Assembly: GCA_027068415.1 (NCBI GenBank) | Contig: JAMOTD010000007.1 | Coordinates: 1 to 64,000, forward strand | From: Desulfurobacteriaceae bacterium | Lineage (GTDB): Bacteria > Aquificota > Aquificia > Desulfurobacteriales > Desulfurobacteriaceae | Reading direction: 5' to 3' | DNA: 64,000 nucleotides | Shown: positions 1 through 64,000 of the stretch, piece after piece | Layout: each line of letters starts with the position of its first letter | Position numbering within the stretch: the first letter of the stretch is position 1 | The notes under the pieces: generated by a model | The model's database searches: none | What the model saw: the letters and a program-made list of their open reading frames with translations, nothing else | What the model was told of the DNA's origin: nothing | Position numbers and translations under genes: made by a program

Positions 1-2
1 GG

Positions 3-77
3 GTCTACAAAAAGGTTATAAAAATCCCAATAGACTTTGACGACTTCGTCTATGCAGAGCACGACATGTGCCAGTGA
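3..77 (+). CDS. C-terminal end of an unidentified protein (partial)
   Basis: An open frame enters from the left edge and ends with TGA at 75-77. Its last 24 residues are rich in Asp and Phe and end in HDMCQ. Too little remains to identify a family. It ends 11 bases before truB on the same strand, so the two are probably cotranscribed. Confidence 0.5.
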   Translation, partial: VYKKVIKIPIDFDDFVYAEHDMCQ

Positions 78-88
78 AGGCATGAGCC

Positions 89-940
89 ATGAGTGGTTTT
101 TTAATCGTTGATAAACCGAAAGGGATTTCCTCTCACGACGTTGTTTCTGTCGTTCGGGAGCTCCTTCCCAAAAGAATTAAAATAGGCCACAGCGGAACCC
201 TTGACCCCCTCGCAACGGGGGTCTTAATCTTGGCCGTAGGGAAGGCGACAAGACTAAGCGAGTACTTGCTGAAGCAGGATAAGTGCTACTTAGTAAAGGG
301 GCAGTTCGGCCTTGAGTCGGAGACCTACGACGCCGACGGCGACGTTAGGGAGGTTGAGTGCAGGGAAGTAGAGGAGGAGGAACTCCTTAAAGCCCTTCAA
401 AAGTTTAAGGGCGAAATTGAGCAGGTCCCACCTCCCTACTCTGCGGTAAGAATAAAGGGAAAAAGGGCTTACGAGCTTGCAAGGGAAGGGAAAAAGGTAG
501 AACTCCCCCCCAGAAGGGTAAAAATCCACTCAATTGAGCTTGTTGATTTCAGCTACCCCACGTTTACCCTTGAGGTTTGCTGCTCTTCGGGAACCTACAT
601 TCGCTCTTTAATCCACGATATAGGGAAGGAGCTCTCCTGCAGCGCAATAGTTGTTGAGCTGAGGAGAACAAAAGTAGGGCAAATCACACAGGAGAAGGTT
701 ATTTCCCTTGATAGGTTAAAGGAAGAGGGGGTTGAAAAGTTCTTGATTCCCCCCCAAGAGGTTCTCCCCTTCCCGAAGGTTGAGCTTAAAGGTGAGGAGG
801 CAAGGAGGTTTAAAGGGGGAGCTCCCGTTAAAGTAGGAGAGCTCCCGCAGGGGAGGTATTCGGTTTTGGAAGGGGAGAGGTTTATAGGGGTAGGAATAGT
901 AGAAAAGGGGAGGCTCAGGCCGGAGAAGGTATTGGCCTAA
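89..940 (+). CDS. truB: tRNA pseudouridine(55) synthase TruB
   Basis: TruB isomerises U55 in the T-arm of nearly all tRNAs. The 283-residue protein opens with the family N-terminus GFLIVDKPKGISSHDVV and carries the catalytic motif GHSGTLDPLATGVL, in which Asp39 is the expected nucleophile. Further family blocks are PPPYSAVRIKGKRAYELAR near residue 115 and SSGTYIRSLIHDIG near 167. The last 55 residues look like the C-terminal PUA-type domain. Length is normal for bacterial TruB. The ATG at 89 follows a purine-rich stretch and the upstream gene closely. The stop codon interlocks with that of the convergent reverse gyrase gene (937-940). Confidence 0.96.
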   Translation: MSGFLIVDKPKGISSHDVVSVVRELLPKRIKIGHSGTLDPLATGVLILAVGKATRLSEYLLKQDKCYLVKGQFGLESETYDADGDVREVECREVEEEELLKALQKFKGEIEQVPPPYSAVRIKGKRAYELAREGKKVELPPRRVKIHSIELVDFSYPTFTLEVCCSSGTYIRSLIHDIGKELSCSAIVVELRRTKVGQITQEKVISLDRLKEEGVEKFLIPPQEVLPFPKVELKGEEARRFKGGAPVKVGELPQGRYSVLEGERFIGVGIVEKGRLRPEKVLA

Positions 941-3900
941 TCCCCGACGGTCTGCCTCGGGTTAATCTTGGCAAACTTTAAAACAGGCTTCAGGCTCTTA
1001 ATAATCTCCTGATAGTCAACCTCCCCCCTTTCAACCCTGTCCATCAGCTCCTCAAGCTCCCTCGTAAACTCCTCGGAGGTGTAGTGGGGGAAGTGCTCCC
1101 TCAGGTAGTTGTAAACACCTATACCCAGTTTTGTAGGGTAGAGGAACCTTCCCTTTTGGACAACGTAGCGCCTGTCAAGAAGGGTCTGAACGATTTTTGC
1201 GTAGGTTGAAGGCCTGCCGATTTTCCTCCTCCTCATCTCCTCAACGAGCTCACCCTGAGTGTAGGGGAAGACTCTGGGGACGGTCCTTCTTGTGTAGGAG
1301 ACAACGTCAAAGTAGTAGGTCTCCCCCTCTTTAACTTCAAAGGGGAGCTCCTGAACCTTTAAAGGCTCAACGAGGTTCCAGCCGTCTTTGAGAATTTTAA
1401 CTATGCTCTCATCCTCAGTCTCTACGTCTGTCGGAAGGAGCTTTAAAAGGAGTTTAACCTCAAGGACTTCCACCGGAATCATCTGAGAGGCAATAAAGCG
1501 CCTGAAAATCAGGTCGTAAACGGCAAAGTGCTCGGAGGTCATCTTGGCTGTTGAGCCTGAGACAGTTACGAGGGTCTTCAGGGCATTTAGGTCAAGGGGG
1601 CGGGTAGGCCTTATACACTCGTGAGCACCCCCTTCGCCCCAGGGCCTCAACTTAACAAACTCGGGGCCGAACTTATCTGAGATGTACTCCTTTGCAACGC
1701 CCATTCCGGCGGTTGAAACCCTCGTTGAGTCCGTCCTGTGGTAGGTGATGAAGCCGCTCTCAAAGAGCTCCTGAGCAATCTCCATAACCCTGTCTGCAGA
1801 GAGGTTGAGTCTATCGGAAGCCTCTTTGAGGAGCTCCCCGGTGTTAAAGGGTGGCCGGGGGTTCTTCTCAACCTCTTTAAGCTCAACCACCTTAACCTTT
1901 ACCTTGTCGGGTATAACCCTCTTAAACTCCTTTAAGTCCTCAAACTTAAAGGAGAACTTACCTCCTTCGGTCTCAACGGTTATCACTCCGATTCTCTCTT
2001 TGCTCTCGTTGTACCTCTCAATAACCCAGCCGAGAACCGGCGTCTGAACCCTTCCGGCAGAGAGCCAGTTCTTCTTAAAGACCTTCCACAGGTGCTGGCT
2101 GAGGGAAAAGCCGACCCACCTGTCGGCAACCCTCCTGACTATCTGGGCTTTAACCAGGTCTTCGTCAACGTTCCGGGGGTTCTCAAGGGCCTCCATAAAG
2201 GCCCACTTGGTAACCTCGTGAAACTCCATTCTCCTTAAGGTCATCTGGTAGGGTTTTAGAACCGTTCCAACGTCCCAGCCGATTTTCTCACCCTCGGTGT
2301 CCGGGTCGCTGGCTATGTAGACCTCGTCAATCTCAAGGGCAAGCTCCCTTAAAGCCGAAATCACTGTAATTTTGTCAACGTCGGGTCTGCCCCCACACTT
2401 TGTACAGACGGGGTCAGTTGTCTGCTCGTTGCACTTTGTACAGTACTTTATCGTGTCGTAAACGGTTATAAACCTTCCGCCTTCCTCCTTTACCCCCCAG
2501 ATGCCGTCCCTCACTGTAAGGTCAAAGACGTGGCCTTTAGAAGCTGTAAGGAGGAGGAGCTTATTGCCGATGTTAATCTCGTAGGCGTCAACGTCTTTAA
2601 GGCGCCTCCTTACGGGCTTACCGAAGAAGGAGGCAATCGTCCTTGCCTTGTTAGGAGACTCAACCACAACGAGGGCAGTTTTAACGAGGCTCTTTGTCTC
2701 CGGGGTTACCTCTCCGGCAAGGATTTTCCTCACCCTCTCTCTATCCCTGTCAACAACCTTAAAGACGGCTTCAAGCTCTCTCTCCGTTATAAGCTCAAAG
2801 CCGAACTTCCGGGCAAGCTCCTTACCCCTATCCCTATTAAGGACTTTAAAGTTTACGTCCTCAAGGAAAATCAAAACCCTCTTCCTTAAGGAGTTGAGGG
2901 CTTTAAGGTCGTCAACGAACATGAGGCTGACCCCTTTAGTTAAGCCCCCCGCAAACATTCTTGAAGTCCTTCCGGAGGCCTGAACGTATCCTGCGGCGTC
3001 TCCCACAACTACGTAGAGCTCCCCGTCCTTCTCTTTAAGGATTACGGTCTCAGACTTCCTGATTTTCTCAAGGAAATCGGGGTCGGAGAGGTATTTTTCA
3101 AGGAAGAACTTAATCTCCTCAAGTCTCTCTTTTATTTTGGGGTAGCGGGGAAGGAGCTCCTCCTTCAAGCTCAGGTACTTCTTGAGGTAGGTAAGGTAGG
3201 AGATTACCTTCGGCTGCTCCTCTTTGGGAAAGAGCTCCCTTAAAATCAGAAGCATTCCAAAAAGCTTAACCGGAGCAAGGCTCAGTTTAACCGAAAACTC
3301 CATTTTGGGAACGCCGAGAAAGACGGCGTACCTTACGGCCTGTGGTAAGTCTATCCCCCTTGCAAGGGGGTTCCTGTAGCTGGCAATTCCTACGGCCGCC
3401 CAGATTTCCCCATTAACGAACCTCTCCTGGTTTTCGGGGGTAAACTCCTCGTAAGAGACAGCCGGAATTCCGCTGCCGTTTAGCCTCTCAACAACAACGT
3501 CAACAAACTCCTTTCCCATGTCGGCAGAGATAAAGACAAAGACCCCCTTGCCGTACTTCTTTATCAGGTTAACGGCCTCATCAAGGGGTTCCTTATCAGT
3601 ATAAAGGAGAACGTCCTCAACGTTCCTCAGGGCAGAGGCCGACTTACCTACTTCAAAGCCCAGGAGCTCCCTAAAGAGCTTAACCCTCCTTGAGCGGGGC
3701 TGTGAGGTCGCAGATGAGACAACGAGGACGTTCTCAATTTCCTCCCTCCTCCTCTCAAGGTAGCGCTCGTACCTCCTCAAGCGCTCAAAGAGCTCCTTGG
3801 GAGCCTTATCACCTAAGGAGGCAAGCTTTGCCTTTATGTCAAGGACTTTCATTGCAAGCTCTATGTCCTTATCGGTAAACCCGAGAAGCTGAATCACCTT

Positions 3901-4515
3901 ATCAACGTTCTTTGCGCTCTTTAAGAGGGAGTCAACGTCGTCAACGAAAACGAAGTTAAAGGGTTTGGGAATAATCTCAAAGTTTCGGTAAAGGAAGTTT
4001 GTAGTCGTTATGAGAACGTCAAAGTTCCCCTCTTTAATCTCCTCTTTTTCCCTCTTCTTTCCGGTATAGGCAACGATTTTTTTATCGGTTAGTTTGGAAA
4101 GCCTCTCAAGGGTCTGAAGAACGAGGAGTTTTGTGGGAACGAGAATGTAAACCTTTCCCTTTAAGTAGGCCGAGGTCACGAGCCCCCAAGTAGTTTTACC
4201 AACGCCGGTAGGGGCAATCATCGTAAAGGACTTCTTAAGGGCAACCCTCTTAGCCCACATAACCTGTAAAGACCAAGGAGTAAAGCCGGTCTTCTCCTTG
4301 AAGAAGCGGGTGTAATCCTTAACGAAGCTGTCAAGTGAGCAGAGCTTCTCAAACTCTTTAAGGTTTTCCCCAAGGGCTGCACAGATTTCCTCTCTCTCTG
4401 AAAACTCAATTTCGGAAAGGAGACACCTTTCACAGGGAAGGCCCTTCTTTAGCCTCTCGTCGGAAATAATCCTCCCGCAGTTGGGACACATACGGTGAAA
4501 CTCGGCTACTTTCAT
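937..4515 (-). CDS. rgy: Reverse gyrase
   Basis: Reverse gyrase introduces positive supercoils into DNA using ATP and is a hallmark of organisms growing at very high temperature. The 1192-residue chain is complete. It has an N-terminal zinc finger (CPNC at 10-13, CERC near 28), then an SF2 helicase-like half with Walker A APTGVGKTT (101-109), a DDVD box (192-195), SSAT near 268 and QASGRTSR near 512. The topoisomerase IA half follows, with the Toprim start VVVESPNKA near 617, a second zinc finger (CTKC...CTKC, 692-707), DPDTE at 737-741, and the active-site motif FITYHRTDS with catalytic Tyr925. The ATG at 4515 follows GAGGGAGGA. The gene stands alone between convergent truB and a divergent alcohol dehydrogenase. 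Confidence 0.98.
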   Translation of the reverse strand: MKVAEFHRMCPNCGRIISDERLKKGLPCERCLLSEIEFSEREEICAALGENLKEFEKLCSLDSFVKDYTRFFKEKTGFTPWSLQVMWAKRVALKKSFTMIAPTGVGKTTWGLVTSAYLKGKVYILVPTKLLVLQTLERLSKLTDKKIVAYTGKKREKEEIKEGNFDVLITTTNFLYRNFEIIPKPFNFVFVDDVDSLLKSAKNVDKVIQLLGFTDKDIELAMKVLDIKAKLASLGDKAPKELFERLRRYERYLERRREEIENVLVVSSATSQPRSRRVKLFRELLGFEVGKSASALRNVEDVLLYTDKEPLDEAVNLIKKYGKGVFVFISADMGKEFVDVVVERLNGSGIPAVSYEEFTPENQERFVNGEIWAAVGIASYRNPLARGIDLPQAVRYAVFLGVPKMEFSVKLSLAPVKLFGMLLILRELFPKEEQPKVISYLTYLKKYLSLKEELLPRYPKIKERLEEIKFFLEKYLSDPDFLEKIRKSETVILKEKDGELYVVVGDAAGYVQASGRTSRMFAGGLTKGVSLMFVDDLKALNSLRKRVLIFLEDVNFKVLNRDRGKELARKFGFELITERELEAVFKVVDRDRERVRKILAGEVTPETKSLVKTALVVVESPNKARTIASFFGKPVRRRLKDVDAYEINIGNKLLLLTASKGHVFDLTVRDGIWGVKEEGGRFITVYDTIKYCTKCNEQTTDPVCTKCGGRPDVDKITVISALRELALEIDEVYIASDPDTEGEKIGWDVGTVLKPYQMTLRRMEFHEVTKWAFMEALENPRNVDEDLVKAQIVRRVADRWVGFSLSQHLWKVFKKNWLSAGRVQTPVLGWVIERYNESKERIGVITVETEGGKFSFKFEDLKEFKRVIPDKVKVKVVELKEVEKNPRPPFNTGELLKEASDRLNLSADRVMEIAQELFESGFITYHRTDSTRVSTAGMGVAKEYISDKFGPEFVKLRPWGEGGAHECIRPTRPLDLNALKTLVTVSGSTAKMTSEHFAVYDLIFRRFIASQMIPVEVLEVKLLLKLLPTDVETEDESIVKILKDGWNLVEPLKVQELPFEVKEGETYYFDVVSYTRRTVPRVFPYTQGELVEEMRRRKIGRPSTYAKIVQTLLDRRYVVQKGRFLYPTKLGIGVYNYLREHFPHYTSEEFTRELEELMDRVERGEVDYQEIIKSLKPVLKFAKINPRQTVGD

Positions 4516-4581
4516 TCCTCTCCCTCTCTTCTTTTAATGGCTTACAGTGTATCATAAGGTAAAAGAGTTAAAGGAGGGAAG

Positions 4582-5715
4582 ATGCCTTTTGAGAGGTTTT
4601 TCATTCCTACGAGAGTGGTCTTCGGGAAGGGAGCTCTGAAAAAGCTCGGAGAAGAGGTTGAATTCCTCGGCTTGAACCCGCAAAGGACGGCCATCATCTG
4701 CTCCCCTTCGGCGGTTTCAAACGGCTACGTTAAACAGATAAAAGAGGAGATAAAAGGTGAGGTAGAGGTCTTCAGCGGTGTAAGTCAGGAGCCGACCGTT
4801 GAAAACGCAAAGGAGATTTTGGAGGAGGTAAGGAAGTTCTCCCCCTCCCTGATAGTTGCGGTAGGAGGGGGAAGCCCCCTTGACGTAGCAAAGGCCGTTT
4901 CGGCGATGCTAACAAACGAAGGGAGGCTTGAGGACTACATAGGTGTACCCGAAGCCTTCAAAAACCCCGGCGTCCCGCTGGTCGCCGTTCCGACAACTGC
5001 AGGCTCGGGCTCCGAGGTTACCCCCTACGCAGTTCTAACCGACAGGGAGAGAATGAGGAAGGCTCCCCTAATCTCCCACCGCCTCTTCCCGGCCTTAGCG
5101 ATTGACGACCCGACATTAACCCTCTCTATGCCCAGAAGCGTAGCGGTAAACAGCGGAGTTGACGCCTTTACCCACGCAGTTGAGTCCCTCCTATCAAAGA
5201 GGGCAAAGACTACGAGCAAGCTCTACTCCCTAAAGAGTGCCGAGCTGGTATTTAAGTTCTTGCCAAGGTCTGCGGGAAACCCGGCAGACTTAAAGGCTAA
5301 AGAAGAGGTTATGAGGGGAAGCCTCTTAGGGGGAATAGCAATAAGCCTTGCAGGAGCGGGACTCGTCCACACCCTTGCCCACATTCTCGGAGTCTTAAAA
5401 AGGGTTCCCCACGGCCTTGCAAACGGCGTTTTCCTCGTTCCCGTATTAAGGCTCTACGGACTTAGCGCAAAGGAGGAGATTGAGGAGTTGGGAAGGGCTA
5501 TAGGAACTGGCGGGGATTACCAAAAGGTCATTGAAGAGATTGAGAACTGGCTGAAGTTCTTGGGCATACCCCAGAGCCTAAAGGAGTTAGGGGTTGAAAA
5601 GAGCGACATCCCGTTCTTCGTTGAGAAGTGTATGGAGAAGAGGTTCTTAATGGGGAACCTGCCGAAAATCCCCTCAGAGAGGGAGGTTAGGGAGCTTCTT
5701 CAAACTTTGGTTTAA
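4582..5715 (+). CDS. Iron-containing alcohol dehydrogenase family protein
   Basis: Group III dehydrogenases interconvert alcohols and aldehydes with NAD(P)H and a bound Fe(II) or similar metal. The 377-residue protein shows the coenzyme-binding motif VGGGSPLDVAKA near residue 93, the phosphate contact VPTTAGSGSEVTPYAV near 137, and metal ligands in GVDAFTHAVES (near 190), VHTLAHILG (near 253) and PHGLANG (near 267). Length fits the family. GGAGGGAAG precedes the ATG. It lies alone, divergent from reverse gyrase by 66 bases. The substrate cannot be read from sequence; butanol, 1,3-propanediol and lactaldehyde enzymes share this fold. Confidence 0.9.
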   Translation: MPFERFFIPTRVVFGKGALKKLGEEVEFLGLNPQRTAIICSPSAVSNGYVKQIKEEIKGEVEVFSGVSQEPTVENAKEILEEVRKFSPSLIVAVGGGSPLDVAKAVSAMLTNEGRLEDYIGVPEAFKNPGVPLVAVPTTAGSGSEVTPYAVLTDRERMRKAPLISHRLFPALAIDDPTLTLSMPRSVAVNSGVDAFTHAVESLLSKRAKTTSKLYSLKSAELVFKFLPRSAGNPADLKAKEEVMRGSLLGGIAISLAGAGLVHTLAHILGVLKRVPHGLANGVFLVPVLRLYGLSAKEEIEELGRAIGTGGDYQKVIEEIENWLKFLGIPQSLKELGVEKSDIPFFVEKCMEKRFLMGNLPKIPSEREVRELLQTLV

Positions 5716-5810
5716 AACAGATAGTTAAAACTATTAGATATTGAAGAAGTGAAATAATTACAGTAATTTTACCCACACGGGTTAAGGGAAAAGCGATAAC
5801 AATTAAGCAT

Positions 5811-5856
5811 AATAAAAAACTAAAGGGCGGCTCCCTCTCCATAAGGGGAGGGAGGG
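5811..5856 (-). terminator. Intrinsic terminator of the lpxI operon
   Basis: Just after the lpxI stop on the minus strand lies a GC-rich hairpin, CTCCCTCTCC-ATAA-GGGGAGGGAG in plus-strand order (5831-5854, one mismatch). Beyond it the minus strand carries a T-rich run (the A run at 5814-5819). The order hairpin then U-tract suits termination of leftward transcripts. The rest of the 5716-5860 gap is AT-rich with no gene visible. Confidence 0.7.
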
Positions 5857-5860
5857 GGGT

Positions 5861-6667
5861 TTAAAGGGAAATAACGGTAAAACCTTTTTCCCTGCAGAAC
5901 TTCTCTATTTCCCGTTTATTTAATAAATATGTCTTACCGGCATCAATTGCCAGTGCCCTTCCCCCTAAAGATTTAATGAGTTTTACAGTTTCTATCCCGA
6001 CCGTAGGAACGTCAACCCTCATATCCTGAGTTTTCCTTGCGGCCTTACAGACTACGAAGTCCTCTCCGGAGAGCTCCGCCCCCCTCCTTATGCAGGCGTC
6101 CGTCCCCTCAACAGCCTCAACGGCAACAACGGTACGGTTTTTAACAACAACCGTCTGGCCTATGTCAAGGGAGGCAATACTCCTTGCAATCTCCATTCCG
6201 AAGGTTAGCTCGGAAAGGAGCTCCTCCTCCGGCTCCTTACCGATTACAGTCCCGGCAGGAAGGAGAAGGTGGGAAAGGTAGGGGGTAGGGTCTATCACCT
6301 CTACACCGAGGGCTTCAACTTCGGAAAAGATACCCTTTATTATGGTTTCGGGTTTCCTGTCCTTAAGGGAGAAGAGGAACTTTACCGCTTTTAGGTCAAG
6401 ACCGGTAAGGGAGAGGGCTGCTCTGTGCTCAATTTTTCCGAGGAAGACTATTTTTTCGGCTCCGCTGGAGGAGAGCTTTTTGAGGAACTCGCCGAGCTTA
6501 AAGGGTTTTATCCAAACGGTCTCGCAGGAGAGCTCCTCAACGGCTGGAGAGGTGATTCCCTTGAGGGCGAAGGTGATTACTCTCTCCCCCCTCTCCCTTG
6601 CCGACTTTAAGAACTCCAAGGGGAGCTCCCCCCAGCCGGCAAGGAGGGCGAGTCTACTTCCTGGCAT
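5861..6667 (-). CDS. lpxI: UDP-2,3-diacylglucosamine pyrophosphatase LpxI
   Basis: LpxI hydrolyses UDP-2,3-diacylglucosamine to lipid X in lipid A synthesis, replacing the unrelated LpxH. The 268-residue protein matches the LpxI (DUF1009) family: N-terminal LALLAGWGELPLEFLKSA, then FLGKIEH near residue 75, and the family signature EGTDACIRRGAEL near 183 followed by KAARKTQDMRVDVPTVG. Its start overlaps the nusB end by 14 bases, and it is the last gene of the yceD-to-lpxI operon. The presence of this enzyme indicates an LPS-type outer membrane, in line with the lptF, lptG and Omp85 genes elsewhere in the window. Confidence 0.92.
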   Translation of the reverse strand: MPGSRLALLAGWGELPLEFLKSARERGERVITFALKGITSPAVEELSCETVWIKPFKLGEFLKKLSSSGAEKIVFLGKIEHRAALSLTGLDLKAVKFLFSLKDRKPETIIKGIFSEVEALGVEVIDPTPYLSHLLLPAGTVIGKEPEEELLSELTFGMEIARSIASLDIGQTVVVKNRTVVAVEAVEGTDACIRRGAELSGEDFVVCKAARKTQDMRVDVPTVGIETVKLIKSLGGRALAIDAGKTYLLNKREIEKFCREKGFTVISL

Positions 6668-7076
6668 CTCTCTTCACTTTATCTAAAATGGCGTTGATAA
6701 AGGCGGGGGATTTGGGGTCTTCACCGTAGAGCTTCGCAAAGTCAACGGCGTCGTTTATAACCGCCTCTGCGGGGGAGACGTCCATGTTTAAAATCTCATA
6801 GGTTGCTCCCCTCAAAATTGAGCGGTCAACGGGGAGAAGCCTTGAGATTTTCCAGCCCTTTTTAAGGTGTTTCTCTATCTCTGAGTCAACAGACTCAAGG
6901 TTCTCTACGGTTAATTTAAAGAGCTCCTCGGCAAGGGATTTAACTTCAGGGGAGCTCTCATCTGTCTCTTCCCAGTAGAGCTGTGCTATCTCCTCGGGAG
7001 AGAGGGAGGAGATATCCCACTGGTAGAGCATAAGGTAGGCGTGGTGGCGTGCCCTCTTCTTTTCCCTGTTCGTCAT
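6654..7076 (-). CDS. nusB: Transcription antitermination factor NusB
   Basis: NusB binds boxA RNA with S10 (NusE) and promotes antitermination on rRNA operons. The protein begins [20 protein letters not shown], continues with [16 protein letters not shown] near residue 90 and ends with [16 protein letters not shown] and FINAILDKV, all typical. I chose the ATG at 7076, giving 140 residues. An upstream in-frame start would add a tail unlike NusB, and the chosen ATG overlaps the ribH stop in ATGA, a translational-coupling arrangement. The pairing with ribH directly upstream is common in bacteria. Confidence 0.95.
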
Positions 7077-7540
7077 CTCCTCTCCATACCTTTCAGGAGG
7101 TTGACCATCTCTATTGCGGCAAGTGCCGCCTCCCAACCCTTGTTTCCGGCCTTGGCTCCGGCCCTGTCTATCGCCTGCTCAACCGTGTCGGTGGTTAGAA
7201 CTCCGAAGATTACTGGCTTTTCGGTCTCAAGTGAGACGGCGGCAACCCCCTTACTGACCTCGGCAGCAACGTAGTCAAAGTGGGGAGTTTCACCCCTTAT
7301 AACAGCCCCTAAAACTATAACGGCATCGTAGTCCATCTTTGCCAGCCTTTTTGCAAGGAGCGGAAGCTCAAAGGCTCCAGGAGCCTTGAAGACTTCAATA
7401 TCCTCCTCGCTACATCCGTGCCTCAAAAGGCAGTCAAGAGCCCCTTCAAGGAGCCTCTCGGTTATGAAGGAGTTGAACCTGCTAACGGCTATTGCGAACC
7501 TTAAACCTTTGGCCTCTAAGTTCCCCTCGTTTACTCTCAT
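7073..7540 (-). CDS. ribH: 6,7-dimethyl-8-ribityllumazine synthase
   Basis: RibH condenses 5-amino-6-ribitylamino-uracil with 3,4-dihydroxy-2-butanone 4-phosphate to make lumazine, the penultimate riboflavin step, usually as a 60-mer. The 155-residue protein has the family motifs [15 protein letters not shown] (near 23), [14 protein letters not shown] (near 54), [19 protein letters not shown] (near 76, with the catalytic His) and [12 protein letters not shown] (near 110). It follows fabK by two bases and overlaps nusB by four. No other riboflavin gene is in the window. Confidence 0.96.
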
Positions 7541-7542
7541 AG

Positions 7543-8499
7543 CTACTCTCCGCAGTTAAAGAACCTATTGCAGAGGTTCCTTAAGGTTCTCTCGGCACCT
7601 TCCATTATGTCCCTGATAATCTCGGCGGCAGTCTCCTCTTTGTTAACGTAGCCGACAACCTGCCCCGCCATTACCGAGCCCCACTCAACGTCTCCCTTCT
7701 CGGCGGCAAGGCGTAGCCTTCCCCTTCCCAGCTCCTCAAGCTCCTCTTTGGGAGCTCCCGAAAACTCAAGCTCGGCAAACTTCCTCGTGAGCTTGTTCTC
7801 AAGGAGCCTTACCGGGTGGCCGGTGGTAATTCCCGTCACGGTAACTTGGTTAAAGCGGGCCTTAAGGATTTTCTCCTTGTATTTGGGGTGGACGTTGCAC
7901 TCCTTTGCCGCCAGAAAGCGGGTTCCGACCTGAACTCCCTCGGCACCGAGGGCAAAGGCCGCAGCCGCCTGCTCTCCAAGTGCTATTCCGCCTGCGGCTA
8001 TGACGGGAATGTTTACAGCCCTGACTATTGAAGGGATTAAAACCATGGTGGTGAGCTTACCTATGTGGCCTCCGGCCTCCATTCCCTCTGCAACTACCGC
8101 GTCAACCCCTATCCTCTCCATTCTCTTTGCAAGGGCGTCGCTTGCAACCACAGGAATTACCTTAATTCCCTTCTCCTTAAAGGCGGGAATGTACTTACCG
8201 GGGTTCCCGGCTCCGGTGGTTACTACCGGAACCTCCTCCTCAAGGCAGACCTTTATAATCTCCTCGGCGTTGGGCATCATGAGCATTACGTTAACGCCGA
8301 AGGGTTTATCGGTCAGCTCTTTACACTTCCTTACCTCCTGACGAAGCTCCTCGGCGCTCCTGCTCCCGCCGGCTATTATTCCCAGCCCTCCGGCGTTTGA
8401 AACCGCCGCGGCAAGCTCGGCGTCGGCGATCCAGGCCATTCCCCCCTGAAGAATCGGGTACTCAATTCCGAGGATTTCGCACAGTCTCGTTTTCAGCAT
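7543..8499 (-). CDS. fabK: Enoyl-[acyl-carrier-protein] reductase II FabK
   Basis: FabK is the FMN-dependent enoyl-ACP reductase that closes each cycle of type II fatty acid synthesis; it is unrelated to FabI. The protein follows the FabK pattern closely: [20 protein letters not shown] at the N-terminus, [35 protein letters not shown] with the conserved His, and AAGGI then [11 protein letters not shown]. These blocks distinguish it from the related nitronate monooxygenases, as does its position directly after fabH and plsX. Length (318) is normal. It leaves 16 bases to fabH. No FabI homologue lies in the window, so FabK may be the sole ENR, but that needs the rest of the genome. Confidence 0.9.
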
Positions 8500-8515
8500 T
8501 CTCCCTCCGGTAAAG

Positions 8516-9457
8516 TCAGACTTTTATAACGCAAGAACCCCAGGTAAACCCTCCTCCGAAGGCCACAAGGAGGGCAAGCTCTCCCTTTTTGAGCCTTCCG
8601 CTCCTGAGGGCCTCGTCAAGGGCAATGGGTATTGAGGCGGCACTTGTATTCCCGTACCTATCAAGGTTGACAAAGACCTTCTCCTCAGGAAGTCCCAACC
8701 TTTCGGCAATTGCCCTTATTATACGAAGGTTTGCCTGGTGGGGAATGAGAAGGGAGATGTCTTTCGGAGAAAGACCGGTCTTCTCAAGAACCCTCAAGGC
8801 CGAGTCAACCATAGTCCTGACGGCAACTTTAAAGACCTCATTTCCCTTCATCCTGACGTAGTAGGGGAACTCCTCGTTTGAACCGACCGAAGGAACTGCA
8901 AGGAGCTCCCCGTAGGAGCCGTCTGCCCCTAGGTCAAAGCCGAGAATCCCCTCCTCATCAGAAGTCTCAAGGTAAACGGCCCCTGCACCGTCTCCGAAGA
9001 GTATGCAGGTACTCCTGTCTTTCCAGTTAACGATTTTAGAGAACCTCTCTGCACCTATCACGAGGGCCTTACTTACCCCCTTGCTCCTCATTATTGAGTC
9101 GGCAACGTAGAGGCCGTAGATAAAGCCGGTGCAGGCGGCAGAGACGTCAAAGGCTATTGCTCCCTTATTCTCAATTTTTGCCTGAACTTTACACGCGGTT
9201 GAGGGGAAGAAGGCGTCGGGGGTTGCAGTTGCAACCACTATGAGCTCAACCTCTTCGGGAGAACTCTCCCCCAGAGCCCTGACGGCAGCCTCGGTTGCCA
9301 TGTCGGAGGTTGTCTCTACCTCGCTTATCCTCCTCTCCCTTATGCCGGTTCTGGTGGTTATCCATTCATCGGAGGTGTCAACCATACGCTCAAGGTCAAA
9401 GTTTGTAAGGACTTTATCCGGCAGGTAGGAGCCTGTGGAAACGATTTTAATCCCCAT
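8516..9457 (-). CDS. fabH: Beta-ketoacyl-ACP synthase III
   Basis: FabH starts fatty acid synthesis by condensing acetyl-CoA (or a branched acyl-CoA) with malonyl-ACP. The chosen ATG gives MGIKIVSTGSYLPDKVLTN, the usual FabH beginning. An upstream TTG would add seven unconserved residues, whereas this ATG has GGGAAGGG ahead of it. The catalytic triad is visible: Cys in SAACTGFIYGL (near residue 110), His in LIPHQANLRII (near 236) and Asn in YGNTSAASIP (near 267). The 313-residue length is typical. It overlaps the end of plsX by 11 bases. Confidence 0.95.
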   Translation of the reverse strand: MGIKIVSTGSYLPDKVLTNFDLERMVDTSDEWITTRTGIRERRISEVETTSDMATEAAVRALGESSPEEVELIVVATATPDAFFPSTACKVQAKIENKGAIAFDVSAACTGFIYGLYVADSIMRSKGVSKALVIGAERFSKIVNWKDRSTCILFGDGAGAVYLETSDEEGILGFDLGADGSYGELLAVPSVGSNEEFPYYVRMKGNEVFKVAVRTMVDSALRVLEKTGLSPKDISLLIPHQANLRIIRAIAERLGLPEEKVFVNLDRYGNTSAASIPIALDEALRSGRLKKGELALLVAFGGGFTWGSCVIKV

Positions 9458-10460
9458 TTCCCTTCCCGAACTTTCCAATCTCCTTTTCTATGTGTCTGTT
9501 TAGCTCGCTCTTTACAAAACGGGTGGCCGTTCTGATTGCGTTCTTTATGGCCTTTGCATTGGAGCTCCCATGGGAGATTATAACAGGGGCGTTAAGGCCC
9601 AGAAGGGGAGCTCCCCCGATTTCGGCGTAGTCTATTCTCCTCTTAAAACCCTTTATGGCAGGCTTTAAGGTTATGGCGCCGATTTTTGAGATAAAGTGCT
9701 TCTCTATCTCCTCTTTAAGTATCTTTGCGAGGATTTTTGCCAAGCTCTCGCTGAGCTTGAGGCAGACGTTCCCGACAAAGCCGTCGCAGACTATAACGTC
9801 AAACCTACCAGAGTATATGTCCCTTCCCTCTGCATTGCCGACAAAGTTAAGCCCCTTCTCCTTGGCGGCCTTAAGGAGCTTATAGGCCTCTTTCGTAAGC
9901 TCGTTCCCCTTGCCCTCCTCCTCGCCGACGTTGAGAAGGCCCACCCTGGGGTTTTCCTCTCCGAGAACGTAGCGGGCGTAGGCACTGCCCATAACTGCAA
10001 ACTGGAGGAGGTGGGAGGGCTTACAGTCAACGTTGGCCCCGACGTCAAGGAGGAAGGTGTAGCCGGTAAGACTGGGGAGGATTGCAGTGATTGCCGGCCT
10101 CTCAACTCCCCTTATCCTGCCTACGGTAAAGAGGGAGATTGCCATAACGGCACCGGTGTTTCCGGCGCTGACGAAGGCGTCGGCCTTCCCCTCCTTCACA
10201 AGGTTGAGGCCGACGTGGATTGACGAGTTTCTCTTCTTTAAGGCCTTTGCAGGCTGTTCCTCCATTGAAACGGCCTGGGGGGCGTCAACGACCTCAATAA
10301 GCTCTGCCGGGTAGGAGTACTTTGAGAGCTCCCTTTTTAAGAGCTCCTCCTCACCGGTCAGGATAACTTTAACGCCCAGCTCCTTTGCCGCCTGAACGGC
10401 CCCCATTACGGGAACCTGAGGGGCAAAGTCGCCCCCCATGGCGTCAAGGACAATCCTCAT
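9447..10460 (-). CDS. plsX: Phosphate acyltransferase PlsX
   Basis: PlsX converts acyl-ACP to acyl-phosphate, which PlsY then uses to acylate glycerol-3-phosphate in phospholipid synthesis. The 337-residue protein starts MRIVLDAMGGDFAP and shows SSIHVGLNLVKEGKADAFVSAG (in two adjoining blocks from residue 79), RPAITAILPS, LLDVGANVDCKPSHL, CDGFVGNVCLKL and EIGGAPLLGLNAPVIISHG, all standard. It starts directly at the rpmF stop codon. rpmF-plsX-fabH is one of the most conserved bacterial gene orders. Confidence 0.96.
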   Translation of the reverse strand: MRIVLDAMGGDFAPQVPVMGAVQAAKELGVKVILTGEEELLKRELSKYSYPAELIEVVDAPQAVSMEEQPAKALKKRNSSIHVGLNLVKEGKADAFVSAGNTGAVMAISLFTVGRIRGVERPAITAILPSLTGYTFLLDVGANVDCKPSHLLQFAVMGSAYARYVLGEENPRVGLLNVGEEEGKGNELTKEAYKLLKAAKEKGLNFVGNAEGRDIYSGRFDVIVCDGFVGNVCLKLSESLAKILAKILKEEIEKHFISKIGAITLKPAIKGFKRRIDYAEIGGAPLLGLNAPVIISHGSSNAKAIKNAIRTATRFVKSELNRHIEKEIGKFGKGNGD

Positions 10461-10640
10461 TTACTCCTCTACCTCAACAACCGTCTCGCCCTTGTAGTAG
10501 CCACAGTGCCTGCAGACCCTGTGGGGGAGCTTGGGCTGAAGACAGTTGGGGCAGACGGAGATGGCAGGGTTCTTTGCCTTCCAGTGGGTTCTCCTTTTGT
10601 CCCTTCTCGTCCTTGAGACTTTTCTCTTCGGAACCGCCAT
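10461..10640 (-). CDS. rpmF: 50S ribosomal protein L32
   Basis: A 59-residue protein reading [20 protein letters not shown] at its start, the standard L32 beginning, followed by CPNC and CRHC pairs (residues 30-46) that form a zinc-binding C4 site. The acidic tail ends VVEVEE. It lies between yceD and plsX with one and zero spare bases, the classic arrangement. The ATG at 10640 follows AAGGAGAAGTAAG. Confidence 0.97.
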
Positions 10641-10641
10641 C

Positions 10642-11175
10642 TTACTTCTCCTTTCCCTTTAGTTTATTTTGAAGCTCTTTCAGTTTCTCCCAGCGCTTAT
10701 CAATCTCCTTCTCCTTGCCTTTCCTCTCCTCTTCCTCAAACTCCCCTTCGGTGTAGCTTACCTCTGAACACTCCTCGCTACACAGGGGCTTAACGGGGAG
10801 CTCCAGTACAACCTGCTCCTGAACAACCTCGGCAAGGTCAAGGACATTTTCGTCGGAGAATTTTATATCAAGCTCACCCGACTTTATCTGACCGCCGCCG
10901 ATTTGGGAGGTGGGCATCAGCTTGTAGTCAAACTCCTTATCAATCTTGTGGGTAAACTTCTTCAAACACCTGCTACAGGTAAGCTCAACCTCACCCTCTA
11001 CCCTTCCTTTAACCTGATAGCCTATAGGTTTTTTAGTAATTTCAACGTGGAGCTTGAAGGGTGAGGCCTTGCTGACCTCCTCGGGAGGGAGCTCAACTAT
11101 TGAAGACTGTATCTCCGTATCAATCTTCATCGGCTCCTTGGTTGTAATTTCACTCAGGTTAACCTTCCTCTTCAT
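10642..11175 (-). CDS. YceD/DUF177 family protein
   Basis: YceD family proteins sit before rpmF in most bacteria and are linked to 23S rRNA or large-subunit biogenesis; the biochemical role is not settled. The 177-residue protein has the expected core [16 protein letters not shown] near residue 60, [17 protein letters not shown] near 115, and two Cys pairs (CSRC and CSEEC) that could bind zinc. The C-terminal 35 residues are a charged helix. It is the first gene of the leftward operon and diverges from the SurA-type genes by 120 bases. Confidence 0.85.
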
Positions 11176-11211
11176 CTTCCCGCACCGAAAAAGGGTTTAA
11201 GACGTGAGGAT

Positions 11212-11239
11212 AAAATATGCTGCAAACTGCTCTTTGCAA
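11212..11239 (-). promoter_or_regulatory. Possible promoter of the yceD-lpxI operon
   Basis: On the minus strand TTGCAA (11234-11239) and TATTTT (11212-11217) stand 16 bases apart, 37 bases upstream of the yceD start. TTGCAA is its own reverse complement, so the same box could serve a rightward promoter for 11296. Inferred from spacing and consensus only. Confidence 0.35.
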
Positions 11240-11295
11240 TCGCCCTGATTAAGTAGTAAGTTTATTTTCCAAATTACCGCTTTTTCGGAGGAATA

Positions 11296-11847
11296 ATGAA
11301 AAAAGCTCTTACAACCGCACTCCTCATCGCCATCACCTCTACAGGCTCAATGGCGGCAGAGAAGGTTTTAGCAACGGTCAACGGGAAAAAGATAACCGAG
11401 AGCCAGCTGAACAGGGCAATTGAAAGCCTGCCTGCAAGATATCAGGGACTGAAGGATAACCCCCAGTTCAGGAAGATGGTCCTTGAAAACATGGTTAAGG
11501 AGGAGCTCCTATACCAGGAGGCAAAGAAGGAGGGAGTTGACAAAGACCCGAAAGTAAAAGAGGAGATTGAGCTTGCAAAGAAGAGAATAATGATTCAGGC
11601 ACTTTTAAGGAAGCACGTAAAACTTCCCAAAGTTGAGGTAAGCGAAGCGGAGGCAAAGGCCTTTTACGAAAAGAACAAAAAACAGTTCGTTGACCCAAAC
11701 GGAAAACCGGTTCCCTTTAAGTCGTTAAAGCCCTTCATAATCCAGTCTTTAAAGCAGCAGAAGGAGGAGGAGGCCTTTAGAAAGGCCGTTGAGGAGTACG
11801 TTGGGGAGCTCCAGAAGAAGGGAAAAGTCCGGATAAACGGAAAGTAG
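11296..11847 (+). CDS. SurA N-terminal-like periplasmic protein without PPIase domain
   Basis: The 183-residue protein has a signal peptide (MKKALTTALLIAITSTGSMA, cut probably after residue 20). Next comes the SurA/PrsA-type N-terminal pattern VLATVNGKKITESQLNRAIE and a helical NMVKEELLYQEAKKEGVDKDP block. No parvulin (rotamase) segment is present; it ends with a short helix after VSEAEAKAFYEKNKKQF. This suggests a holdase-type chaperone for outer-membrane protein traffic rather than an isomerase. A full SurA-like protein follows ten bases later. A strong GGAGGAATA site precedes the ATG. The exact family role is inferred. Confidence 0.75.
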   Translation: MKKALTTALLIAITSTGSMAAEKVLATVNGKKITESQLNRAIESLPARYQGLKDNPQFRKMVLENMVKEELLYQEAKKEGVDKDPKVKEEIELAKKRIMIQALLRKHVKLPKVEVSEAEAKAFYEKNKKQFVDPNGKPVPFKSLKPFIIQSLKQQKEEEAFRKAVEEYVGELQKKGKVRINGK

Positions 11848-11857
11848 AGGAGGAAAG

Positions 11858-12709
11858 ATGAAGAGGTTTATCACCGTCCTCTTCCTTACACTCTTAATTC
11901 CGGCAGTAGCCCTCTCTAAGGTTGTTGACTACATAGCAGCAGTGGTTAACGGCCAGCCGGTTCTCTACAGCGAGATTGTTAAGTTTGCAAAGGAGAACGG
12001 AATAAACGATTTGAGGGTTGCAAGGGACAGGGTTATTGAGAAGAAAATCCTCCTGACCGAGGCCGAGAAGGAGGGGTTAAAGGTCTCAGACGAGGAGCTA
12101 AACAGGGCCCTTGAAGACCTCATAAAGAAGAGCGGCTTTAAGAGTAGAGAGGAGTTTGAGGAGGCCTTGAAGAAGGAGGGCCTCTCAATAGAGGACGTAA
12201 AGGAGAGGCTGAAGGAGCAGCTCCTCATTGCAAAGCTCATAGCCAAAGAGGTTAAATCAAAGGTTGAGGTCTCCCCCGTTGAGGTTGAGAAGTACTGCCG
12301 GAAGATTGAGAGTAAGCCGGTTAGGGATGTTTACTACATCTACACAAAGTCAAGGAGTACGGCAGAGAAGGCCCTTTCGCTGTTAAAGGAGGGGGTTTCC
12401 TTTGAGAAGGTTGCAAGGGAGCTCAGCGAGGATAGGGCTACTGCTGAGAGGGGAGGCTACATAGGGAAAGTAAGCAGGGGAATGCTCGTTAAACCCCTTG
12501 ACCAAGCGGTCTGGAGACTGAAGCCGGGAGAGTACGAGCTCGTCAGAACTGACAGCGGCTTTTTTATCGTTTACGTTAAAGGGGAGGAGCAGGGAAAGTG
12601 TGATAGGGAGAAAATCAGGCAGGAGCTCTACATGAGGAAGTTCTCAAAAGCCCTTAAGGAGTACACCGAGAAGCTCAAGAGGGAAGCCAGCGTTAAGGTC
12701 TACATGTAG
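11858..12709 (+). CDS. surA: SurA-like peptidyl-prolyl isomerase
   Basis: SurA-type proteins escort unfolded outer-membrane proteins through the periplasm. The 283-residue protein has a signal peptide of about 20 residues, an N-terminal chaperone region (VVNGQPVLYSEI, then AREDR-like helices with LTEAEKEGLKVSDEELNRAL), and one parvulin domain at roughly 155-255. In that domain ALSLLKEGVSFEKVARELSE, GGYIGKVSRG and LKPGEYELVRTDSGFFIVYV match the rotamase fold. E. coli SurA has two such domains, so this is a shorter version. It shares an operon with secDF and lptFG, other envelope biogenesis genes. The symbol is by family, not proven orthology. Confidence 0.82.
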   Translation: MKRFITVLFLTLLIPAVALSKVVDYIAAVVNGQPVLYSEIVKFAKENGINDLRVARDRVIEKKILLTEAEKEGLKVSDEELNRALEDLIKKSGFKSREEFEEALKKEGLSIEDVKERLKEQLLIAKLIAKEVKSKVEVSPVEVEKYCRKIESKPVRDVYYIYTKSRSTAEKALSLLKEGVSFEKVARELSEDRATAERGGYIGKVSRGMLVKPLDQAVWRLKPGEYELVRTDSGFFIVYVKGEEQGKCDREKIRQELYMRKFSKALKEYTEKLKREASVKVYM

Positions 12710-12744
12710 TACACTATGGCTGACAAAAGCGGGGAGTTTGGGAA

Positions 12745-14415
12745 ATGAAGAACTTAAAGTGGAAGCTCATTTTCGTTCTGGCCGTTCTTATCGGAGCTCT
12801 CTACGTAGCCCTTACAAAGCCGATAAACTTGGGACTTGACCTTAAAGGAGGAACCCACTTAGTTCTCCAGATTGATACTGAAAAAGCCCTTGAGAACGAA
12901 GTCTCGGCCGCAATGAGGGAGATAAAGAGGCGGCTTGAGTCTGAGAATATCCCCGTCGTCAGCATAAGGAGGGATGGCAAGAGGATAGAGGTAGAGCTCC
13001 TAACGGCCGACGAGGTAAACAAGGCCGTAAAGCTGATTAAGGAAGACTACGAGAGAATGTTCAACGTAAAGGTCGGCGGAAAGAGGATAGAGCTCTCCCT
13101 CAAGCCCTCATACGTCTCAAAGGAGATTGACAGACTTGCAGAGCAGGCCCTTGAGACCATAAGGAACAGGGTTGACGAGCTGGGAGTTGCAGAGCCCGTT
13201 ATAGTCAGGAACGGTAAGAACAGGATTATCGTAGAGCTCCCGGGGGTAAAGAACCCCGAAAGGGCTAAAAAGGTTATAGGAAAGGTTGCAAACCTTGAGT
13301 TTAAAGAGGTAGTTGACGTAGCACGGAGCCCGGAGGAGCTGATAACAAAGATGGGAGGGACAATTCCCCCCGGAGCTACGATAACCGTTGAGCCCTCACC
13401 CACCGGTCCGAAGTTCTACCTGATAAAGGAAGGCAAAAGGGAGGAGATTAAAGTAAGCTCCTTTGAAGAGCTGGTTAAGAGGTTCGGCGGGAAAGTTCCC
13501 GAAGACCAGCAGGTCTTAATTCAGGAGATTAAGAACAAAAACGGCAAAGTAGTAGGCTACAACTTCTTCGTAGTAAAGAGGGAGCCGATTTTAACGGGAG
13601 CCTACCTGAAAGACGCCTACCCCAGCAGGGACGAATTGGGAATGCCCGCCGTCAGCTTCGTTTTAAACTCCGAAGGGGCGAGGATTTTTGAAAACTACAC
13701 GGCAAAGCACATAGGAACCCGCCTTGCAATAGTCCTTGACAACAAGGTTCAGTCGGCGCCGGTAATAAGAAGCCAAATCGGTGCAAGGGGACAGATTTCG
13801 GGCCAGTTCTCCTATCAGGAGGCAAGGGACCTCTCAATAGTCCTCAGGGCGGGAGCTCTCCCTGCACCTGTAAAGATTGTTGAGGAGACGACGGTCGGCC
13901 CATCGCTGGGTAAGGAGTCGGTTGAGAAGGGGATAAAGGCCGGCGTTGCCGGAATCATTATCGTCATGCTTTTTATGATGGTCTACTACAAGACCGCCGG
14001 AGTGATTGCAGACCTTGCCCTCTTAATGAATGTAATACTTCTGTGGGCTTTAATGGCACTAATCGGGGCGACCCTGACGCTTCCGGGAATTGCAGGATTT
14101 ATCCTGACAATCGGTATGGCCGTTGACGCAAACGTAATTATCTTTGAAAGGATAAAGGAAGAGCTCAGGAAGGGAAGAAACCTCTTCCCGGCAGTTGAGG
14201 CCGGCTTTTCAAGGGCGTGGGGAACGATTCTTGATGCTAACATCACAACTCTAATTGCGGCGGCCGTCCTCTTCCAGTTCGGAACGGGACCGATTAAGGG
14301 GTTTGCAGTTACCCTTTCGCTGGGTATCCTGACCAGTATGTTTACGGCCGTCTTCGTAACGAAGGTTCTCCTTGACCTTTTAGTAAGGTACAAGCCATCA
14401 CTATTCAGGATATAG
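12745..14415 (+). CDS. secD: Protein translocase subunit SecD
   Basis: SecD works with SecF and uses the proton motive force to pull secreted proteins out on the periplasmic side of SecYEG. The 556-residue protein has one N-terminal membrane helix, then the signature LGLDLKGGTHLVLQID (from residue 30), and a large periplasmic P1 region. A five-helix membrane block follows from about 395, with MVYYKTAGVIADLALLMNV, AGFILTIGMAVDANVIIFER and GTILDANITTLIAA. These are the standard D-motifs. It is intact and ten bases before secF. Confidence 0.96.
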   Translation: MKNLKWKLIFVLAVLIGALYVALTKPINLGLDLKGGTHLVLQIDTEKALENEVSAAMREIKRRLESENIPVVSIRRDGKRIEVELLTADEVNKAVKLIKEDYERMFNVKVGGKRIELSLKPSYVSKEIDRLAEQALETIRNRVDELGVAEPVIVRNGKNRIIVELPGVKNPERAKKVIGKVANLEFKEVVDVARSPEELITKMGGTIPPGATITVEPSPTGPKFYLIKEGKREEIKVSSFEELVKRFGGKVPEDQQVLIQEIKNKNGKVVGYNFFVVKREPILTGAYLKDAYPSRDELGMPAVSFVLNSEGARIFENYTAKHIGTRLAIVLDNKVQSAPVIRSQIGARGQISGQFSYQEARDLSIVLRAGALPAPVKIVEETTVGPSLGKESVEKGIKAGVAGIIIVMLFMMVYYKTAGVIADLALLMNVILLWALMALIGATLTLPGIAGFILTIGMAVDANVIIFERIKEELRKGRNLFPAVEAGFSRAWGTILDANITTLIAAAVLFQFGTGPIKGFAVTLSLGILTSMFTAVFVTKVLLDLLVRYKPSLFRI

Positions 14416-14425
14416 GGAGCTCCTC

Positions 14426-15310
14426 ATGGAAAGGAAGTTTGACTTTATCGGCAAAAGGCACGTAGCCTACATCCTCTCACTCATCCTGATAGCCGGAAGC
14501 TGGATTTACGGCGCCTTTATAAAGGGCCCAAAGTTTGGAATTGACTTTACAGGCGGAACCCTCGTTGAGATAAGAGTTAACGAGGAAGGCGTTAACACGG
14601 AGACAATAAGAAACCTGTTTAAGGGAAATATTGAGGGAGTCTCAGTCCAAAACGTTGAAGGAGAAAACGCATTTATGGTCAAAGCCCCGGTAATTGGAGA
14701 CCCTAACGAAACCGTTGCCGAGATAAGGAAAATCCTAAAGGATAGGTTTGACGGAAGGTTAACCATCTTAAAAGTTGAGATGATTGGCCCCACAATCGGA
14801 AAGGAGCTGAGGGAAAAGGGGATAATGGCGGTTATCTACGCACTAATAGGAATACTAATCTACGTTGCCTGGAGGTTTGAACCGATTTTTGCCTTCGGAG
14901 CGGTTTTAGCCCTTATCCACGACTCCCTGGCAACGGTGGGAATTTTCATGAGCGTCGGAAGGGAGTTCAGCCTGCCAGTAATTGCGGCACTGCTCACGGT
15001 AATAGGCTACTCAATCAACGATACGATAGTCGTTTACGACAGAATAAGGGAGAACATGAAAGTTCTCTTAAGGAGCAAACCCTTTGAGGAAATCGTCAAC
15101 GAGAGTATAAACCAGACCCTCTCAAGAACGGTTATCACCTCACTAACAACCCTTTTCGTCGTCCTGTGCCTCTACCTGTTCGGAGGGGGAGTCATAAACG
15201 ATTTTGCCTTCGTTCTGCTGGTGGGAATAGTTGTTGGAACGTACTCCTCAATTTTCATAGCAAGTGCAATAGTCGTTGACTGGTACAGGTACGTGAAAAA
15301 GGAGAAATGA
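14426..15310 (+). CDS. secF: Protein translocase subunit SecF
   Basis: Partner of SecD. The 294-residue protein shows KFGIDFTGGTLVEIRV after the first helix, a periplasmic segment, and a five-helix block with FAFGAVLALIHDSLATVGIF, VIGYSINDTIVVYDRIRENM and NQTLSRTVITSLTTLFVV. The Shine-Dalgarno GGAG here is part of a GGAGCTCC palindrome (14416-14423), one of the few copies outside coding sequence. Its TGA is overlapped by the lptF start. Confidence 0.96.
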   Translation: MERKFDFIGKRHVAYILSLILIAGSWIYGAFIKGPKFGIDFTGGTLVEIRVNEEGVNTETIRNLFKGNIEGVSVQNVEGENAFMVKAPVIGDPNETVAEIRKILKDRFDGRLTILKVEMIGPTIGKELREKGIMAVIYALIGILIYVAWRFEPIFAFGAVLALIHDSLATVGIFMSVGREFSLPVIAALLTVIGYSINDTIVVYDRIRENMKVLLRSKPFEEIVNESINQTLSRTVITSLTTLFVVLCLYLFGGGVINDFAFVLLVGIVVGTYSSIFIASAIVVDWYRYVKKEK

Positions 15311-16386
15311 AAACCCTTCACAGGTACATAGGTTATGAGGTTCTTAAGGCAGTAATCCTCTCAACGGCCCTCTTTATTTTCATTATTCTCATGGACAGGG
15401 CCTCTTTCATAGCAGAAACGGTTTTGGGGCAAGGGGTAAGCCTCTGGGAGTTTACAGATGTTCTCTTAAAGACAGTTCCTTCATTCCTCGGAATCGTAAT
15501 ACCAATCTCCTTCGTAATTTCGGTTCTGATAACTTTTATTCAGATGGGGAGCTCCAACGAGCTGGTAGCCCTCAAGTCCTGCGGAATAAGCCTAAAGGAA
15601 ATCTCCAAACCGGTTATAGCCCTCGGACTCCTCTTCTCCCTCTTCTCCTTCATATCGGTAATGTTCATAGCCCCCGAGAGCAACGTTACCGTTAAGAGGG
15701 AGATTACGAGGCTCCTAAAGAAGAAAATAACGATGAACATAGCCCCTAAATCTTTTTCCTCAAACTTCCCGGGAGTAACTTTCTACGTTGAGAAGCTCTA
15801 CCCGGAAAAGGGCTACATCTTCAACTTTATGGTCTCAATCCAGAAAAAACTCCAGCTCATAACCATTTTCGGCGAAAAGGGAGTACTCAGGACGAAGGGA
15901 GACAGCGTTTTTCTTGACATATTCAACGGAAGCGCTCAGGTAGTTGACTGGAAAAAGCCTCAGGAGTTTAAGTTCCTCTCCTTTAAGAGCTATACGGTGG
16001 AGCTCTACAAGTTCTCCAAGAGAGAGCAGTTTAAGGCAAAGAAGTACAAGAACCTCCTCCAGCTCATTAAGGAGGGAAGCATAGAGAGCAGGGTTGAAAT
16101 AGTTAAAAGGCTCTCACTCTCCCTTGCCCCACTGATAGTAGGCCTTCTGGCCTTCTCAATAGCCGTTTCACTGCCCAGGGGAGCAATAGGGATGGGAGTG
16201 GTTCTCGGTCTCTTAACCGTCGTCGTTTACTACGTAATCTACACGGTTAGCAAGAAGATTGCCCTAAAGAGCGGAATCCCGTTAGTTGCACTTGCCCCCG
16301 ACCTTATCTTTACGGCAATTACCGTTCCGCTCTACGTAAGGGCAATAAGGGAAAAGTTCAGACTTGAAATCGGTGGAAGATGGTAA
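15307..16386 (+). CDS. lptF: LptF/LptG family LPS export permease (LptF-like)
   Basis: LptF and LptG form the membrane part of the LptB2FG transporter, which extracts lipopolysaccharide from the inner membrane. The 359-residue protein has three N-terminal helices (ALFIFIILMDRASFIAE; LGIVIPISFVISVLITFIQM; PVIALGLLFSLFSFISVMF). A periplasmic beta-jellyroll of about 150 residues and three C-terminal helices follow. The motif GSSNELVALKSCGISLKEI, with the coupling helix, is typical of YjgP/YjgQ proteins. ATGA overlap with secF and a 7-base overlap with the next paralogue show an operon. F versus G assignment rests mainly on order. Confidence 0.85.
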   Translation: MKTLHRYIGYEVLKAVILSTALFIFIILMDRASFIAETVLGQGVSLWEFTDVLLKTVPSFLGIVIPISFVISVLITFIQMGSSNELVALKSCGISLKEISKPVIALGLLFSLFSFISVMFIAPESNVTVKREITRLLKKKITMNIAPKSFSSNFPGVTFYVEKLYPEKGYIFNFMVSIQKKLQLITIFGEKGVLRTKGDSVFLDIFNGSAQVVDWKKPQEFKFLSFKSYTVELYKFSKREQFKAKKYKNLLQLIKEGSIESRVEIVKRLSLSLAPLIVGLLAFSIAVSLPRGAIGMGVVLGLLTVVVYYVIYTVSKKIALKSGIPLVALAPDLIFTAITVPLYVRAIREKFRLEIGGRW

Positions 16387-17441
16387 GGGTTCTTGACAGG
16401 TACGTTTTTAGTGAGGGTTTAAAGTACTTTACCCTGAGCCTATTAACCTTCCTTACTCTCTTTGCCATTATAGATATGGTCAGCAACCTTGACATCTTCA
16501 TGAAGCTGGGATTTAAAGCCGGAATTACCTACGTTCTCGGAAGGTTTCCCCTCTACGGAGTTAGGGTTATACCAATAGCGGTTCTACTGTCTGCAATGAT
16601 TACCCTCTCAAGGTTCTCATCAACGAGCGAGCTGATAGTAGTAAAGGCACTGGGAATAAGTATCTACAGGTTCTCCCTTCCCCTGATAGTCCTTGCGCTA
16701 CTGGCCTCTACTCTCTCCTTAACTCTGCAAGAGAAGGCAGTTCCGGCGGGGCTAAAAAGGGTAAAAGAGGTTGAGGCAGCACTGGGAAAGAAGAGAGGAG
16801 AAAGAGCTCCCGTAAACGGAGTCTGGCTCAAAGGCAGCGAAAACCGGTTCGTCTTCTTCTGGAAGTTCTTACCGTCAAAGAAGGAGGGGAGGAGGATAAC
16901 CGTTTTGAAGGTGGAGGGCATAAAGCCCATTGAGAGAATAGACGCCCTTAAAGGGGTTTACGAGGGGAGAGGGAGGTGGAAGTTAGAGAAGGGATTTGTA
17001 AGGGAGCTCTCAAGTTTAAAGAGCTCGGAATTTAAGGTAAAAAAGGTTGCACTGGGAATTACGCCACGGGAGCTCCTCTTCTCGTCGGTCAGCCCCGAGA
17101 GTATGGGGCTTTTGGAGCTCTTTTTAACCGTAAACAGGCTCTCAAAAATAGGGTACGAGACACACTACCTGAGCCTTGAGCTCTACTCAAGACTGGCTCT
17201 ATCACTTTTGCCCTTAGTGGTCGTTATAATCGGGATTCCCTTCGGAGTTTACAACCCGAGGAACAGGAAGGGCTACACTCTCCTCTTCGCCGCACTCCTC
17301 ATAGTCTCAATGTGGGTGGTAATCTCACTCTTCTTGAGCCTGGGAAAGAGCGGTGTTCTCCCTCCCTCCTACGCGGCCTTTGCACCCCTCTTTATGTTTG
17401 GAGCGGCGGGCTTAATACTCTTGGGAAGGGTGGAGACTTGA
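16380..17441 (+). CDS. lptG: LptF/LptG family LPS export permease (LptG-like)
   Basis: Second permease of the LPS export pair. The 353-residue protein has the same plan: helices TLFAIIDMVSNLDIFMKLGF and VIPIAVLLSAMITLSRFSS, the coupling motif SSTSELIVVKALGISIYRF, a periplasmic domain at roughly 130-250, and three C-terminal helices from about 265. The ATPase LptB is not in the window. The stop TGA overlaps the TTG start of the nfi gene. Confidence 0.85.
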   Translation: MVRVLDRYVFSEGLKYFTLSLLTFLTLFAIIDMVSNLDIFMKLGFKAGITYVLGRFPLYGVRVIPIAVLLSAMITLSRFSSTSELIVVKALGISIYRFSLPLIVLALLASTLSLTLQEKAVPAGLKRVKEVEAALGKKRGERAPVNGVWLKGSENRFVFFWKFLPSKKEGRRITVLKVEGIKPIERIDALKGVYEGRGRWKLEKGFVRELSSLKSSEFKVKKVALGITPRELLFSSVSPESMGLLELFLTVNRLSKIGYETHYLSLELYSRLALSLLPLVVVIIGIPFGVYNPRNRKGYTLLFAALLIVSMWVVISLFLSLGKSGVLPPSYAAFAPLFMFGAAGLILLGRVET

Positions 17442-18148
17442 TAAAGTTTGACTTTAAGAAGGCAAAGAGGGCTCAGGAGCTCTTAAGGGAAAGAGTGGAG
17501 CTGAAGCCCTTAGAGGTCAACCCCCGATTAATCGGAGGGTGTGACTTAACCTTCTTAAACCCTTACAGGAACCCAACCCTCGGAATAGGGGCCTTTGTCG
17601 TCTTAAAGTACCCCGAAATGGAGGTAGTAGAGAAAAGGTACGAGGTAATGGAGGTTGAAATACCCTATTACCCGGGATTTCTGGCCTTCAGGGAGCTCCC
17701 CCTCCTACTAAAAACCTTCAGGAAACTAAAGAACAAGCCCAACTTAATTATCGTTGACGGCCACGGGATAGCCCACCCGAGGGGCTTGGGGATTGCCGCC
17801 CACTTTGGAGTTGTTGAGAAGGTTCCCACTATCGGGTGTGCAAAGAAGCTCCTCTACGGCAAAACAGAGGAGCCCTGCAGCGAGAAGGGGTGCTACGAGC
17901 CGATAGTGGAGCCAAAAACGGGGAAAACAATCGGATATACCCTCAGAACCAGAAGGGGCGTAAAGCCGGTATTTGTCTCGGCGGGAAACCTCATAACCAA
18001 CGAAGAGGCAAGGGAGTGGGTCTTAAAACTGGCCACAAAGTATAGACTTCCCGAACCCACCCGCCTTGCCCACAACTACCTACAAGAAGTCAGAAAAGGT
18101 ATAATCTCAAAAAACTTTCCGAGCCGGAGGGAAAAGAATGGCAGTTGA
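17438..18148 (+). CDS. nfi: Endonuclease V
   Basis: Endonuclease V cuts DNA one phosphodiester 3' of deoxyinosine and starts repair of deaminated adenine, a lesion favoured by heat. The protein has the family motifs GGCDLTF (near residue 30, metal-binding Asp), VVEKRYEVMEVEIPYYPGFLA split around residue 70, VDGHGIAHPRGLGIAAHFG near 108, and a C-terminal region with RTRRGVKPVFVSAG and PEPTRLAHNYL. I start at TTG 17438, giving 236 residues. A longer upstream frame would add 42 residues inside lptG that do not resemble the family, and this TTG overlaps the lptG TGA with GGGTGGA just before it. The end overlaps ndk by 11 bases. Confidence 0.93.
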   Translation: MIKFDFKKAKRAQELLRERVELKPLEVNPRLIGGCDLTFLNPYRNPTLGIGAFVVLKYPEMEVVEKRYEVMEVEIPYYPGFLAFRELPLLLKTFRKLKNKPNLIIVDGHGIAHPRGLGIAAHFGVVEKVPTIGCAKKLLYGKTEEPCSEKGCYEPIVEPKTGKTIGYTLRTRRGVKPVFVSAGNLITNEEAREWVLKLATKYRLPEPTRLAHNYLQEVRKGIISKNFPSRREKNGS

Positions 18149-18560
18149 GAGGACTCTCGTAATCGTTAAGCCCGACGCAGTAAAGAAGAACGCGGTAGGG
18201 GACATCATCAGAATCTTTCAGGAGAACGACCTCAAACTCCTTGCAATTAAAATGGTTCACCTCTCTAAGGAGCAGGCCAAGAGGTTCTACATAGTCCACA
18301 AGGACAGGCCCTTCTACGATGAGCTTACAGACTTTATGTCCTCAGGCCCCTGCGTTCCGATGGTTCTTGAGGGAGAGAACGCAATCGCAAGGGTAAGGGA
18401 GATTATCGGTGCTACAGACCCTGCAAAGGCCGCAGAGGGGACAATCAGGAAGAAGTACGGAACGGATGTAGGAAGGAATGCCGTTCACGCTTCAGACTCT
18501 CCCGAGTCTGCGGCATACGAGATTCCTTTCTTCTTCAGCCAGCTTGAGATTCACCAGTAA
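18138..18560 (+). CDS. ndk: Nucleoside diphosphate kinase
   Basis: Ndk equalises nucleoside triphosphate pools by phosphate transfer through a histidine. The 140-residue protein has ERTLVIVKPDAVKKNAVGDI at its start, FYDELTDFMSSGPCVPMVLEG near 55 and the active-site signature NAVHASDSPESAAYEI near 115. GGAGGGAAAAG precedes the ATG. A hairpin follows the stop. Confidence 0.97.
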   Translation: MAVERTLVIVKPDAVKKNAVGDIIRIFQENDLKLLAIKMVHLSKEQAKRFYIVHKDRPFYDELTDFMSSGPCVPMVLEGENAIARVREIIGATDPAKAAEGTIRKKYGTDVGRNAVHASDSPESAAYEIPFFFSQLEIHQ

Positions 18561-18582
18561 GGGGGAGCTCTCCCCCTTCCTT
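18559..18582 (+). terminator. Hairpin after ndk, probable weak terminator
   Basis: AAGGGGGA, a GCTC loop and TCCCCCTT form a perfect 8-bp stem directly after the ndk stop. The T-run that follows is short (CCTTTAAA), so termination is likely partial; the next gene starts 22 bases later on the same strand. Confidence 0.5.
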
Positions 18583-18603
18583 TAAACCGAAAGGGGAGAC
18601 TTT

Positions 18604-19428
18604 ATGGAGGACAGTTTCAGTATCTTAGGGGTTGAAAGGGATGCCTGCGAAGAGGCCGTAAACGAAGGGAGAGAGCACGAAATAAAACACTTCGTCTTTG
18701 AAGACCTACTTGATACCCACGAGAAGCTAATCTGCTACAGGAAAGAGTTAGGGGAGTTCTCGGTCTACTCCTACGTACTCAAAAAAGAAAAACTCTCCTT
18801 CTTCTCAAGGGAAGAGGAGAGGGAGCTGGGTTGTTATTTGGGATACAGGGGAGGAAGTTTATACACCTTTGAGGACTTTAACTTCAAAATCAACTCCCTT
18901 GAGGAGTTTACCCTTCTAACCGAAGCAGTTGAAATCACCTCAGGGGTCAGCTTCTACTTTGAGCTGTGCAACCTCTGCCAGCTTCCGGAGGAGTTAAAAG
19001 GGGAGCTTGACGTAATCCTGACCGTTTACGGAAAAGAGGTTAAGAAACTGCCTCCCCTCTCAAGGTTTGACCAGGTTGCCGACGAGAACAGGGAGATTTT
19101 AAAGCTGGCGGTAAAGGGGAACGAGAAGGCTATTGAGAAGCTGGAGAGGGAAGTGGGGGAGGAGGAGACAAGGAGGCTCCTGTCGGAGCTCAAGAGACAC
19201 CCGGAGGAGCTCTTTGACACCTGCGTCTTCCCCTCAGGCAACTCCTACTTCATAGTCGGAATAGTAACTGCCGTTAAGGAGGTTGAGTTTGAGGGGAGGG
19301 AGCTCCTGTCCATAGACCTCTTTGCCGAGGAGCTTGAGTTTACGCTCCTAACGGCAAACAAGGTAGAGCTGGCCGAAGGAGAGAGGCTTTCGGTTAATGG
19401 TAAAATGTTTGGGGTTGCAGTAGTTTAG
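18604..19428 (+). CDS. Unrecognised conserved-looking protein
   Basis: I do not recognise a family. The 274-residue protein is acidic, with no signal peptide or membrane segment. It contains seven cysteines, including CNLC near residue 122, a Lys/Glu-rich helical stretch at about 155-200 ([20 protein letters not shown]) and a beta-rich end. GAAAGGGGAGACTTT precedes the ATG. It stands between ndk and the FAH-family gene, which starts 12 bases on. Base composition matches its neighbours, so nothing suggests recent transfer. The helical middle resembles a signalling or adaptor domain, but this is a guess. Confidence 0.7.
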
Positions 19429-19439
19429 GGGGTGATAAG

Positions 19440-20216
19440 GTGAAGATAGGAAGGTTTAAGTACGGGGAGAGAACCCTTTTCGGGATTATAAAGGGAAGAG
19501 AGGTCGTCCCCGTTAGGGAAAGCAGAGTTTCTGAGCTTATGGAGAGCATAACTCCGACCGACGAGAGGATTTCCGTAAGGGAGCTTAAGTTCCTCTCCCC
19601 CACGAGGCCCACAAAGATTGTAGCGGTAGGCCTCAATTACAAGGCCCACGCAGAGGAGATGGGCAAACCCCTCCCCGAAGAGCCCCTCCTCTTCTTAAAG
19701 CCCTCAACGGCGGTTATAGCAAACAAGATGAGGATTATCCTCCCGACGATGTCCCAAAGGGTTGACTACGAGGGAGAGCTGGCAGTAGTAATCGGAAAGA
19801 AGTGCAGGAAAGTAAGCCCCGAAGAGGCAAAGGAGTACATTCTCGGCTACTCCTGTTTTAACGACGTTACGGCAAGGGACTTACAGCAGAAGGACGTTCA
19901 GTACACGAGGGCCAAATCATTTGACACATTCGCCCCCTACGGTCCGTGGATAGCAACCGACGTTGACCCCATCGGGCTTAAAATTACAACAAGAGTTAAC
20001 GGAGAGGTAAAGCAGGAGGGGAACACCGAGGACATGATTTTCTCCCCCTTTGAGCTGGTCTCCTTCATCTCTCAAATAATGACTCTCCTGCCGGGAGACG
20101 TTATAGCAACGGGAACCCCCCCGGGAGTGGGGCCCCTGAGCGAGGGGGACAGGGTTGAGGTTGAGATAGAGGGAATAGGAACCCTCATAAACTACGTGGT
20201 AAAGGAGGAGGGCTAA
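19440..20216 (+). CDS. Fumarylacetoacetate hydrolase family protein
   Basis: FAH-family enzymes cleave or decarboxylate beta-keto acids with a divalent metal; members include fumarylpyruvate hydrolase and oxaloacetate decarboxylase. The 258-residue protein has [19 protein letters not shown] near residue 60, the metal-binding [14 protein letters not shown] near 105, the block [11 protein letters not shown] with [12 protein letters not shown], and [18 protein letters not shown] near 215. The two Glu and the Asp needed for metal binding appear present. The start is GTG at 19440 after AGGGGGTGATAAG. Substrate is unknown. Its TAA interlocks with the stop of the opposing helicase. Confidence 0.87.
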
Positions 20217-22384
20217 CCCTTCAGGGAGTAAAAGCGCCCCCTCTCCTTAACGTAATCTATAAACTCCCTGTAAGTGGGGTGGCTGCTGAGGGTCTTTGAG
20301 TTCCCTATAGCTATTAACTTCCTGCGGGGTCTTGTTATCGCTACGTTTAACCTCCTTAAATCCTTCAGAAAGCCTATTTCCCCCTCGTCATTGGAGCGGA
20401 CAAAACTAATAATTATCGTCTCCTTCTCCCTTCCCTGGAAACCGTCAACCGAGTTAACCTCAACCTTCAGCTCCTTCTCAATCAGAAGCTGCTTTATCAG
20501 TTTAACCTGAGCGGCGTAGGGAGTAATTATGCCTATATCCCTCTTATCAAGCCCCATTCTGTGCAGGAGGTGGGCAAGCTCAACGGCCAGCTTGGCTTCC
20601 TCGTAGTTTTCATAGGAGGTTGAGCCCTTGGGCTGAAACTCGTAGGCGTTGATTTTGGAAGTATCAAGGAAGGCCAGAGGCTCACGGGGGTCTAAAACTT
20701 CCTTAAACTTCTCGGGCTCCTTAACTCCCAAATCTACAAGGGTGTGTTCTTTAACCTCAGGAGCGGCGACCAGCTTCCCTCCGTAGAAGTGACGGCTGGG
20801 GAAGTCCATAATCTTCTCGTTCATCCTGTACTGGACTGTAAGCATCGTTGAGAGCTCCCCGTGCTCCTCAATCAGCCTCTCAAAGAGCGTCCTCTCAAGC
20901 TCTTTGGCCTCTTCACTCACAACCGTAGGGGGGAGCTGCTTGTGGTCGCCGGCTATGTAGAACTTATCTGCCCTCATAATCGGAATAAGGGTGGAGGGTT
21001 CAACCTGCTGGCTCCCCTCGTCTATAACGGCAACGTCAAAGTGGAAGCCCTCAAGGAGCTCCGACTTCACCATTGAGTTGGTTGAGATAACGACGTCGGC
21101 ATCGGCAATAATCTCCCTGTAAACTATCGCCTCCATTTCCTTTAAAGCCTTAATCCTTACGTCAATCTCGTAGTTGGCCAAAATCCAGTTGGCCATTGAG
21201 CGCATTACCTTCTTGGGAACGCCCCTGAAACTCTTGCCCTTCCTTCCGAAGTAGACAATCTCCTCGTCGCTCATTCCCCTCCTCAAGGCGGGGGTGGGCT
21301 TTGTAAACTGGTCCCTCTTCTCTATGAGCTCCTTTACCCTTTCCCAGCCCTCTTTAATCTTGGAGCTCTTTTCGTGCTCCTCAAAGAGGGCGTAGATTGA
21401 GAACCTCTCAAGCTCCTCAAGAACCCTCGCAGGGTGGCCGATTCTGACCAGCTTTAGCTCGGAGTACTTTGAGAGGTTCAGGAGTATGTTGTCAGCGGCT
21501 ACGTTTGAGTCGGCAGTGGCAATAACCTTTTTTCCCTCCTTAACGAGCTGAACGATAAGCTCGGTTATCGTACTGGTCTTGCCCGTTCCCGGAGGGCCGT
21601 GAATAAGGAAGAAGTCGGGAGCTCCCAGGGCAAGGGAGACGGCCCTCCTCTGGGTCTCGTTTAACCTTGAATCGGCAGGCTCAAACTCAACCGCCTCAGC
21701 TACAGGTTCGGGAGAAGTAAGACCTATGATTTTATTCCTCAGCTCCCTCTGTCTGCCGGTTGCGTGGCGGAGCTCCTCAAGGTTCTCCTCCATTCTCTTG
21801 AAAGTAACGTCGTTAACGTAGAGGTCTATCCTGACTCCCTTCTTGTAGACCCAGTTGGGAGGGCTGTTATCAAAGGCAACGGTTATGGTCTTCTCGGTTA
21901 TCCTTACCACCGTTCCTAAGAGGTCGCTCTTTAAGGGGTTCCCCTTACTGACCAGGACAACGTCTCCGGTAGAAATCTCCGTCTCTATGGGCTTTTCCCT
22001 CCAGAACCTTACAAGGTGAAGGTGGAACTTCGTTCCGGCCTTCGTCCCCTTCAGGTCAAGGATTGCCCTGCCCAGGAGCTCCCTCTCTTTACCCGAGAGC
22101 CTCCTGATTTCCTCCTCCTGAAATTCAATCTCTGCAAGCCTTTCAAGGTCAATCAAGTACTTAAACCTCTCAACGTAGCTGTGGACAGCCTTAATCTCCC
22201 TCTCTTCTTCGGGTGAGGGCTGGAGCTCGGGGTAAACGGCGCTTAAGGAGTCGTCCTTGAGGTAAATAAGGGTCTTGCCGTTAGCAACAAAAACTTCCTT
22301 AACGTCGTGCTTGCGCAGACCCAGGTGGCGGAGCTCCCTGTATAGCTTCTTACCGTCGTAGATACCTTCAAGTAAAATCGGCAT
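20213..22384 (-). CDS. SF1B DNA/RNA helicase, Upf1/IGHMBP2-like
   Basis: The 723-residue protein is an Upf1-like superfamily 1 helicase, of the kind found in archaea and thermophilic bacteria and likened to eukaryotic Smubp-2/Upf1. It has a beta-barrel (1B-type) region before the motor (residues about 160-220). The motor shows Walker [18 protein letters not shown], motif [15 protein letters not shown], motif [14 protein letters not shown], motif [15 protein letters not shown], motif [18 protein letters not shown] and motif [19 protein letters not shown]. Nucleic-acid preference cannot be told from sequence. It is a lone gene, divergent from the polysaccharide locus across a 67-base gap. Confidence 0.88.
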
Positions 22385-22406
22385 TTCAACCTCTCTACTA
22401 AAGTTT

Positions 22407-22435
22407 TATAATTGTTAAGGTTAAATTAACCTTAA
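22407..22435 (+). promoter_or_regulatory. -10 box and 21-bp perfect palindrome ahead of the exopolysaccharide-like operon
   Basis: TATAAT at 22407-22412 is followed at once by TTAAGGTTAA-A-TTAACCTTAA (22415-22435), a perfect 10-1-10 palindrome. Its place at the expected transcription start, 16 bases before the GTG of the first gene, suits a repressor operator, or a 5' hairpin in the transcript. The site also lies 31 bases upstream of the divergent helicase start and could affect it. No cognate regulator gene is adjacent. Confidence 0.55.
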
Positions 22436-22451
22436 ACTATCGGAAATAAAA

Positions 22452-24623
22452 GTGAAGACCATAATATTACACCTGCTGCTAATCGGGGCAATTCTTTCGA
22501 CAGCAGCGAGGGGGGGAACGGTAAGCTTAGGGTACCTTGAAGGGCTTCTGCTAAAGAGAAATCCCACCCTCCTTGAAAAGGAAAAAGAGATTGAGATTTT
22601 AAAGGGAAGCCTTGAGTATCTGAAGGACGAGAGGGAGAGCTCCCACTTAACCCTTACTGCTACCTACTACCCCTCTGAGGAATACGCAAAGGAGGTGGCC
22701 GGCTACAGGTACGGCCTAACGGCGGCGGTTAAGGCCCCGGTAATAAAGAAGAGCTTTTTCAAAAAACCCCTCCTTGAAGCCCTGATTTTGGAGAAGGAGG
22801 CCGAGTACTACAGCCTGAAGAGAAAGCTCTTAACCGAGCTGAGACAGGCTTACGTTGACTACTACTATTACCGGCAGATGAAAAAAAGGGCACAGGAGAG
22901 TATAGATAATCTCCTTGTGATAAAGGACATTATCAGAGAAAGGATTGAAGAGAAGCTGGCGCTCTGGTCGGAGCTCCTTTCGGTTGAATCAAACCTTGTA
23001 GGAATAGAGACTTCCAAAATAATATTCAGAGAAAAGGAAAAGAAAGCCCTCTCAACGATAAGGGAGCTCATAGGGAACCCTGACCTCCCGCCCTTTGAGC
23101 CCCTCCTTGAGGTAAGGAACCCGGACAACGCCTACCTTCCCGACCCGACGGAAATCTACCGAGACAGCCTAAAACTTAAGGAGGTAAAGCTTTTAGAAAG
23201 GGCTTTTGAACTCCTGAGGGAGAGCTCCCAGAAAGACGAAAGCCTCTTAACCGGCTGGCTGACTCTCAGCGGAGCCCTTACGGGACAAAAAATTGGAGAC
23301 TTTCAGAAGGGAGTAAGGGTCTCCTTCAGCCTCTCCCTACCCTTAAGCAGCAGCAAACTGACCGGAGAGCTTGAGAGGGAAAAGGTTCTGAGAACGCAAA
23401 GGGAACTCCTAAGGGCAAAGATATCCCGATACGCCCTTATAACGGCAACCCAAATTCCCTACAGAAATACTCTGATTTATCAGGAGAGGATAGAGAGCTT
23501 AAAGGCCTCGGTAAGGGCCAAGAAAGAGGAGCTCAAAACCCTGAGGTTGAGGAGAGAGGCGGGTTTAACCGGAGGAACTGACAGCTACCTTAAAGAGGCT
23601 CTCCTGACGGCGGAGCTCTTTTCCGCCGAAATCTCCCTCCTTGACAGCAGAAGGGAAGTAGTAAGAACTCTCTACGCTCTTAAGGGACTGACAGAACACT
23701 CCTCCTTTGAGGAGAACTGGGAGAGACCTTCGGCGAGGGAGCTCCAAGCCTACTTCTGGCACACCGAAGGGCTTATCGGGAAGGTTCAGAGGGAGAGGGA
23801 GCTCCTTGAAAAGCTGGTCAAGTTGGGAATAAGGACGGTTTACCTCTCCCTCAACGGAAAACAGATAGAAGAATTCCTGAACAGTACCGGGGGAAACAAG
23901 AAGTTAAAAGAGTTTATAAGGAGAGCCCACGACCGGGGCATTGAAGTTCAGCTCCTACTGGGGGAAAACACCTGGATATACCCGGAAAACAGGGATAAGC
24001 TCCTTGAGATTGTGGAGCTCTTCAACAGGTTCAACATCTACGCCGGCAGAGACGGCTTCAGTGCACTCCACCTTGACGTTGAGCCCCACGCCCTCCCCGG
24101 CTGGAAGGAGTCAAAGGGGAGACTGGCGGAGCTCTACATAGAGACCCTAAATGAGGTCAAAAACACCTGCGAAAAACCGGTCTTCGCCGACATCTCTCCA
24201 CAGTACGACGGAGTAAACTACGGGGAGGAGAGTTTAACTGAAGCCGTTATTGAGACCGTTAACGGAGTTAACGTTATGTGCTACTCAACAAACATCAACC
24301 ACCTGAAGAGGAAAGCTCGCCAGTACGCAAGGCTCAGCCTGAGGGAGCTTAAACCGGTTTTAATCTCCCTGTCGGTTGAGAGGGAGCTCCCTCCCTCAGA
24401 GTCGTTTTTTAGAAAACCCAAGGAGGAGTTTGAAAAGGCCGTCAGGACAATCAGACTTGAAGGGATAAAAGCAGTGGCCGTTCAGAACTTGACCGATTTT
24501 ATAGCCTACACCGAAGGGGAGAAAGCCCAGCAGAGGCCAAAGAGGAAAAAGAGAAGAGGCGGGCACATTAAACTCGTCTTCTTAAACCCCAACAACTTAC
24601 CCAAGGAAATTGCAATCAGATGA
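22452..24623 (+). CDS. TolC-like outer-membrane factor fused to a (beta/alpha)8 hydrolase-like domain
   Basis: The 723-residue protein has a signal peptide (to about residue 22) and then two parts. Residues about 25-425 look like a TolC/outer-membrane efflux protein: paired long amphipathic helices, VSLGYLEGLLLKRNPTLLEKE, a YVDYYYYRQMKKRAQES segment, then a second repeat with RVSFSLSLPLSS strands. Residues about 430-690 look like a TIM-barrel glycosidase of uncertain family: ELLEKLVKLGIRTVYLSL, FIRRAHDRGIEVQLLL, FSALHLDVEPHALPGW with acidic pair Asp542/Glu544, then KPVFADIS, GVNVMCYSTN and GIKAVAVQN, as successive strands. The tail is basic. It would form the exit duct and perhaps trim the exported polymer. 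GTG start; next gene overlaps by four bases. Confidence 0.75.
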   Translation: MKTIILHLLLIGAILSTAARGGTVSLGYLEGLLLKRNPTLLEKEKEIEILKGSLEYLKDERESSHLTLTATYYPSEEYAKEVAGYRYGLTAAVKAPVIKKSFFKKPLLEALILEKEAEYYSLKRKLLTELRQAYVDYYYYRQMKKRAQESIDNLLVIKDIIRERIEEKLALWSELLSVESNLVGIETSKIIFREKEKKALSTIRELIGNPDLPPFEPLLEVRNPDNAYLPDPTEIYRDSLKLKEVKLLERAFELLRESSQKDESLLTGWLTLSGALTGQKIGDFQKGVRVSFSLSLPLSSSKLTGELEREKVLRTQRELLRAKISRYALITATQIPYRNTLIYQERIESLKASVRAKKEELKTLRLRREAGLTGGTDSYLKEALLTAELFSAEISLLDSRREVVRTLYALKGLTEHSSFEENWERPSARELQAYFWHTEGLIGKVQRERELLEKLVKLGIRTVYLSLNGKQIEEFLNSTGGNKKLKEFIRRAHDRGIEVQLLLGENTWIYPENRDKLLEIVELFNRFNIYAGRDGFSALHLDVEPHALPGWKESKGRLAELYIETLNEVKNTCEKPVFADISPQYDGVNYGEESLTEAVIETVNGVNVMCYSTNINHLKRKARQYARLSLRELKPVLISLSVERELPPSESFFRKPKEEFEKAVRTIRLEGIKAVAVQNLTDFIAYTEGEKAQQRPKRKKRRGGHIKLVFLNPNNLPKEIAIR

Positions 24624-25801
24624 GAAGGTTCTCAATTTCAAGGAAACTTAGGGAGAGGTTTAGGGCTCCCACTCCCCTTGAGGTTGAGCACCCTCCGCCG
24701 ATTCCTCCCTCAAAGGCGAGGAAGTGGTTCTTAAGGATAGCAAGCCTCTTAATATTCGGAGGACTACTGATAATAATCTTTAAGGAGTTCCTAACCTACA
24801 GGTTCTCCGGGGTAGTGGAGCCGGAAAAGTCGGTTATCTACTCAACAGTACCGGGCAGGTTTAAACCGAGAGTAAAGGTAGGAGACGACGTTGAAAAAGG
24901 CCAGGTGATAGGGGTAATAGAAAATCCGGTAAAGAAACAGGAGATTAAAGCCCTTAGGGAGAGGATTGAGAAGCTGAAGGAGCTCAAAGAGGAGCTCCTC
25001 ACGGCAGGCAGAAAGGCCGTAAAGAGGGAGGAGAGCCTGACCTTGCTTAGAGTTCCGTCGGTAAAAGCCCTTGAGAAAGAAATCCGAGTACTTGAAGGCA
25101 AGAAAAGGGAGCTCCTTATGGAAGAGGAAGAGCTCAAAGAGAAGGCTGAAAAGGTTAGGGAGCTAATAAAAAAGGGCTATGCAACCCTTTACGACTTAGC
25201 CCCCATTGAGAATAGGCTAAAAAAGATAAAGGACGAGCTGGCAAAAACTGAAGTTGAGCTTGAAAAGGCCGAAGAGGAGCTGAAGAAAACGCTGTACTTG
25301 GCAAGGGTAGGGGAGCCCCCCAACCCTCTACTACCGGCAGCGGCCTCCGTTGAGAGCCAGATTGAGCAAATAAAAGCTTTAATAGAAAAGTTAAAGGAGG
25401 AGAGTTCCTACAAAATAATTGCCCCGTTTAAGGCAAGGGTCTCCTACCTCTTCCCTCCCGATTCAACAATCACGTCGGGGGAGAAGATTGCAGAACTCCT
25501 GAAAGAGAGGAGCTACAGGGTCATAGCCTACGTGCCTCCGAAGGTCGTAAACAAACTGAAAGTGGGAGACAAAGCCCTCGTGAAGCTCCCCTCAGGAAAG
25601 GTTTTAAAGGGAGAGATAGTAAAAGTAAGGCCACAACTTATACTTAAACCCTTTTTCCTCGTAGGCCCCTTGGAGAAGAGGGAGCTCAACGGAGAGGTAG
25701 AGATAATCCTTAAAGAGGGAGAAGATGCCGTTTACGAGAACCTTCCCGTTACTGTTGTTATTCCTAAGCTTCAGCTTAAACTCTTTGGGAGCGGAAGTTG
25801 A
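24620..25801 (+). CDS. HlyD-type membrane fusion (adaptor) protein
   Basis: Periplasmic adaptors of this type join an inner-membrane machine to a TolC duct. The 393-residue protein has a short basic cytoplasmic head with a proline-rich stretch and one membrane helix at about 37-58. A half-lipoyl motif follows (SVIYSTVPGRFKPRVKVGDDVEKGQ, in two parts), then a long coiled-coil hairpin at about 105-265, the second lipoyl half (SSYKIIAPFKARVSYLFPP) and a beta-barrel domain. It overlaps the TolC-like gene by four bases (ATGA), so the two are made together. No ABC or RND pump lies nearby; the only membrane transporter-like neighbour is the GT2 synthase. Confidence 0.82.
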   Translation: MRRFSISRKLRERFRAPTPLEVEHPPPIPPSKARKWFLRIASLLIFGGLLIIIFKEFLTYRFSGVVEPEKSVIYSTVPGRFKPRVKVGDDVEKGQVIGVIENPVKKQEIKALRERIEKLKELKEELLTAGRKAVKREESLTLLRVPSVKALEKEIRVLEGKKRELLMEEEELKEKAEKVRELIKKGYATLYDLAPIENRLKKIKDELAKTEVELEKAEEELKKTLYLARVGEPPNPLLPAAASVESQIEQIKALIEKLKEESSYKIIAPFKARVSYLFPPDSTITSGEKIAELLKERSYRVIAYVPPKVVNKLKVGDKALVKLPSGKVLKGEIVKVRPQLILKPFFLVGPLEKRELNGEVEIILKEGEDAVYENLPVTVVIPKLQLKLFGSGS

Positions 25802-26447
25802 GTACGAGGTTCTGAGTAAGAGAGGAGCCCTTGGAAGAAGGGCAGATGTCTTCTTTAACTGTCCGACTAAATCCGCCCCCGACTACACCCTTAGCGTAGA
25901 GAAGGTAGAGGGAGGAGTTTTAATTGAGCTGAGCTTCTCCTCCTCAAAGCTCCACCTGAAACAGCCCCTAAAGGAAGAGGAGAAACTCTCAAAAAGTGCA
26001 CTGCTCTTTGAAGTGGAAAAAACGGGAGAAGTTAAGGAGCTCGCTCAGGTTCCCTTTAAGGGAAGGGAGATAAGACTTGAAAACCTCAACCCTCAAAAAA
26101 GATACCTGCTCAGGTATCTCGTTGAGCTTCCTCCGGGAGACGACTCGGTGCCGGCACCAGAGATAGAGGAAGAGAAAGGAGTTGAGTTCAGGGTTTCAGT
26201 CTTCTTCCCTAAAGGCTCTTACCGACTAAACAAAGAAGCAAAATTCCTCCTTGACGGGGTAAAACCGCTAACCAAGAGCTGTAAAGTAAGAATAGTCGGG
26301 TACGCCGACTCAACAAAGATAGTTAGAGCAAAGGTTGAGTCAAACGCCGCCCTTGCCAAAAAGAGAGCCCTTTCCGTACTCAACTACTTAGGAGTAAACG
26401 ATGAAGATAGAGAGAGTAATAATAAGAGAGGGAGCGACAGAGAGTAA
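25725..26447 (+). CDS. Periplasmic protein with a shortened OmpA-like domain
   Basis: The 240-residue protein starts with a clear signal peptide (MPFTRTFPLLLLFLSFSLNS, cut near residue 22), coded inside the last 77 bases of the HlyD gene in another frame. The middle is beta-rich and includes a fibronectin-like stretch (EIRLENLNPQKRYLLRYLVELPPG). The end resembles an OmpA/Pal peptidoglycan-binding domain: FFPKGSYRLNKEAKFLLDGV, VRIVGYADST, NAALAKKRALSVLNYLGV. Family members normally add a last strand; here the chain stops in a polar tail that overlaps the next gene by 47 bases, so the domain may be cut short. It may anchor the export complex to the cell wall. Confidence 0.65.
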   Translation: MPFTRTFPLLLLFLSFSLNSLGAEVEYEVLSKRGALGRRADVFFNCPTKSAPDYTLSVEKVEGGVLIELSFSSSKLHLKQPLKEEEKLSKSALLFEVEKTGEVKELAQVPFKGREIRLENLNPQKRYLLRYLVELPPGDDSVPAPEIEEEKGVEFRVSVFFPKGSYRLNKEAKFLLDGVKPLTKSCKVRIVGYADSTKIVRAKVESNAALAKKRALSVLNYLGVNDEDRESNNKRGSDRE

Positions 26448-27816
26448 GGAACTCCTATTCAGGGAGCCGGAAGAGGCATTGGCGGAGCTCAGCAGAAGAG
26501 CCCTTTTTGACTCTCCCCACCTCTTTTTCATTGAGGCAAAAAGCCGAAAATTCGTTGATAGGGCAGTAAAAGTTTTAAGGAAGGAGCCCGAGAGCTCCCT
26601 CTCCCCCATCTTCTCAAATCTTGAGCCGACAAAGGAGCTCCTAAGGCTCATAGACGGCATCGAAGCTTCGATTACCGAAGAGCTACTCGAAAAAGCAGAA
26701 AAAATATGGGAAGTTCTAACGAAACTGACACCAAACCCCTACGCAATAACCCTACCGGAAAACTGGAGGATGAATTTCCTCCGTTTTCTCCTCTCAAGAC
26801 AGATAGACGAAGTTGAACCCCTCTTAAAAAAAGACTCCGTAATAGGCTTCTTCTGGCCGGAGGCGGCAATAATTCTAAGAAAAGATGAAGCGGGAAAGGA
26901 GTGGGAAGACTTAGAGCTGATGAAAAGGCAGAAAATCTTTACCTCTGACACGAAAAATAAAACCTCTCTCTGTCCGTTCTGCGGCTACTACAACCTGATT
27001 TTAAGGGAGATTTGCCCCTCCTGCGGCTCGGTGAAAATCAGGCTTGAGGAGTTCATCCACCACTACTCCTGCGGCTACATAGGTCCTGCCAGCGAGTTTC
27101 AAGTGGGAGATAAGTTAATCTGTCCCAAGTGCCACGAGGAGCTCAAGCACATAGGGGTAGATTACGACAAGCCCCTTGAAAAGTTTACATGTGAGGAGTG
27201 TAAAAGCATTTTCACTGAGCCCGACTTGAGCGTTTTGTGTGCCAACTGTTCAAAAATCTTCCCTCCGGAAGATATAAAAGAGGAGGTAATCAACGCCTAC
27301 CTCTTTACCCCCTTCGGGAAACTGGTTGCGACCGAGGGTAAGTTTCCTCTCAACGTCTTTGAAGAGCTCTCGGTTCAGCTCGGAATAATCGGGTTTAACC
27401 CTTTCCTCTACATACTTGACAAGTTCCTGAAGCTCGTAAAGAGATACCCCGAAAGGCGGTTCTGCGTCTTGGGGCTGAAGCTAATAGTTAAAGAAGAGGC
27501 GATAACAACGGCTCCGACAAAGGTGAGGCTCTTCTTAAAAGACCTTGTTGCGGTTATTAAGGAGAACGTAAGGAGCTCCGACATAATAAGCTCGTCGGAG
27601 AAAAGGTACATCCTTATACTCCTGCCGGAAACCCTTCCCGAAGGTGCAAAGGTGGTAGCCCAGAGAATTGCAAAAAAAGTTGAAGAGTTGTTAAACTTAA
27701 ACGGCCTCACAAACCTCATTGAGTTTAAAGAGAGCTACCTGTGTGCCGACGGAGAAGGAGAAATCCCAACGGCAGAGGAGTTTATAAAGAGGCTCTTTGA
27801 AGAGCTTGAGAAATGA
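26401..27816 (+). CDS. Zinc-ribbon (TackOD1-like) protein with degenerate GGDEF domain
   Basis: The 471-residue cytoplasmic protein has a helical N-terminus (1-185) and then a run of Cys pairs from residue 191 to about 283 (CPFC, CPSC, CPKC, CEEC, CANC). With EFIHHYSCGYIGPASEF and KHIGVDYDKPLEKFTC between them, these match the TackOD1 metal-binding output domain as I recall it. The last 140 residues follow a GGDEF-like plan (VAVIKENVRSSDIIS, KRYILILLPETLPEGAKVVAQRI), but the GGDEF signature is absent, so it should not make c-di-GMP. It probably regulates the downstream GT2 synthase, whose start overlaps its stop by four bases. Confidence 0.7.
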   Translation: MKIERVIIREGATESKELLFREPEEALAELSRRALFDSPHLFFIEAKSRKFVDRAVKVLRKEPESSLSPIFSNLEPTKELLRLIDGIEASITEELLEKAEKIWEVLTKLTPNPYAITLPENWRMNFLRFLLSRQIDEVEPLLKKDSVIGFFWPEAAIILRKDEAGKEWEDLELMKRQKIFTSDTKNKTSLCPFCGYYNLILREICPSCGSVKIRLEEFIHHYSCGYIGPASEFQVGDKLICPKCHEELKHIGVDYDKPLEKFTCEECKSIFTEPDLSVLCANCSKIFPPEDIKEEVINAYLFTPFGKLVATEGKFPLNVFEELSVQLGIIGFNPFLYILDKFLKLVKRYPERRFCVLGLKLIVKEEAITTAPTKVRLFLKDLVAVIKENVRSSDIISSSEKRYILILLPETLPEGAKVVAQRIAKKVEELLNLNGLTNLIEFKESYLCADGEGEIPTAEEFIKRLFEELEK

Positions 27817-29138
27817 TTGAGTTTCTCGGGAACTACTTACACGCAGTTTACGTTTACCTATCAAACATTATTCTCAACACAAACCTCTACGAGAAGATAA
27901 TCCTCGTCCTTCCCTACCTCCTCTTTGACTTTCCCCTTGCAGCAGGAATAGTACTGGTACTGAGTCTGAAAGTCCTCTTCGGCCTTTTTGAAAGGGAAAG
28001 GAGAGAGTGGACTCCGCCGGTCAGCGCCCTTATAACAGCTTACAACGAGAGAGAGGCTGTAAAAAACTCTATTGAATCAATGCTTGAGCAGAACTATAGA
28101 GGTTATCTCCAGGTAATAGTAATAGTTGACGGCGCAAAGCAAAACAAAGAGACGTACGAGGTAGCAAGGAGGTACGAGGGAAACTACGGTAATAAAGAGG
28201 TTCTCGTAATCCCCAAGTGGGAGAGGGGAGGAAGGGCCTCTTCTTTGAACTTAGGGCTGAACTTTGTTAAGGGAGAAATAACTCTTGCCCTTGACGGAGA
28301 CACCTCCTACGACAGGGACATGATAAAGAATGCAGTCTCCCACTTCAGCGACGAAAAGCTTGTAGCCCTCTCGGGAAACCTCAGAATAAGAAACTGGAAC
28401 AAAACGCTGGTAACAAAGTTTCAGGCAATAGAGTACGCAATCTCAATCTACATGGCAAAACAGTTCCTTGACGCCTTAGGGCTCATAAACAACATTTCAG
28501 GAGCTTTCGGTATATTTAAGACAGACTTCCTCAAAGGCCTGGGAGGTTGGGACGCAGGAACGGCGGAAGACCTTGACCTGACCCTAAGGCTTAAAAAGTA
28601 CAGAAGTCTCTACCCCGACATAAAGCTCGGATTTGCCCACGACGCAATAGGTTTAACTGACGGCCCAGAAACCTGGCGGGGAATCCTTAAGCAGAGGAAG
28701 AGGTGGGACGGCGACCTTGTGTACCTGTACTTTAAGAAACACACCTGGGTGCTCAACCCTAAAATCGTCGGTTGGAAGGAGGCCCTGTACACCTACTATC
28801 TGGTTTTGGTTCAGAACTTTGCCGTTCCGGTCTTCATGATTCTCTACTACATTAAACTCTTTCTCCGGTTTTCTTTCATTGAAGTAATGGCAATATTGAC
28901 TTTTATCTACTTAATCTACGCTTTTCACACCCTATTTCTGATGCTCTTCTTTGTGATTTTCATCTCCGAGAGGAAGAGATGGGACGTTAAACTGCTACCC
29001 TACACCCTTCTCTACCCCGTTTACGGGCTAATTCTAAGGTTCAATGCCCTTTACGCCTACATTGACGAAGCCTTCTTTGACGCCCACAGGAGAAGCAGCT
29101 ACGTTCCCCCGTGGGTTGCAAGGAAGTCTAAGTTTTAA
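27813..29138 (+). CDS. Membrane family 2 glycosyltransferase (processive synthase-like)
   Basis: GT2 synthases such as cellulose, hyaluronan and PNAG synthases polymerise sugars and push the chain across the inner membrane. The 441-residue protein has an N-terminal helical pair (29-58) and a GT-A domain with SALITAYNEREAVKNSIESM, VIVIVDG, LALDGDTS (DxD at 161-163) and GTAEDLDLTLRL (catalytic Asp in the ED motif near 253). KQRKRWDGD (QxxRW-like, 294-298) follows, then about four helices from 320 on. These are the D, DxD, (T)ED and QxxRW marks of processive enzymes. No PilZ domain is attached. The sugar made cannot be read from sequence. Confidence 0.88.
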   Translation: MIEFLGNYLHAVYVYLSNIILNTNLYEKIILVLPYLLFDFPLAAGIVLVLSLKVLFGLFERERREWTPPVSALITAYNEREAVKNSIESMLEQNYRGYLQVIVIVDGAKQNKETYEVARRYEGNYGNKEVLVIPKWERGGRASSLNLGLNFVKGEITLALDGDTSYDRDMIKNAVSHFSDEKLVALSGNLRIRNWNKTLVTKFQAIEYAISIYMAKQFLDALGLINNISGAFGIFKTDFLKGLGGWDAGTAEDLDLTLRLKKYRSLYPDIKLGFAHDAIGLTDGPETWRGILKQRKRWDGDLVYLYFKKHTWVLNPKIVGWKEALYTYYLVLVQNFAVPVFMILYYIKLFLRFSFIEVMAILTFIYLIYAFHTLFLMLFFVIFISERKRWDVKLLPYTLLYPVYGLILRFNALYAYIDEAFFDAHRRSSYVPPWVARKSKF

Positions 29139-30072
29139 CCGACCACTCCCAGAGTCTCTTAAGCCCCTCTTTAAGGGGAAACTTAGGGTAGTAGCCTATT
29201 GAGGAGATTTTGGAGATATCCGCAACCGAGCGTTTTATGTCTCCGGGCCGGGGAGGGAGGAAGCGCAGGGGGGGGAGCTCCCCGACAATCTCCTTTAAAG
29301 TCTCAAGCAGCTCAAGGAGGGATGTCTCCTTACCGGTGCCGACGTTGTAAACCTCTCCGGCAGTTTTGCCCTCTTCGGCAAGGAGGAGGGCTCCGACAAC
29401 GTCCTTAACGTAAACGAAATCCCTCGTCTGCCTGCCGTCTCCGTAGATGTCAATCGTCGTCTCCTCTCCCCTCTTAAAGCGCTTAATCCTGTCTATGAAG
29501 ATTGAGATAACTCCTGAGTAGGGAGAGGATGGGTCCTGCCTCTCGCCGTAAACGTTAAAGAACCTCAAGGCCGTAGCATCAAAACCGTAGAGGTTAAAGG
29601 AGTTAACCGTGTACCTCTCGGAGGCGTACTTATCAACGGCGTAAGGGGTCTGAGGCTTAACGGCCATATCCTCTCTTTTGGGGAGCTGGGGTAAATCTCC
29701 GTAAACGGCGGCAGAGGAAGCAAAGACGAACTTCTTAACGCCTACCCTCTTTGACTCTTCAAGGAGATAAAGGGTTCCGTCAAAGTTGACCCGGTGGCAG
29801 TAGAGGGGCTCCTCAACGGAGCGGTGAACCGAGGCAACCGCTGCAAGGTGGAAGACGGTTGAGAACCTGTACTCTGAGAAGAGATGTTTAAGGAGCTCTG
29901 CGTCGGTTATGGAACCCTCAATAAAGGTTAAATTCTGATTTTGCGGGAGGTTTTCCCTCTTGCCCGTTGAGAGGTCGTCAATAACTACAACTCTTCTACC
30001 GCGGGCTAAGAGCTCCTCAACAAGGTGGGAGCCTATAAAACCCGCCCCTCCCGTAACTAATGTAAAATCCAT
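29128..30072 (-). CDS. galE: NAD-dependent epimerase/dehydratase, UDP-glucose 4-epimerase-like
   Basis: Extended SDR enzymes of this type interconvert UDP-glucose and UDP-galactose or the GlcNAc/GalNAc pair. The 314-residue protein has the NAD motif TGGAGFIGSHLVEELL, VVVIDDLSTGKRENLP, FHLAAVASVHRSVEEP, the Ser-Tyr-Lys triad in ASSAAVYGD and YAVDKYASE, and LRFFNVYGERQDP. It lies head-on to the GT2 gene with an 11-base overlap at the stops. The neighbourhood suggests it feeds the exopolysaccharide synthase, but it could also serve LPS. The galE symbol is a family-level call. Confidence 0.85.
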   Translation of the reverse strand: MDFTLVTGGAGFIGSHLVEELLARGRRVVVIDDLSTGKRENLPQNQNLTFIEGSITDAELLKHLFSEYRFSTVFHLAAVASVHRSVEEPLYCHRVNFDGTLYLLEESKRVGVKKFVFASSAAVYGDLPQLPKREDMAVKPQTPYAVDKYASERYTVNSFNLYGFDATALRFFNVYGERQDPSSPYSGVISIFIDRIKRFKRGEETTIDIYGDGRQTRDFVYVKDVVGALLLAEEGKTAGEVYNVGTGKETSLLELLETLKEIVGELPPLRFLPPRPGDIKRSVADISKISSIGYYPKFPLKEGLKRLWEWSVKT

Positions 30073-30120
30073 CTCACCCCCGAAACGGCACTTTTGAGAG
30101 AAATTTTAGCGGAGGGAGAC

Positions 30121-31464
30121 TTGAGAGTACACGTAGTAGGAATAGGCGGAATAGGAATGTCGGGAATAGCACTGATTTTAAAGGGAAGGGGGTTTGAGGT
30201 TCAGGGCTCGGACATCAGAGAGAGCTCTATGGTTAAAAGACTGAGGGAAAAGGGAATAAAAGTATTTGTAGGCCACCATCCCGAAAACGTTAAAGGGGCA
30301 GACGTCCTAATCCACTCCTCGGCAGTGAAGGAGGATAACCCGGAGATTGCCGAAGCCAGAAGGAGAAAAATCCCCGTAATCCCCCGCTCAGACGTCCTTG
30401 CAGACATAATGAAGCTTACTGAGAGCATAGCTGTAGCCGGAACCCACGGCAAAACGACAACCAGCTCAATGATTTCCCGGATTCTATACGGTGCGGGGCT
30501 CAAGCCTACGATTTTGGTAGGAGGAAGCCTCTCATTTTTGGGAGGTTACAACGCCGTTCAGGGGGAAGGAAAGTGGCTCGTAGCAGAGGCCGACGAGAGC
30601 GACGGGACTTTCCTAAAGCTCAACCCGACCCTCTCGGTAATAACCAACGTTGACGCAGACCACCTTGACTACTACGGAAGTTTTAAAAGGATAAAAGAGG
30701 CCTTCTTAGAGTTTGCAAACAGGACATCTTTCTACGGAAAGCTCTTTGCCTGTATTGACTGCCCCAACACTAAAGAGGTGTACGGGAAGGTTTACAAGAG
30801 GAAGAGTTCTTTCGGCCTCTCCCCGGAAGCCGACTTTCAGGCAAGGGGCGTCGTTCCGGTAGGGCTGGGAACAATCTTTGAGGTCTACTACAGGGGGAAG
30901 AGGCTTGGAAGGGTTAAGCTCAACGTTCCCGGTAAACACAACGTAGTAAACGCCTTAGGAGCCATAGCGGTTTCGCTGGAGGTCGGAATACCCTTTAGTG
31001 AAATAGCACAAGGCCTTGAGGAGTTTAAAAACGCCAAAAGGAGAATGGAGCTAAAGGGAAGTTTCAGGGGAATAACCTTCTTTGACGACTACGGCCACCA
31101 CCCGACCGAGATAGAGGCCTCTTACAGGGCGATTAAAGAGGCCTTCCCCGACAGAAGAGTAGTAGTCCTCTTCCAGCCCCACAGGTACACCAGAACGGCC
31201 TCACTGTGGAAGGAGTTTATAAGGGTTCTCAAAGGTATAGAAAACCTCTATATTTGCGACATATACCCCGCCGGTGAGAGGCCGATTGAGGGAATAACGG
31301 CCCAGAGGCTGGCAAAAGAGTGCGGGGCTCCTTACTGCGGAGGGCTGAAAGAGGCCGTTGAGTACTTAAAGGGGGAGCTCCGCCCCGGAGACGTCCTCCT
31401 AACCTTGGGAGCCGGAGACATCACCAACTTCTTTAAACTCTTTACTGGAGAGAGCAGTGAGTAA
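30121..31464 (+). CDS. murC: UDP-N-acetylmuramate-L-alanine ligase
   Basis: MurC adds L-alanine to UDP-MurNAc, the first step of the peptidoglycan stem peptide. The protein shows VHVVGIGGIGMSGIALIL, the ATP loop VAGTHGKTTTSSMIS near residue 107, EADESDGTFL, TNVDADHLDYYG, PGKHNVVNALGA and FDDYGHHPTEIEASYRA. I start at TTG 30121, giving 447 residues. It is preceded by GGAGGG at good spacing and places the Rossmann glycine loop at the usual distance; a TTG 27 bases upstream has no such site. It overlaps polA by eight bases and diverges from the epimerase gene. Confidence 0.95.
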   Translation: MRVHVVGIGGIGMSGIALILKGRGFEVQGSDIRESSMVKRLREKGIKVFVGHHPENVKGADVLIHSSAVKEDNPEIAEARRRKIPVIPRSDVLADIMKLTESIAVAGTHGKTTTSSMISRILYGAGLKPTILVGGSLSFLGGYNAVQGEGKWLVAEADESDGTFLKLNPTLSVITNVDADHLDYYGSFKRIKEAFLEFANRTSFYGKLFACIDCPNTKEVYGKVYKRKSSFGLSPEADFQARGVVPVGLGTIFEVYYRGKRLGRVKLNVPGKHNVVNALGAIAVSLEVGIPFSEIAQGLEEFKNAKRRMELKGSFRGITFFDDYGHHPTEIEASYRAIKEAFPDRRVVVLFQPHRYTRTASLWKEFIRVLKGIENLYICDIYPAGERPIEGITAQRLAKECGAPYCGGLKEAVEYLKGELRPGDVLLTLGAGDITNFFKLFTGESSE

Positions 31465-33964
31465 AAGGGTATTCCTCTTTGACGGAACGGGCCTTGCTTA
31501 CAGGGCCTTTTACGCAATAAGGGAGCTCTCAACGAGCAAGGGCTTCCCCACAAACGCAATTTTCGGGTTTATAAGAATCTTCCTGAAACTCTTTAAGGAG
31601 TATAGGCCCGAGTACGCTGCCGTTGCCTTTGACGTAGGGAAAAAGACCTTCAGGAACAAAATGCTGAAAACTTACAAGGCAAACAGGAAGCCAACGCCCG
31701 ACAGTTTCAAGGTTCAGCTCCCCTACATAAAGAAGTTCCTTGAGTGCCTCGGAGTAAAGGTCTTAGAGGTAGAGGGGTATGAGGCCGACGACGTAATAGC
31801 CACTCTGGCAAAGAAGCTCTCGGATGAGGGGTTTGAGGTCTTCGTAATTACCTCTGATAAAGACATGAGACAGATAATAGACGAAAAGGTAAAGGTAATC
31901 TCAATCTCCCACAGGGGAGGCCAGAAGCTCTACGACCTTGAGGAGTTCAGAAAAGAGTACGGAATAGAGCCGTGGCAGATACCCGAGGTCTTCGGGCTCT
32001 CGGGAGACCAGATTGACAACATCCCCGGAGTTCCCGGAATAGGCGAGAAGACGGCGCTGAAGCTGATTAGGGAGTACAAAAATCTTGAGGGGCTGTACGA
32101 GCACCTAAAGGAGCTCTCCCCCAAAAGGAGGGAGACCCTTGAGAAGTTTAAAGAGCAGGCCTTTTTGAGCAGGGAGCTTGCAAAGGTTAACAGGGAGGTG
32201 CCGATAGAAATCTCTCCCGAAGAGCTTAAGGTAAAGGAGCCCGACGGAAAGTGCCTGTCGGGGCTCTTAACCGAGCTTGAGATGAGGAGCACGGCGCAGG
32301 AGCTTAAAAAACTCTTTCCGGGGCTTGAGCTTGCCGGGAAGGAGATTGAGAGGGGAAAGGAGGTCTCACTTAAGGAGATTGGAGAGCTCCTAACCCCCAA
32401 AGACCTCTTTACGCCGGCACTGGGTGCTTTAATACCAAGGGGAGAGGAAGGAATCGTTGCGGCGGGCAAATCCTACGCCGTTGCTCCCCTAAAAGAGGCG
32501 CTAAAGGGAATCAAGGGAGCAACGAGGGTTTACACCTTTAACCTGAAGGAGCTCTGCCACAGGGCGGGGGAGGAGGTAAGGGAGCTCCCCCTCTTTGACG
32601 TCTCACTGGGCTACTACCTTCTCAACCCCCTCTTAAAAGACTACTCACCCGAAACGCTACTTAAAGAGCACCTGAAAAGCGCGGAGCTCCCTCCCCTCAA
32701 AGAGATTTCCCACCACACAGTCAGCTTGGGAAGGGAAGTTGAGGAGAAGCTTAAAAAGGAAGGACTTTACAAACTCTACAGGGAAGTTGAAGAGCCCCTC
32801 TCGTACGTCCTATACAGAATGGAGAAGAGGGGAGTCCTCTTTGACAGGGAGTACCTTGAAGCCTTCGGAAGAGAGCTAAAGGAGGAAGAGGAGAAGTTAA
32901 AGAAGGAGATTTATGAAATAGTAGGAGAGGTCTTCAACCTAAACTCGCCAAAGCAGCTTGCGGCCGTTCTTTTTGAAAAGCTTGGTTTAAAACCGCTGAA
33001 AAAGACAAAATCGGGCTACTCAACCGACGTTGAGACTCTTACAACCCTTGCACTTGAAGGCCACAGGATAGCCGAGCTCATTCTGAAATATAGAAAGCTC
33101 TCAAAAATTGAAGGGACCTTCGTTAAAGGAATCCTGAAACACATGGACAGAGAGGGGAGAGTCCACACCAGGTTTCTCCAGACCGCAACGGCAACGGGAA
33201 GGCTCTCGTCGGCCGAGCCAAACCTCCAGAACCTACCCGTTTCGGACGAGATTTCAAAGAAAGTAAGGCACGCAGTAATCGCCCCTGACGGGTTTAACCT
33301 CGTCTGGGCAGACTATTCTCAGGTTGAGCTTAGGATATTGGCCCACATCTCTGCAGACGAGAGGTTAATAGAGGCATTTAGGGAGGGCAAGGATATCCAC
33401 TCAGAGACGGCAAAACACCTCTTTGAGGTTAAAGAAATTGACGAGAAGATGAGAAGAGTTGCAAAAACCGTCAACTTCGGAATCGTCTACGGAATGAGCC
33501 CCCACGGCCTCTCGGACAGGTTGGGAATTCCCTTAAAAGAAGCCGAGGAGTTCATAGAGAAGTACTTTAAGAACTTCCCAAAGGTCAAGGAGTTCATAGA
33601 CTCCACCCTTGAGGAGGCCTACAGAAAAGGGTACGTAAGGACGCTCTTCGGAAGGAAGAGGCCCCTGCCCGAGCTCCGGGACAGTAACTACCACGTAAGG
33701 AGTTTCGGTGAGAGGGCAGCAGTAAACGCCGTAATTCAGGGAACGGCGGCCGACGTAATGAAAATGGCGATGGTCAAACTTGAAAAGAAGCTAAGAAACT
33801 CCGGCGCCTACATGGTTTTACAGGTTCACGACGAGGTGGTCGTTGAGGCTCCAGAGGAAAGAGAAAAGGAAGTAAGGGAGCTGGTAAAGGAGGTAATGGA
33901 GGGTGTAGCGGAGCTCTCGGTTCCCCTTGAAGTAAGCGTTGAGTCGGGCAAGAGGTGGAGTTAA
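31457..33964 (+). CDS. polA: DNA polymerase I
   Basis: Pol I fills gaps and removes RNA primers during repair and lagging-strand maturation. The 835-residue protein has the 5'-nuclease domain (1-290: FDGTGLAYRAFYAI, EADDVIATLA, TSDKDMRQII, IPGVPGIGEKTALKLI). A middle domain (about 310-440) has no recognisable DxE/ExO proofreading motifs, as in Taq polymerase. The polymerase domain follows with ADYSQVELRILAHIS (motif A), RRVAKTVNFGIVYG (motif B) and LQVHDEVVVEAP (motif C). So it likely lacks 3'-5' exonuclease activity. GTG start inside the murC end; the stop interlocks with that of the opposing small gene. Confidence 0.96.
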   Translation: MSKRVFLFDGTGLAYRAFYAIRELSTSKGFPTNAIFGFIRIFLKLFKEYRPEYAAVAFDVGKKTFRNKMLKTYKANRKPTPDSFKVQLPYIKKFLECLGVKVLEVEGYEADDVIATLAKKLSDEGFEVFVITSDKDMRQIIDEKVKVISISHRGGQKLYDLEEFRKEYGIEPWQIPEVFGLSGDQIDNIPGVPGIGEKTALKLIREYKNLEGLYEHLKELSPKRRETLEKFKEQAFLSRELAKVNREVPIEISPEELKVKEPDGKCLSGLLTELEMRSTAQELKKLFPGLELAGKEIERGKEVSLKEIGELLTPKDLFTPALGALIPRGEEGIVAAGKSYAVAPLKEALKGIKGATRVYTFNLKELCHRAGEEVRELPLFDVSLGYYLLNPLLKDYSPETLLKEHLKSAELPPLKEISHHTVSLGREVEEKLKKEGLYKLYREVEEPLSYVLYRMEKRGVLFDREYLEAFGRELKEEEEKLKKEIYEIVGEVFNLNSPKQLAAVLFEKLGLKPLKKTKSGYSTDVETLTTLALEGHRIAELILKYRKLSKIEGTFVKGILKHMDREGRVHTRFLQTATATGRLSSAEPNLQNLPVSDEISKKVRHAVIAPDGFNLVWADYSQVELRILAHISADERLIEAFREGKDIHSETAKHLFEVKEIDEKMRRVAKTVNFGIVYGMSPHGLSDRLGIPLKEAEEFIEKYFKNFPKVKEFIDSTLEEAYRKGYVRTLFGRKRPLPELRDSNYHVRSFGERAAVNAVIQGTAADVMKMAMVKLEKKLRNSGAYMVLQVHDEVVVEAPEEREKEVRELVKEVMEGVAELSVPLEVSVESGKRWS

Positions 33965-34263
33965 AAGAGGGAGTAGATGGCCTCTTTAAGGGTTTTAAAC
34001 TCCCCCTCTAAAACCTCTATCCCAAGCTGCTCAAAGGCCGATTTTACCAGAGGCTTCGCTTCGGAGTATAGAACTCCCTTAACGCCGTAGGAGAGGAGAA
34101 CTTGGGCAAGCTCCGAAGGGGAGGAGGAAGGGTTCTCAAACAGGTTAACCTTAACCTCATCTCCCGATTTCTCAACAACGGCAAAGTAGGGAGCTCTCTC
34201 AAAACTCCCTAAAACATCGGCCTCAAGGCCGTCTGCGCTCTTTAGCGGAATGGCAACCTTCAT
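33961..34263 (-). CDS. NifX/NafY-like metal-cluster-binding protein
   Basis: The 100-residue protein matches the dinitrogenase iron-molybdenum cofactor family (NifX, NifB C-terminus, and many orphan archaeal and bacterial homologues). It has MKVAIPLKS, the conserved SFERAPYFAVVE block and LLSYGVKGVLYSEAKPLVKSAFEQLGIEVLEG. Members bind or carry Fe-S or Fe-Mo clusters; many orphans occur in organisms that do not fix nitrogen. No nif gene is seen in the window. It lies about 930 bases from the molybdate transport operon on the opposite strand, which may or may not be meaningful. Confidence 0.82.
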   Translation of the reverse strand: MKVAIPLKSADGLEADVLGSFERAPYFAVVEKSGDEVKVNLFENPSSSPSELAQVLLSYGVKGVLYSEAKPLVKSAFEQLGIEVLEGEFKTLKEAIYSLF

Positions 34264-34273
34264 CTGAACCCCC

Positions 34274-34279
34274 TATAAT
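34274..34279 (+). promoter_or_regulatory. -10 box that would give a leaderless methyltransferase mRNA
   Basis: A perfect TATAAT ends eight bases before the ATG at 34287. Transcription would start about at the ATG itself, and no Shine-Dalgarno sequence lies between. No clear -35 is seen. This points to leaderless translation, by inference. Confidence 0.45.
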
Positions 34280-34286
34280 TTGGGCT

Positions 34287-34964
34287 ATGGAGTTTAAAAG
34301 GTGGAGAAACTTAGGAGAAATTCTACCTGAAGAGGTGGAGGAGTTTATCGGCTCCTTCTTTGAAAGGGAAGAGCTCTTAAGGGAAGTTGAGGAGTTTGCA
34401 AAGAAAGAGAAAGTCCCGATTCTTCTCCCCTCAAGCGCTCAAGTCCTGAGGCTGATTGTTTCCCTCAAAAAGCCCCGTAAAGTCCTTGAGATAGGAACGG
34501 GAATAGGCTACAGTACTCTCAACATCTACCTCGCCCACCCCGAAGCAGAGATAACAACCGTTGACTCCAACATCAAGAGGCTAAAGGTTGCGGAGGGGTT
34601 CTTTAAAAGGGCAGGAATTCCGGTTGAAACGGTTGAAGCCGACGGCCTTGACTTTTTAAGGGAAGCCCTCTCCGAAGGGAGGAAGTACGACTTCATCTTC
34701 GTTGACAGCGCTAAAGGGGAGTATCCCTTCTTCAACTACAAAGTTCAAGCCCTACTTAAGCCGGGAGGCTTAGCCCTCTTTGATAACGTCCTCTTTAGGG
34801 GCTACGTGGCAGGGCGGGAGCACGATGGAAGGTATAAAAGGGGAGTGAAACTCTTAAAGCACTTCTTGAAGTACATAAAGGAGTACCCCAACTTCAGAGC
34901 TTACCTAATCGGAGTGGGAGACGGCCTTCTCCTCCTTGAAAATCTCGGATATAATAGAAGGTGA
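34287..34964 (+). CDS. SAM-dependent O-methyltransferase (family 3, TrmR-like)
   Basis: The 225-residue protein belongs to the COMT-like O-methyltransferases. It has KVLEIGTGIGYSTLNIYLA (SAM motif I, near residue 65), ITTVDSNIKRLKVAEGFFKRAG split around 92, KYDFIFVDSAKGEYPFF (metal and SAM site near 133) and LLKPGGLALFDNVLFRG. In bacteria this class includes TrmR, which methylates 5-hydroxyuridine in tRNA, and caffeoyl-CoA-type enzymes; TrmR is a reasonable guess but unproven. Its 3' end holds the promoter of the molybdate operon. Confidence 0.83.
   Translation: MEFKRWRNLGEILPEEVEEFIGSFFEREELLREVEEFAKKEKVPILLPSSAQVLRLIVSLKKPRKVLEIGTGIGYSTLNIYLAHPEAEITTVDSNIKRLKVAEGFFKRAGIPVETVEADGLDFLREALSEGRKYDFIFVDSAKGEYPFFNYKVQALLKPGGLALFDNVLFRGYVAGREHDGRYKRGVKLLKHFLKYIKEYPNFRAYLIGVGDGLLLLENLGYNRR
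34950..34955 (+). promoter_or_regulatory. -10 box of the mod operon inside the methyltransferase gene
   Basis: A perfect TATAAT lies in the last codons of the methyltransferase gene. The expected start, six to eight bases on, falls at the first base of the P1 stem of the structured leader (34964), which supports the call. The -35 region is not convincing. Confidence 0.5.
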
Positions 34965-35105
34965 GGTTCCGAGCCTGACTGCCTAAGGGGCTTAAAGCCC
35001 TATGGGGTCAGGCCGATAGGGTGCGTCTGGAAACGGGCGTGCCTCCCGGGCTTGGAAAGGAACCTCGTTAAAGGGGTCAGTTCCGGCTCGGGGCTGACCC
35101 CTTTT
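34964..35105 (+). ncRNA. Structured leader upstream of modA, candidate Moco/Tuco-type riboswitch with terminator
   Basis: The 225-base space before modA folds well. P1 pairs AGGTTCC (34964-34970) with GGAACCT (35059-35065) and is extended by GAGCC (34971-34975) with GGCTT (35049-35053). Inside, GCCTGAC (34973-34979, sharing its first three bases with that extension) pairs with GTCAGGC (35007-35013) around a smaller GGGCT/AGCCC hairpin. GGTGCGTCTG (35020-35029) pairs with CGGGCGTGCC (35034-35043) across a GAAA tetraloop. Then AAAGGGGTCAG (35070-35080) and CTGACCCCTTT (35094-35104) form an 11-bp terminator stem before TTTT. GGCTCGG in its loop (35085-35091) could pair instead with CCGAGCC (34969-34975), which gives a switching route. 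Place and shape suit the molybdenum-cofactor riboswitch known ahead of moa and mod genes. The family call is not verified. Confidence 0.6.
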
Positions 35106-35127
35106 GACTTATAGGAGCAGTCCCGTA

Positions 35128-35185
35128 GGAGGCCCAACCGGGCACCTCCCCAACTTTTGGTCGGGCCCTCCCCTTTAAGGAGGTG
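35128..35185 (+). promoter_or_regulatory. Second leader hairpin that can mask the modA ribosome site
   Basis: GGAGGCCCAACC (35128-35139) can pair with GGTCGGGCCCTCC (35159-35171) with one bulge. CACCTCC (35143-35149), in its loop, is fully complementary to the ribosome-binding GGAGGTG (35179-35185) just before the modA ATG. The two pairings would form at the same time only as a pseudoknot, so they may be alternatives. It suggests translational control on top of the terminator. Confidence 0.45.
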
Positions 35186-35189
35186 AGAG

Positions 35190-35906
35190 ATGAGGCTGTT
35201 AGTCTTAATTATAACCTTTCTGCTCCTTCCCTCCCTCGCTTCGGCCGGAGAAATCCTGATTTCAAGCGCAGCCGGAATGATGGAGTTCATAAAGGAGGTA
35301 GGGAAGGAGTTTGAAAGGAGAACGGGAAAAGAGGTAGTTTTCAACTTCTCATCTTCGGGAAAGATTGCAAAACAGATAGAGGCAGGAGCTCCCACCGATC
35401 TCTTTATCTCCGCCTCAAAGTTCTGGATAGACTACCTGAAAAGGAGGGGATTGATAGAGAAAGAGACCGCCATTCCCTTCGCTTCAACAGAGCTGGTGGT
35501 AGTAGCTCCCAAGGGCTCAAAGTTAAACTCACTCCTTGAGGCCGAAACGGTAGCAGTGGGGAACAAATTTGCTCCTGTAGGAGCTTATGCCCTTGAAAGC
35601 CTTAAGAGATTAGGGCTCTACGAGAAACTAAAGAGCAGGTTAATTTACGCTCCAAACGTAAGGCAGATAACCCTTTGGGTAATGTCAGGAAATGCCGACG
35701 CCGGAATTATTTACTATTCCGACTTCGTTAAGTACAGAAAAAAACTAAAGCCGCTTAAAGTCCTGCCCGAAAATAGCCACAGTCCGATTGAGTTCTTTGC
35801 CGCCTGTACTGGGAGCTCCCTAAAGGAGTGTAGGGAGTTTGAGGAGTTTTTAAAGGAGCTCCCCGATGAAGTTTACGAAAAGTACGGCTTTAAGAAGGTA
35901 AAATGA
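35190..35906 (+). CDS. modA: Molybdate ABC transporter substrate-binding protein
   Basis: ModA captures molybdate or tungstate in the periplasm for the ModBC importer. The 238-residue protein has a signal peptide ending ASA (residue 19), ISSAAGMMEFIKEVGKEFE, VVFNFSSSGKIAKQIEAGAP split near residue 55, and DLFISASKFWIDYL, with the oxyanion-binding Ser residues. VMSGNADAGIIYYSDFV near 170 is also typical. AAGGAGGTGAG precedes the ATG. modB overlaps by four bases. Mo versus W preference cannot be told here. Confidence 0.95.
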   Translation: MRLLVLIITFLLLPSLASAGEILISSAAGMMEFIKEVGKEFERRTGKEVVFNFSSSGKIAKQIEAGAPTDLFISASKFWIDYLKRRGLIEKETAIPFASTELVVVAPKGSKLNSLLEAETVAVGNKFAPVGAYALESLKRLGLYEKLKSRLIYAPNVRQITLWVMSGNADAGIIYYSDFVKYRKKLKPLKVLPENSHSPIEFFAACTGSSLKECREFEEFLKELPDEVYEKYGFKKVK

Positions 35907-36577
35907 GCCTGAGCCCTGAAGTCCTCTTCTCAATAAAGCTATCACTGAAGGTTTCCCTCCTTGCAACTCTCCTTATCTTCCTCACAGGCCTTCCCCTGGC
36001 CTACCTGCTGGCCTACAGAGAGTTCAAACTGAAAAACTTCCTTGATGCCCTCATAACCCTCCCTCTGGTCTTCCCTCCGGTAGTCACGGGCTACATTCTG
36101 TTGCTCATCTTCGGCAAAAAAGGTTTACTCGGGGAGCTCCTCTTTAAGCTCTTCGGCTTCACCGTAGTCTTTAACTGGAAGGGGGCTCTCCTTGCCTCAT
36201 TCGTGGCAGCCTTCCCAATCTTCGTTAAAGGAGCAAGAGCTTCACTTGAAGCAGTTGACAGAAGACTAATAGAGGTCTCCTACACCCTCGGTAAGGGCAG
36301 GATTGAGACTTTCTTCAGGATTACCTTTCCGCTGGCAAAACAGGGGATAACCGCCTCTTTAATCCTTTCCTTTGCAAGGGCTTTAGGAGAATTCGGAGCA
36401 ACCCTGATGGTTGCGGGAAATATCCCTATGAGAACAAACACAATTCCCCTTGAGATTTACAGCGCAATCTCTGAGGGAGATTTCGGGAAGGCGAACCTTC
36501 TAACCGCTTTAACAGCCCTCTTTTCGGTTGCGGTAATCTACGCAGTCAACAGGCTCAGCGGCGGGAGAAAAGTTTGA
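35903..36577 (+). CDS. modB: Molybdate ABC transporter permease
   Basis: Inner-membrane permease with about six helices over 224 residues. It has PLAYLLAYREFKLKNFLDAL, LPLVFPPVVTGYILLLIFG (a ModB hallmark) and the ABC-coupling loop SYTLGKGRIETFFRITFPLA followed by ALGEFGATLMVAGNIP. Overlaps modA and modC by four bases each. Confidence 0.95.
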   Translation: MSLSPEVLFSIKLSLKVSLLATLLIFLTGLPLAYLLAYREFKLKNFLDALITLPLVFPPVVTGYILLLIFGKKGLLGELLFKLFGFTVVFNWKGALLASFVAAFPIFVKGARASLEAVDRRLIEVSYTLGKGRIETFFRITFPLAKQGITASLILSFARALGEFGATLMVAGNIPMRTNTIPLEIYSAISEGDFGKANLLTALTALFSVAVIYAVNRLSGGRKV

Positions 36578-37611
36578 TAGAGGTTAAGGTAGAGAAAAGG
36601 TTAAAAGACTTTAAGCTAAAAGTAAGTTTTTCCTCCCGGGCACCGATAACGGCCTTTTTTGCACCTTCTGGCTCGGGAAAGAGCTTAACCCTACAGACGA
36701 TAGCAGGACTCATAAAACCCGACAAGGGAAGGGTAGAGGTTAACGGAAAGCCCTTCTTTGACTCGGAAAGGGGGATTGACCTCCCGCCCCAGAAGAGGAA
36801 AGTTGGCTACCTCTTTCAGGATTACGCCCTCTTTCCCCACATGACAGTCTTTGAAAACGTCGCCTACGGGGCAAGAAGTAGGGACAAGGTTTACGAGCTC
36901 CTTAAAACTTTGAAAATAGAAAAGCTGAAGGATAAGTACCCGAGCCAAATTTCCGGAGGACAGAAGCAGAGGGTAGCCCTTGCGAGGGCGCTTGCAACAG
37001 AGCCTGAGATTCTCCTCCTTGACGAGCCCTTCTCCGCCCTTGACAGGAGTTTAAAGGAGGAGCTCTACGGTGAAATCAGGGAGGTTCAGGAGAAGTTTAA
37101 AGTTCCTGTAGTCCTCGTAACCCACGACCACGAGGAGCTCTTTGAGCTTGCCGGCTGGATTGTAATTCTTGAGGAGGGAAGGAGCGTTCAGGAGGGAAGG
37201 CCGCAGGAACTCTTCTTTAACCCATCCTCTCTGAAGACGGCAAAACTACTCGGGCACAGGAGCTTTATTGAGGCAACGGTTGTGGAGGTCGGTAAGAGCT
37301 CCCTCGTAAAGCTCCCCTCGGGTAAGCTCTTAAGGTGCAGAAAGGGAGAGTTCAGGCCGGGAGATAGGGTTTTCGTCTCAATTCTTCCGAACTCCCTCTC
37401 CCTTTCACTGACTGACGAGGTAAACAGGGTAAAAATGGTCGTGAGGAGAGTCAAGAAGGGAATGGAGATTGACAAAATATTTGCCCTCTTTGAGGGAAAA
37501 GAGGTGGAGCTCCACCTTCCATCCTCCCTCTCCCCCAACTTCCTCTTTCAGGAGGGAAGGGAGAGTACGTTCTACCTATCGGTAGAGCACCTACCACTAA
37601 TCAGGAGGTAA
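36574..37611 (+). CDS. modC: Molybdate ABC transporter ATP-binding protein
   Basis: The 345-residue protein has Walker [17 protein letters not shown] (near 30), the Q-loop [13 protein letters not shown], the ABC signature [16 protein letters not shown] and Walker [20 protein letters not shown], with the H-loop [10 protein letters not shown]-terminal domain (about 225-345) contains a MOP/TOBE-like molybdate-binding region ([20 protein letters not shown]). The start is TTG overlapping the modB TGA in TTGA. Confidence 0.93.
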
Positions 37612-37613
37612 AG

Positions 37614-38636
37614 ATGAAGAGAAAAGTAAAGGTAGAGGAAGCGGTGGGAATGGTTCTCGTTCACGACATCACAGAAGTCAATCCCGAAAAAGGCTTCAAG
37701 GGAAGAGCTTTTAAAAAGGGGCACATAATAAGGGAGGAGGATGTTGAGAAGTTAAAGAGTTTGGGGAAGGAGTACGTCTACGTTTTGGAGCTCTCGGATG
37801 ACGAAATTCACGAAGATGAGGCGGCAAAGCTCCTTGCCGACGCCATTATGGGGGAGAACCTCTACAGGGACGAAGAGCCCAAAGAGGGGAAAATCAACAT
37901 CTACTCCGAGGTCTTCGGAGTTGTAAAGATAGATACCGAGAAGCTCTTCAAGTTCAACATGGTGGGGGAGCCCTCCTGCCCCACAATCCATACAAACATG
38001 TGGGTTAAGCCCGGCCAAAAGGTTGCTGCCGTAAGGATAATCTCCCTGACGGCTCCCAAAAGGGAGATTGACGAGGCAGTTGAGATAGCCGGAGAGGGAA
38101 TAATAAGAGTTGTTCCCTTTAAGGAAAAGAAGGCCGGAATGATAATAACGGGGAACGAGGTCTATTCCGGGAGAATTAAGGATAAGTTCTACGAAAAGTT
38201 AAAGCCCAAACTTGAGTTCTTCAAGTGTACCGTTGAGGAGAAGGTAATCCTCCCCGACGACGAGGAGATGATAAGAAAAAAGATTAGAGAGTTTGCCGAT
38301 AAGTACGACATAGTCGTCCTGACCGGAGGAACGTCGGTTGACCCCGACGACGTCACCTACAGGGCTATAAAGAGCGCTGGGGCAGAGAACTTTCTAAGGG
38401 GAAACCCTATTCAGCCGGGAAACATGCTGACGATGGGCTGGATTAACGGGAAGCCCTTGGTGGCCGTTCCGGCAGCAGCCCTCTTCTTTAAGGCCACCTC
38501 CTTTGACGTATGGCTCCCGAGACTCCTGATAGGGGATGTAATAACCAGGGAAGAGGTTGCAGCAAAGGGACACGGAGGGCTGTGCCACAGCTGTCCGGTT
38601 TGCGTATTCCCAATATGTCCGTTCGGAAGACCTTAA
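37614..38636 (+). CDS. Molybdopterin-binding (MoCF domain) protein with Cys-rich tail
   Basis: The 340-residue protein has a C-terminal half like MoeA/Mog[21 protein letters not shown] near 172, [19 protein letters not shown] near 235, and [20 protein letters not shown] with [10 protein letters not shown]. It ends in [20 protein letters not shown], four to five Cys that could hold a metal or Fe-S cluster. The MoeA domain 1/2 plan is not complete; the N-terminus contains [15 protein letters not shown], a MoeA-like opening. Such proteins accompany moeA in anaerobes, and their role, perhaps sensing or handling molybdopterin, is not established. It lies 10 bases before moeA. Confidence 0.8.
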
Positions 38637-38646
38637 GGAGGACAAG

Positions 38647-39855
38647 GTGAAGGTAGAGAGGGAAGAGGCAAAGAGGATAATTGAGGAGAGAGTAAAAGAG
38701 GTAGGTGTAGAAGAGATAACCCTCAACGAGGCCTACGGAAGGGTTATAGCTCAGGACATTTCCTCTCCCGTTGACATTCCCGACCAAGATAAGTCGGCAA
38801 TAGACGGCTTTGCATTTAACACGGCCTCACTGAAGGAGCTCCCAGCAAGGTTAAAAATCGTGGGAGAGAGCCCGGCAGGGAGCTCCCGAAGGTTAAAAGT
38901 GGGCGAGGGTGAGGCCGTCTTTGTAATGACGGGAGGGGTAATACCCGAGGGGGCAGATGCGGCAGTTAGAATTGAGGATGTTAAGGTTAAAGGAAACGAA
39001 GTTCTCATAGACTTCCCGGTAGAAAAGGGAAACCTCGTAAACTTCAGGGGAAGCGAGGTAAAGAGGGGAGAGAAGGTAATTGAAAAGGGAGAGCTCCTAA
39101 GCTACCGGTTGGTAGGCCTCCTTGCCCACTTGGGAGTTTACAGGGTAAAGGTCTTCCAGAGAGTAAAGGTGGGAGTAATAACAACGGGAAGCGAGGTCCT
39201 TGAGCCCGAAGAGCCCTTCAGAGAAGGGGCAGTAAGGAACACGAACTTTTACACCCTTAAAGGACTCGTTGAGAAGTTAGGAGCAGAGGTTATCTACTTA
39301 GGGAAGGCAAGAGACGAAAAGGAAGAGCTAAAGGAGTTAATCGGAGAGGCCCTCTCAACCTGCCACTTTACGGTAACAACCGGTGGAGTCTCAAAGGGTA
39401 AGTACGACCTCGTGAGGGAAACGGTCAGGGAACTCGGAGTTGAAGTACTCTTTACCCAAACAAACGTAAGACCGGGAAGACCTTTAACCTTCGGAGTAAA
39501 AGGAGATAAGCTCTTCTTCGGTCTTCCCGGCTACCCGGCGGCAACTCTGGTAAACGCCCTTGAGTTTCTCGCTCCGGCCGTAAAAAAAGCCTGCGGTTTA
39601 AAGGAGTTTAAAAACAGGTACGTCAGCGCCGTTGCTGCAGGAGAGCTCAGGTCAAGGAAGGGAAGGGTTGACTTCGTCAGAGTCAAACTCTCCTCTGAAG
39701 GGGGGATTCTAAAGGTCTTCCCTGAAGGAAGCCAGCAGACGAGCAACTTCCTGACAATGGCCCGGTGTCAAGGCCTTGCGGTTATAGGTCAGGAGAGGGG
39801 AACCGTAAAAGAGGGCGAAACCGTAGAGGTTTTAATTCTGGAAAATTTTTTATAA
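38647..39855 (+). CDS. moeA: Molybdopterin molybdenumtransferase MoeA
   Basis: MoeA inserts molybdate into adenylylated molybdopterin. The protein shows VEREEAKRIIEERV, DIPDQDKSAIDGFAFN, VMTGGVIPEGADAAVRIED, VGVITTGSEVLEPEEPFREG (from about 178), VTTGGVSKGKYDLVRE and RPGRPLTFGVKGDKLFFGLPG across adjoining blocks. I start at GTG 38647 (402 residues), which follows AAGGAGGACAAG and begins at the usual family N-terminus; an upstream start would add 30 residues lying within the end of the previous gene. Confidence 0.94.
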   Translation: MKVEREEAKRIIEERVKEVGVEEITLNEAYGRVIAQDISSPVDIPDQDKSAIDGFAFNTASLKELPARLKIVGESPAGSSRRLKVGEGEAVFVMTGGVIPEGADAAVRIEDVKVKGNEVLIDFPVEKGNLVNFRGSEVKRGEKVIEKGELLSYRLVGLLAHLGVYRVKVFQRVKVGVITTGSEVLEPEEPFREGAVRNTNFYTLKGLVEKLGAEVIYLGKARDEKEELKELIGEALSTCHFTVTTGGVSKGKYDLVRETVRELGVEVLFTQTNVRPGRPLTFGVKGDKLFFGLPGYPAATLVNALEFLAPAVKKACGLKEFKNRYVSAVAAGELRSRKGRVDFVRVKLSSEGGILKVFPEGSQQTSNFLTMARCQGLAVIGQERGTVKEGETVEVLILENFL

Positions 39856-39950
39856 TTGCAGGGAGCTGGTAGGATAAAGCGTTATTCTGCAATTCAGTAT
39901 GAATTGAAAGTATTGGATTTGGATAAAGTTTTCCTTATGTTCTAAAAAAC

Positions 39951-39980
39951 TTGACATAGAATCAAAATCTTTTGTAATAT
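39951..39980 (+). promoter_or_regulatory. Sigma-70-type promoter of the cytochrome operon
   Basis: TTGACA (39951-39956), 18 bases, then TAATAT (39975-39980), in a clearly AT-rich stretch of the 158-base gap after moeA. The first gene starts 34 bases on at GTG 40014, after GAGAGGG. This is the best promoter match in the window. GAATTG repeats upstream (near 39890-39907) could be an activator site, but I see no clear FNR or two-component box. Confidence 0.7.
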
Positions 39981-40013
39981 CCGTTAGTACAGTTTCGGCA
40001 GAGAGGGTTAAAC

Positions 40014-41276
40014 GTGGGGATAGGAAAGAGAGTTCTGGCGCTGGGACTGGGGATAGGACTCCTCTCGGCAGGCGGCGCCCAGGCCGCAGTTAACCTACCC
40101 GGATATGAAGGCGAGCTTAAGACCCAGATAGAGTTTCGTCAGGACGTTTACGACAGGGACTCTATCCCCTTTGACAACTACCTAAAGCTTGACCTGAGGG
40201 ATTTAAAGGGCTCAAGCGAGCTTCACTTCTACGGAAAGCTCTGGAAAGACTTAGGCTACGGAACTGACTGGGACATAGACCTCTACCAGCTCTACGTTGA
40301 CGTTCCGATAAAAAAGGATAGGAGTTCCACCCTCTCTATAGGTCGCCAGTTTATCTCCGAAGGCTTTGAGACCTACATAGCCGACTCAATTAAGTACTCC
40401 CACAGGTTGAATAAAGATTTCAGGTACGTCTTTTACTTGGGAAAGCCCAGGTGGTTTGAGCCGGGAGTAAAGAGCGGAGACGACTTCTTAGCCGGCTTTA
40501 AGTTTGAGTATAAAAACTACTTCCTCGGCTTTGAGCACCTGAGAGACGACGGCAAGGTTAAAAAGAGCTCCCTCCTTTTCGGAAACTACTCCTACTTAAC
40601 AAAGGAGCTTGTCCAGTTCAGCAGGTTTGAGGTTGACCTTGCCCACGGGGAGCTCGTAAGCGGCAACTTAGGATTTAACTACTACCCCACAAAGAAGCTG
40701 AGGCTAACAACGGAGCTTGAGTACTACGACGGCTCCTACAGGTACGACGGAAGGATTGAAGACCCGATATTTAAAAACTTTTCTCCTGAAGGAAGGGAGC
40801 TCCGCTTCACCCAGAGCGCTTACTACCAGCTAAACCCCGTCTGGGCCCTTTTTGGCTCCTACACTGCAACCGATATCCAGAGGAACGGCAAGGATAACGG
40901 CCACCTTCTAAAAGTCGGAGCAGTCAGGGATACTTGGTTCACAGAGGGCCTTAGGACTTACGGGGCTCTCCTATACCAGAACAGCTGGATAGGAATCCTC
41001 AGGGGAGTTGAGTTAGGGTTTACCAAGTACCTCTGCAGGAAAATCTCTTTAACGGGAAGGGTTGACATAGCCCGCTACGACAAAATTACCTACGGCAAGC
41101 AGTGGGCAAACGCCTACTACCTCAAGGGAACTTATCAGGCAACCGACTTCTCAAACCTTGAAGTGGGAATTGACTACAGGAAGAACGAGGACTTTGACAG
41201 GGATTTAAGGCTGATTCTCAGGTACAACCTCCTCTTCTGGGGCGGAAAGGAAAAAAGGACAGAGGATAGGAAATGA
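40014..41276 (+). CDS. Outer-membrane beta-barrel protein of the cytochrome operon
   Basis: The 420-residue protein has a signal peptide (GIGKRVLALGLGIGLLSAGG, cut after AQA near 24), then alternating aromatic and polar strands to the end with no helix or heme motif: DNYLKLDLRD, SELHFYGKLWK, TLSIGRQFISEGF, RYVFYLGKP, and a late strand LRLILRYNLLFWGG. It looks like a porin-type barrel of about 16-18 strands; I recognise no named family. As first gene of a multiheme operon it fits the barrel of a porin-cytochrome conduit (MtrB-like in role, not in recognised sequence). It overlaps the next gene, a 7-heme lipoprotein, by four bases. Confidence 0.78.
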   Translation: MGIGKRVLALGLGIGLLSAGGAQAAVNLPGYEGELKTQIEFRQDVYDRDSIPFDNYLKLDLRDLKGSSELHFYGKLWKDLGYGTDWDIDLYQLYVDVPIKKDRSSTLSIGRQFISEGFETYIADSIKYSHRLNKDFRYVFYLGKPRWFEPGVKSGDDFLAGFKFEYKNYFLGFEHLRDDGKVKKSSLLFGNYSYLTKELVQFSRFEVDLAHGELVSGNLGFNYYPTKKLRLTTELEYYDGSYRYDGRIEDPIFKNFSPEGRELRFTQSAYYQLNPVWALFGSYTATDIQRNGKDNGHLLKVGAVRDTWFTEGLRTYGALLYQNSWIGILRGVELGFTKYLCRKISLTGRVDIARYDKITYGKQWANAYYLKGTYQATDFSNLEVGIDYRKNEDFDRDLRLILRYNLLFWGGKEKRTEDRK

Positions 41277-41872
41277 GGAAAGCACTGCTCCTTGCTGTAA
41301 TAGCTTTAACGGCTTCCTCCTGTACCAACGAGTGTAAGGTTGACTACAAGAAGGAGCTCGGGACTACGGCCAAGTTCCACCACAGGGAGCACAAGGCTTT
41401 CATTGACGAACACGGCTGTATCCCGTGCCACAAAATGAACGTTGAGATGAGCTGGGCAGACATTGAGGCGGCAGAGAGGGGCTCAAAGAAAATCATTATG
41501 CCCTCTAAGGTAACGTGTCACTACTGCCACAACAACCCGAGCAAATCTCCGGCCCCCAACGCCCCGACGAAGTGTTATATCTGCCACTTCAACATGAAAG
41601 AGATTGAGCCAGTTGACCACAAGACTGGCGACTGGCTTAAAACCCATAAGTTCGCATACGAGGCAAAGGCGAGCAGGTGCGATGAGTGCCACAGACAGAA
41701 GTTCTGTATAGACTGCCACGCAAGGAGAGACACAATCCAGCACCTGGTTCACCCAAGGAACTACGAGTACACCCACAGCATAGAGGCGGCCGCAGACCCG
41801 GCCAAGTGTAGCAGGTGCCACAGGCCAACATTCTGTATGGAATGCCATACAAAGGGGAACTGGACGAGATGA
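41273..41872 (+). CDS. Seven-heme cytochrome c, probable lipoprotein
   Basis: The 199-residue protein opens with a signal and lipobox-like ALTASSC (Cys17), so it is probably a lipoprotein. It holds seven CXXCH motifs: CIPCH, CHYCH, CYICH, CDECH, CIDCH, CSRCH and CMECH, with extra His (FHHREHK, DHKTGDW, HPRNYEYTH) as likely second ligands. CHYCH offers two possible His. No catalytic domain is seen. An outer-membrane anchor next to a barrel gene is what a conduit needs, though the membrane destination cannot be fixed from sequence. ATGA overlap with the next gene. Confidence 0.85.
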   Translation: MRKALLLAVIALTASSCTNECKVDYKKELGTTAKFHHREHKAFIDEHGCIPCHKMNVEMSWADIEAAERGSKKIIMPSKVTCHYCHNNPSKSPAPNAPTKCYICHFNMKEIEPVDHKTGDWLKTHKFAYEAKASRCDECHRQKFCIDCHARRDTIQHLVHPRNYEYTHSIEAAADPAKCSRCHRPTFCMECHTKGNWTR

Positions 41873-42738
41873 AGAAGGGACTAATTGCTTTACTTCTCTT
41901 AACCGGAATGATTGGAAGCGCCCGGGCACAAGAGTGCGGAGGAATCGGCTACACGGGAACCGACGCCGAGTTCTGCCTTAAGTGCCACGCCGACGGCTGC
42001 CCGATAGTTCACCCAACCGGGTGCAAAGTAAAAGAGACAGAGTGTATAAAAGTTCCCCCTAACTTCCCGCTCAACAGGGGTAAGCTGACCTGTACAACCT
42101 GCCACGACATGAAGAGCAAGAACGAGAACTTCCTGAGGGCTGAGAGACCCTTAAGAGAGAGGTTTGACTTCTGCTTCCAGTGCCACAACCCCGAGTGCTA
42201 CAAAAAGTTTAACCCCCACGAAACAATCGGAGAGAATGTTCCTTGGGACAAGAAAAAGAAGGCCTGCATCTACTGCCACGGAGTAGGAGCAAAGCTTGAG
42301 GCCTACAAGGCCTGTGTAGGCTGCCATACAAAAACTCCCCACGTGGGAGCTCCCGAGCACCTCCTTGCAAAGAGGGAAAAGGTTGAGAAGCTGGTAAAGG
42401 GCAAGGCTCAAGTTGTTGAAATAGAGGACATGGCTCAGCTAAAACCGGAAATCAACGAAAATGAGCTCAAAAAGCGCAAGCCGAAGGTAATCTTAGTAAA
42501 GGGAAGGATTGAGTGTATAACCTGCCACAACCCTCACCCTCAAATAGCAGTTCCCGCCCCTGCCGAGGATAAGGAGTGGGCGGAAGTTGAAAGGAGAGAC
42601 CTTGACTACAAACTTGAAAAGCTGAGGCTTGAGCTAAACAGGTTAAAGCTGAACACAAAAGGCGTGAAATTAATGAGCTACCAGCTTAAAGGCGGAAAAC
42701 TTTGTCAAATCTGCCACTCAATTAACTCGCTAAAGTAG
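41869..42738 (+). CDS. Seven-heme periplasmic cytochrome c
   Basis: I chose the ATG at 41869 because MKKGLIALLLLTGMIGSARA is a clean signal peptide and the ATG overlaps the preceding TGA; an upstream start would add 18 residues. The 289-residue protein has CLKCH, CTTCH, CFQCH, CIYCH, CVGCH, CITCH and CQICH, seven hemes. A heme-free stretch of about 70 charged residues separates hemes five and six, and a basic coiled-coil-like stretch (ERRDLDYKLEKLRLELNRLK) separates six and seven. The paired pattern (CTTCHD..., CHNPHP) recalls doubled-CXXCH cytochromes. Confidence 0.85.
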   Translation: MKKGLIALLLLTGMIGSARAQECGGIGYTGTDAEFCLKCHADGCPIVHPTGCKVKETECIKVPPNFPLNRGKLTCTTCHDMKSKNENFLRAERPLRERFDFCFQCHNPECYKKFNPHETIGENVPWDKKKKACIYCHGVGAKLEAYKACVGCHTKTPHVGAPEHLLAKREKVEKLVKGKAQVVEIEDMAQLKPEINENELKKRKPKVILVKGRIECITCHNPHPQIAVPAPAEDKEWAEVERRDLDYKLEKLRLELNRLKLNTKGVKLMSYQLKGGKLCQICHSINSLK

Positions 42739-42748
42739 GGGGTAGAGA

Positions 42749-43843
42749 GTGAAAGCCTTGATTTTAGGACTGAGCGGGGCTATAGCTATATCGGGAGCGG
42801 CTCTCGGAGCCGGGATACCTGACGACGGGTGTCTGGTCTGCCACAGGCTTAAAGGACTATCGGTAATTACAAAAGAGAACGAGGTGAAGGACTGCAGCAT
42901 CTCAGATGCCCTTTACGCCCACTCAATCCACAGGAACGTGGGGTGTACCGAGTGTCACGATAAGGTTGAGCAGTACCCCCACAAGCCTGAAAACACAGCT
43001 GCAAACTGTACCAACAAGTGCCACGTGGTAGACCCTTCAACGAAGAAGCCTTTCTCCCACAAAGAGGTATTTGAGACCTGGAAGGAGAGCGTCCACGGTA
43101 AGAACTACGAGAAAGCCCCCGACATCTACCCCTACTGTAGTTACTGCCACACAAACGACCTTCTCATAGACGTAACGAAACTTGAGTCAATGAAAATGAG
43201 CCTCGCAAAGTGCTCAATCTGCCACCAGAACAAGGACTGGATAAAGGACAGGTTCTCCCACGTTGCAAGCAGAGAGCCAATTCCCGTTATAAAGAACGGC
43301 TTTACCCACCGGTTCGTAAAGACCAGAAGGGACGGCTGGGAGATTGTTGAGCTGTGTGCATCCTGCCACGAGGACGAGAAGAAGATGGAAAAAGCCCTTG
43401 AAATAGAGGGAATTCACGATAAGTTCGCAAAGGAGCACGTCTTAACGGCCGTTGAGTCCTACAAGGTTACGATGCACGCAAAAATGCTCTACCTTGACAG
43501 GAACGATACAAGGGCTGCAGACTGCCTTGACTGCCACACCAACAAGGACGGCAACTTCCACGACATCTTCCACAAAGACGACCCTCGCTCCTCAATTAAC
43601 GTTAAGAACATTGAGCTAACCTGCGGTCGCTCTACAGAGTGCCACCCCCTTGCTCCCAAGGAGGACATGAAGAACTTCGCCACTACCAAATGGGTTCACA
43701 TGCACCCGATTCCCGACTCTTTAGGACAGAAAATCGTAAAGATTGTTGAGGAATTTATGTTCTGGCTTACAACCGGAACGCTACTCTTTGCAGTTACTAT
43801 CGTAGGCCTTGACCTTCTTAAAAACCTGAGGAGGAAGCACTAA
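42749..43843 (+). CDS. Membrane-anchored cytochrome c with six canonical and two atypical heme motifs
   Basis: The 364-residue protein has a signal sequence, CLVCH, CTECH, CSYCH, CSICH, CASCH and CLDCH, plus CTNKCH (CX3CH, near residue 90) and CGRSTECH (CX5CH, near 292), so up to eight hemes. A membrane helix near 333-357 (FMFWLTTGTLLFAVTIVGLD) and a basic end anchor it in the inner membrane, heme domain outside. Its last base is the first base of the cytochrome b gene. The pair resembles in layout the multiheme c plus HydC/FdnI-type b module of Geobacter CbcL, here as two genes. Likely role: take electrons from a quinol-oxidising cytochrome b. Confidence 0.82.
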   Translation: MKALILGLSGAIAISGAALGAGIPDDGCLVCHRLKGLSVITKENEVKDCSISDALYAHSIHRNVGCTECHDKVEQYPHKPENTAANCTNKCHVVDPSTKKPFSHKEVFETWKESVHGKNYEKAPDIYPYCSYCHTNDLLIDVTKLESMKMSLAKCSICHQNKDWIKDRFSHVASREPIPVIKNGFTHRFVKTRRDGWEIVELCASCHEDEKKMEKALEIEGIHDKFAKEHVLTAVESYKVTMHAKMLYLDRNDTRAADCLDCHTNKDGNFHDIFHKDDPRSSINVKNIELTCGRSTECHPLAPKEDMKNFATTKWVHMHPIPDSLGQKIVKIVEEFMFWLTTGTLLFAVTIVGLDLLKNLRRKH

Positions 43844-44775
43844 TGGGACTCTGGGAGGCTTTCAAGAGAAGATTTAGGTTAAGAGCAGAGCAGGATAAGC
43901 TTCTCATCGTTGACGGTGAGAAGATAATGATACAGAAGTTTACCCTCTTCCAGAGGCTGCTCCACGTAGGAATTTTCTCAACCTTCATCTGGCAGATTAT
44001 TACCGGATATCCCCTAAAGTTCTACGAGCTTGAGTGGGCAAAGCCCCTCATAGGGCTCCTCGGCGGAATAGCCGGTGAAATGACGATTCACAGGATTTCC
44101 GGTTTCATAATGTTTGCTGACTTCCTCCTCACGGTTTTCTACATGATTCTAATCCTCATAGCAAACTGGGATTTGGCCAAAAAGGATTTCTTCGGCTACT
44201 TCAAAATCGTTCCCGGCCCGTCAGACGTTACGTTTGTCCACTACATAAAGTATCTTTTAGGCTTCAGAAAAGTTCCCCCCGACTGGGACGAGTACATCTG
44301 GGTTGATAAGTTTGACTTCTGGGCGGTCGGTTGGGGTATGCTTGCAATCGGTATTACCGGCTGGATGCTCTGGCTCCCGGAGGTCTTTACCGGCTATCTC
44401 GGACTTCCCCCCGAGACGATTCAGATTGCCTACCTGATGCACTCAGACGAGGCAGTCTTAGCACTGGGTTGGATTGCCCTCGTCCACATGTACATAGTCC
44501 ACTACGGCCCCAACAAGTTCCCTATGGACTGGATTTGGCTCACCGGAACGGCCTCTGAGGTTGAGTGGATTGAGGAAAGGCCCAGAAGCTATAGAAGAAT
44601 CATCAAGGCGGTTGCAGAGAACGAGCCCCACCTCCTTGAGAAGTACCCCTTCTTGAAGGAGAGGTACCAGTTTGTCTTAGAGGTGGAGAAGCTCCCCGAA
44701 GAGGAGATGATTAAGAGAATGCACGAGTATGCCCACCACCTTCTTGAGAAGGAAGCCGAAGGAGGGAAAGCGTAA
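43843..44775 (+). CDS. Diheme cytochrome b, FdnI/HydC-like quinone-reactive subunit
   Basis: The 310-residue protein has about four membrane helices (38-55, 85-108, 158-180, 203-222). His residues are placed to hold two b hemes: His41 (RLLHVGIF), His83 (TIHRISGF), His200 (LMHSDEAVLALGW) and His215/220 (LVHMYIVHYG). This is the plan of the formate dehydrogenase/hydrogenase gamma subunits that exchange electrons with menaquinone. The C-terminal 85 residues are a charged cytoplasmic tail. Its place between two multiheme genes marks it as the quinone entry or exit point of the chain. No molybdoenzyme or hydrogenase subunit lies in the operon. Confidence 0.85.
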   Translation: MGLWEAFKRRFRLRAEQDKLLIVDGEKIMIQKFTLFQRLLHVGIFSTFIWQIITGYPLKFYELEWAKPLIGLLGGIAGEMTIHRISGFIMFADFLLTVFYMILILIANWDLAKKDFFGYFKIVPGPSDVTFVHYIKYLLGFRKVPPDWDEYIWVDKFDFWAVGWGMLAIGITGWMLWLPEVFTGYLGLPPETIQIAYLMHSDEAVLALGWIALVHMYIVHYGPNKFPMDWIWLTGTASEVEWIEERPRSYRRIIKAVAENEPHLLEKYPFLKERYQFVLEVEKLPEEEMIKRMHEYAHHLLEKEAEGGKA

Positions 44776-45488
44776 TGAAAAGGCTCCTAATAGCTCTGAC
44801 GATAATTTCGGCAACGGCGGTTGCCGGGAACAACCCTCTCCTTGAGGCTCCCGCAACCGATGTGGCAAAGTGGGGAGAGAAGTTAAAGGAGTTTGAGAGG
44901 CCGGAGCTCCCCAACCTCAAGGAGTACCCTAAGCCCTTCCACTCCCCAAATGCCTACAAGTACCAGATGAACGACGTCTGTAGTACCTGCCACACCTTTG
45001 CCGCCCACAAAAAGGACGATAAGTACGCTCCCTTCTACAACGCCCACGGAACCTTTATGAGCTGTAACGTCTGCCACTTTGTTAAGGAGGGAGTGGAGTA
45101 CAGGTGGGCGGAGATTAAGGACGGCAAAGTGGTAGTCCTTGACAAGGGAGACTTCTACGGCCTGAAGTACGTTCAGGTAGGCGACAGGGTAATGCTCTCT
45201 GGGCAGGAGAGCTCTGCAAAGATAGTTCCGGTCTATAACGGCACTCCGGTAGAGCTCCCCCTAAAAGGAAACGAAAACCTCCTCAGGGATAAAACGGCCG
45301 TAGCCAAGATGCACAACGCCCTAACGGAAGAAACTCTCAAGTGTGAAGACTGCCACCAAAAAGGCGGGAGGATAGACTTTAGGGCTTTAGGGTTCAGCCC
45401 CCAAAGGGTTAAAGACCTTGAGGAGAACGAAATCGTAAAAGGCCTCAAGGAGTACAAGACAATCCACTTCCCTAAATTTATCTGGTAG
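44775..45488 (+). CDS. Three-heme periplasmic cytochrome c
   Basis: The 237-residue protein has a signal peptide (cut after VAG, residue 18) and three CXXCH motifs: CSTCHTFAAH, CNVCH and CEDCH. His residues in FYNAHG and KMHNAL are candidate axial ligands. A beta-rich stretch between hemes two and three (about 110-165) contains VQVGDRVMLSGQE and may be a small domain. I do not recognise a named family. It overlaps cytochrome b by one base and probably relays electrons between the quinone module and other cytochromes. Confidence 0.8.
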   Translation: MKRLLIALTIISATAVAGNNPLLEAPATDVAKWGEKLKEFERPELPNLKEYPKPFHSPNAYKYQMNDVCSTCHTFAAHKKDDKYAPFYNAHGTFMSCNVCHFVKEGVEYRWAEIKDGKVVVLDKGDFYGLKYVQVGDRVMLSGQESSAKIVPVYNGTPVELPLKGNENLLRDKTAVAKMHNALTEETLKCEDCHQKGGRIDFRALGFSPQRVKDLEENEIVKGLKEYKTIHFPKFIW

Positions 45489-45500
45489 GGGTAAAAGGAG

Positions 45501-46304
45501 ATGAGAGCTCTCTTCACAGCGCTTTTCCTCTTGATTATGTCCTTAACGGCCGTAGCTCAGGAGATAAAGGGAGACTGGAAGTTCCCCTCTGACATAGCCG
45601 TTGCAAACGGAAAGCTCTACGTAGTTGACGGTTTAAACAACAGGATTGCCGTCTACGACCTCTACGGAGAGCACCTGACAGACATAAAAGTTGACAGCCC
45701 CTACGGTATAGACGTTTCGGACGGCCTACTCTACGTAGTGAGCCAGAAGGGAAAGCTTTACGTCCTTGACGAGTTCGGAAACCTTGAAAAGAGCTTTGGC
45801 GTTGCCGGAAGGCCCATAGACGTTGAGAAGTTTGGCAGAAAGCTCTTCATAACAAACGGCAAGTTTGAGAGCGTTGACATCTACTCTACAGCGGGAGAGT
45901 TCCTGGGAAGGTTCGGTGAGAAGGGAACGGCACCGGGGAACTTCGTGGGAATATTCCTTCTTGACTCTGCAAAGAAAACACTCTTTGTAGTTGACAGCGT
46001 AAACGCAAGGATTCAGGAGTTTGATAAAAACGGAAACCTGTTAAGGAGCTTCGGAGTTTTCGGAATAGAGGAGGGCGACCTCTTCAGGCCCAAGGGAGTT
46101 GCCTACTGCGGAGACGGAAAGGTTGCAGTTTCGGACGCCATAACCGGAGCCGTTCAGCTCTTTGACGTTTACGGAGGCTTTGAGAGGGTAATAGCAAAAG
46201 GGCTCTACTACCCCACAGCTATTGCCTGCTACGAGGGAGAGCTCTTCGTCCTTGAGCCTCTGAAAAACAGGGTATCCACATTTAGAGTTCAAGGGGTCAA
46301 GTAA
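45501..46304 (+). CDS. Secreted NHL-repeat beta-propeller protein
   Basis: The 267-residue protein has a signal peptide (cut near AQE, residue 20) and about six NHL-type blades: PSDIAVANGKLYVVDGLNNR, YGIDVSDGLLYVVSQKGKLY, PIDVEKFGRKLFITNGK, LDSAKKTLFVVDSVNARIQE, PKGVAYCGDGKVAVSDAIT and PTAIACYEGELFVLEPLKNR, each about 40 residues apart. No heme motif or catalytic signature. NHL proteins occur beside multiheme cytochromes in several metal-reducing or syntrophic bacteria, where they may act as scaffolds; role here is inferred. It shares one base with the 24-heme gene. Confidence 0.85.
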   Translation: MRALFTALFLLIMSLTAVAQEIKGDWKFPSDIAVANGKLYVVDGLNNRIAVYDLYGEHLTDIKVDSPYGIDVSDGLLYVVSQKGKLYVLDEFGNLEKSFGVAGRPIDVEKFGRKLFITNGKFESVDIYSTAGEFLGRFGEKGTAPGNFVGIFLLDSAKKTLFVVDSVNARIQEFDKNGNLLRSFGVFGIEEGDLFRPKGVAYCGDGKVAVSDAITGAVQLFDVYGGFERVIAKGLYYPTAIACYEGELFVLEPLKNRVSTFRVQGVK

Positions 46305-48976
46305 TGAGGAAATCGCTGGCTATCCTCCTGACCATACTTGCCGTCTCAACAACGGCAGAGGCAAAACTCAAAAAGAGCATGAAGAAGGAGTGTCTCGTCT
46401 GCCACGAGAACTGGCTCCTTGAGGCAAAGGTTAAGTCTCCCAAACTCCTAACTGCCCGCTCCTTCACTGCAACCGATAAACTGATGTGCCTCTCCTGTCA
46501 CGACGGCTCAATGGCAGACGACAGGCTAACTTTCTTGGGCTTTAAGCACTTCTCCCACCCGGTTGACAAAAAAGTTCCCGAGGACTTCAAGATACCCAAA
46601 GGCTTCCCCCTTAAAGACGGAAAGCTCTACTGCGGAACCTGCCACACTCCCCACACGGAGACCGGAAGCGAGAAGAAGCTTGACTACACCTTCATGAGGA
46701 AGCCCAACGTCAACTCGGCCCTCTGTGTTGCCTGCCACAAGGAGAACTCAGAGCACGGAATAAACCACCCGATTTTTGAGGATACTAAAGACAAACTAAA
46801 GCCCCAGTTAGCAGCAGAGGTAGAGAAGTTAGGGGGAAGGCTAACAGAGAACAGGGAGCTGACCTGTGAGTCGTGCCACTCGGCCCACAGGGGAAGGGCA
46901 AAGAGGACGCTCCTTGAAAGGGCCGATAACTCAACCCTGTGTGCCGTCTGCCACATAGATAACGTAAACTCCAAGGAGCACCCTAACTTCAGGAACCACC
47001 CGATTCACAAGAAGTTCCCCGAAGGGGCAGACGTAGCCTTTTTTAAGAGCAAGAAGGCGGTACTTGAGAGCGTAGAGTGTATGACCTGCCACAAAGTCCA
47101 CAAGGAGAAGAATAAGCACCTCGTTGTAGCTCCCGAGAAGGAGCTCTGCATCCTCTGCCATACCGACCAGAAGTGGGTAAACAAGACAAAGCACAACGTA
47201 GCGGGCAATTCATGTAAGAGCTGCCACACTCCCCACAAGGCAAAGGGCAGGGAGCTGTGGAGCAGGCCGATACCCGAAGAGGCCTTTGACTACGCATCCC
47301 TCATTGAGGCAAGGGGCAAGGACGATATCCTGTGTCTCTCCTGCCACTACCCCCAGAGCAAAATCAACGGTAAAGAGTGCCCGGATGTAGGCACTTTAAC
47401 CCACCCGACCGGCAAAAAGGTTAAGGAGAAGGTAAAGCTCCCCTTACCCGGCGGTAAGCTCTCCTGTACAACGTGCCACGATCCCCACCACTCCTTTAAC
47501 AGAAGTCCGAAGGGTAAGTTCCTGAGGAAGGAGAGGTCGGAGCTCTGCTACACCTGCCACAGGGAAGAGGCAGACGTTAAGAGGGGAGCCCACGGAAAAA
47601 TTGACGAGAAGAGGTGGAAGAAGGGCGACTGTGCGGCCTGCCACAACGTCCACAAAGCCAAGGGCGGCTACCTCTCAAGGGTTGTTTACGGAGAGATTTC
47701 ACCGATGGAGCCCCCCGTTGACGGCTTCTGTCTGGCCTGCCACGACCCCGAGGGAATGGCAGAGCACAAGGTTAAGCAGTCTGTCTTTAACGAGCACCCT
47801 GTAGGGGTTAAGAACCCGAGCAATAAGCTGCCAGGTAAGAAAATCTCATGTGCAACCTGCCACGACCCCCATACCCATAAAGAGGAGCTCCTCAGAATTC
47901 CCGTAAGGAAGGACTCAAAGCTCTGTTTAACCTGCCACACAGACCAGAACCTTGAGGGAACTCCCCACGACCTCTTAAGCAGCTCAGAGGTCAAGCTGAG
48001 CAGGAAGGAGAGGGAAGAGCTCCTTAAGAAGGGTAAGTGTTCGGCCTGCCACACTCCCCACAACCCCGAGTTTAAGGTACTCTGGGCAAGGAAGCCCGGT
48101 AAAGGTAAAACAATAGGAGAAAAACTCTGTCTCTCATGCCACGCCGAAGGGAAATTAGCAGAGAAGGCAACGGTAGGGGAGCACTCCCACCCGATTGGAA
48201 GGGAGATTACCGAGAAGAATCTTGAGATGATTAAGAGCTCAAGGCTCCCCCTTATTGACCAGATGACCGGACACCCTGCAAGGAAGGGAGAGCAGGGGGT
48301 CTTTGACTGTACAACCTGCCACGAGCCCCATAACGGTGCAGATAAGAAGAGGTTAACAAGGTACGTAGTTGAGGGAAACAGCCCCCTCTGTACCTCCTGC
48401 CACGTCCAGCAGGCCAAGGTAATCGGAACAGAGCACGACATGAGGGTCGTCAAGAAGAACTTTAAAAACGCCCTCGGTAAGGAAGTTCTCAAAGACGGCG
48501 TCTGTTCGGCCTGCCACGTTCCCCATAGGGCTAAAGACAAGCTCCTCTGGGCATTTAACGTTAAAAAGATTACCGATAACAGAATGTCCAACTACTGTTT
48601 AACCTGCCACTCAAAAGACGGAGTAGCAAAAGAAAAGGTTGTAAAAGAGTACTACCACCCCAGCAAGGACGTAGTAGTAAGGAACTTTGACAGGCCCGGC
48701 AGAGAGGGAGACTGGCCTATATTTACTAAAGAGGGTAAAAAGGTTCACGCAGGAGGAGAAATTGCCTGTGAGACCTGCCACGAGCCCCACGTCTGGAGCA
48801 GGTGGCAGAAAGAAGCTCCCGGTAAGCCCGTTGAGGGCAACGCTCTTAACAGCTTCCTCAGGAACAAAGACCTCAGGGGAAGCATCTGCGTTGACTGCCA
48901 CGGCTTAGACGCCCTTTACAGGTATAAGCTCTTCCACACGAAGAAGGCTCATCAGGAAAAGCCCTCTTACAAGTAG
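46304..48976 (+). CDS. 24-heme cytochrome c, doubled-CXXCH type
   Basis: The 890-residue secreted protein has a signal peptide (cut near AEA, residue 20) and I count 24 CXXCH motifs spread evenly, from CLVCH near residue 30 to CVDCH near 870. The common form is CxxCHxPH or CxxCHxxH (CGTCHTPH, CESCHSAH, CMTCHKVH, CATCHDPH, CETCHEPH), the pattern of doubled-CXXCH domains, in about a dozen loose repeats of 60-80 residues. HP and HPIG/HPVG motifs between them supply axial His. No membrane anchor is evident. It could form a long conductive arm or filament unit, or an extracellular terminal reductase. Confidence 0.92.
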   Translation: MRKSLAILLTILAVSTTAEAKLKKSMKKECLVCHENWLLEAKVKSPKLLTARSFTATDKLMCLSCHDGSMADDRLTFLGFKHFSHPVDKKVPEDFKIPKGFPLKDGKLYCGTCHTPHTETGSEKKLDYTFMRKPNVNSALCVACHKENSEHGINHPIFEDTKDKLKPQLAAEVEKLGGRLTENRELTCESCHSAHRGRAKRTLLERADNSTLCAVCHIDNVNSKEHPNFRNHPIHKKFPEGADVAFFKSKKAVLESVECMTCHKVHKEKNKHLVVAPEKELCILCHTDQKWVNKTKHNVAGNSCKSCHTPHKAKGRELWSRPIPEEAFDYASLIEARGKDDILCLSCHYPQSKINGKECPDVGTLTHPTGKKVKEKVKLPLPGGKLSCTTCHDPHHSFNRSPKGKFLRKERSELCYTCHREEADVKRGAHGKIDEKRWKKGDCAACHNVHKAKGGYLSRVVYGEISPMEPPVDGFCLACHDPEGMAEHKVKQSVFNEHPVGVKNPSNKLPGKKISCATCHDPHTHKEELLRIPVRKDSKLCLTCHTDQNLEGTPHDLLSSSEVKLSRKEREELLKKGKCSACHTPHNPEFKVLWARKPGKGKTIGEKLCLSCHAEGKLAEKATVGEHSHPIGREITEKNLEMIKSSRLPLIDQMTGHPARKGEQGVFDCTTCHEPHNGADKKRLTRYVVEGNSPLCTSCHVQQAKVIGTEHDMRVVKKNFKNALGKEVLKDGVCSACHVPHRAKDKLLWAFNVKKITDNRMSNYCLTCHSKDGVAKEKVVKEYYHPSKDVVVRNFDRPGREGDWPIFTKEGKKVHAGGEIACETCHEPHVWSRWQKEAPGKPVEGNALNSFLRNKDLRGSICVDCHGLDALYRYKLFHTKKAHQEKPSYK

Positions 48977-48987
48977 GAGGTTGAGAG

Positions 48988-49137
48988 ATGGCAAGGGAAG
49001 TAAGCTCAAGGGACATAGAGAAGGAGGCCTGGATAGTCTTAGCGGCCACCCTCTCAGTTCTGCTCCTACCGATTTTGGGAGTGTGGTTCGTTAAGTTTGT
49101 CCACTGGTATGCAGAGTCCTTCTTCATGTGGTTATAA
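48988..49137 (+). CDS. Small one-helix membrane protein of the cytochrome operon
   Basis: A 49-residue protein starts at ATG 48988 after TAGGAGGTTGAGAG, an excellent ribosome site. It has a charged head (AREVSSRDIEKEAW), one membrane helix (IVLAATLSVLLLPILGVWFV) and an aromatic end with His39. It ends at TAA 49135-49137. I recognise no family. Operon position and ribosome site argue that it is real; it may stabilise the cytochrome b complex. Confidence 0.75.
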   Translation: MAREVSSRDIEKEAWIVLAATLSVLLLPILGVWFVKFVHWYAESFFMWL

Positions 49138-49146
49138 GGAGGAGAG

Positions 49147-49281
49147 ATGGCGAGCAAGGCCCTGAAAACAATCTTCGGCTTCAGGAAGTGGATAGCCTCG
49201 GTTGAGATTATCCTCTACATTATAATGCTCCTTACCCTCCTCAGCACCGCTTATCACCACCTTATGGGGGGAGGCCACTAA
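49147..49281 (+). CDS. Second small one-helix membrane protein of the cytochrome operon
   Basis: A 44-residue protein from ATG 49147, after AAGGAGGAGAG. It has a basic head (ASKALKTIFGFRKW), a helix (IASVEIILYIIMLLTLLSTA) and a tail YHHLMGGGH with three His. It ends at TAA, and the next gene starts at the following base. The His-rich end facing one side of the membrane could ligate heme or metal. No known family recognised. Confidence 0.75.
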   Translation: MASKALKTIFGFRKWIASVEIILYIIMLLTLLSTAYHHLMGGGH

Positions 49282-49734
49282 TTGCCGAGGCCTTCTTGGG
49301 ACGAGTACTTTATGTCAATAGCCCAGATGGTCTCAACCCGCTCCACCTGTTTAAGGAGAAAGGTAGGGGCGGTCTTGGTAAAGGATAAGAGAATAATATC
49401 AACCGGATATAACGGCCCGCCTTCCGGGTTAAAACACCCCGAAGAAGTGGGCTGTTTAAGGGAGAAGTTGGGAGTTCCCAGCGGTCAGAGGCACGAGCTC
49501 TGCAGGGGGCTCCACGCAGAGCAGAACGCAATAATTCAGGCTGCACTTCACGGAGTCTCAACGAAGGGTAGCATCCTCTACTGTACCCACTGCCCCTGCT
49601 CCCTCTGTGTCAAGATGCTTATAAATGCCGGCGTTGAGAAGGTCATCTACAAAGAGGGCTACCCCGACTGGCTGGCAAAGGAGATTGCTAAAGAGGCCGG
49701 CCTCCCCTTAATCCAGTTTCAGGCCGAAAAATAA
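49282..49734 (+). CDS. Deoxycytidylate (dCMP) deaminase
   Basis: Converts dCMP to dUMP, the precursor of dTMP. The 150-residue protein has [20 protein letters not shown], the zinc motif [11 protein letters not shown] near 79 and [17 protein letters not shown] near 102 with the second and third zinc ligands, as in ComEB-like enzymes. Start is TTG directly after the preceding TAA, with GGGGGGAGG nine bases upstream. It directly precedes thyX, so the two form a dTMP module that happens to be transcribed after the cytochrome genes. Confidence 0.92.
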
Positions 49735-49776
49735 ACTATAATTTCCCCCTGCAAGAAATAATCCGGAGGTTTTCCC

Positions 49777-50370
49777 TTGGAAGTTCTCCTTCTCTCGGCC
49801 AACTTTCCGGAGCTTGAGGAGGAAAAGGAGCTCCTTCGCCACTCCTCCTTTACTTTCCTCGTTGACGGAATCTCAAGGGCGTGCTCCCACCAGCTGGTCC
49901 GCCACAGGCCGGCCTCCTACAGCCAGCAGTCTCAAAGGTACGTTGCTATGAAAAACTTCCCTTACGTTGAGCCCGAAACGGTTAGAGGAGTAAAGGTTGA
50001 AGTTGACGGCAGGGAGATGGAGTTTAAAGACTTAATGGAGCTCATCGGGAAGTTCTACGAGGGACTGGTTGAGAAAGGAGTTCCAAAGGAGGACGCAAGG
50101 TTCGTCCTTCCCAACGCCTGCACCACCAGAATCGTATTTACGATGAACGGAGAGGAACTCGTCCATTTCCTCAGGCTCAGAACCTGCTCAAGGGCCCAGT
50201 GGGAAATCAGGGAGATGGCAGTAAAGATATTAAGAATTCTGAGAGAGAAGTTTCCAGGGCTCTTTGACAGGGTAGGCCCCAACTGCTACTACCTCGGGTA
50301 CTGTACCGAAGGGAAGAAGAGCTGCGGAAGGCCGGAAGAGGTAAGAAGGTTCTTCTCCAGCCTAAAATAA
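49777..50370 (+). CDS. thyX: Flavin-dependent thymidylate synthase ThyX
   Basis: ThyX methylates dUMP with methylenetetrahydrofolate and FADH2. The signature RHRPASYSQQSQRY (RHRX7S) lies near residue 44. FTFLVDGISRACSHQLVRHR before it and LRLRTCSRAQWEIREMA near 137 (nucleotide and flavin contacts) are also typical. Start is TTG after CCGGAGG, giving 197 residues, slightly short for the family but with all core motifs. No ThyA in the window. Confidence 0.93.
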   Translation: MEVLLLSANFPELEEEKELLRHSSFTFLVDGISRACSHQLVRHRPASYSQQSQRYVAMKNFPYVEPETVRGVKVEVDGREMEFKDLMELIGKFYEGLVEKGVPKEDARFVLPNACTTRIVFTMNGEELVHFLRLRTCSRAQWEIREMAVKILRILREKFPGLFDRVGPNCYYLGYCTEGKKSCGRPEEVRRFFSSLK

Positions 50371-50384
50371 GAAGAGGTGAGAAG

Positions 50385-51713
50385 ATGGTTGAGCTTATAG
50401 AGAAGGCGGCAAACATACTGAAGAAGTTAGGAGTTGAGAAGTACGACATCTACGCAGTTTCGGGAGAGGGAATTACAGTTGAAGTTAAGAACGGTACCGT
50501 TGAGAAATTAAAGAGCTCCCAGAGAAAAGGGGTTGCAATAAGGGTGGTAATTGACGGGAAGCTCGGATTTGCCTACACAAACGATACCTCAGAGGACGGC
50601 GTAAGAATTGCGATAGAGTGTGCAAGGGATAACGCCCAGAGCTGCGAGCCCGACGAGTACACCTTCTCAATGCCTTCAGAAAATAAGGTGGACTTTCCCC
50701 TTGCAGACGAGGAGTTTGAGAGGATTCCGGTTGAGAGAAAGATTGAACTGGCCCTTGAGCTTGAAGAGAGGGCAAGGAACCACGACAGGAGAGTAGAGAG
50801 GGTTAGGAAGGCCTCGTACGGAGATAGTTTCACGACTGTTTACTACTACAACTCAAACGACAACGCATTCTCCTACTCAACTACAAACTACTGGTTGAGC
50901 ATTCTTCTTGCGGCTAAAGAGGGAGAGAGTTCCCAAATAGGCTGGGACTACCAGAACAAGCGCTACTTCTCAGAGCTCAACCCGGTTGAGGTTGCGGTAG
51001 GGGCGGCCTCAAGTGCCGTGGAGCTCCTTGGGGCCAAACCCATGAAGACGAGAAGAATACCGGTAATATTTAAGAACGCGGTTTTTGCGGAGCTCATTGA
51101 AGCCCTCTCTTCTGCCTTTTTGGGGCACAATGTCCTGAGGAGGAAGTCCCTCTTTGCCGACAAGCTGAGCCACGAGATTGCCAGCCACGCCCTCAACCTC
51201 TACGACGACCCCTTCCAGAAGGACGGAACGGGAAGCGCCCCTTACGACGACGAGGGGACGGCAACGAGAAAGAAAGCGATAATTGAGAGGGGAGTTTTAA
51301 AGAACTTCCTCGTTGACCTGTACACTTCAAAGAAACTCGGCCTCCAGCCTACAGGAAACGGGATAAGGCCGGGAATCGGCTCCCTTCCGACCTGCGGGAT
51401 TACGAACCTCGTAGTTGAGAGGGGAGCTCTTGGACTTGAGGAACTGATAAAGACTCCAAAGGAGGTTCTCGTAATTACCGACGCAATGGGAATTCACACG
51501 ATAAACCCGATTTCGGGCGAGTTCTCAATAGGAATAAGCGGAGTTTACTTCCACGAAGGCGAGAGGGTAGCTCCCGTAAGCGGAATGACAGTAGCGGGGA
51601 ATATTAGAGAGCTCCTAAACGGAATTACAGAGGTAGGAGCAGACCTGAAGTGGCTGGGGAACGTCTGCAGCCCTTCCGTCTTAGTTAAAGAACTAACTGT
51701 AAGCGGAGAGTAG
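50385..51713 (+). CDS. TldD/PmbA (TldE) family protein
   Basis: TldD and TldE/PmbA form a heterodimeric metalloprotease that trims small peptides such as microcins and CcdA; only TldD carries the zinc motif. The 442-residue protein matches the PmbA type: EKYDIYAVSGEGITVEVKNG, SSQRKGVAIRVVIDGKLGF split near residue 45, DPFQKDGTGSAPYDDEGTAT, VLKNFLVDLYTSKKLG and VYFHEGERVAPVSGMTVAGN near the end. I see no HExxxH, in line with the non-catalytic partner. No tldD lies beside it. Confidence 0.87.
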   Translation: MVELIEKAANILKKLGVEKYDIYAVSGEGITVEVKNGTVEKLKSSQRKGVAIRVVIDGKLGFAYTNDTSEDGVRIAIECARDNAQSCEPDEYTFSMPSENKVDFPLADEEFERIPVERKIELALELEERARNHDRRVERVRKASYGDSFTTVYYYNSNDNAFSYSTTNYWLSILLAAKEGESSQIGWDYQNKRYFSELNPVEVAVGAASSAVELLGAKPMKTRRIPVIFKNAVFAELIEALSSAFLGHNVLRRKSLFADKLSHEIASHALNLYDDPFQKDGTGSAPYDDEGTATRKKAIIERGVLKNFLVDLYTSKKLGLQPTGNGIRPGIGSLPTCGITNLVVERGALGLEELIKTPKEVLVITDAMGIHTINPISGEFSIGISGVYFHEGERVAPVSGMTVAGNIRELLNGITEVGADLKWLGNVCSPSVLVKELTVSGE

Positions 51714-52013
51714 ATGAAGGGAATCAGGAGAGAGAGGTTAAAGTCAACGCTGCTGAAGGAGATTTCAGAGATTATAAGGAGGGATGTTGACCTTCCCGAG
51801 AACCTCTTTATAACAGTTCAGAGGGTGGAACTCTCAAAGGACGCAAGTAAGGCAACGGTCTTCATCTCGGCCTTAAAGAAGGAAGATGCAGTAAAGGCCG
51901 TTGAGATTTTAAACAGGGCAAGCGGCTACATTCAGCACCTATTGGGAAAGAGGATTAAAATCAGAACTGTTCCCAGACCCCAGTTCGTCGTAGCGCCAGA
52001 GGTAATGCTATGA
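51714..52013 (+). CDS. rbfA: Ribosome-binding factor A
   Basis: RbfA aids late maturation of the 30S subunit and cold adaptation. The 99-residue protein has RRERLKSTLLKEISEIIRRD, VELSKDASKATVFIS and ILNRASGYIQHLLGKRIKIR with PQFVVAPE near the end, all family marks. Starts right after the TldE-like stop and overlaps the next gene in ATGA. rbfA followed by a DHH phosphoesterase is a common bacterial pair. Confidence 0.93.
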   Translation: MKGIRRERLKSTLLKEISEIIRRDVDLPENLFITVQRVELSKDASKATVFISALKKEDAVKAVEILNRASGYIQHLLGKRIKIRTVPRPQFVVAPEVML

Positions 52014-53008
52014 GCAAAAAACTAACCAGAAGCGAAACGGCAGAGCTCATAAAAGGTATGGAGGGGAAAATCCTCATAACGACCCACAAAAACCCCGACG
52101 GAGACGCAATCGGGAGCTCCCTCGGCTGGTACCACTTCCTGAAGAAGCTCGGTAAAGAGGTAAAAATCTTCTACAGGGACAGAATCCCCTACTTCTTTGA
52201 CTTTCTACCCGGAGCACGGGATGTTGAGAGCGGAACCGAAATAAAGGGGAAGTTTGACTGGGTCATAATAACCGACGTCTCAGACCCGAAGAGAACCGGC
52301 TTTGAGGAAATCCCCGCCGAAAAGAGTCTCGTAATAGACCACCACATCACCGCCGAACCCTTCACAGACTACTACATAGTTGAGCCCGACATCTCAAGTA
52401 CATGCGAGCTCTCCTACGAGATAATGAAGATAGCTGAGCCCGGGCTCATAGACACCCTCGTAGCCCTGCCCCTATATACGGGAATAGTTACCGACACGGG
52501 AAGCTTCAGCTACTCAAACACCAGCCCCCGAACCCACTACATAGCGGCCGAGCTGATGGAAAAGGGGGTAGAGCCCTACCTCGTCTACAGCTCAATCTTT
52601 GAGAGGAACAGGATTAACAAGTTTAAACTCCTTGAGCTGGTCTTAAAAACCCTTGAGTTTGCCCTGAACGGAAAAGTGGCCCACATAACCCTCTTCAGGT
52701 GCTTCCTTGTGGAGACAGGAGCCTACCCGGAAGAGGCGGAGGGGTTCATAAACTACCCCCGCTCAATTGAGGGAGTTGAAGTTGCCGTTTTCTTCAAGGA
52801 GCTTGAGGAGGAGGGGAAGTGGAAAATTTCCCTGCGCTCTAAGGGAAGGGTTGACGTTGCAAAGGTGGCCAAGAGACTCGGTGGAGGAGGCCACAAAATG
52901 GCTGCAGGGTACGAGGCAGAAGGGGAGCTTGAGGAGATTAAGAGGGAGCTCTTTAAAGAGCTTGAAATAGCCCTTGAGGAGAGCTACTACAGGGAAATTT
53001 CCCTTTAA
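52010..53008 (+). CDS. nrnA: DHH/DHHA1 phosphoesterase, NrnA-type
   Basis: NrnA degrades short RNA oligonucleotides and dephosphorylates pAp. The 332-residue protein has THKNPDGDAIGSSLG (motif I), WVIITDVSDPKRTG, the DHH motif LVIDHHITAEPFTDYYIV in two parts, TGIVTDTGSFSYSNTSPRT and, in DHHA1, LRSKGRVDVAKVAKRLGGGGHKM across residues near 285. Family also includes pGpG and c-di-AMP acting members. Its TAA interlocks with the stop of the opposing Omp85 gene. Confidence 0.88.
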   Translation: MSKKLTRSETAELIKGMEGKILITTHKNPDGDAIGSSLGWYHFLKKLGKEVKIFYRDRIPYFFDFLPGARDVESGTEIKGKFDWVIITDVSDPKRTGFEEIPAEKSLVIDHHITAEPFTDYYIVEPDISSTCELSYEIMKIAEPGLIDTLVALPLYTGIVTDTGSFSYSNTSPRTHYIAAELMEKGVEPYLVYSSIFERNRINKFKLLELVLKTLEFALNGKVAHITLFRCFLVETGAYPEEAEGFINYPRSIEGVEVAVFFKELEEEGKWKISLRSKGRVDVAKVAKRLGGGGHKMAAGYEAEGELEEIKRELFKELEIALEESYYREISL

Positions 53009-55563
53009 AAGGGGAAACCGAAGGAGATGTGGAGCCTCCCGCTCCCCTGTCCCGGAACTTTTTTAAGCTTGTAACCGTAGTCTATCCTCAAGGGACCTAC
53101 AGGAGTAACGTAGCGAAGGCCGAGCCCTACGGAGGAGTACCAGCCCGAGAGCTTAAACTCTTCCGGGGAGGTAAAGACCCTTCCGGAGTCGTAAAAGAGA
53201 GCCCCTTCAAGGTTCCCCTTTAACGGATACCTCAGCTCAAGGCTGAAGAGTCCGTAAGCCCTTCCTCCGACGAAGTTTCCCTTTTCGTCCTTAGGGGAGA
53301 TCGTTCCGTACTTGTAGCCCCTAACGCTCTCGGCCCCTCCCAAGAAAAACCTGTCCTCAACCGGAACCCTCTTACCCTCAAGGGAGCCGATTAAACCGGC
53401 GTTGAGCCTTAAGGAGATAGCGCTCTTACCCAAAGGATAGAGGTAGTTGAACCTTTCCTCGGCCTGATAGTAAGAGGTATCACCTCCCAAGAAGAGGCCG
53501 GAAAGAGCAAAGGTAGTCTTTAAGGCGTAGCCTTCCCTCGGATTTGAGAGGCCATCCCTCTTATCGTAGAGCTGGGTGTAGGAGAGCTTCCTCTCAAGGG
53601 TAAACCTGTTTTCGTTTATTGAGGTATCCTTCAAGGTTGAGCGGGAGACGGTAAAGGAGAAGTCCTGATAGAAGTAGTGGGATGCCTTCCTGTGGAGCGT
53701 AAAGTTGTAGTAAATTCTGTCAAACTTAAAGCTCTCGTAAATCTGCTCCTTTTTGACTATTGAGTAGGAGGTATCATATCCCTTAAAGGGGAAAGCCGGC
53801 TTTGAGAGCTTAAAGACAGCGTCATACCCCTCCTTCTGTCTGTAGTTGCCAAAGAGGAAGTACTTTACCCCGAAGCCGAAAGGGGAGGTTGAGGAGGCAA
53901 GGCCGTTCAGGACGTAACCGCTGTCCGTTCCGAATCCTACAAAACCTTTGGCCCTGAAGAGAGCTCCCTCCTCAACTTCAATCACCTCACTGAAGCACCC
54001 CTTCCCCTTTACATCGTCTATGGTAATTGAGGAAAAGAGCCTGCTGTCAAGGAGTTTGGAGTACTGCTTTATAACATCCTCCCTTGAGTACCTCCGGCCG
54101 GGCTTAATAACAATCAGGTTTCTTATTGAGGGAAGCTTAGTTCTCTTTAAGCCCCTTACAACTATGTAGCAGAAGCGGTAGAGCTCCCCCGGCCTAACTA
54201 TTACAGTAAGCCTGTAATCCCTGTAGGAAGGGGAGGTGCTTAAGAGCTCCTGTTTGACCTCTACCTTTGCCTCCGGGTAGCCCCTCTTTGAGTAACAGCC
54301 GTAAACGGCATCGGAGATGTCCTTCTTGAGGGTATAGGTAAGGGGAAGGGGGAGCTCCGGAAGTTTAAAGCAGGAGAGCCTGTCGCCGATTACTCTGACG
54401 GCAACTACCCTGTATAGAACTCCCCTGTTAACCGTTACTAAGAGGAGCCCGTCAGGCTCCACTCTGTAGGAAACTTTAGGGGAGAGGTAGCCCTCTCCCT
54501 TGAGGAAGGCAACAATCTTCTTTAAGAGCCTGTTAACCTTCTTTTGGCTGAAGGGCTTTGATAAGAGGGGTTTTAAATCCTCCTCAGGTTTAAACCCCTT
54601 AACCTCCACCCTCTTGACGACAACGAACGGCCCCTCTTCAACCTCAAAAGTAATAGTTGCAACCTTCTCTTCCTCAAAGAGGGAGACCTTTACCCGTGCA
54701 AAGGGGAAGCCCCTGTTGTGGTAGAATTCCTCTACTTTCTTCCTGCTATTCTCAAGCTCAAACTCGTCAACCGAGCGGGCCTGTCTGAAAGTGGTTAACC
54801 TTTCAAGCTCTTCAGAGCTGAAGTGTTTATTCCCCTTAAAGACGATTTTGTAGAGTTTGCCGGTCTCAACCTTCACAAAGAGGGAGGCCGGCCTCAGGTT
54901 CCCGAGGCTGGGCTCCTTAATCTCATCGGGAATAACCGAGATAGAGACCCTGCCGTTATAGTACCCCCTCTTTACCAGCTCATCCTCCAGCCTCTCCTGG
55001 AGCTCCCTCAACTGGGGGTAGTTAACGCTCTCTCCCCTTAGGGGAGAAAAGAGAGAGAAGGCTATACCCCTAAAAGGGGGCGGGGCAACAACAGAGACTT
55101 CCCTTATAACGAGTCTATAGCCTCTCTCAACCTTAACCGAAAGGAGGTAGCCGCAGTTCTCCTTCCTGAGCTTCAGGGCTACTTGAGGCTCCGGATAGCC
55201 GTAAGAGCGGAGCTTAAGGGTTAAAAGCTGGCGAATACTCCCTAAGTTAACCGAATCAATCGGCTTACCCTCAGCAATGAGCCTTACGGTCTCTTTAACT
55301 GAGGAGAGTTCCGAAGGAAGCCCCTCAAACTCCACCCTCTCAATAACCCGGTAGTCCTCTATAACGAGCTCTTCTCCCGAGAGATTAACGCTGTAGCCCA
55401 AGTGCTTCAGCAGAGCCGAGAGGTTCTCCCTGCAGTCTGCAAAAGAGCAAACTTCTTTACTCTCCTCCTCAAGCTGCTTAAGGAGAAGGGGCTCAATACA
55501 CCCCTTTACCTGCGGGGAGAGTTCAATTACAGCCCCGAAGAGATTAACAGGAAAGAGAAGCAA
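53005..55563 (-). CDS. Omp85 superfamily outer-membrane protein (BamA/TamA-like)
   Basis: Omp85 proteins insert other beta-barrels into the outer membrane. The 852-residue frame has several POTRA-type repeats over residues about 70-530 (VERVEFEGLPSELSSV, YKIVFKGNKHFSSEELERL, VVVKRVEVKGF, YRFCYIVVRGLKRTKL). A 16-strand-type barrel follows with the hallmark FFLGGAESVRGYKYG (VRGY on loop 6), ending LGLRYVTPVGPLRIDYGYKL and a terminal Phe (GFPF). BamA is likely, though TamA or a duplicate is possible; POTRA count seems at least five. TTG at 55563 gives a poor signal peptide; see the finding on a likely start at ATA 55593. Confidence 0.87.
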   Translation of the reverse strand: MLLFPVNLFGAVIELSPQVKGCIEPLLLKQLEEESKEVCSFADCRENLSALLKHLGYSVNLSGEELVIEDYRVIERVEFEGLPSELSSVKETVRLIAEGKPIDSVNLGSIRQLLTLKLRSYGYPEPQVALKLRKENCGYLLSVKVERGYRLVIREVSVVAPPPFRGIAFSLFSPLRGESVNYPQLRELQERLEDELVKRGYYNGRVSISVIPDEIKEPSLGNLRPASLFVKVETGKLYKIVFKGNKHFSSEELERLTTFRQARSVDEFELENSRKKVEEFYHNRGFPFARVKVSLFEEEKVATITFEVEEGPFVVVKRVEVKGFKPEEDLKPLLSKPFSQKKVNRLLKKIVAFLKGEGYLSPKVSYRVEPDGLLLVTVNRGVLYRVVAVRVIGDRLSCFKLPELPLPLTYTLKKDISDAVYGCYSKRGYPEAKVEVKQELLSTSPSYRDYRLTVIVRPGELYRFCYIVVRGLKRTKLPSIRNLIVIKPGRRYSREDVIKQYSKLLDSRLFSSITIDDVKGKGCFSEVIEVEEGALFRAKGFVGFGTDSGYVLNGLASSTSPFGFGVKYFLFGNYRQKEGYDAVFKLSKPAFPFKGYDTSYSIVKKEQIYESFKFDRIYYNFTLHRKASHYFYQDFSFTVSRSTLKDTSINENRFTLERKLSYTQLYDKRDGLSNPREGYALKTTFALSGLFLGGDTSYYQAEERFNYLYPLGKSAISLRLNAGLIGSLEGKRVPVEDRFFLGGAESVRGYKYGTISPKDEKGNFVGGRAYGLFSLELRYPLKGNLEGALFYDSGRVFTSPEEFKLSGWYSSVGLGLRYVTPVGPLRIDYGYKLKKVPGQGSGRLHISFGFPF

Positions 55564-55568
55564 GGCTA

Positions 55569-56495
55569 TCAGCCAGATATACCCTTTACGTATGGCTCCC
55601 CTCCGAAGAAAACCTCTTTAACTTTCCCCTCTCTAATCAGCTCCTCAACGGCCTCTTCAACCTCCTCTCTGAGAGCTCCGAGGGCGTCGCAGAGCTCCTC
55701 AACGGGGCAAGGCCTTCTTACGACAATCTCGTAAATTTCCTCCTTTAGCCGAGAGATTGGCACCTTCTTTCTTCTTGCAGTCCCCTTTGCAACTATCTCG
55801 GTGGCTGGGTAGCCCACCCTGCGGGCAATCTCCTCAAGCTCGCCGTAAGAAAGGCCCTCAACCCCGTAGGCAGGAGGCCTGGCAACGGTATTGAGCTGCC
55901 ACTTGTGGGGTTTTAGCTTGTGAATCAGCTCCCCAATCCTTTCAACCTCTTCCGGAGAATCGTTAACTCCCTTAACGAAGAGGGTTTCTATCCAGACCTT
56001 ACAGGGAGTTTCCTCAATTAACCTCCCGATTCCCTCAACGACGTCTGCCAGCCTCAAGGAGGCTACCGGCCTGTTTAACTTCCTGAAGACCTCCTCTGAG
56101 CCGGCGTCAAGGGAGGGGAGGACGACGTCAATCCTTTTAACCTCACCGAGAACGTCATCCCTCTTCAAAAGGGAAGCGTTTGTAAGGAGAGCCAGCCTGT
56201 AAGAGTAGTTCTCCTTTAAAAAGTCAATGAGCTCTCCAAGGCGGGAAAAGAGGGTAGGCTCACCGTAGCCGGAAAAGGTGATGTAGTCAATCTCGGGCTT
56301 AAAGGAGAGGTAGTCCTTCAGCTCCGAGATAACACCCGAAAGGGGAACGTACTCTGCCCTCTCAAGGGTCTTCTCGGTAGTGGGACCAACCTCACAGTAG
56401 AGGCAGTCCATACTGCAGACCTTGTGGGGGACCAGATCAACTCCTAAGGAGAGACCCAATCTCCTTGAAAAGACGGGGCCGAAAACGTACTTCAT
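55569..56495 (-). CDS. Radical SAM protein, COG0731 type
   Basis: The 308-residue protein has the 4Fe-4S motif CSMDCLYC near residue 27 with a GVDLVPHKV lead, [13 protein letters not shown] (SAM GGE-like motif), [10 protein letters not shown] and [20 protein letters not shown], a pattern of COG0731 enzymes related to wybutosine synthase TYW1 in fold. The last 65 residues look like a winged helix ([20 protein letters not shown]). Function unknown. Its last bases run past the Omp85 start region, and the two are cotranscribed. It diverges from the NSS transporter by 91 bases. Confidence 0.83.
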
Positions 56496-56524
56496 CTTCC
56501 AACTCCAAAAAATAAATTTTCTAA

Positions 56525-56555
56525 ATTATAAGCACCTGCCGGGTACGGCTATAAT
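56525..56555. promoter_or_regulatory. Divergent -10 boxes between the radical SAM and NSS genes
   Basis: TATAAT on the plus strand (56550-56555) lies 31 bases before the NSS ATG. ATTATA (56525-56530) reads TATAAT on the minus strand, 30 bases before the radical SAM start. Neither has a strong -35 box at 17 bases. Confidence 0.4.
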
Positions 56556-56586
56556 AACGGGGCACCTAAAGAAGCGGAGGGGAAAG

Positions 56587-58095
56587 ATGGCCGAAATCAG
56601 GGAGCACTGGGGCAGCAAACTGGGGCTGATTTTGGCGATGGCCGGAAATGCAGTAGGTTTAGGAAACTTTCTGAGGTTCCCGACTCAGGCGGCCGACAAC
56701 GGCGGTGGCGCCTTCATGATACCCTACATGATTGCGATGCTCATAATCGCAATACCCTTGATGTGGACCGAGTGGGCAATAGGAAGGTACGGGGGAGCAA
56801 AGGGGCACGGAACGACCCCGGCAATCTTCCAGCTCCTGTGGAGAAACCCGATTGCAAAGTACATAGGAGCTCTCGGGCTCTTCGTCCCCTTTGTAGTTTT
56901 GTGCTACTACATCTACATTGAATCCTGGACTTTGGGCTACTCGGTCTTTTCACTCCTGGGCATCCTTCCCCATCCCGACCCGAGCCTCCCCCAAGACCAG
57001 TTCTTAAAACCCTTTCGGGACTTCCTTACAGAGTACACCGAGCCCTCTCCCGTTGCCTACCTCTTCTTCCTCATAACGATAGCCTTTAACGCCTACATCC
57101 TTTACAGGGGAATAAGGGGAGGAATTGAGAAGTTTGCCAAGGTTGCAATGCCGACCCTCTTCATTCTGGCGCTAATTTTGATGGTAAGGGTAATCCTGAT
57201 TGAAACTCCCCACGGTACTGCAGTTCAAGGTCTTGACTTCCTGTGGCACCCCGACTTCAGCCAGCTTGCAAACCCTAAGGTCTGGCTTGCGGCGGCAGGT
57301 CAGGTCTTCTTCACCCTTTCACTGGGCTTTGGAGCGATAATTACCTACGCCTCATACATAAAGAAGGACGACGACATAGTGGCCTCGGGGCTTGCCTCTG
57401 CCTCTCTCAACGAGCTTGCGGAGGTAATTTTAGGAGGCTCAATTGCAATACCTGCGGCCGTTGCCTTTTTCGGGGTTACGAACGCTACTGCCGTTGCCCA
57501 CAGCGGAGCTTTTAACTTAGCTTTCGTAAGCCTACCGGCAATCTTCTCAAACCTTACCGGAGGGAACTTCTTAGGGTTTATCTGGTTCTTCCTCCTCTTC
57601 TTTGCCGGGGCAACTTCTTCGGTTGCAATAAGCATGCCGATAATCTCCTTCCTTGAGGACGAGTTCGGCTTCTCAAGGAAGATTGCAGTAACGATTACTG
57701 TTATCTTTATGTTCCTCGTCGCCCAGATACCGATTTTCATGCCCAAAGCCCTTGACGAGATGGACTTCTGGGCGGGAACTTTCTTCGTAGTCCTCTTCGC
57801 GCTCCTTGAGGTTATAGTCTTTTTCTGGCTCTTCGGAGGGGAAAGGGCCTGGGAGGAGATTAACAGGGGAGCTCTCTTCAAAGTTCCTAAAGTCTACTAC
57901 TACGTTCTCAAGTACGTCACTCCCCTAACACTCTTTGCAATTCTTGCAGCGTGGTCAATCTCTGCACTTCCCGGAAAGCTCCTCCAGACAGACCCTCAGG
58001 TATGGTTTGCAAGGTTTGTAATGGTTTTCATACTGGCACTTCAGCTCTTTATGGTTTACCTTGCAGATAAGAGAAGAAGGAGGTCGGCAGAATGA
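56587..58095 (+). CDS. Neurotransmitter:sodium symporter (NSS/LeuT) family transporter
   Basis: NSS transporters import amino acids or related compounds with Na+. The protein starts [20 protein letters not shown] after a short lead, with [20 protein letters not shown] (unwound TM1 and TM2 region) and [11 protein letters not shown]. It has about 12 helices over 502 residues, with the TM6-TM8 pieces [14 protein letters not shown] and [21 protein letters not shown] start at ATG 56587, after GGAGGGGAAAG; a longer upstream frame would read through the intergenic region and add 55 unlike residues. A one-helix MetS-like subunit follows. Confidence 0.93.
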
Positions 58096-58244
58096 GAGGG
58101 AGCTCCCTCCTCTTTATGAGCTTTGCCTGGATAGTCGTCTGCTCCTTCGTCGTTTTCTGTTTTACTGTAATCCTGAGAGAGGGCGAGAGGAGAAAACCCG
58201 CTAAAAGGGAAGAATTTGAGTTTGAAAGGGAGGAGATAACTTGA
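58092..58244 (+). CDS. Small one-helix partner of the NSS transporter (MetS-like)
   Basis: A 50-residue protein overlaps the NSS stop in ATGA and ends with TGA shared with the next TTG. It has one membrane helix ([20 protein letters not shown]) and a charged cytoplasmic tail rich in Arg, Lys and Glu. Bacterial MetPS-type systems pair an NSS protein with just such a small subunit, needed for transport in Corynebacterium. Assignment rests on size, topology and position; sequence similarity is not checked. Methionine or alanine would be the analogous substrate. Confidence 0.75.
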
Positions 58245-60862
58245 TAAGTCTGAGGGAGCTTAAGCTCAGGAACTTCCTCTCCCACAGGGAAACAGAAATC
58301 CCCTTTACAGACGAGACCTTCGTAATAGTAGGTCTCAACGCCTCGGGAAAGACCTCAATCCTGAGGGGAATCTTCTTTGCCCTTTTCGGAGAAGACCTTG
58401 AGGGGAAGAAGCTAAAGAAGGAGAGCCTAATAAACAGGAGCTCCAACTCGGCCAGTCTGTCTCTAACCTTCGTCCACAGGGGAAGCCAATACACCGTAGA
58501 GAGGGTGATTTCTGTAAGGAGGAACGAGGCAAGGCTCTACAGGGAAGGGAGCTTGGTTGCCGAAAAGAGCAAGGAGGTCTTAAAGTACCTTCAGGAGAAC
58601 CTCGGCTTAGAGCCCGGCACCTTGAAGAGTACCCTCTTCGTTCCCCAAGGGGAGATAACGGAGCTCTTTAAGGGAGCTCCAAAGGAGAGGAGACAGGTCT
58701 TAAACAGGCTCCTCGGCCTTGAAGAGTTCGGGAAAAAATATGAGGCCCTCAACCTTAAGGTTAAGGAGCTTAAAAAAATCAAAGAGCTCCTTGAGGACAA
58801 GGTCTTAAGAGGAGAAAAGCTAAGGGAAAGAGAGAAAGAGTATACAGAGCTGATAAAGGAGAAAGGGGAGAAGTTAAAAGAGCTCTCCCTAAAGAGGGAA
58901 GAGGTTGAGAGGGAATTAAAGGAGTTAAAGGAGAAATTAACCGAGCTTGAGGGGGAGAAGAGGGAGTTCCTGAGACTGAAGGAGGCCTTAAAGCACCTTG
59001 AGGAGGATGTTGAGAGGCTAAGGGGAGAGATAGAAAGGGACGAAAAGAGGCTGGAGGGCCTAAAGAAGGTAAGGAAGAGGGTAGAGCTCTTAAAGAGGGA
59101 GGTTGAGTCCTTAGAGAGGATAAAGGAGCTCCTTGAAGCCCTCAGGATGGAGAGGGAGCTTAAAAAGGAGCTGGGGTTAAAGGAGAAAGAGTTAAGGGAG
59201 CTTGAGGAGAGACTAAAAAGGCTTTCAGAAATAGGGGAGCTCCTACCGGACTTAGAGGAGAGAGAGGAGAGGTTAAAGAGGGAAGAGGAGAAGCTAAGGA
59301 GAGAGGTTGAAAGGGGAAGGGAGGAGATAGCGAGGTTAAGGGAGTTAAAGAGGGAAAGGGAGAAGCTCGTTAAAGAGATAGAAAAGCTCGGGAAAGTAAG
59401 CGTAAGGAAGGTAGAGGAGAAACTTGAGAGGGCCGAGGAGGAGCTTAAGGAGTTAAGGAGCCTGAAGGCGGAGCTTGGAGAGAGGTTAAAGGAGATAAAC
59501 AGGAGGGGGAAGCTCTTAAAGGAGAGCTCCGAATCCTACTGTCCCTTGTGTAGAAGGCCTCTGCCGGAGGAGGAGAAGGAGAAGCTCTTAAATCAAATGA
59601 GAATGGAATTTTTAGACCTTAAGGAGAAACTGAAACAGGTTGAGAAAAGAGAAAAGCTCCTTGATGAGGAGCTAAAGAGGTTAAAAAGGCTCTTTAAGGA
59701 GGAGAGCTCCAAGGAGGAGAGGTTATCAAGCCTCAGAGATAGGTTAAAAGAAATTGAAGAGGCAATAGGCGGAAGGAGTTTAAAGGACGTTGAGGAAAGG
59801 GTTAAAAGAGCAGAAAAGCTCTGGGATGAAAAGAGAAGAGAGCTAACGAAAGTTCAGGGAAACCTGCAGGCCTTAACGAAAGAGAAGGAGAGGCTGGAGA
59901 GGGAGGTTTCGGGCAGAAGCACGGAGGCCCTCAGTAAAGAGATTGAAGAAATTGAGCGTGAGATAGAGAAACTTAAGGAGAAGTGGGGGGAGGAGTTAAA
60001 GAGGGAGTTAAACGAGGTTGAGAGGGAGTACGGAGAGCTCTTAAGGAAGGAGAGGGAGAGGAGCAGGCTTGAGGGCGAGCTTAAAAACGAGGGCTACTTA
60101 AGGGAAAACATTGAAAGGAAGAGGCGTGAGCTAAAGCTAAAGGAAAAGGAGCTAAAAGAGACCGGGAGTAAACTCAAAGGGCTGAAGTTTAATCAGGAGT
60201 ACTACGACCTCCTTGAAAAGAGCGTCTCGGAGAAAGAGGAGGTAAAGGAGGGCCTTATATCCGAAACCTCAAGGCTAAAAGGGGAGCTCAAGCAGATAGA
60301 GGAGAGCCTGAAGAGGCTGAAGGAGGAGATTGAAGAAGTTGAGAGGGAGAGGGACGCCCTCGTAAAGCTGAGGGATTCCCTCTTAATCCTTGAGAAGCTC
60401 TCCCTTGCCGTCCACCCGGAGAGGGGCTTTTTAACGCTTGTAAGGAGGAAGCTCCTTCCTCAGATAGAGAGGTATGCAAAGGAGCTCTTTGAGCTCTTCG
60501 GGTTTGAGTTTAGCCGAATAAAAATTGACGAAGACCTATCGGTTAAGGTGATAGTTCCAGGAGTGGGAGAGCTCTCCCTTGAAGAGCTCTCGGGAGGCCA
60601 GCAGATAGCCTTTGCCCTTGCCCTAAGGTTTGCAATGGCGAAGCAGTTTTCAAAAGTAAGTTTAAAAAGTTTAATTCTTGACGAGCCAACAATCCACCTT
60701 GACAGGGAAAGGAGAATAGCCCTTACAGAGCTCCTTATGAAACTAAAAGGGGCGATACCCCAAATGGTAATAGTCACCCACGACTCAGAGCTTGAAGTGG
60801 TTGCAGATAGGGTAATAAAGGTTAAAAAAGTAGGGGGCTTTTCGGAGGTTGAAGTTGATTAA
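58241..60862 (+). CDS. Rad50/SbcC-like SMC-family ATPase
   Basis: Rad50/SbcC works with Mre11/SbcD on broken DNA ends and hairpins. The 873-residue protein has Walker A VGLNASGKTSI (30-40) and the Q-loop FVPQGEITELFKGAPKER. Two very charged coiled-coil arms (about 165-725) are split by the zinc hook CPLC (434-437), with the signature ELSGGQQIAFALALRFAMA and Walker B SLILDEPTIHLDRERR then VTHDSE. The compact size and Lys/Glu arms look like thermophile Rad50. No Mre11 gene is adjacent, unusual for this pair. Start is TTG overlapping the previous TGA. Confidence 0.9.
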   Translation: MISLRELKLRNFLSHRETEIPFTDETFVIVGLNASGKTSILRGIFFALFGEDLEGKKLKKESLINRSSNSASLSLTFVHRGSQYTVERVISVRRNEARLYREGSLVAEKSKEVLKYLQENLGLEPGTLKSTLFVPQGEITELFKGAPKERRQVLNRLLGLEEFGKKYEALNLKVKELKKIKELLEDKVLRGEKLREREKEYTELIKEKGEKLKELSLKREEVERELKELKEKLTELEGEKREFLRLKEALKHLEEDVERLRGEIERDEKRLEGLKKVRKRVELLKREVESLERIKELLEALRMERELKKELGLKEKELRELEERLKRLSEIGELLPDLEEREERLKREEEKLRREVERGREEIARLRELKREREKLVKEIEKLGKVSVRKVEEKLERAEEELKELRSLKAELGERLKEINRRGKLLKESSESYCPLCRRPLPEEEKEKLLNQMRMEFLDLKEKLKQVEKREKLLDEELKRLKRLFKEESSKEERLSSLRDRLKEIEEAIGGRSLKDVEERVKRAEKLWDEKRRELTKVQGNLQALTKEKERLEREVSGRSTEALSKEIEEIEREIEKLKEKWGEELKRELNEVEREYGELLRKERERSRLEGELKNEGYLRENIERKRRELKLKEKELKETGSKLKGLKFNQEYYDLLEKSVSEKEEVKEGLISETSRLKGELKQIEESLKRLKEEIEEVERERDALVKLRDSLLILEKLSLAVHPERGFLTLVRRKLLPQIERYAKELFELFGFEFSRIKIDEDLSVKVIVPGVGELSLEELSGGQQIAFALALRFAMAKQFSKVSLKSLILDEPTIHLDRERRIALTELLMKLKGAIPQMVIVTHDSELEVVADRVIKVKKVGGFSEVEVD

Positions 60863-62537
60863 CCTTCAGCCGGCCGCCCTCTTCGCCCTTGCCGTAGCGG
60901 CCTCAATCCTCCTTGAGAGGCTCGTAAAGAGCTTCCTCCTCAAAAGGCTAAAGGAGAAGCTCTTAGTTGACGCTGCGGTTTTGGTTCTCCTCTCCCTTCT
61001 GCTCTTGAGCCTCGGCTGGGAGCTTGCAGACCTCTACAAGGAGTGGGCTTTAAGGGAAGCTCTGAGGAACCTTGCCCTCTTAACATCTGCAGTCTACTTA
61101 ACGAGGGCAACTTACCTGATAACCCAGAGGAAGGGGAGGTTTAAACTCCTTGCCTACCTCTTCTTTACCCTGGCATTCATCCTCTCACTACTCTTCCTCT
61201 TCTTCCCCAGTCAGGACGAGAGGCTCCTAAAGTGGTTCCTCTACGCAAAAAGGTTATTTATCTACTTAGGAGCTCTCTCTGTTAGCTGGGAGCTCAGCTA
61301 CGCCTTTAAGAAGGAAAGCATCTCAAAGGTCTTCAGAATAACGAGCTTTATAGTCTTAACCCTTATCTTTAGCCTGTGGGAGCTGGACTACCTCAATTTC
61401 AACTTTAAATCCCTAATCGGAATTGCCCTGCTGGTACTCCTCACGGCACTCTACACTATAACTTACTCAAAGCTCCTTCCCAAGGCGGTTGAGAGGCTAC
61501 TTTCGGAGCTCTCCAACAGGGACATTGAGGTAGTAGTTGCCAACTTAAAGATGCTCCTTACGGTTATCTACCTTCTCCTTGCCCTTAAACTCTTAGAGCT
61601 CTTCTCTAACCTCTCAAAGCTGATTTCCTTCATTGACAACCTCTACCTGATAAACACCGAGCTGGTAAAGATTTCGGTGGGGAACATCTTTGACTTCACG
61701 ATAACGGCCGTTATCCTCTTCAGCCTATTGGGGGTCGCGAAGAAGTTGATAAAGCTCTCCTTCCCCAAAGAGAGGAGAGAGGTGGAGGGAGGCTCGGCAG
61801 AAGCTTTAATTTTCAACTTGGGAGTCCTCTTTAACTCAATAGTTCTCCTCTCAACCCTCGGAATCACTTGGAAGGTTATCCTGCCGATTGCCGGAACCCT
61901 CGGCGTAGGCTTGGGTTTCGGCCTGCAGACGATTATGAACAACTACGTAAGCGGTTTTATACTGCTGTTTAGCAAGAAGTTAAAGGTAGGAGACATAGTG
62001 GAGCTCCCCTCAATCTCGGTCTCTACCCTCGGGAGCGCTCAGCCCAGCGTCTTCGGAAAGGTTGAGGACATAGGAATCCTCTCAACAATCGTAAGGACGA
62101 ACGACGGAGTTGAAATTTCAATTCCCAACTCTAACTTCATAAGCTCTCCGATTGTCAACTTCTCACTGAAAGACCCTTACGTAAGGCTAAAAATACCCGT
62201 AGGCGTTGCCTACTCTTCAGACCCCCTAATGGTAAAGAAAATCCTTGAGGAGGTGATTGAGGAGCTCCCCTACACTGTAAGGTTCCTGCCCAAAGCTGTA
62301 AGGTTTGAGGAGTTGGGAGACAGCGCCCTGATTTTCAGGGCAATCTTCTGGATAGACATAAGGAAAGACCTGTGGGTAAGGAACGTCGTAAGCGACTTTT
62401 ACTACAAGGCCTGGTACAAGCTTAAGGAGGCAGGGATAGAGATACCATTCCCGCAGAACGACATCTGGTTTAGAAATAAACTTAAATTAGAGATAGAAAA
62501 CACGAGCGGAGGCGAGGTTGATAAAGGTAATACTTGA
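60855..62537 (+). CDS. MscS-family mechanosensitive ion channel
   Basis: The protein releases solutes when membrane tension rises. It has about nine to ten membrane helices in the first 380 residues, more than E. coli MscS, then the conserved pore-lining TM3 and beta region: ILPIAGTLGVGLGFGLQTIM, NNYVSGFILLFSKKLKVGD, IVELPSISVSTLGSAQ and GILSTIVRTNDGVEISIPNS. A C-terminal alpha/beta domain follows. I start at TTG 60855 (560 residues), six bases after GGAGG; the TTG at 60849 would leave no spacing. It overlaps the Rad50 end by eight bases and the phoH start by 20. Confidence 0.87.
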   Translation: MINLQPAALFALAVAASILLERLVKSFLLKRLKEKLLVDAAVLVLLSLLLLSLGWELADLYKEWALREALRNLALLTSAVYLTRATYLITQRKGRFKLLAYLFFTLAFILSLLFLFFPSQDERLLKWFLYAKRLFIYLGALSVSWELSYAFKKESISKVFRITSFIVLTLIFSLWELDYLNFNFKSLIGIALLVLLTALYTITYSKLLPKAVERLLSELSNRDIEVVVANLKMLLTVIYLLLALKLLELFSNLSKLISFIDNLYLINTELVKISVGNIFDFTITAVILFSLLGVAKKLIKLSFPKERREVEGGSAEALIFNLGVLFNSIVLLSTLGITWKVILPIAGTLGVGLGFGLQTIMNNYVSGFILLFSKKLKVGDIVELPSISVSTLGSAQPSVFGKVEDIGILSTIVRTNDGVEISIPNSNFISSPIVNFSLKDPYVRLKIPVGVAYSSDPLMVKKILEEVIEELPYTVRFLPKAVRFEELGDSALIFRAIFWIDIRKDLWVRNVVSDFYYKAWYKLKEAGIEIPFPQNDIWFRNKLKLEIENTSGGEVDKGNT

Positions 62538-63477
62538 GCTTGAGCCCGAAGACTTCTACACAATCGTCGGCCACCACGAGGAGAACCTTAAAAAGCTGGC
62601 CGAGATTTTAAACGTAAAGCTCGGCTCAAGGGGAAACGAAATCTTTATAAACGGAACTGCCGAAGGCGAGGAGAGGGCTAAAGAGTTCCTCAAAGATTTA
62701 GAAGGTCTCGTAAAGTCGGGACACAAGCTGACAAAGGCGGACGTTGACATGTACCTTACCCAGCTCTCTGCCGGAAGGGAGAGTAAAGCAAAAGAGCTGG
62801 GACAGGATGTAATAGTAACGACCTACAGGGGAAAGAAGATTGTCGCCAAAACCCCTACCCAGAGAAGGTACACCGAAGCCATAAGGAAGAACGACGTCGT
62901 CTTCGGGGTGGGTCCTGCCGGAACGGGAAAGACTTACCTTGCGGTGGCAATGGCCGTTTCCTACTTCAAGAAGGGGAAGGTAAACAGGATTATCCTTACA
63001 AGGCCCGCAGTAGAGGCCGGAGAGAAGCTGGGCTTCCTTCCGGGAACCCTTCAGGAGAAGATAGACCCCTACCTCAAGCCCCTCTACGACGCCCTCTTTG
63101 AGATGATTGAGCCGGAAAAGGTAAACTCCTACCTTGAGAGGAACATTTTTGAAATCGCTCCCCTTGCCTACATGAGGGGAAGGACTCTAAACGAGGCTTT
63201 TATAATCCTTGACGAGGCCCAGAACACCACCAGAGAGCAGATGAAGATGTTTTTAACGAGGTTAGGATTCGGCTCAAAGGTTGTCATAACGGGAGACGTA
63301 ACTCAAATTGACTTACCGTCAAAGAAGCGCTCGGGGCTGGTTGAAGCGATTAAAATACTCAGAGGCATTGAGGGAATTGAGATAGTAGAGTTCTCAAGGG
63401 AAGACGTAGTAAGGCACAGACTCGTTCAGGAGATTATAAAGGCCTATGAAGAGCACGAAGGAAGAGAGGAAGAATAA
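62518..63477 (+). CDS. phoH: PhoH family ATPase
   Basis: PhoH proteins are P-loop ATPases with proposed RNA helicase or RNase links. The 319-residue protein has an N-terminal KH-like part (YTIVGHHEENLKKLAEILNV) and the ATPase GVGPAGTGKTYLAVAMAV near 135. TRPAVEAGEKLGFLPGTLQEK, MRGRTLNEAFIILDEAQNTT and MFLTRLGFGSKVVITGDVTQ follow, all in PhoH1-type order. Start is TTG after GCGGAGGCGAGG. phoH, pgpH, ybeY is a common order, and the next gene fits it. Confidence 0.93.
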   Translation: MIKVILELEPEDFYTIVGHHEENLKKLAEILNVKLGSRGNEIFINGTAEGEERAKEFLKDLEGLVKSGHKLTKADVDMYLTQLSAGRESKAKELGQDVIVTTYRGKKIVAKTPTQRRYTEAIRKNDVVFGVGPAGTGKTYLAVAMAVSYFKKGKVNRIILTRPAVEAGEKLGFLPGTLQEKIDPYLKPLYDALFEMIEPEKVNSYLERNIFEIAPLAYMRGRTLNEAFIILDEAQNTTREQMKMFLTRLGFGSKVVITGDVTQIDLPSKKRSGLVEAIKILRGIEGIEIVEFSREDVVRHRLVQEIIKAYEEHEGREEE

Positions 63478-64000
63478 GTTTCTGACATACGGAACCCTCC
63501 TCATAGCAAGTATCTTGACCACCTTCTTTATGCTTCCCTTTAACTTGACAAATCTACCCAAACTGAAGGTGGGGCAGGTAAGCCCCGTTGACGTCCGCTC
63601 TCCGGTAAGCGTTAAGGTTGAGAACAGAAAAGCTACCGAGAGGCTGAGGAAAGAGGCGGTAAAGAAAGTTCTGCCGGTAGTTGAGTATAGACCGGAGAAC
63701 GAGAAGAGGGCTGAAGAGGAGATAAAAGAGCTCCCCTTCCTCTCCGATGAGCAGAAAAAAATCCTGAAGGAGATAGTTTCTTCCTACTACAAGAAGGGAA
63801 TAGTCTCAAACATCCCTCCGGGCTACAGGGAAATCACCGTAGTCTACGCTCCGGGAAAGAAGGAGAGGAGGAGAGTTGACTCGTTCCTGAGTCAGGGGGA
63901 GGTTAAAAAGCTCCTAAAGGAAGACCTTTCAAAGTTCATTAAAGAGAAGGAGCTTGTTGAAAAGACCGTTAACAGTTTAAAGATTGAGCCCAACTTCGTC
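63446..64000 (+). CDS. PgpH-like 7TM-HD phosphodiesterase, N-terminal part (cut by window end)
   Basis: The frame from ATG 63446 runs 185 codons to the right edge. It has a short basic head, one membrane helix (FLTYGTLLIASILTTFFMLP) and an extracytoplasmic region with LKVGQVSPVDVRSPVSVKVE, TERLRKEAVKKVLPVVEYRP and FLSQGEVKKLL. This is the 7TMR-HDED sensor domain of PgpH, which hydrolyses c-di-AMP through an HD domain that would lie beyond the window. Position after phoH supports the call. It overlaps phoH by 32 bases. Confidence 0.85.
   Translation, partial: MKSTKEERKNKFLTYGTLLIASILTTFFMLPFNLTNLPKLKVGQVSPVDVRSPVSVKVENRKATERLRKEAVKKVLPVVEYRPENEKRAEEEIKELPFLSDEQKKILKEIVSSYYKKGIVSNIPPGYREITVVYAPGKKERRRVDSFLSQGEVKKLLKEDLSKFIKEKELVEKTVNSLKIEPNFV

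What the first reader, a model, noticed from the sequence alone, without database searches (positions are those of the whole stretch)
40014..49281. Ten-gene porin, multiheme cytochrome and cytochrome b operon: a candidate quinone-to-exterior electron conduit
Seen: a barrel protein, a 7-heme probable lipoprotein, a 7-heme, an up-to-8-heme membrane-anchored, a 3-heme and a 24-heme cytochrome, a diheme cytochrome b, an NHL propeller and two one-helix proteins. Nearly all are joined by overlaps or gaps of 13 bases or less, behind a strong promoter. Known: porin-cytochrome conduits (MtrCAB, Geobacter Omb/Oma/Omc) and Cbc-type quinol modules exist as separate loci in metal reducers. Inference: this operon holds the full path in one unit in a thermophile carrying reverse gyrase. 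It could serve mineral or extracellular electron transfer, or, in reverse, electron uptake. It has no recognisable terminal reductase, so a 24-heme exterior protein may be the contact point.
Basis: partly seen in the sequence, partly recalled or inferred. Interest (0 to 1): 0.88.

Follow-up and report, generated by a model that had tools for sequence, protein, structure and literature searches.

The report
Thermovibrio porin-cytochrome electron conduit operon
The ten genes are real and most likely encode a wire of about fifty hemes carrying electrons from the inner-membrane quinone pool out through the outer membrane; the barrel part was already published in 2014 for close relatives, but the same whole unit is shown here to recur, with its two gene blocks in the other order, in a different phylum that includes iron reducers.

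Summary
In detail: ten same-strand genes at 40014-49281, with 49 c-type heme motifs (7+7+8+3+24) and a b-type cytochrome with five invariant histidines outside its tail. The eight-heme count is right (six CX2CH, one CX3CH, one CX5CH, all invariant). The "strong promoter" is not better than chance. The window is from a Thermovibrio relative. Cytochrome b is found in 21 of 22 Desulfurobacteriaceae genomes. Shi et al. 2014 (PMC4245776) already listed this locus in T. ammonificans (Theam_0871) and D. thermolithotrophum (Dester_0351) as porin-cytochrome clusters, so the idea is not new. What I add: (1) the barrel belongs to the system: single copy, always with the two 7-heme proteins, and barrel plus 7-heme lipoprotein recur as neighbours in Deferribacterota; (2) the five genes octaheme/cytochrome b/triheme/NHL/24-28-heme are collinear with the Deferribacter "19-gene cluster" proposed for Fe(III) reduction; (3) one Desulfurobacteriaceae genus and a sister family keep these five genes without the barrel, so the 24-heme protein goes with the inner-membrane part and is probably not the outer contact point. 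Better candidates for that are the 7-heme lipoprotein and two other cytochromes encoded elsewhere in this genome. Direction, acceptor and protein locations are untested.

The parts
39951..39980 (+). promoter-like TTGACA-18-TAATAT, 34 bases before the barrel start
   Evidence: 10 of 12 matches, but 4 sites found in the region against 4.2 expected: suggestive by position only
40014..41276 (+). outer-membrane beta-barrel (porin of the conduit), 420 aa, GTG start, Sec signal
   Evidence: alignment A3; 22 strands, pLDDT 69.9; only in this operon; profile match to Deferribacterota barrels, prob 95.7, E 1e-8
41273..41872 (+). c7a: 7-heme c-type lipoprotein, 199 aa, lipobox Cys17; seven CXXCH plus seven further invariant His (all hemes probably bis-His)
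41869..42738 (+). c7b: 7-heme c-type cytochrome with Sec signal, 290 aa (earliest start 41815)
42749..43843 (+). octaheme c-type cytochrome with N-terminal signal and C-terminal membrane helix (orthologue of Theam_0871 / Dester_0351)
   Evidence: PMC4245776
43843..44775 (+). cytochrome b of the Ni_hydr_CYTB / Cbc type; invariant His41, 83, 200, 215, 220
44775..45488 (+). triheme c-type cytochrome
   Evidence: conserved next gene in all core loci
45501..46304 (+). NHL-repeat beta-propeller, Sec signal, no heme motif
   Evidence: (PF01436 3.8e-11)
46304..48976 (+). 24-heme c-type cytochrome (doubled CXXCH family), Sec signal, no lipobox, no membrane helix; 13 to 28 hemes in relatives
48988..49137 (+). 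49-aa one-helix protein, conserved in all core operons of the order
49147..49281 (+). 44-aa one-helix protein, conserved in many but not all operons

Best explanation
A porin-cytochrome extracellular electron transfer unit. Cytochrome b with the octaheme and triheme proteins (a split CbcL/CbcBA-like complex, with the one-helix proteins as possible small subunits) exchanges electrons with menaquinol in the inner membrane. The 24-heme protein, probably with the NHL protein, relays them across the periplasm. The barrel holding a 7-heme protein, with the 7-heme lipoprotein on one face, passes them through the outer membrane. Surface cytochromes encoded elsewhere (8-heme lipoprotein; 7-heme sorted protein) probably take over outside. 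Outward flow to a solid or large acceptor (S0/polysulfide or Fe(III) mineral) is more likely than uptake. Shown: gene content, motifs, order conservation, linkage across phyla. Inferred: complexes, positions, direction, acceptor.
For: Ten intact genes with invariant heme motifs. Barrel predicted with 22 strands, within the 18-22 given for Pcc porins (PMC4245776). Barrel, c7a and c7b occur together and are lost or truncated together. Barrel plus c7a adjacent in six Deferribacterota loci, five in one family, downstream of the same five-gene core (c7a E 7.8e-31 to 8.8e-34; barrel profile match E 1e-8 and 9.9e-40). Cytochrome b relatives in other phyla are often fused to multiheme domains as in CbcL-type proteins. 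An MtrC-type 10-heme lipoprotein lies just upstream of the core in L113 (Mtrc-MtrF 5.2e-35). The core matches the Deferribacter 19-gene cluster proposed for Fe(III) reduction (PMC6896113, PMC13186404). Orthologues of this genome's two other large cytochromes lie right behind the operon in G005 and G006.
Against: No experiment on any member. Four genomes of genus g7 and one f2 genome keep the core without the barrel, so the core can work without this conduit. D. desulfuricans has the core but was not shown to reduce Fe(III) (PMC6896113). I found no report of Fe(III) or electrode use by Desulfurobacteriaceae. The barrel model is only moderately confident and its PDB matches are generic barrels, MtrB among them.
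Confidence: 0.72

Rival explanations
1. The core is a periplasmic electron-distribution module: quinol to octaheme to 24-heme pool, feeding soluble periplasmic reductases or acting as an electron store; the barrel is a later add-on.
For: Core without barrel in g7 and f2; 24-heme protein has a plain Sec signal without lipid anchor.
Against: Nitrate reduction (Nap) and two octaheme HAO-like proteins have their own locus in the same genome and in G022 (L167); barrel plus c7a are linked to the core in two phyla.
Confidence: 0.15
2. The unit works in reverse: electrons from minerals, metal or partner cells enter through the barrel to the quinone pool.
For: Nothing in the anatomy fixes direction; these are H2-oxidising autotrophs (PMC12724263).
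Against: Relatives with the core include Fe(III) reducers (PMC13186404); cytochrome b relatives resemble quinol-oxidising Cbc/CbcL proteins (family knowledge).
Confidence: 0.1
3. A dedicated S0/polysulfide respiration route (a narrower form of the best explanation): the conduit delivers electrons to sulfur outside the cell.
For: T. ammonificans and D. thermolithotrophum are S0 reducers with this cluster (PMC4245776); authors working on D. thermolithotrophum HR11 suggest that c-type cytochromes may pass electrons to polysulfide (PMC12724263).
Against: Cytoplasmic Nsr/TrxR were also proposed there; no link between these genes and sulfur growth was found.
Confidence: 0.3
4. The barrel is an unrelated general porin that happens to lie upstream.
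For: No family hit; PDB matches are generic barrels.
Against: Single copy, only in this operon, 4-base overlap with c7a, homologous barrel next to c7a homologues in another phylum.
Confidence: 0.04

Closest known systems
Pcc clusters of Thermovibrio ammonificans HB-1 and Desulfurobacterium thermolithotrophum (Shi et al. 2014, PMC4245776)
   Same: Same locus: octaheme with six CX2CH plus two atypical motifs (Theam_0871/Dester_0351, 79% identical there; 79.8% between G002 and G005 here); barrel with c-type cytochromes.
   Different: The passages I could read do not mention the separate cytochrome b gene, NHL or 24-heme; they guessed that the octaheme itself might bind b-hemes. The figure showing the gene maps could not be seen.
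Deferribacter 19-gene multiheme cluster (DEFDS_0741-60; PMC6896113, PMC13186404)
   Different: No homologue of this barrel or c7a detected there; a 794-aa secreted protein and other cytochromes follow instead; 24 rather than 28 hemes here.
Geobacter Omb/Oma/Omc porin-cytochrome complexes
   Same: Barrel, two multiheme proteins (one a predicted lipoprotein), adjacent genes.
   Different: No sequence-family hit; 7+7 hemes rather than 8+12; joined in one operon with the quinol module.
CbcL / CbcBA inner-membrane quinol-cytochrome c modules
   Same: Cytochrome b of PF01292 type with a multiheme partner; relatives in many phyla are fusions.
   Different: Split into octaheme, cytochrome b and triheme genes; joined to NHL and a 24-heme gene. 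Likeness recalled from family knowledge, no Geobacter sequence compared by name.
MtrCAB of Shewanella
   Same: Barrel plus multiheme logic; MtrB appears among generic barrel matches (rank 27).
   Different: No MtrB family hit, 22 instead of 26-28 strands, no decaheme MtrA.

Membership tests
[quoted passage not shown]
   AlphaFold2 model with 22 strands, pLDDT 69.9; range from PMC4245776
Porin-cytochrome (Pcc) gene cluster | adjacent gene for a periplasmic multiheme c-type cytochrome | tested here: met
   c7b, Sec signal, 7 CXXCH, in all 13 barrel-carrying relative loci read
Porin-cytochrome (Pcc) gene cluster | in most cases a lipoprotein outer-membrane c-type cytochrome | tested here: met
   c7a lipobox Cys17 and all seven heme motifs invariant also across phyla
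Porin-cytochrome (Pcc) gene cluster | barrel and cytochromes form a complex in the outer membrane | not testable with these tools
   needs fractionation and pull-down
Cbc-type quinol:cytochrome c module | multi-helix cytochrome b with His ligands for two b-hemes | tested here: met
   PF01292 1.2e-13; His41, 83, 200, 215, 220 invariant also in Deferribacterota
Cbc-type quinol:cytochrome c module | multiheme c-type partner encoded next to or fused with it | tested here: met
   octaheme upstream in all core loci of both phyla; 904-aa protein matching octaheme, cytochrome b and triheme models in L105
Cbc-type quinol:cytochrome c module | quinol oxidation | not testable with these tools
   biochemistry needed
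MtrCAB | MtrB/PioB-family barrel and decaheme MtrA | tested here: not met
   no Pfam or NCBIfam hit for the barrel; no ten-heme protein in the operon
Deferribacter 19-gene cluster | collinear octaheme, cytochrome b, triheme, NHL, 28-heme | tested here: met
   14 Deferribacterota loci with the five genes in order; 24 hemes instead of 28 in the window
Deferribacter 19-gene cluster | the rest of the cluster (13-heme, TPR, 8-heme, two-component genes, 794-aa protein) | tested here: not met
   absent around the window operon
Extracellular cytochrome filament (OmcS/OmcE type) | filament-forming cytochrome structure | tested here: inconclusive
   24-heme model failed, pLDDT 36; PDB sequence matches weak

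The most novel reading that the evidence does not exclude
A portable inner-membrane and periplasm module (octaheme, cytochrome b, triheme, NHL, 24-28-heme) is shared by Desulfurobacteriales and Deferribacterota and is fitted with interchangeable outer-membrane conduits (this barrel plus c7a, perhaps others, or none), so that one unit spans the whole envelope. This makes electron transfer through the outer membrane a family-wide trait of deeply branching vent autotrophs that I found no report of using it.
Probability: 0.45. Interest if true: 0.65.

Novelty: new member of a known kind. Interest (0 to 1): 0.5.

Why it matters
These are H2-oxidising, CO2-fixing thermophiles of hydrothermal vents, described in the papers read here as sulfur, thiosulfate or nitrate reducers. 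A conserved full electron path to the outside would mean that solid minerals, sulfur particles or partner cells can act as electron sinks or sources for them, and would tie the unexplained Deferribacter Fe(III)-reduction cluster to a defined porin-cytochrome partner. The barrel-less relatives offer a natural comparison that separates quinol-side from outer-membrane functions.

Tried and rejected
Nitrite-reductase reading: rejected as main function, since Nap and two octaheme HAO-like genes form their own locus. 24-heme as exterior contact: disfavoured by its retention in barrel-less operons. Scan of genome contigs with the cytochrome b alignment found only Desulfurobacteriaceae and one close relative because its peptide patterns were too specific; the genome search reached other phyla. 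Plasmid search of cytochrome b: none. Barrel alignment searched in 51 genomes of the Deferribacterota phylum: none by the loose first look; found later by reading downstream of the core. AlphaFold2 of the 24-heme protein failed. PDB fold search of the barrel gave generic barrels only. Cytochrome b tree: Desulfurobacteriales and Deferribacterota are each solid clades but are not shown to be sisters, so the route of descent or transfer is open; the case for a shared unit rests on five-gene order plus barrel and c7a homology. Literature searches for Desulfurobacteriaceae with multiheme cytochromes or cathodes gave nothing relevant; CbcL with NHL gave none. Pfam reads the 591-aa gene behind the g7 operon as a peptide-binding protein, so it is not a replacement conduit.
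Full report
OBSERVATION. The ten genes exist as described. They overlap by 1-4 bases or are 9-12 bases apart (the earliest start of c7b would overlap by 58). Counts of heme motifs are 7, 7, 8, 3 and 24, and cytochrome b has invariant His41, 83, 200, 215 and 220. The eighth heme of the membrane-anchored protein is real: C87-X3-C91-H and C292-X5-C298-H are invariant in 12 relatives. In the 7-heme lipoprotein, fourteen His are invariant across two phyla, seven in CXXCH and seven elsewhere, as expected for seven bis-His hemes. The promoter claim does not stand: one good site, but site numbers equal chance. The operon may read on into a deaminase gene, whose TTG start follows directly.

ORGANISM. 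A named-contig scan returned only Desulfurobacteriaceae, Thermovibrio and Desulfurobacterium records and one Aquificota MAG. G002 and G005 have chromosome lengths that I remember for T. ammonificans and D. thermolithotrophum. Their octahemes are 79.8% identical with six typical and two atypical motifs, which fits the published 79% for Theam_0871/Dester_0351 (PMC4245776). The window is in the same genus as G002.

DISTRIBUTION. Cytochrome b is found in 21 of 22 genomes of the family and one of two of a sister family. In 136 Aquificota genomes the octaheme is confined to these two families, apart from one marginal hit. G010 (98% complete) lacks it, an exception. Order is fixed: octaheme, cytochrome b, triheme, NHL, 24-28-heme (13 in f2), 49-aa helix. 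The barrel is found in 16 genomes, always single copy and in this operon. The barrel and c7b are absent in genus g7, where c7a survives as a short two-heme lipoprotein, and all three are absent in f2. These losses fall in few clades, so the co-occurrence is worth a handful of events, not twenty.

OTHER PHYLA. Among 389 genomes, cytochrome b relatives occur in dozens of families, many fused with multiheme domains. The same five-gene order recurs in 14 loci of the phylum of G233. That phylum is Deferribacterota: G443 has 2,234,389 bp, the length given for Deferribacter desulfuricans in PMC13186404; G447 and G450 match lengths that I remember for Flexistipes and Denitrovibrio. The core there is the published 19-gene cluster of Deferribacter (28-heme and 10-heme proteins; DEFDS_0743 is a cytochrome b561), called a possible (remnant) metal-reduction system. 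In five loci of family f103 a barrel, a c7a homologue (E 2e-30 to 9e-34) and an 8-heme protein follow further downstream, and L147 has barrel and c7a right after the 28-heme gene. Barrel homology: HMM 1.2e-8 for the G450 barrel, profile-profile probability 95.7 and E 1e-8, and 9.9e-40 between the f103 profile and the L147 barrel. So the same quinol module and the same barrel-lipoprotein pair lie in one locus in two phyla with the blocks in opposite order. This is the main new result and the best evidence that they work together. Shi et al. 2014 had already grouped the Denitrovibrio, Desulfurobacterium and Thermovibrio porins.

WHERE THE 24-HEME PROTEIN SITS. It is kept in barrel-less operons and has a Sec signal without lipobox. 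I read it as periplasmic relay more likely than surface protein, but secreted filament cytochromes also have plain Sec signals (own knowledge), so this is open. Structure prediction failed. Surface candidates in this genome: a 1178-aa 7-heme protein with a Gly-rich, hydrophobic, basic C-terminus (L004), and a 412-aa 8-heme lipoprotein (L047). Orthologues (59% and 52%) lie immediately behind the operon in G005 and G006, and an MtrC-type 10-heme lipoprotein lies ahead of the core in L113.

MECHANISM. Menaquinol -> cytochrome b -> octaheme/triheme -> 24-heme -> barrel with c7a/c7b -> surface cytochrome -> acceptor. Shown: parts, conservation, linkage. Inferred: every contact, direction, acceptor. 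Nitrate ammonification has its own locus (Nap plus two octaheme HAO-like proteins), which argues against this unit being the nitrate path. S0/polysulfide and Fe(III) are the leading acceptors.

NOVELTY. The kind, and this very locus in sister species, were published in 2014; the window adds a member. The cross-phylum unity with the Deferribacter cluster is not mentioned in the passages of the papers I could search (PMC13186404 and PMC6896113 do not name Thermovibrio or Desulfurobacterium), but absence from this library is no proof.

Noticed in passing
L005 (G000 contig 21) 216-1244: A 342-aa ten-heme protein with Sec-like signal, 54% identical to the middle of the 24-heme protein (residues 318-677): a short paralogue in the same genome.
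   Followed up: partly
L004 (G000 contig 14) 7327-10863, minus strand: About 1178-aa seven-heme protein ending in a Gly-rich, hydrophobic, basic tail like a C-terminal sorting signal; its orthologue lies next to the operon in G005 (L034).
   Followed up: partly
L003 7473-13802 and 2812-7449: Nap genes (NapC, NapM, NapA, NapD, NapG, NapH) with two octaheme HAO/HDH-like proteins: a probable nitrate-to-ammonium locus without NrfA nearby.
   Followed up: partly
window 34955-39855: Moco (molybdenum/tungsten) riboswitch ahead of mod transport and two molybdopterin biosynthesis (MoeA-like) genes just upstream of the operon; moeA-like neighbours recur in many but not all relatives.
   Followed up: partly
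L166 (G014) 5879-12867: A barrel-less g7 genome has another cluster of NHL, 8-, 5- and 6-heme and PPIase-like genes, perhaps an alternative surface cytochrome system.
   Followed up: no
L155 (D. desulfuricans by length) 9709-12093: 794-aa secreted heme-free protein in the 19-gene cluster that may be a large barrel replacing the conduit.
   Followed up: no
G010: A 98% complete genome of the family lacks cytochrome b, octaheme and barrel altogether: real loss or assembly gap.
   Followed up: no
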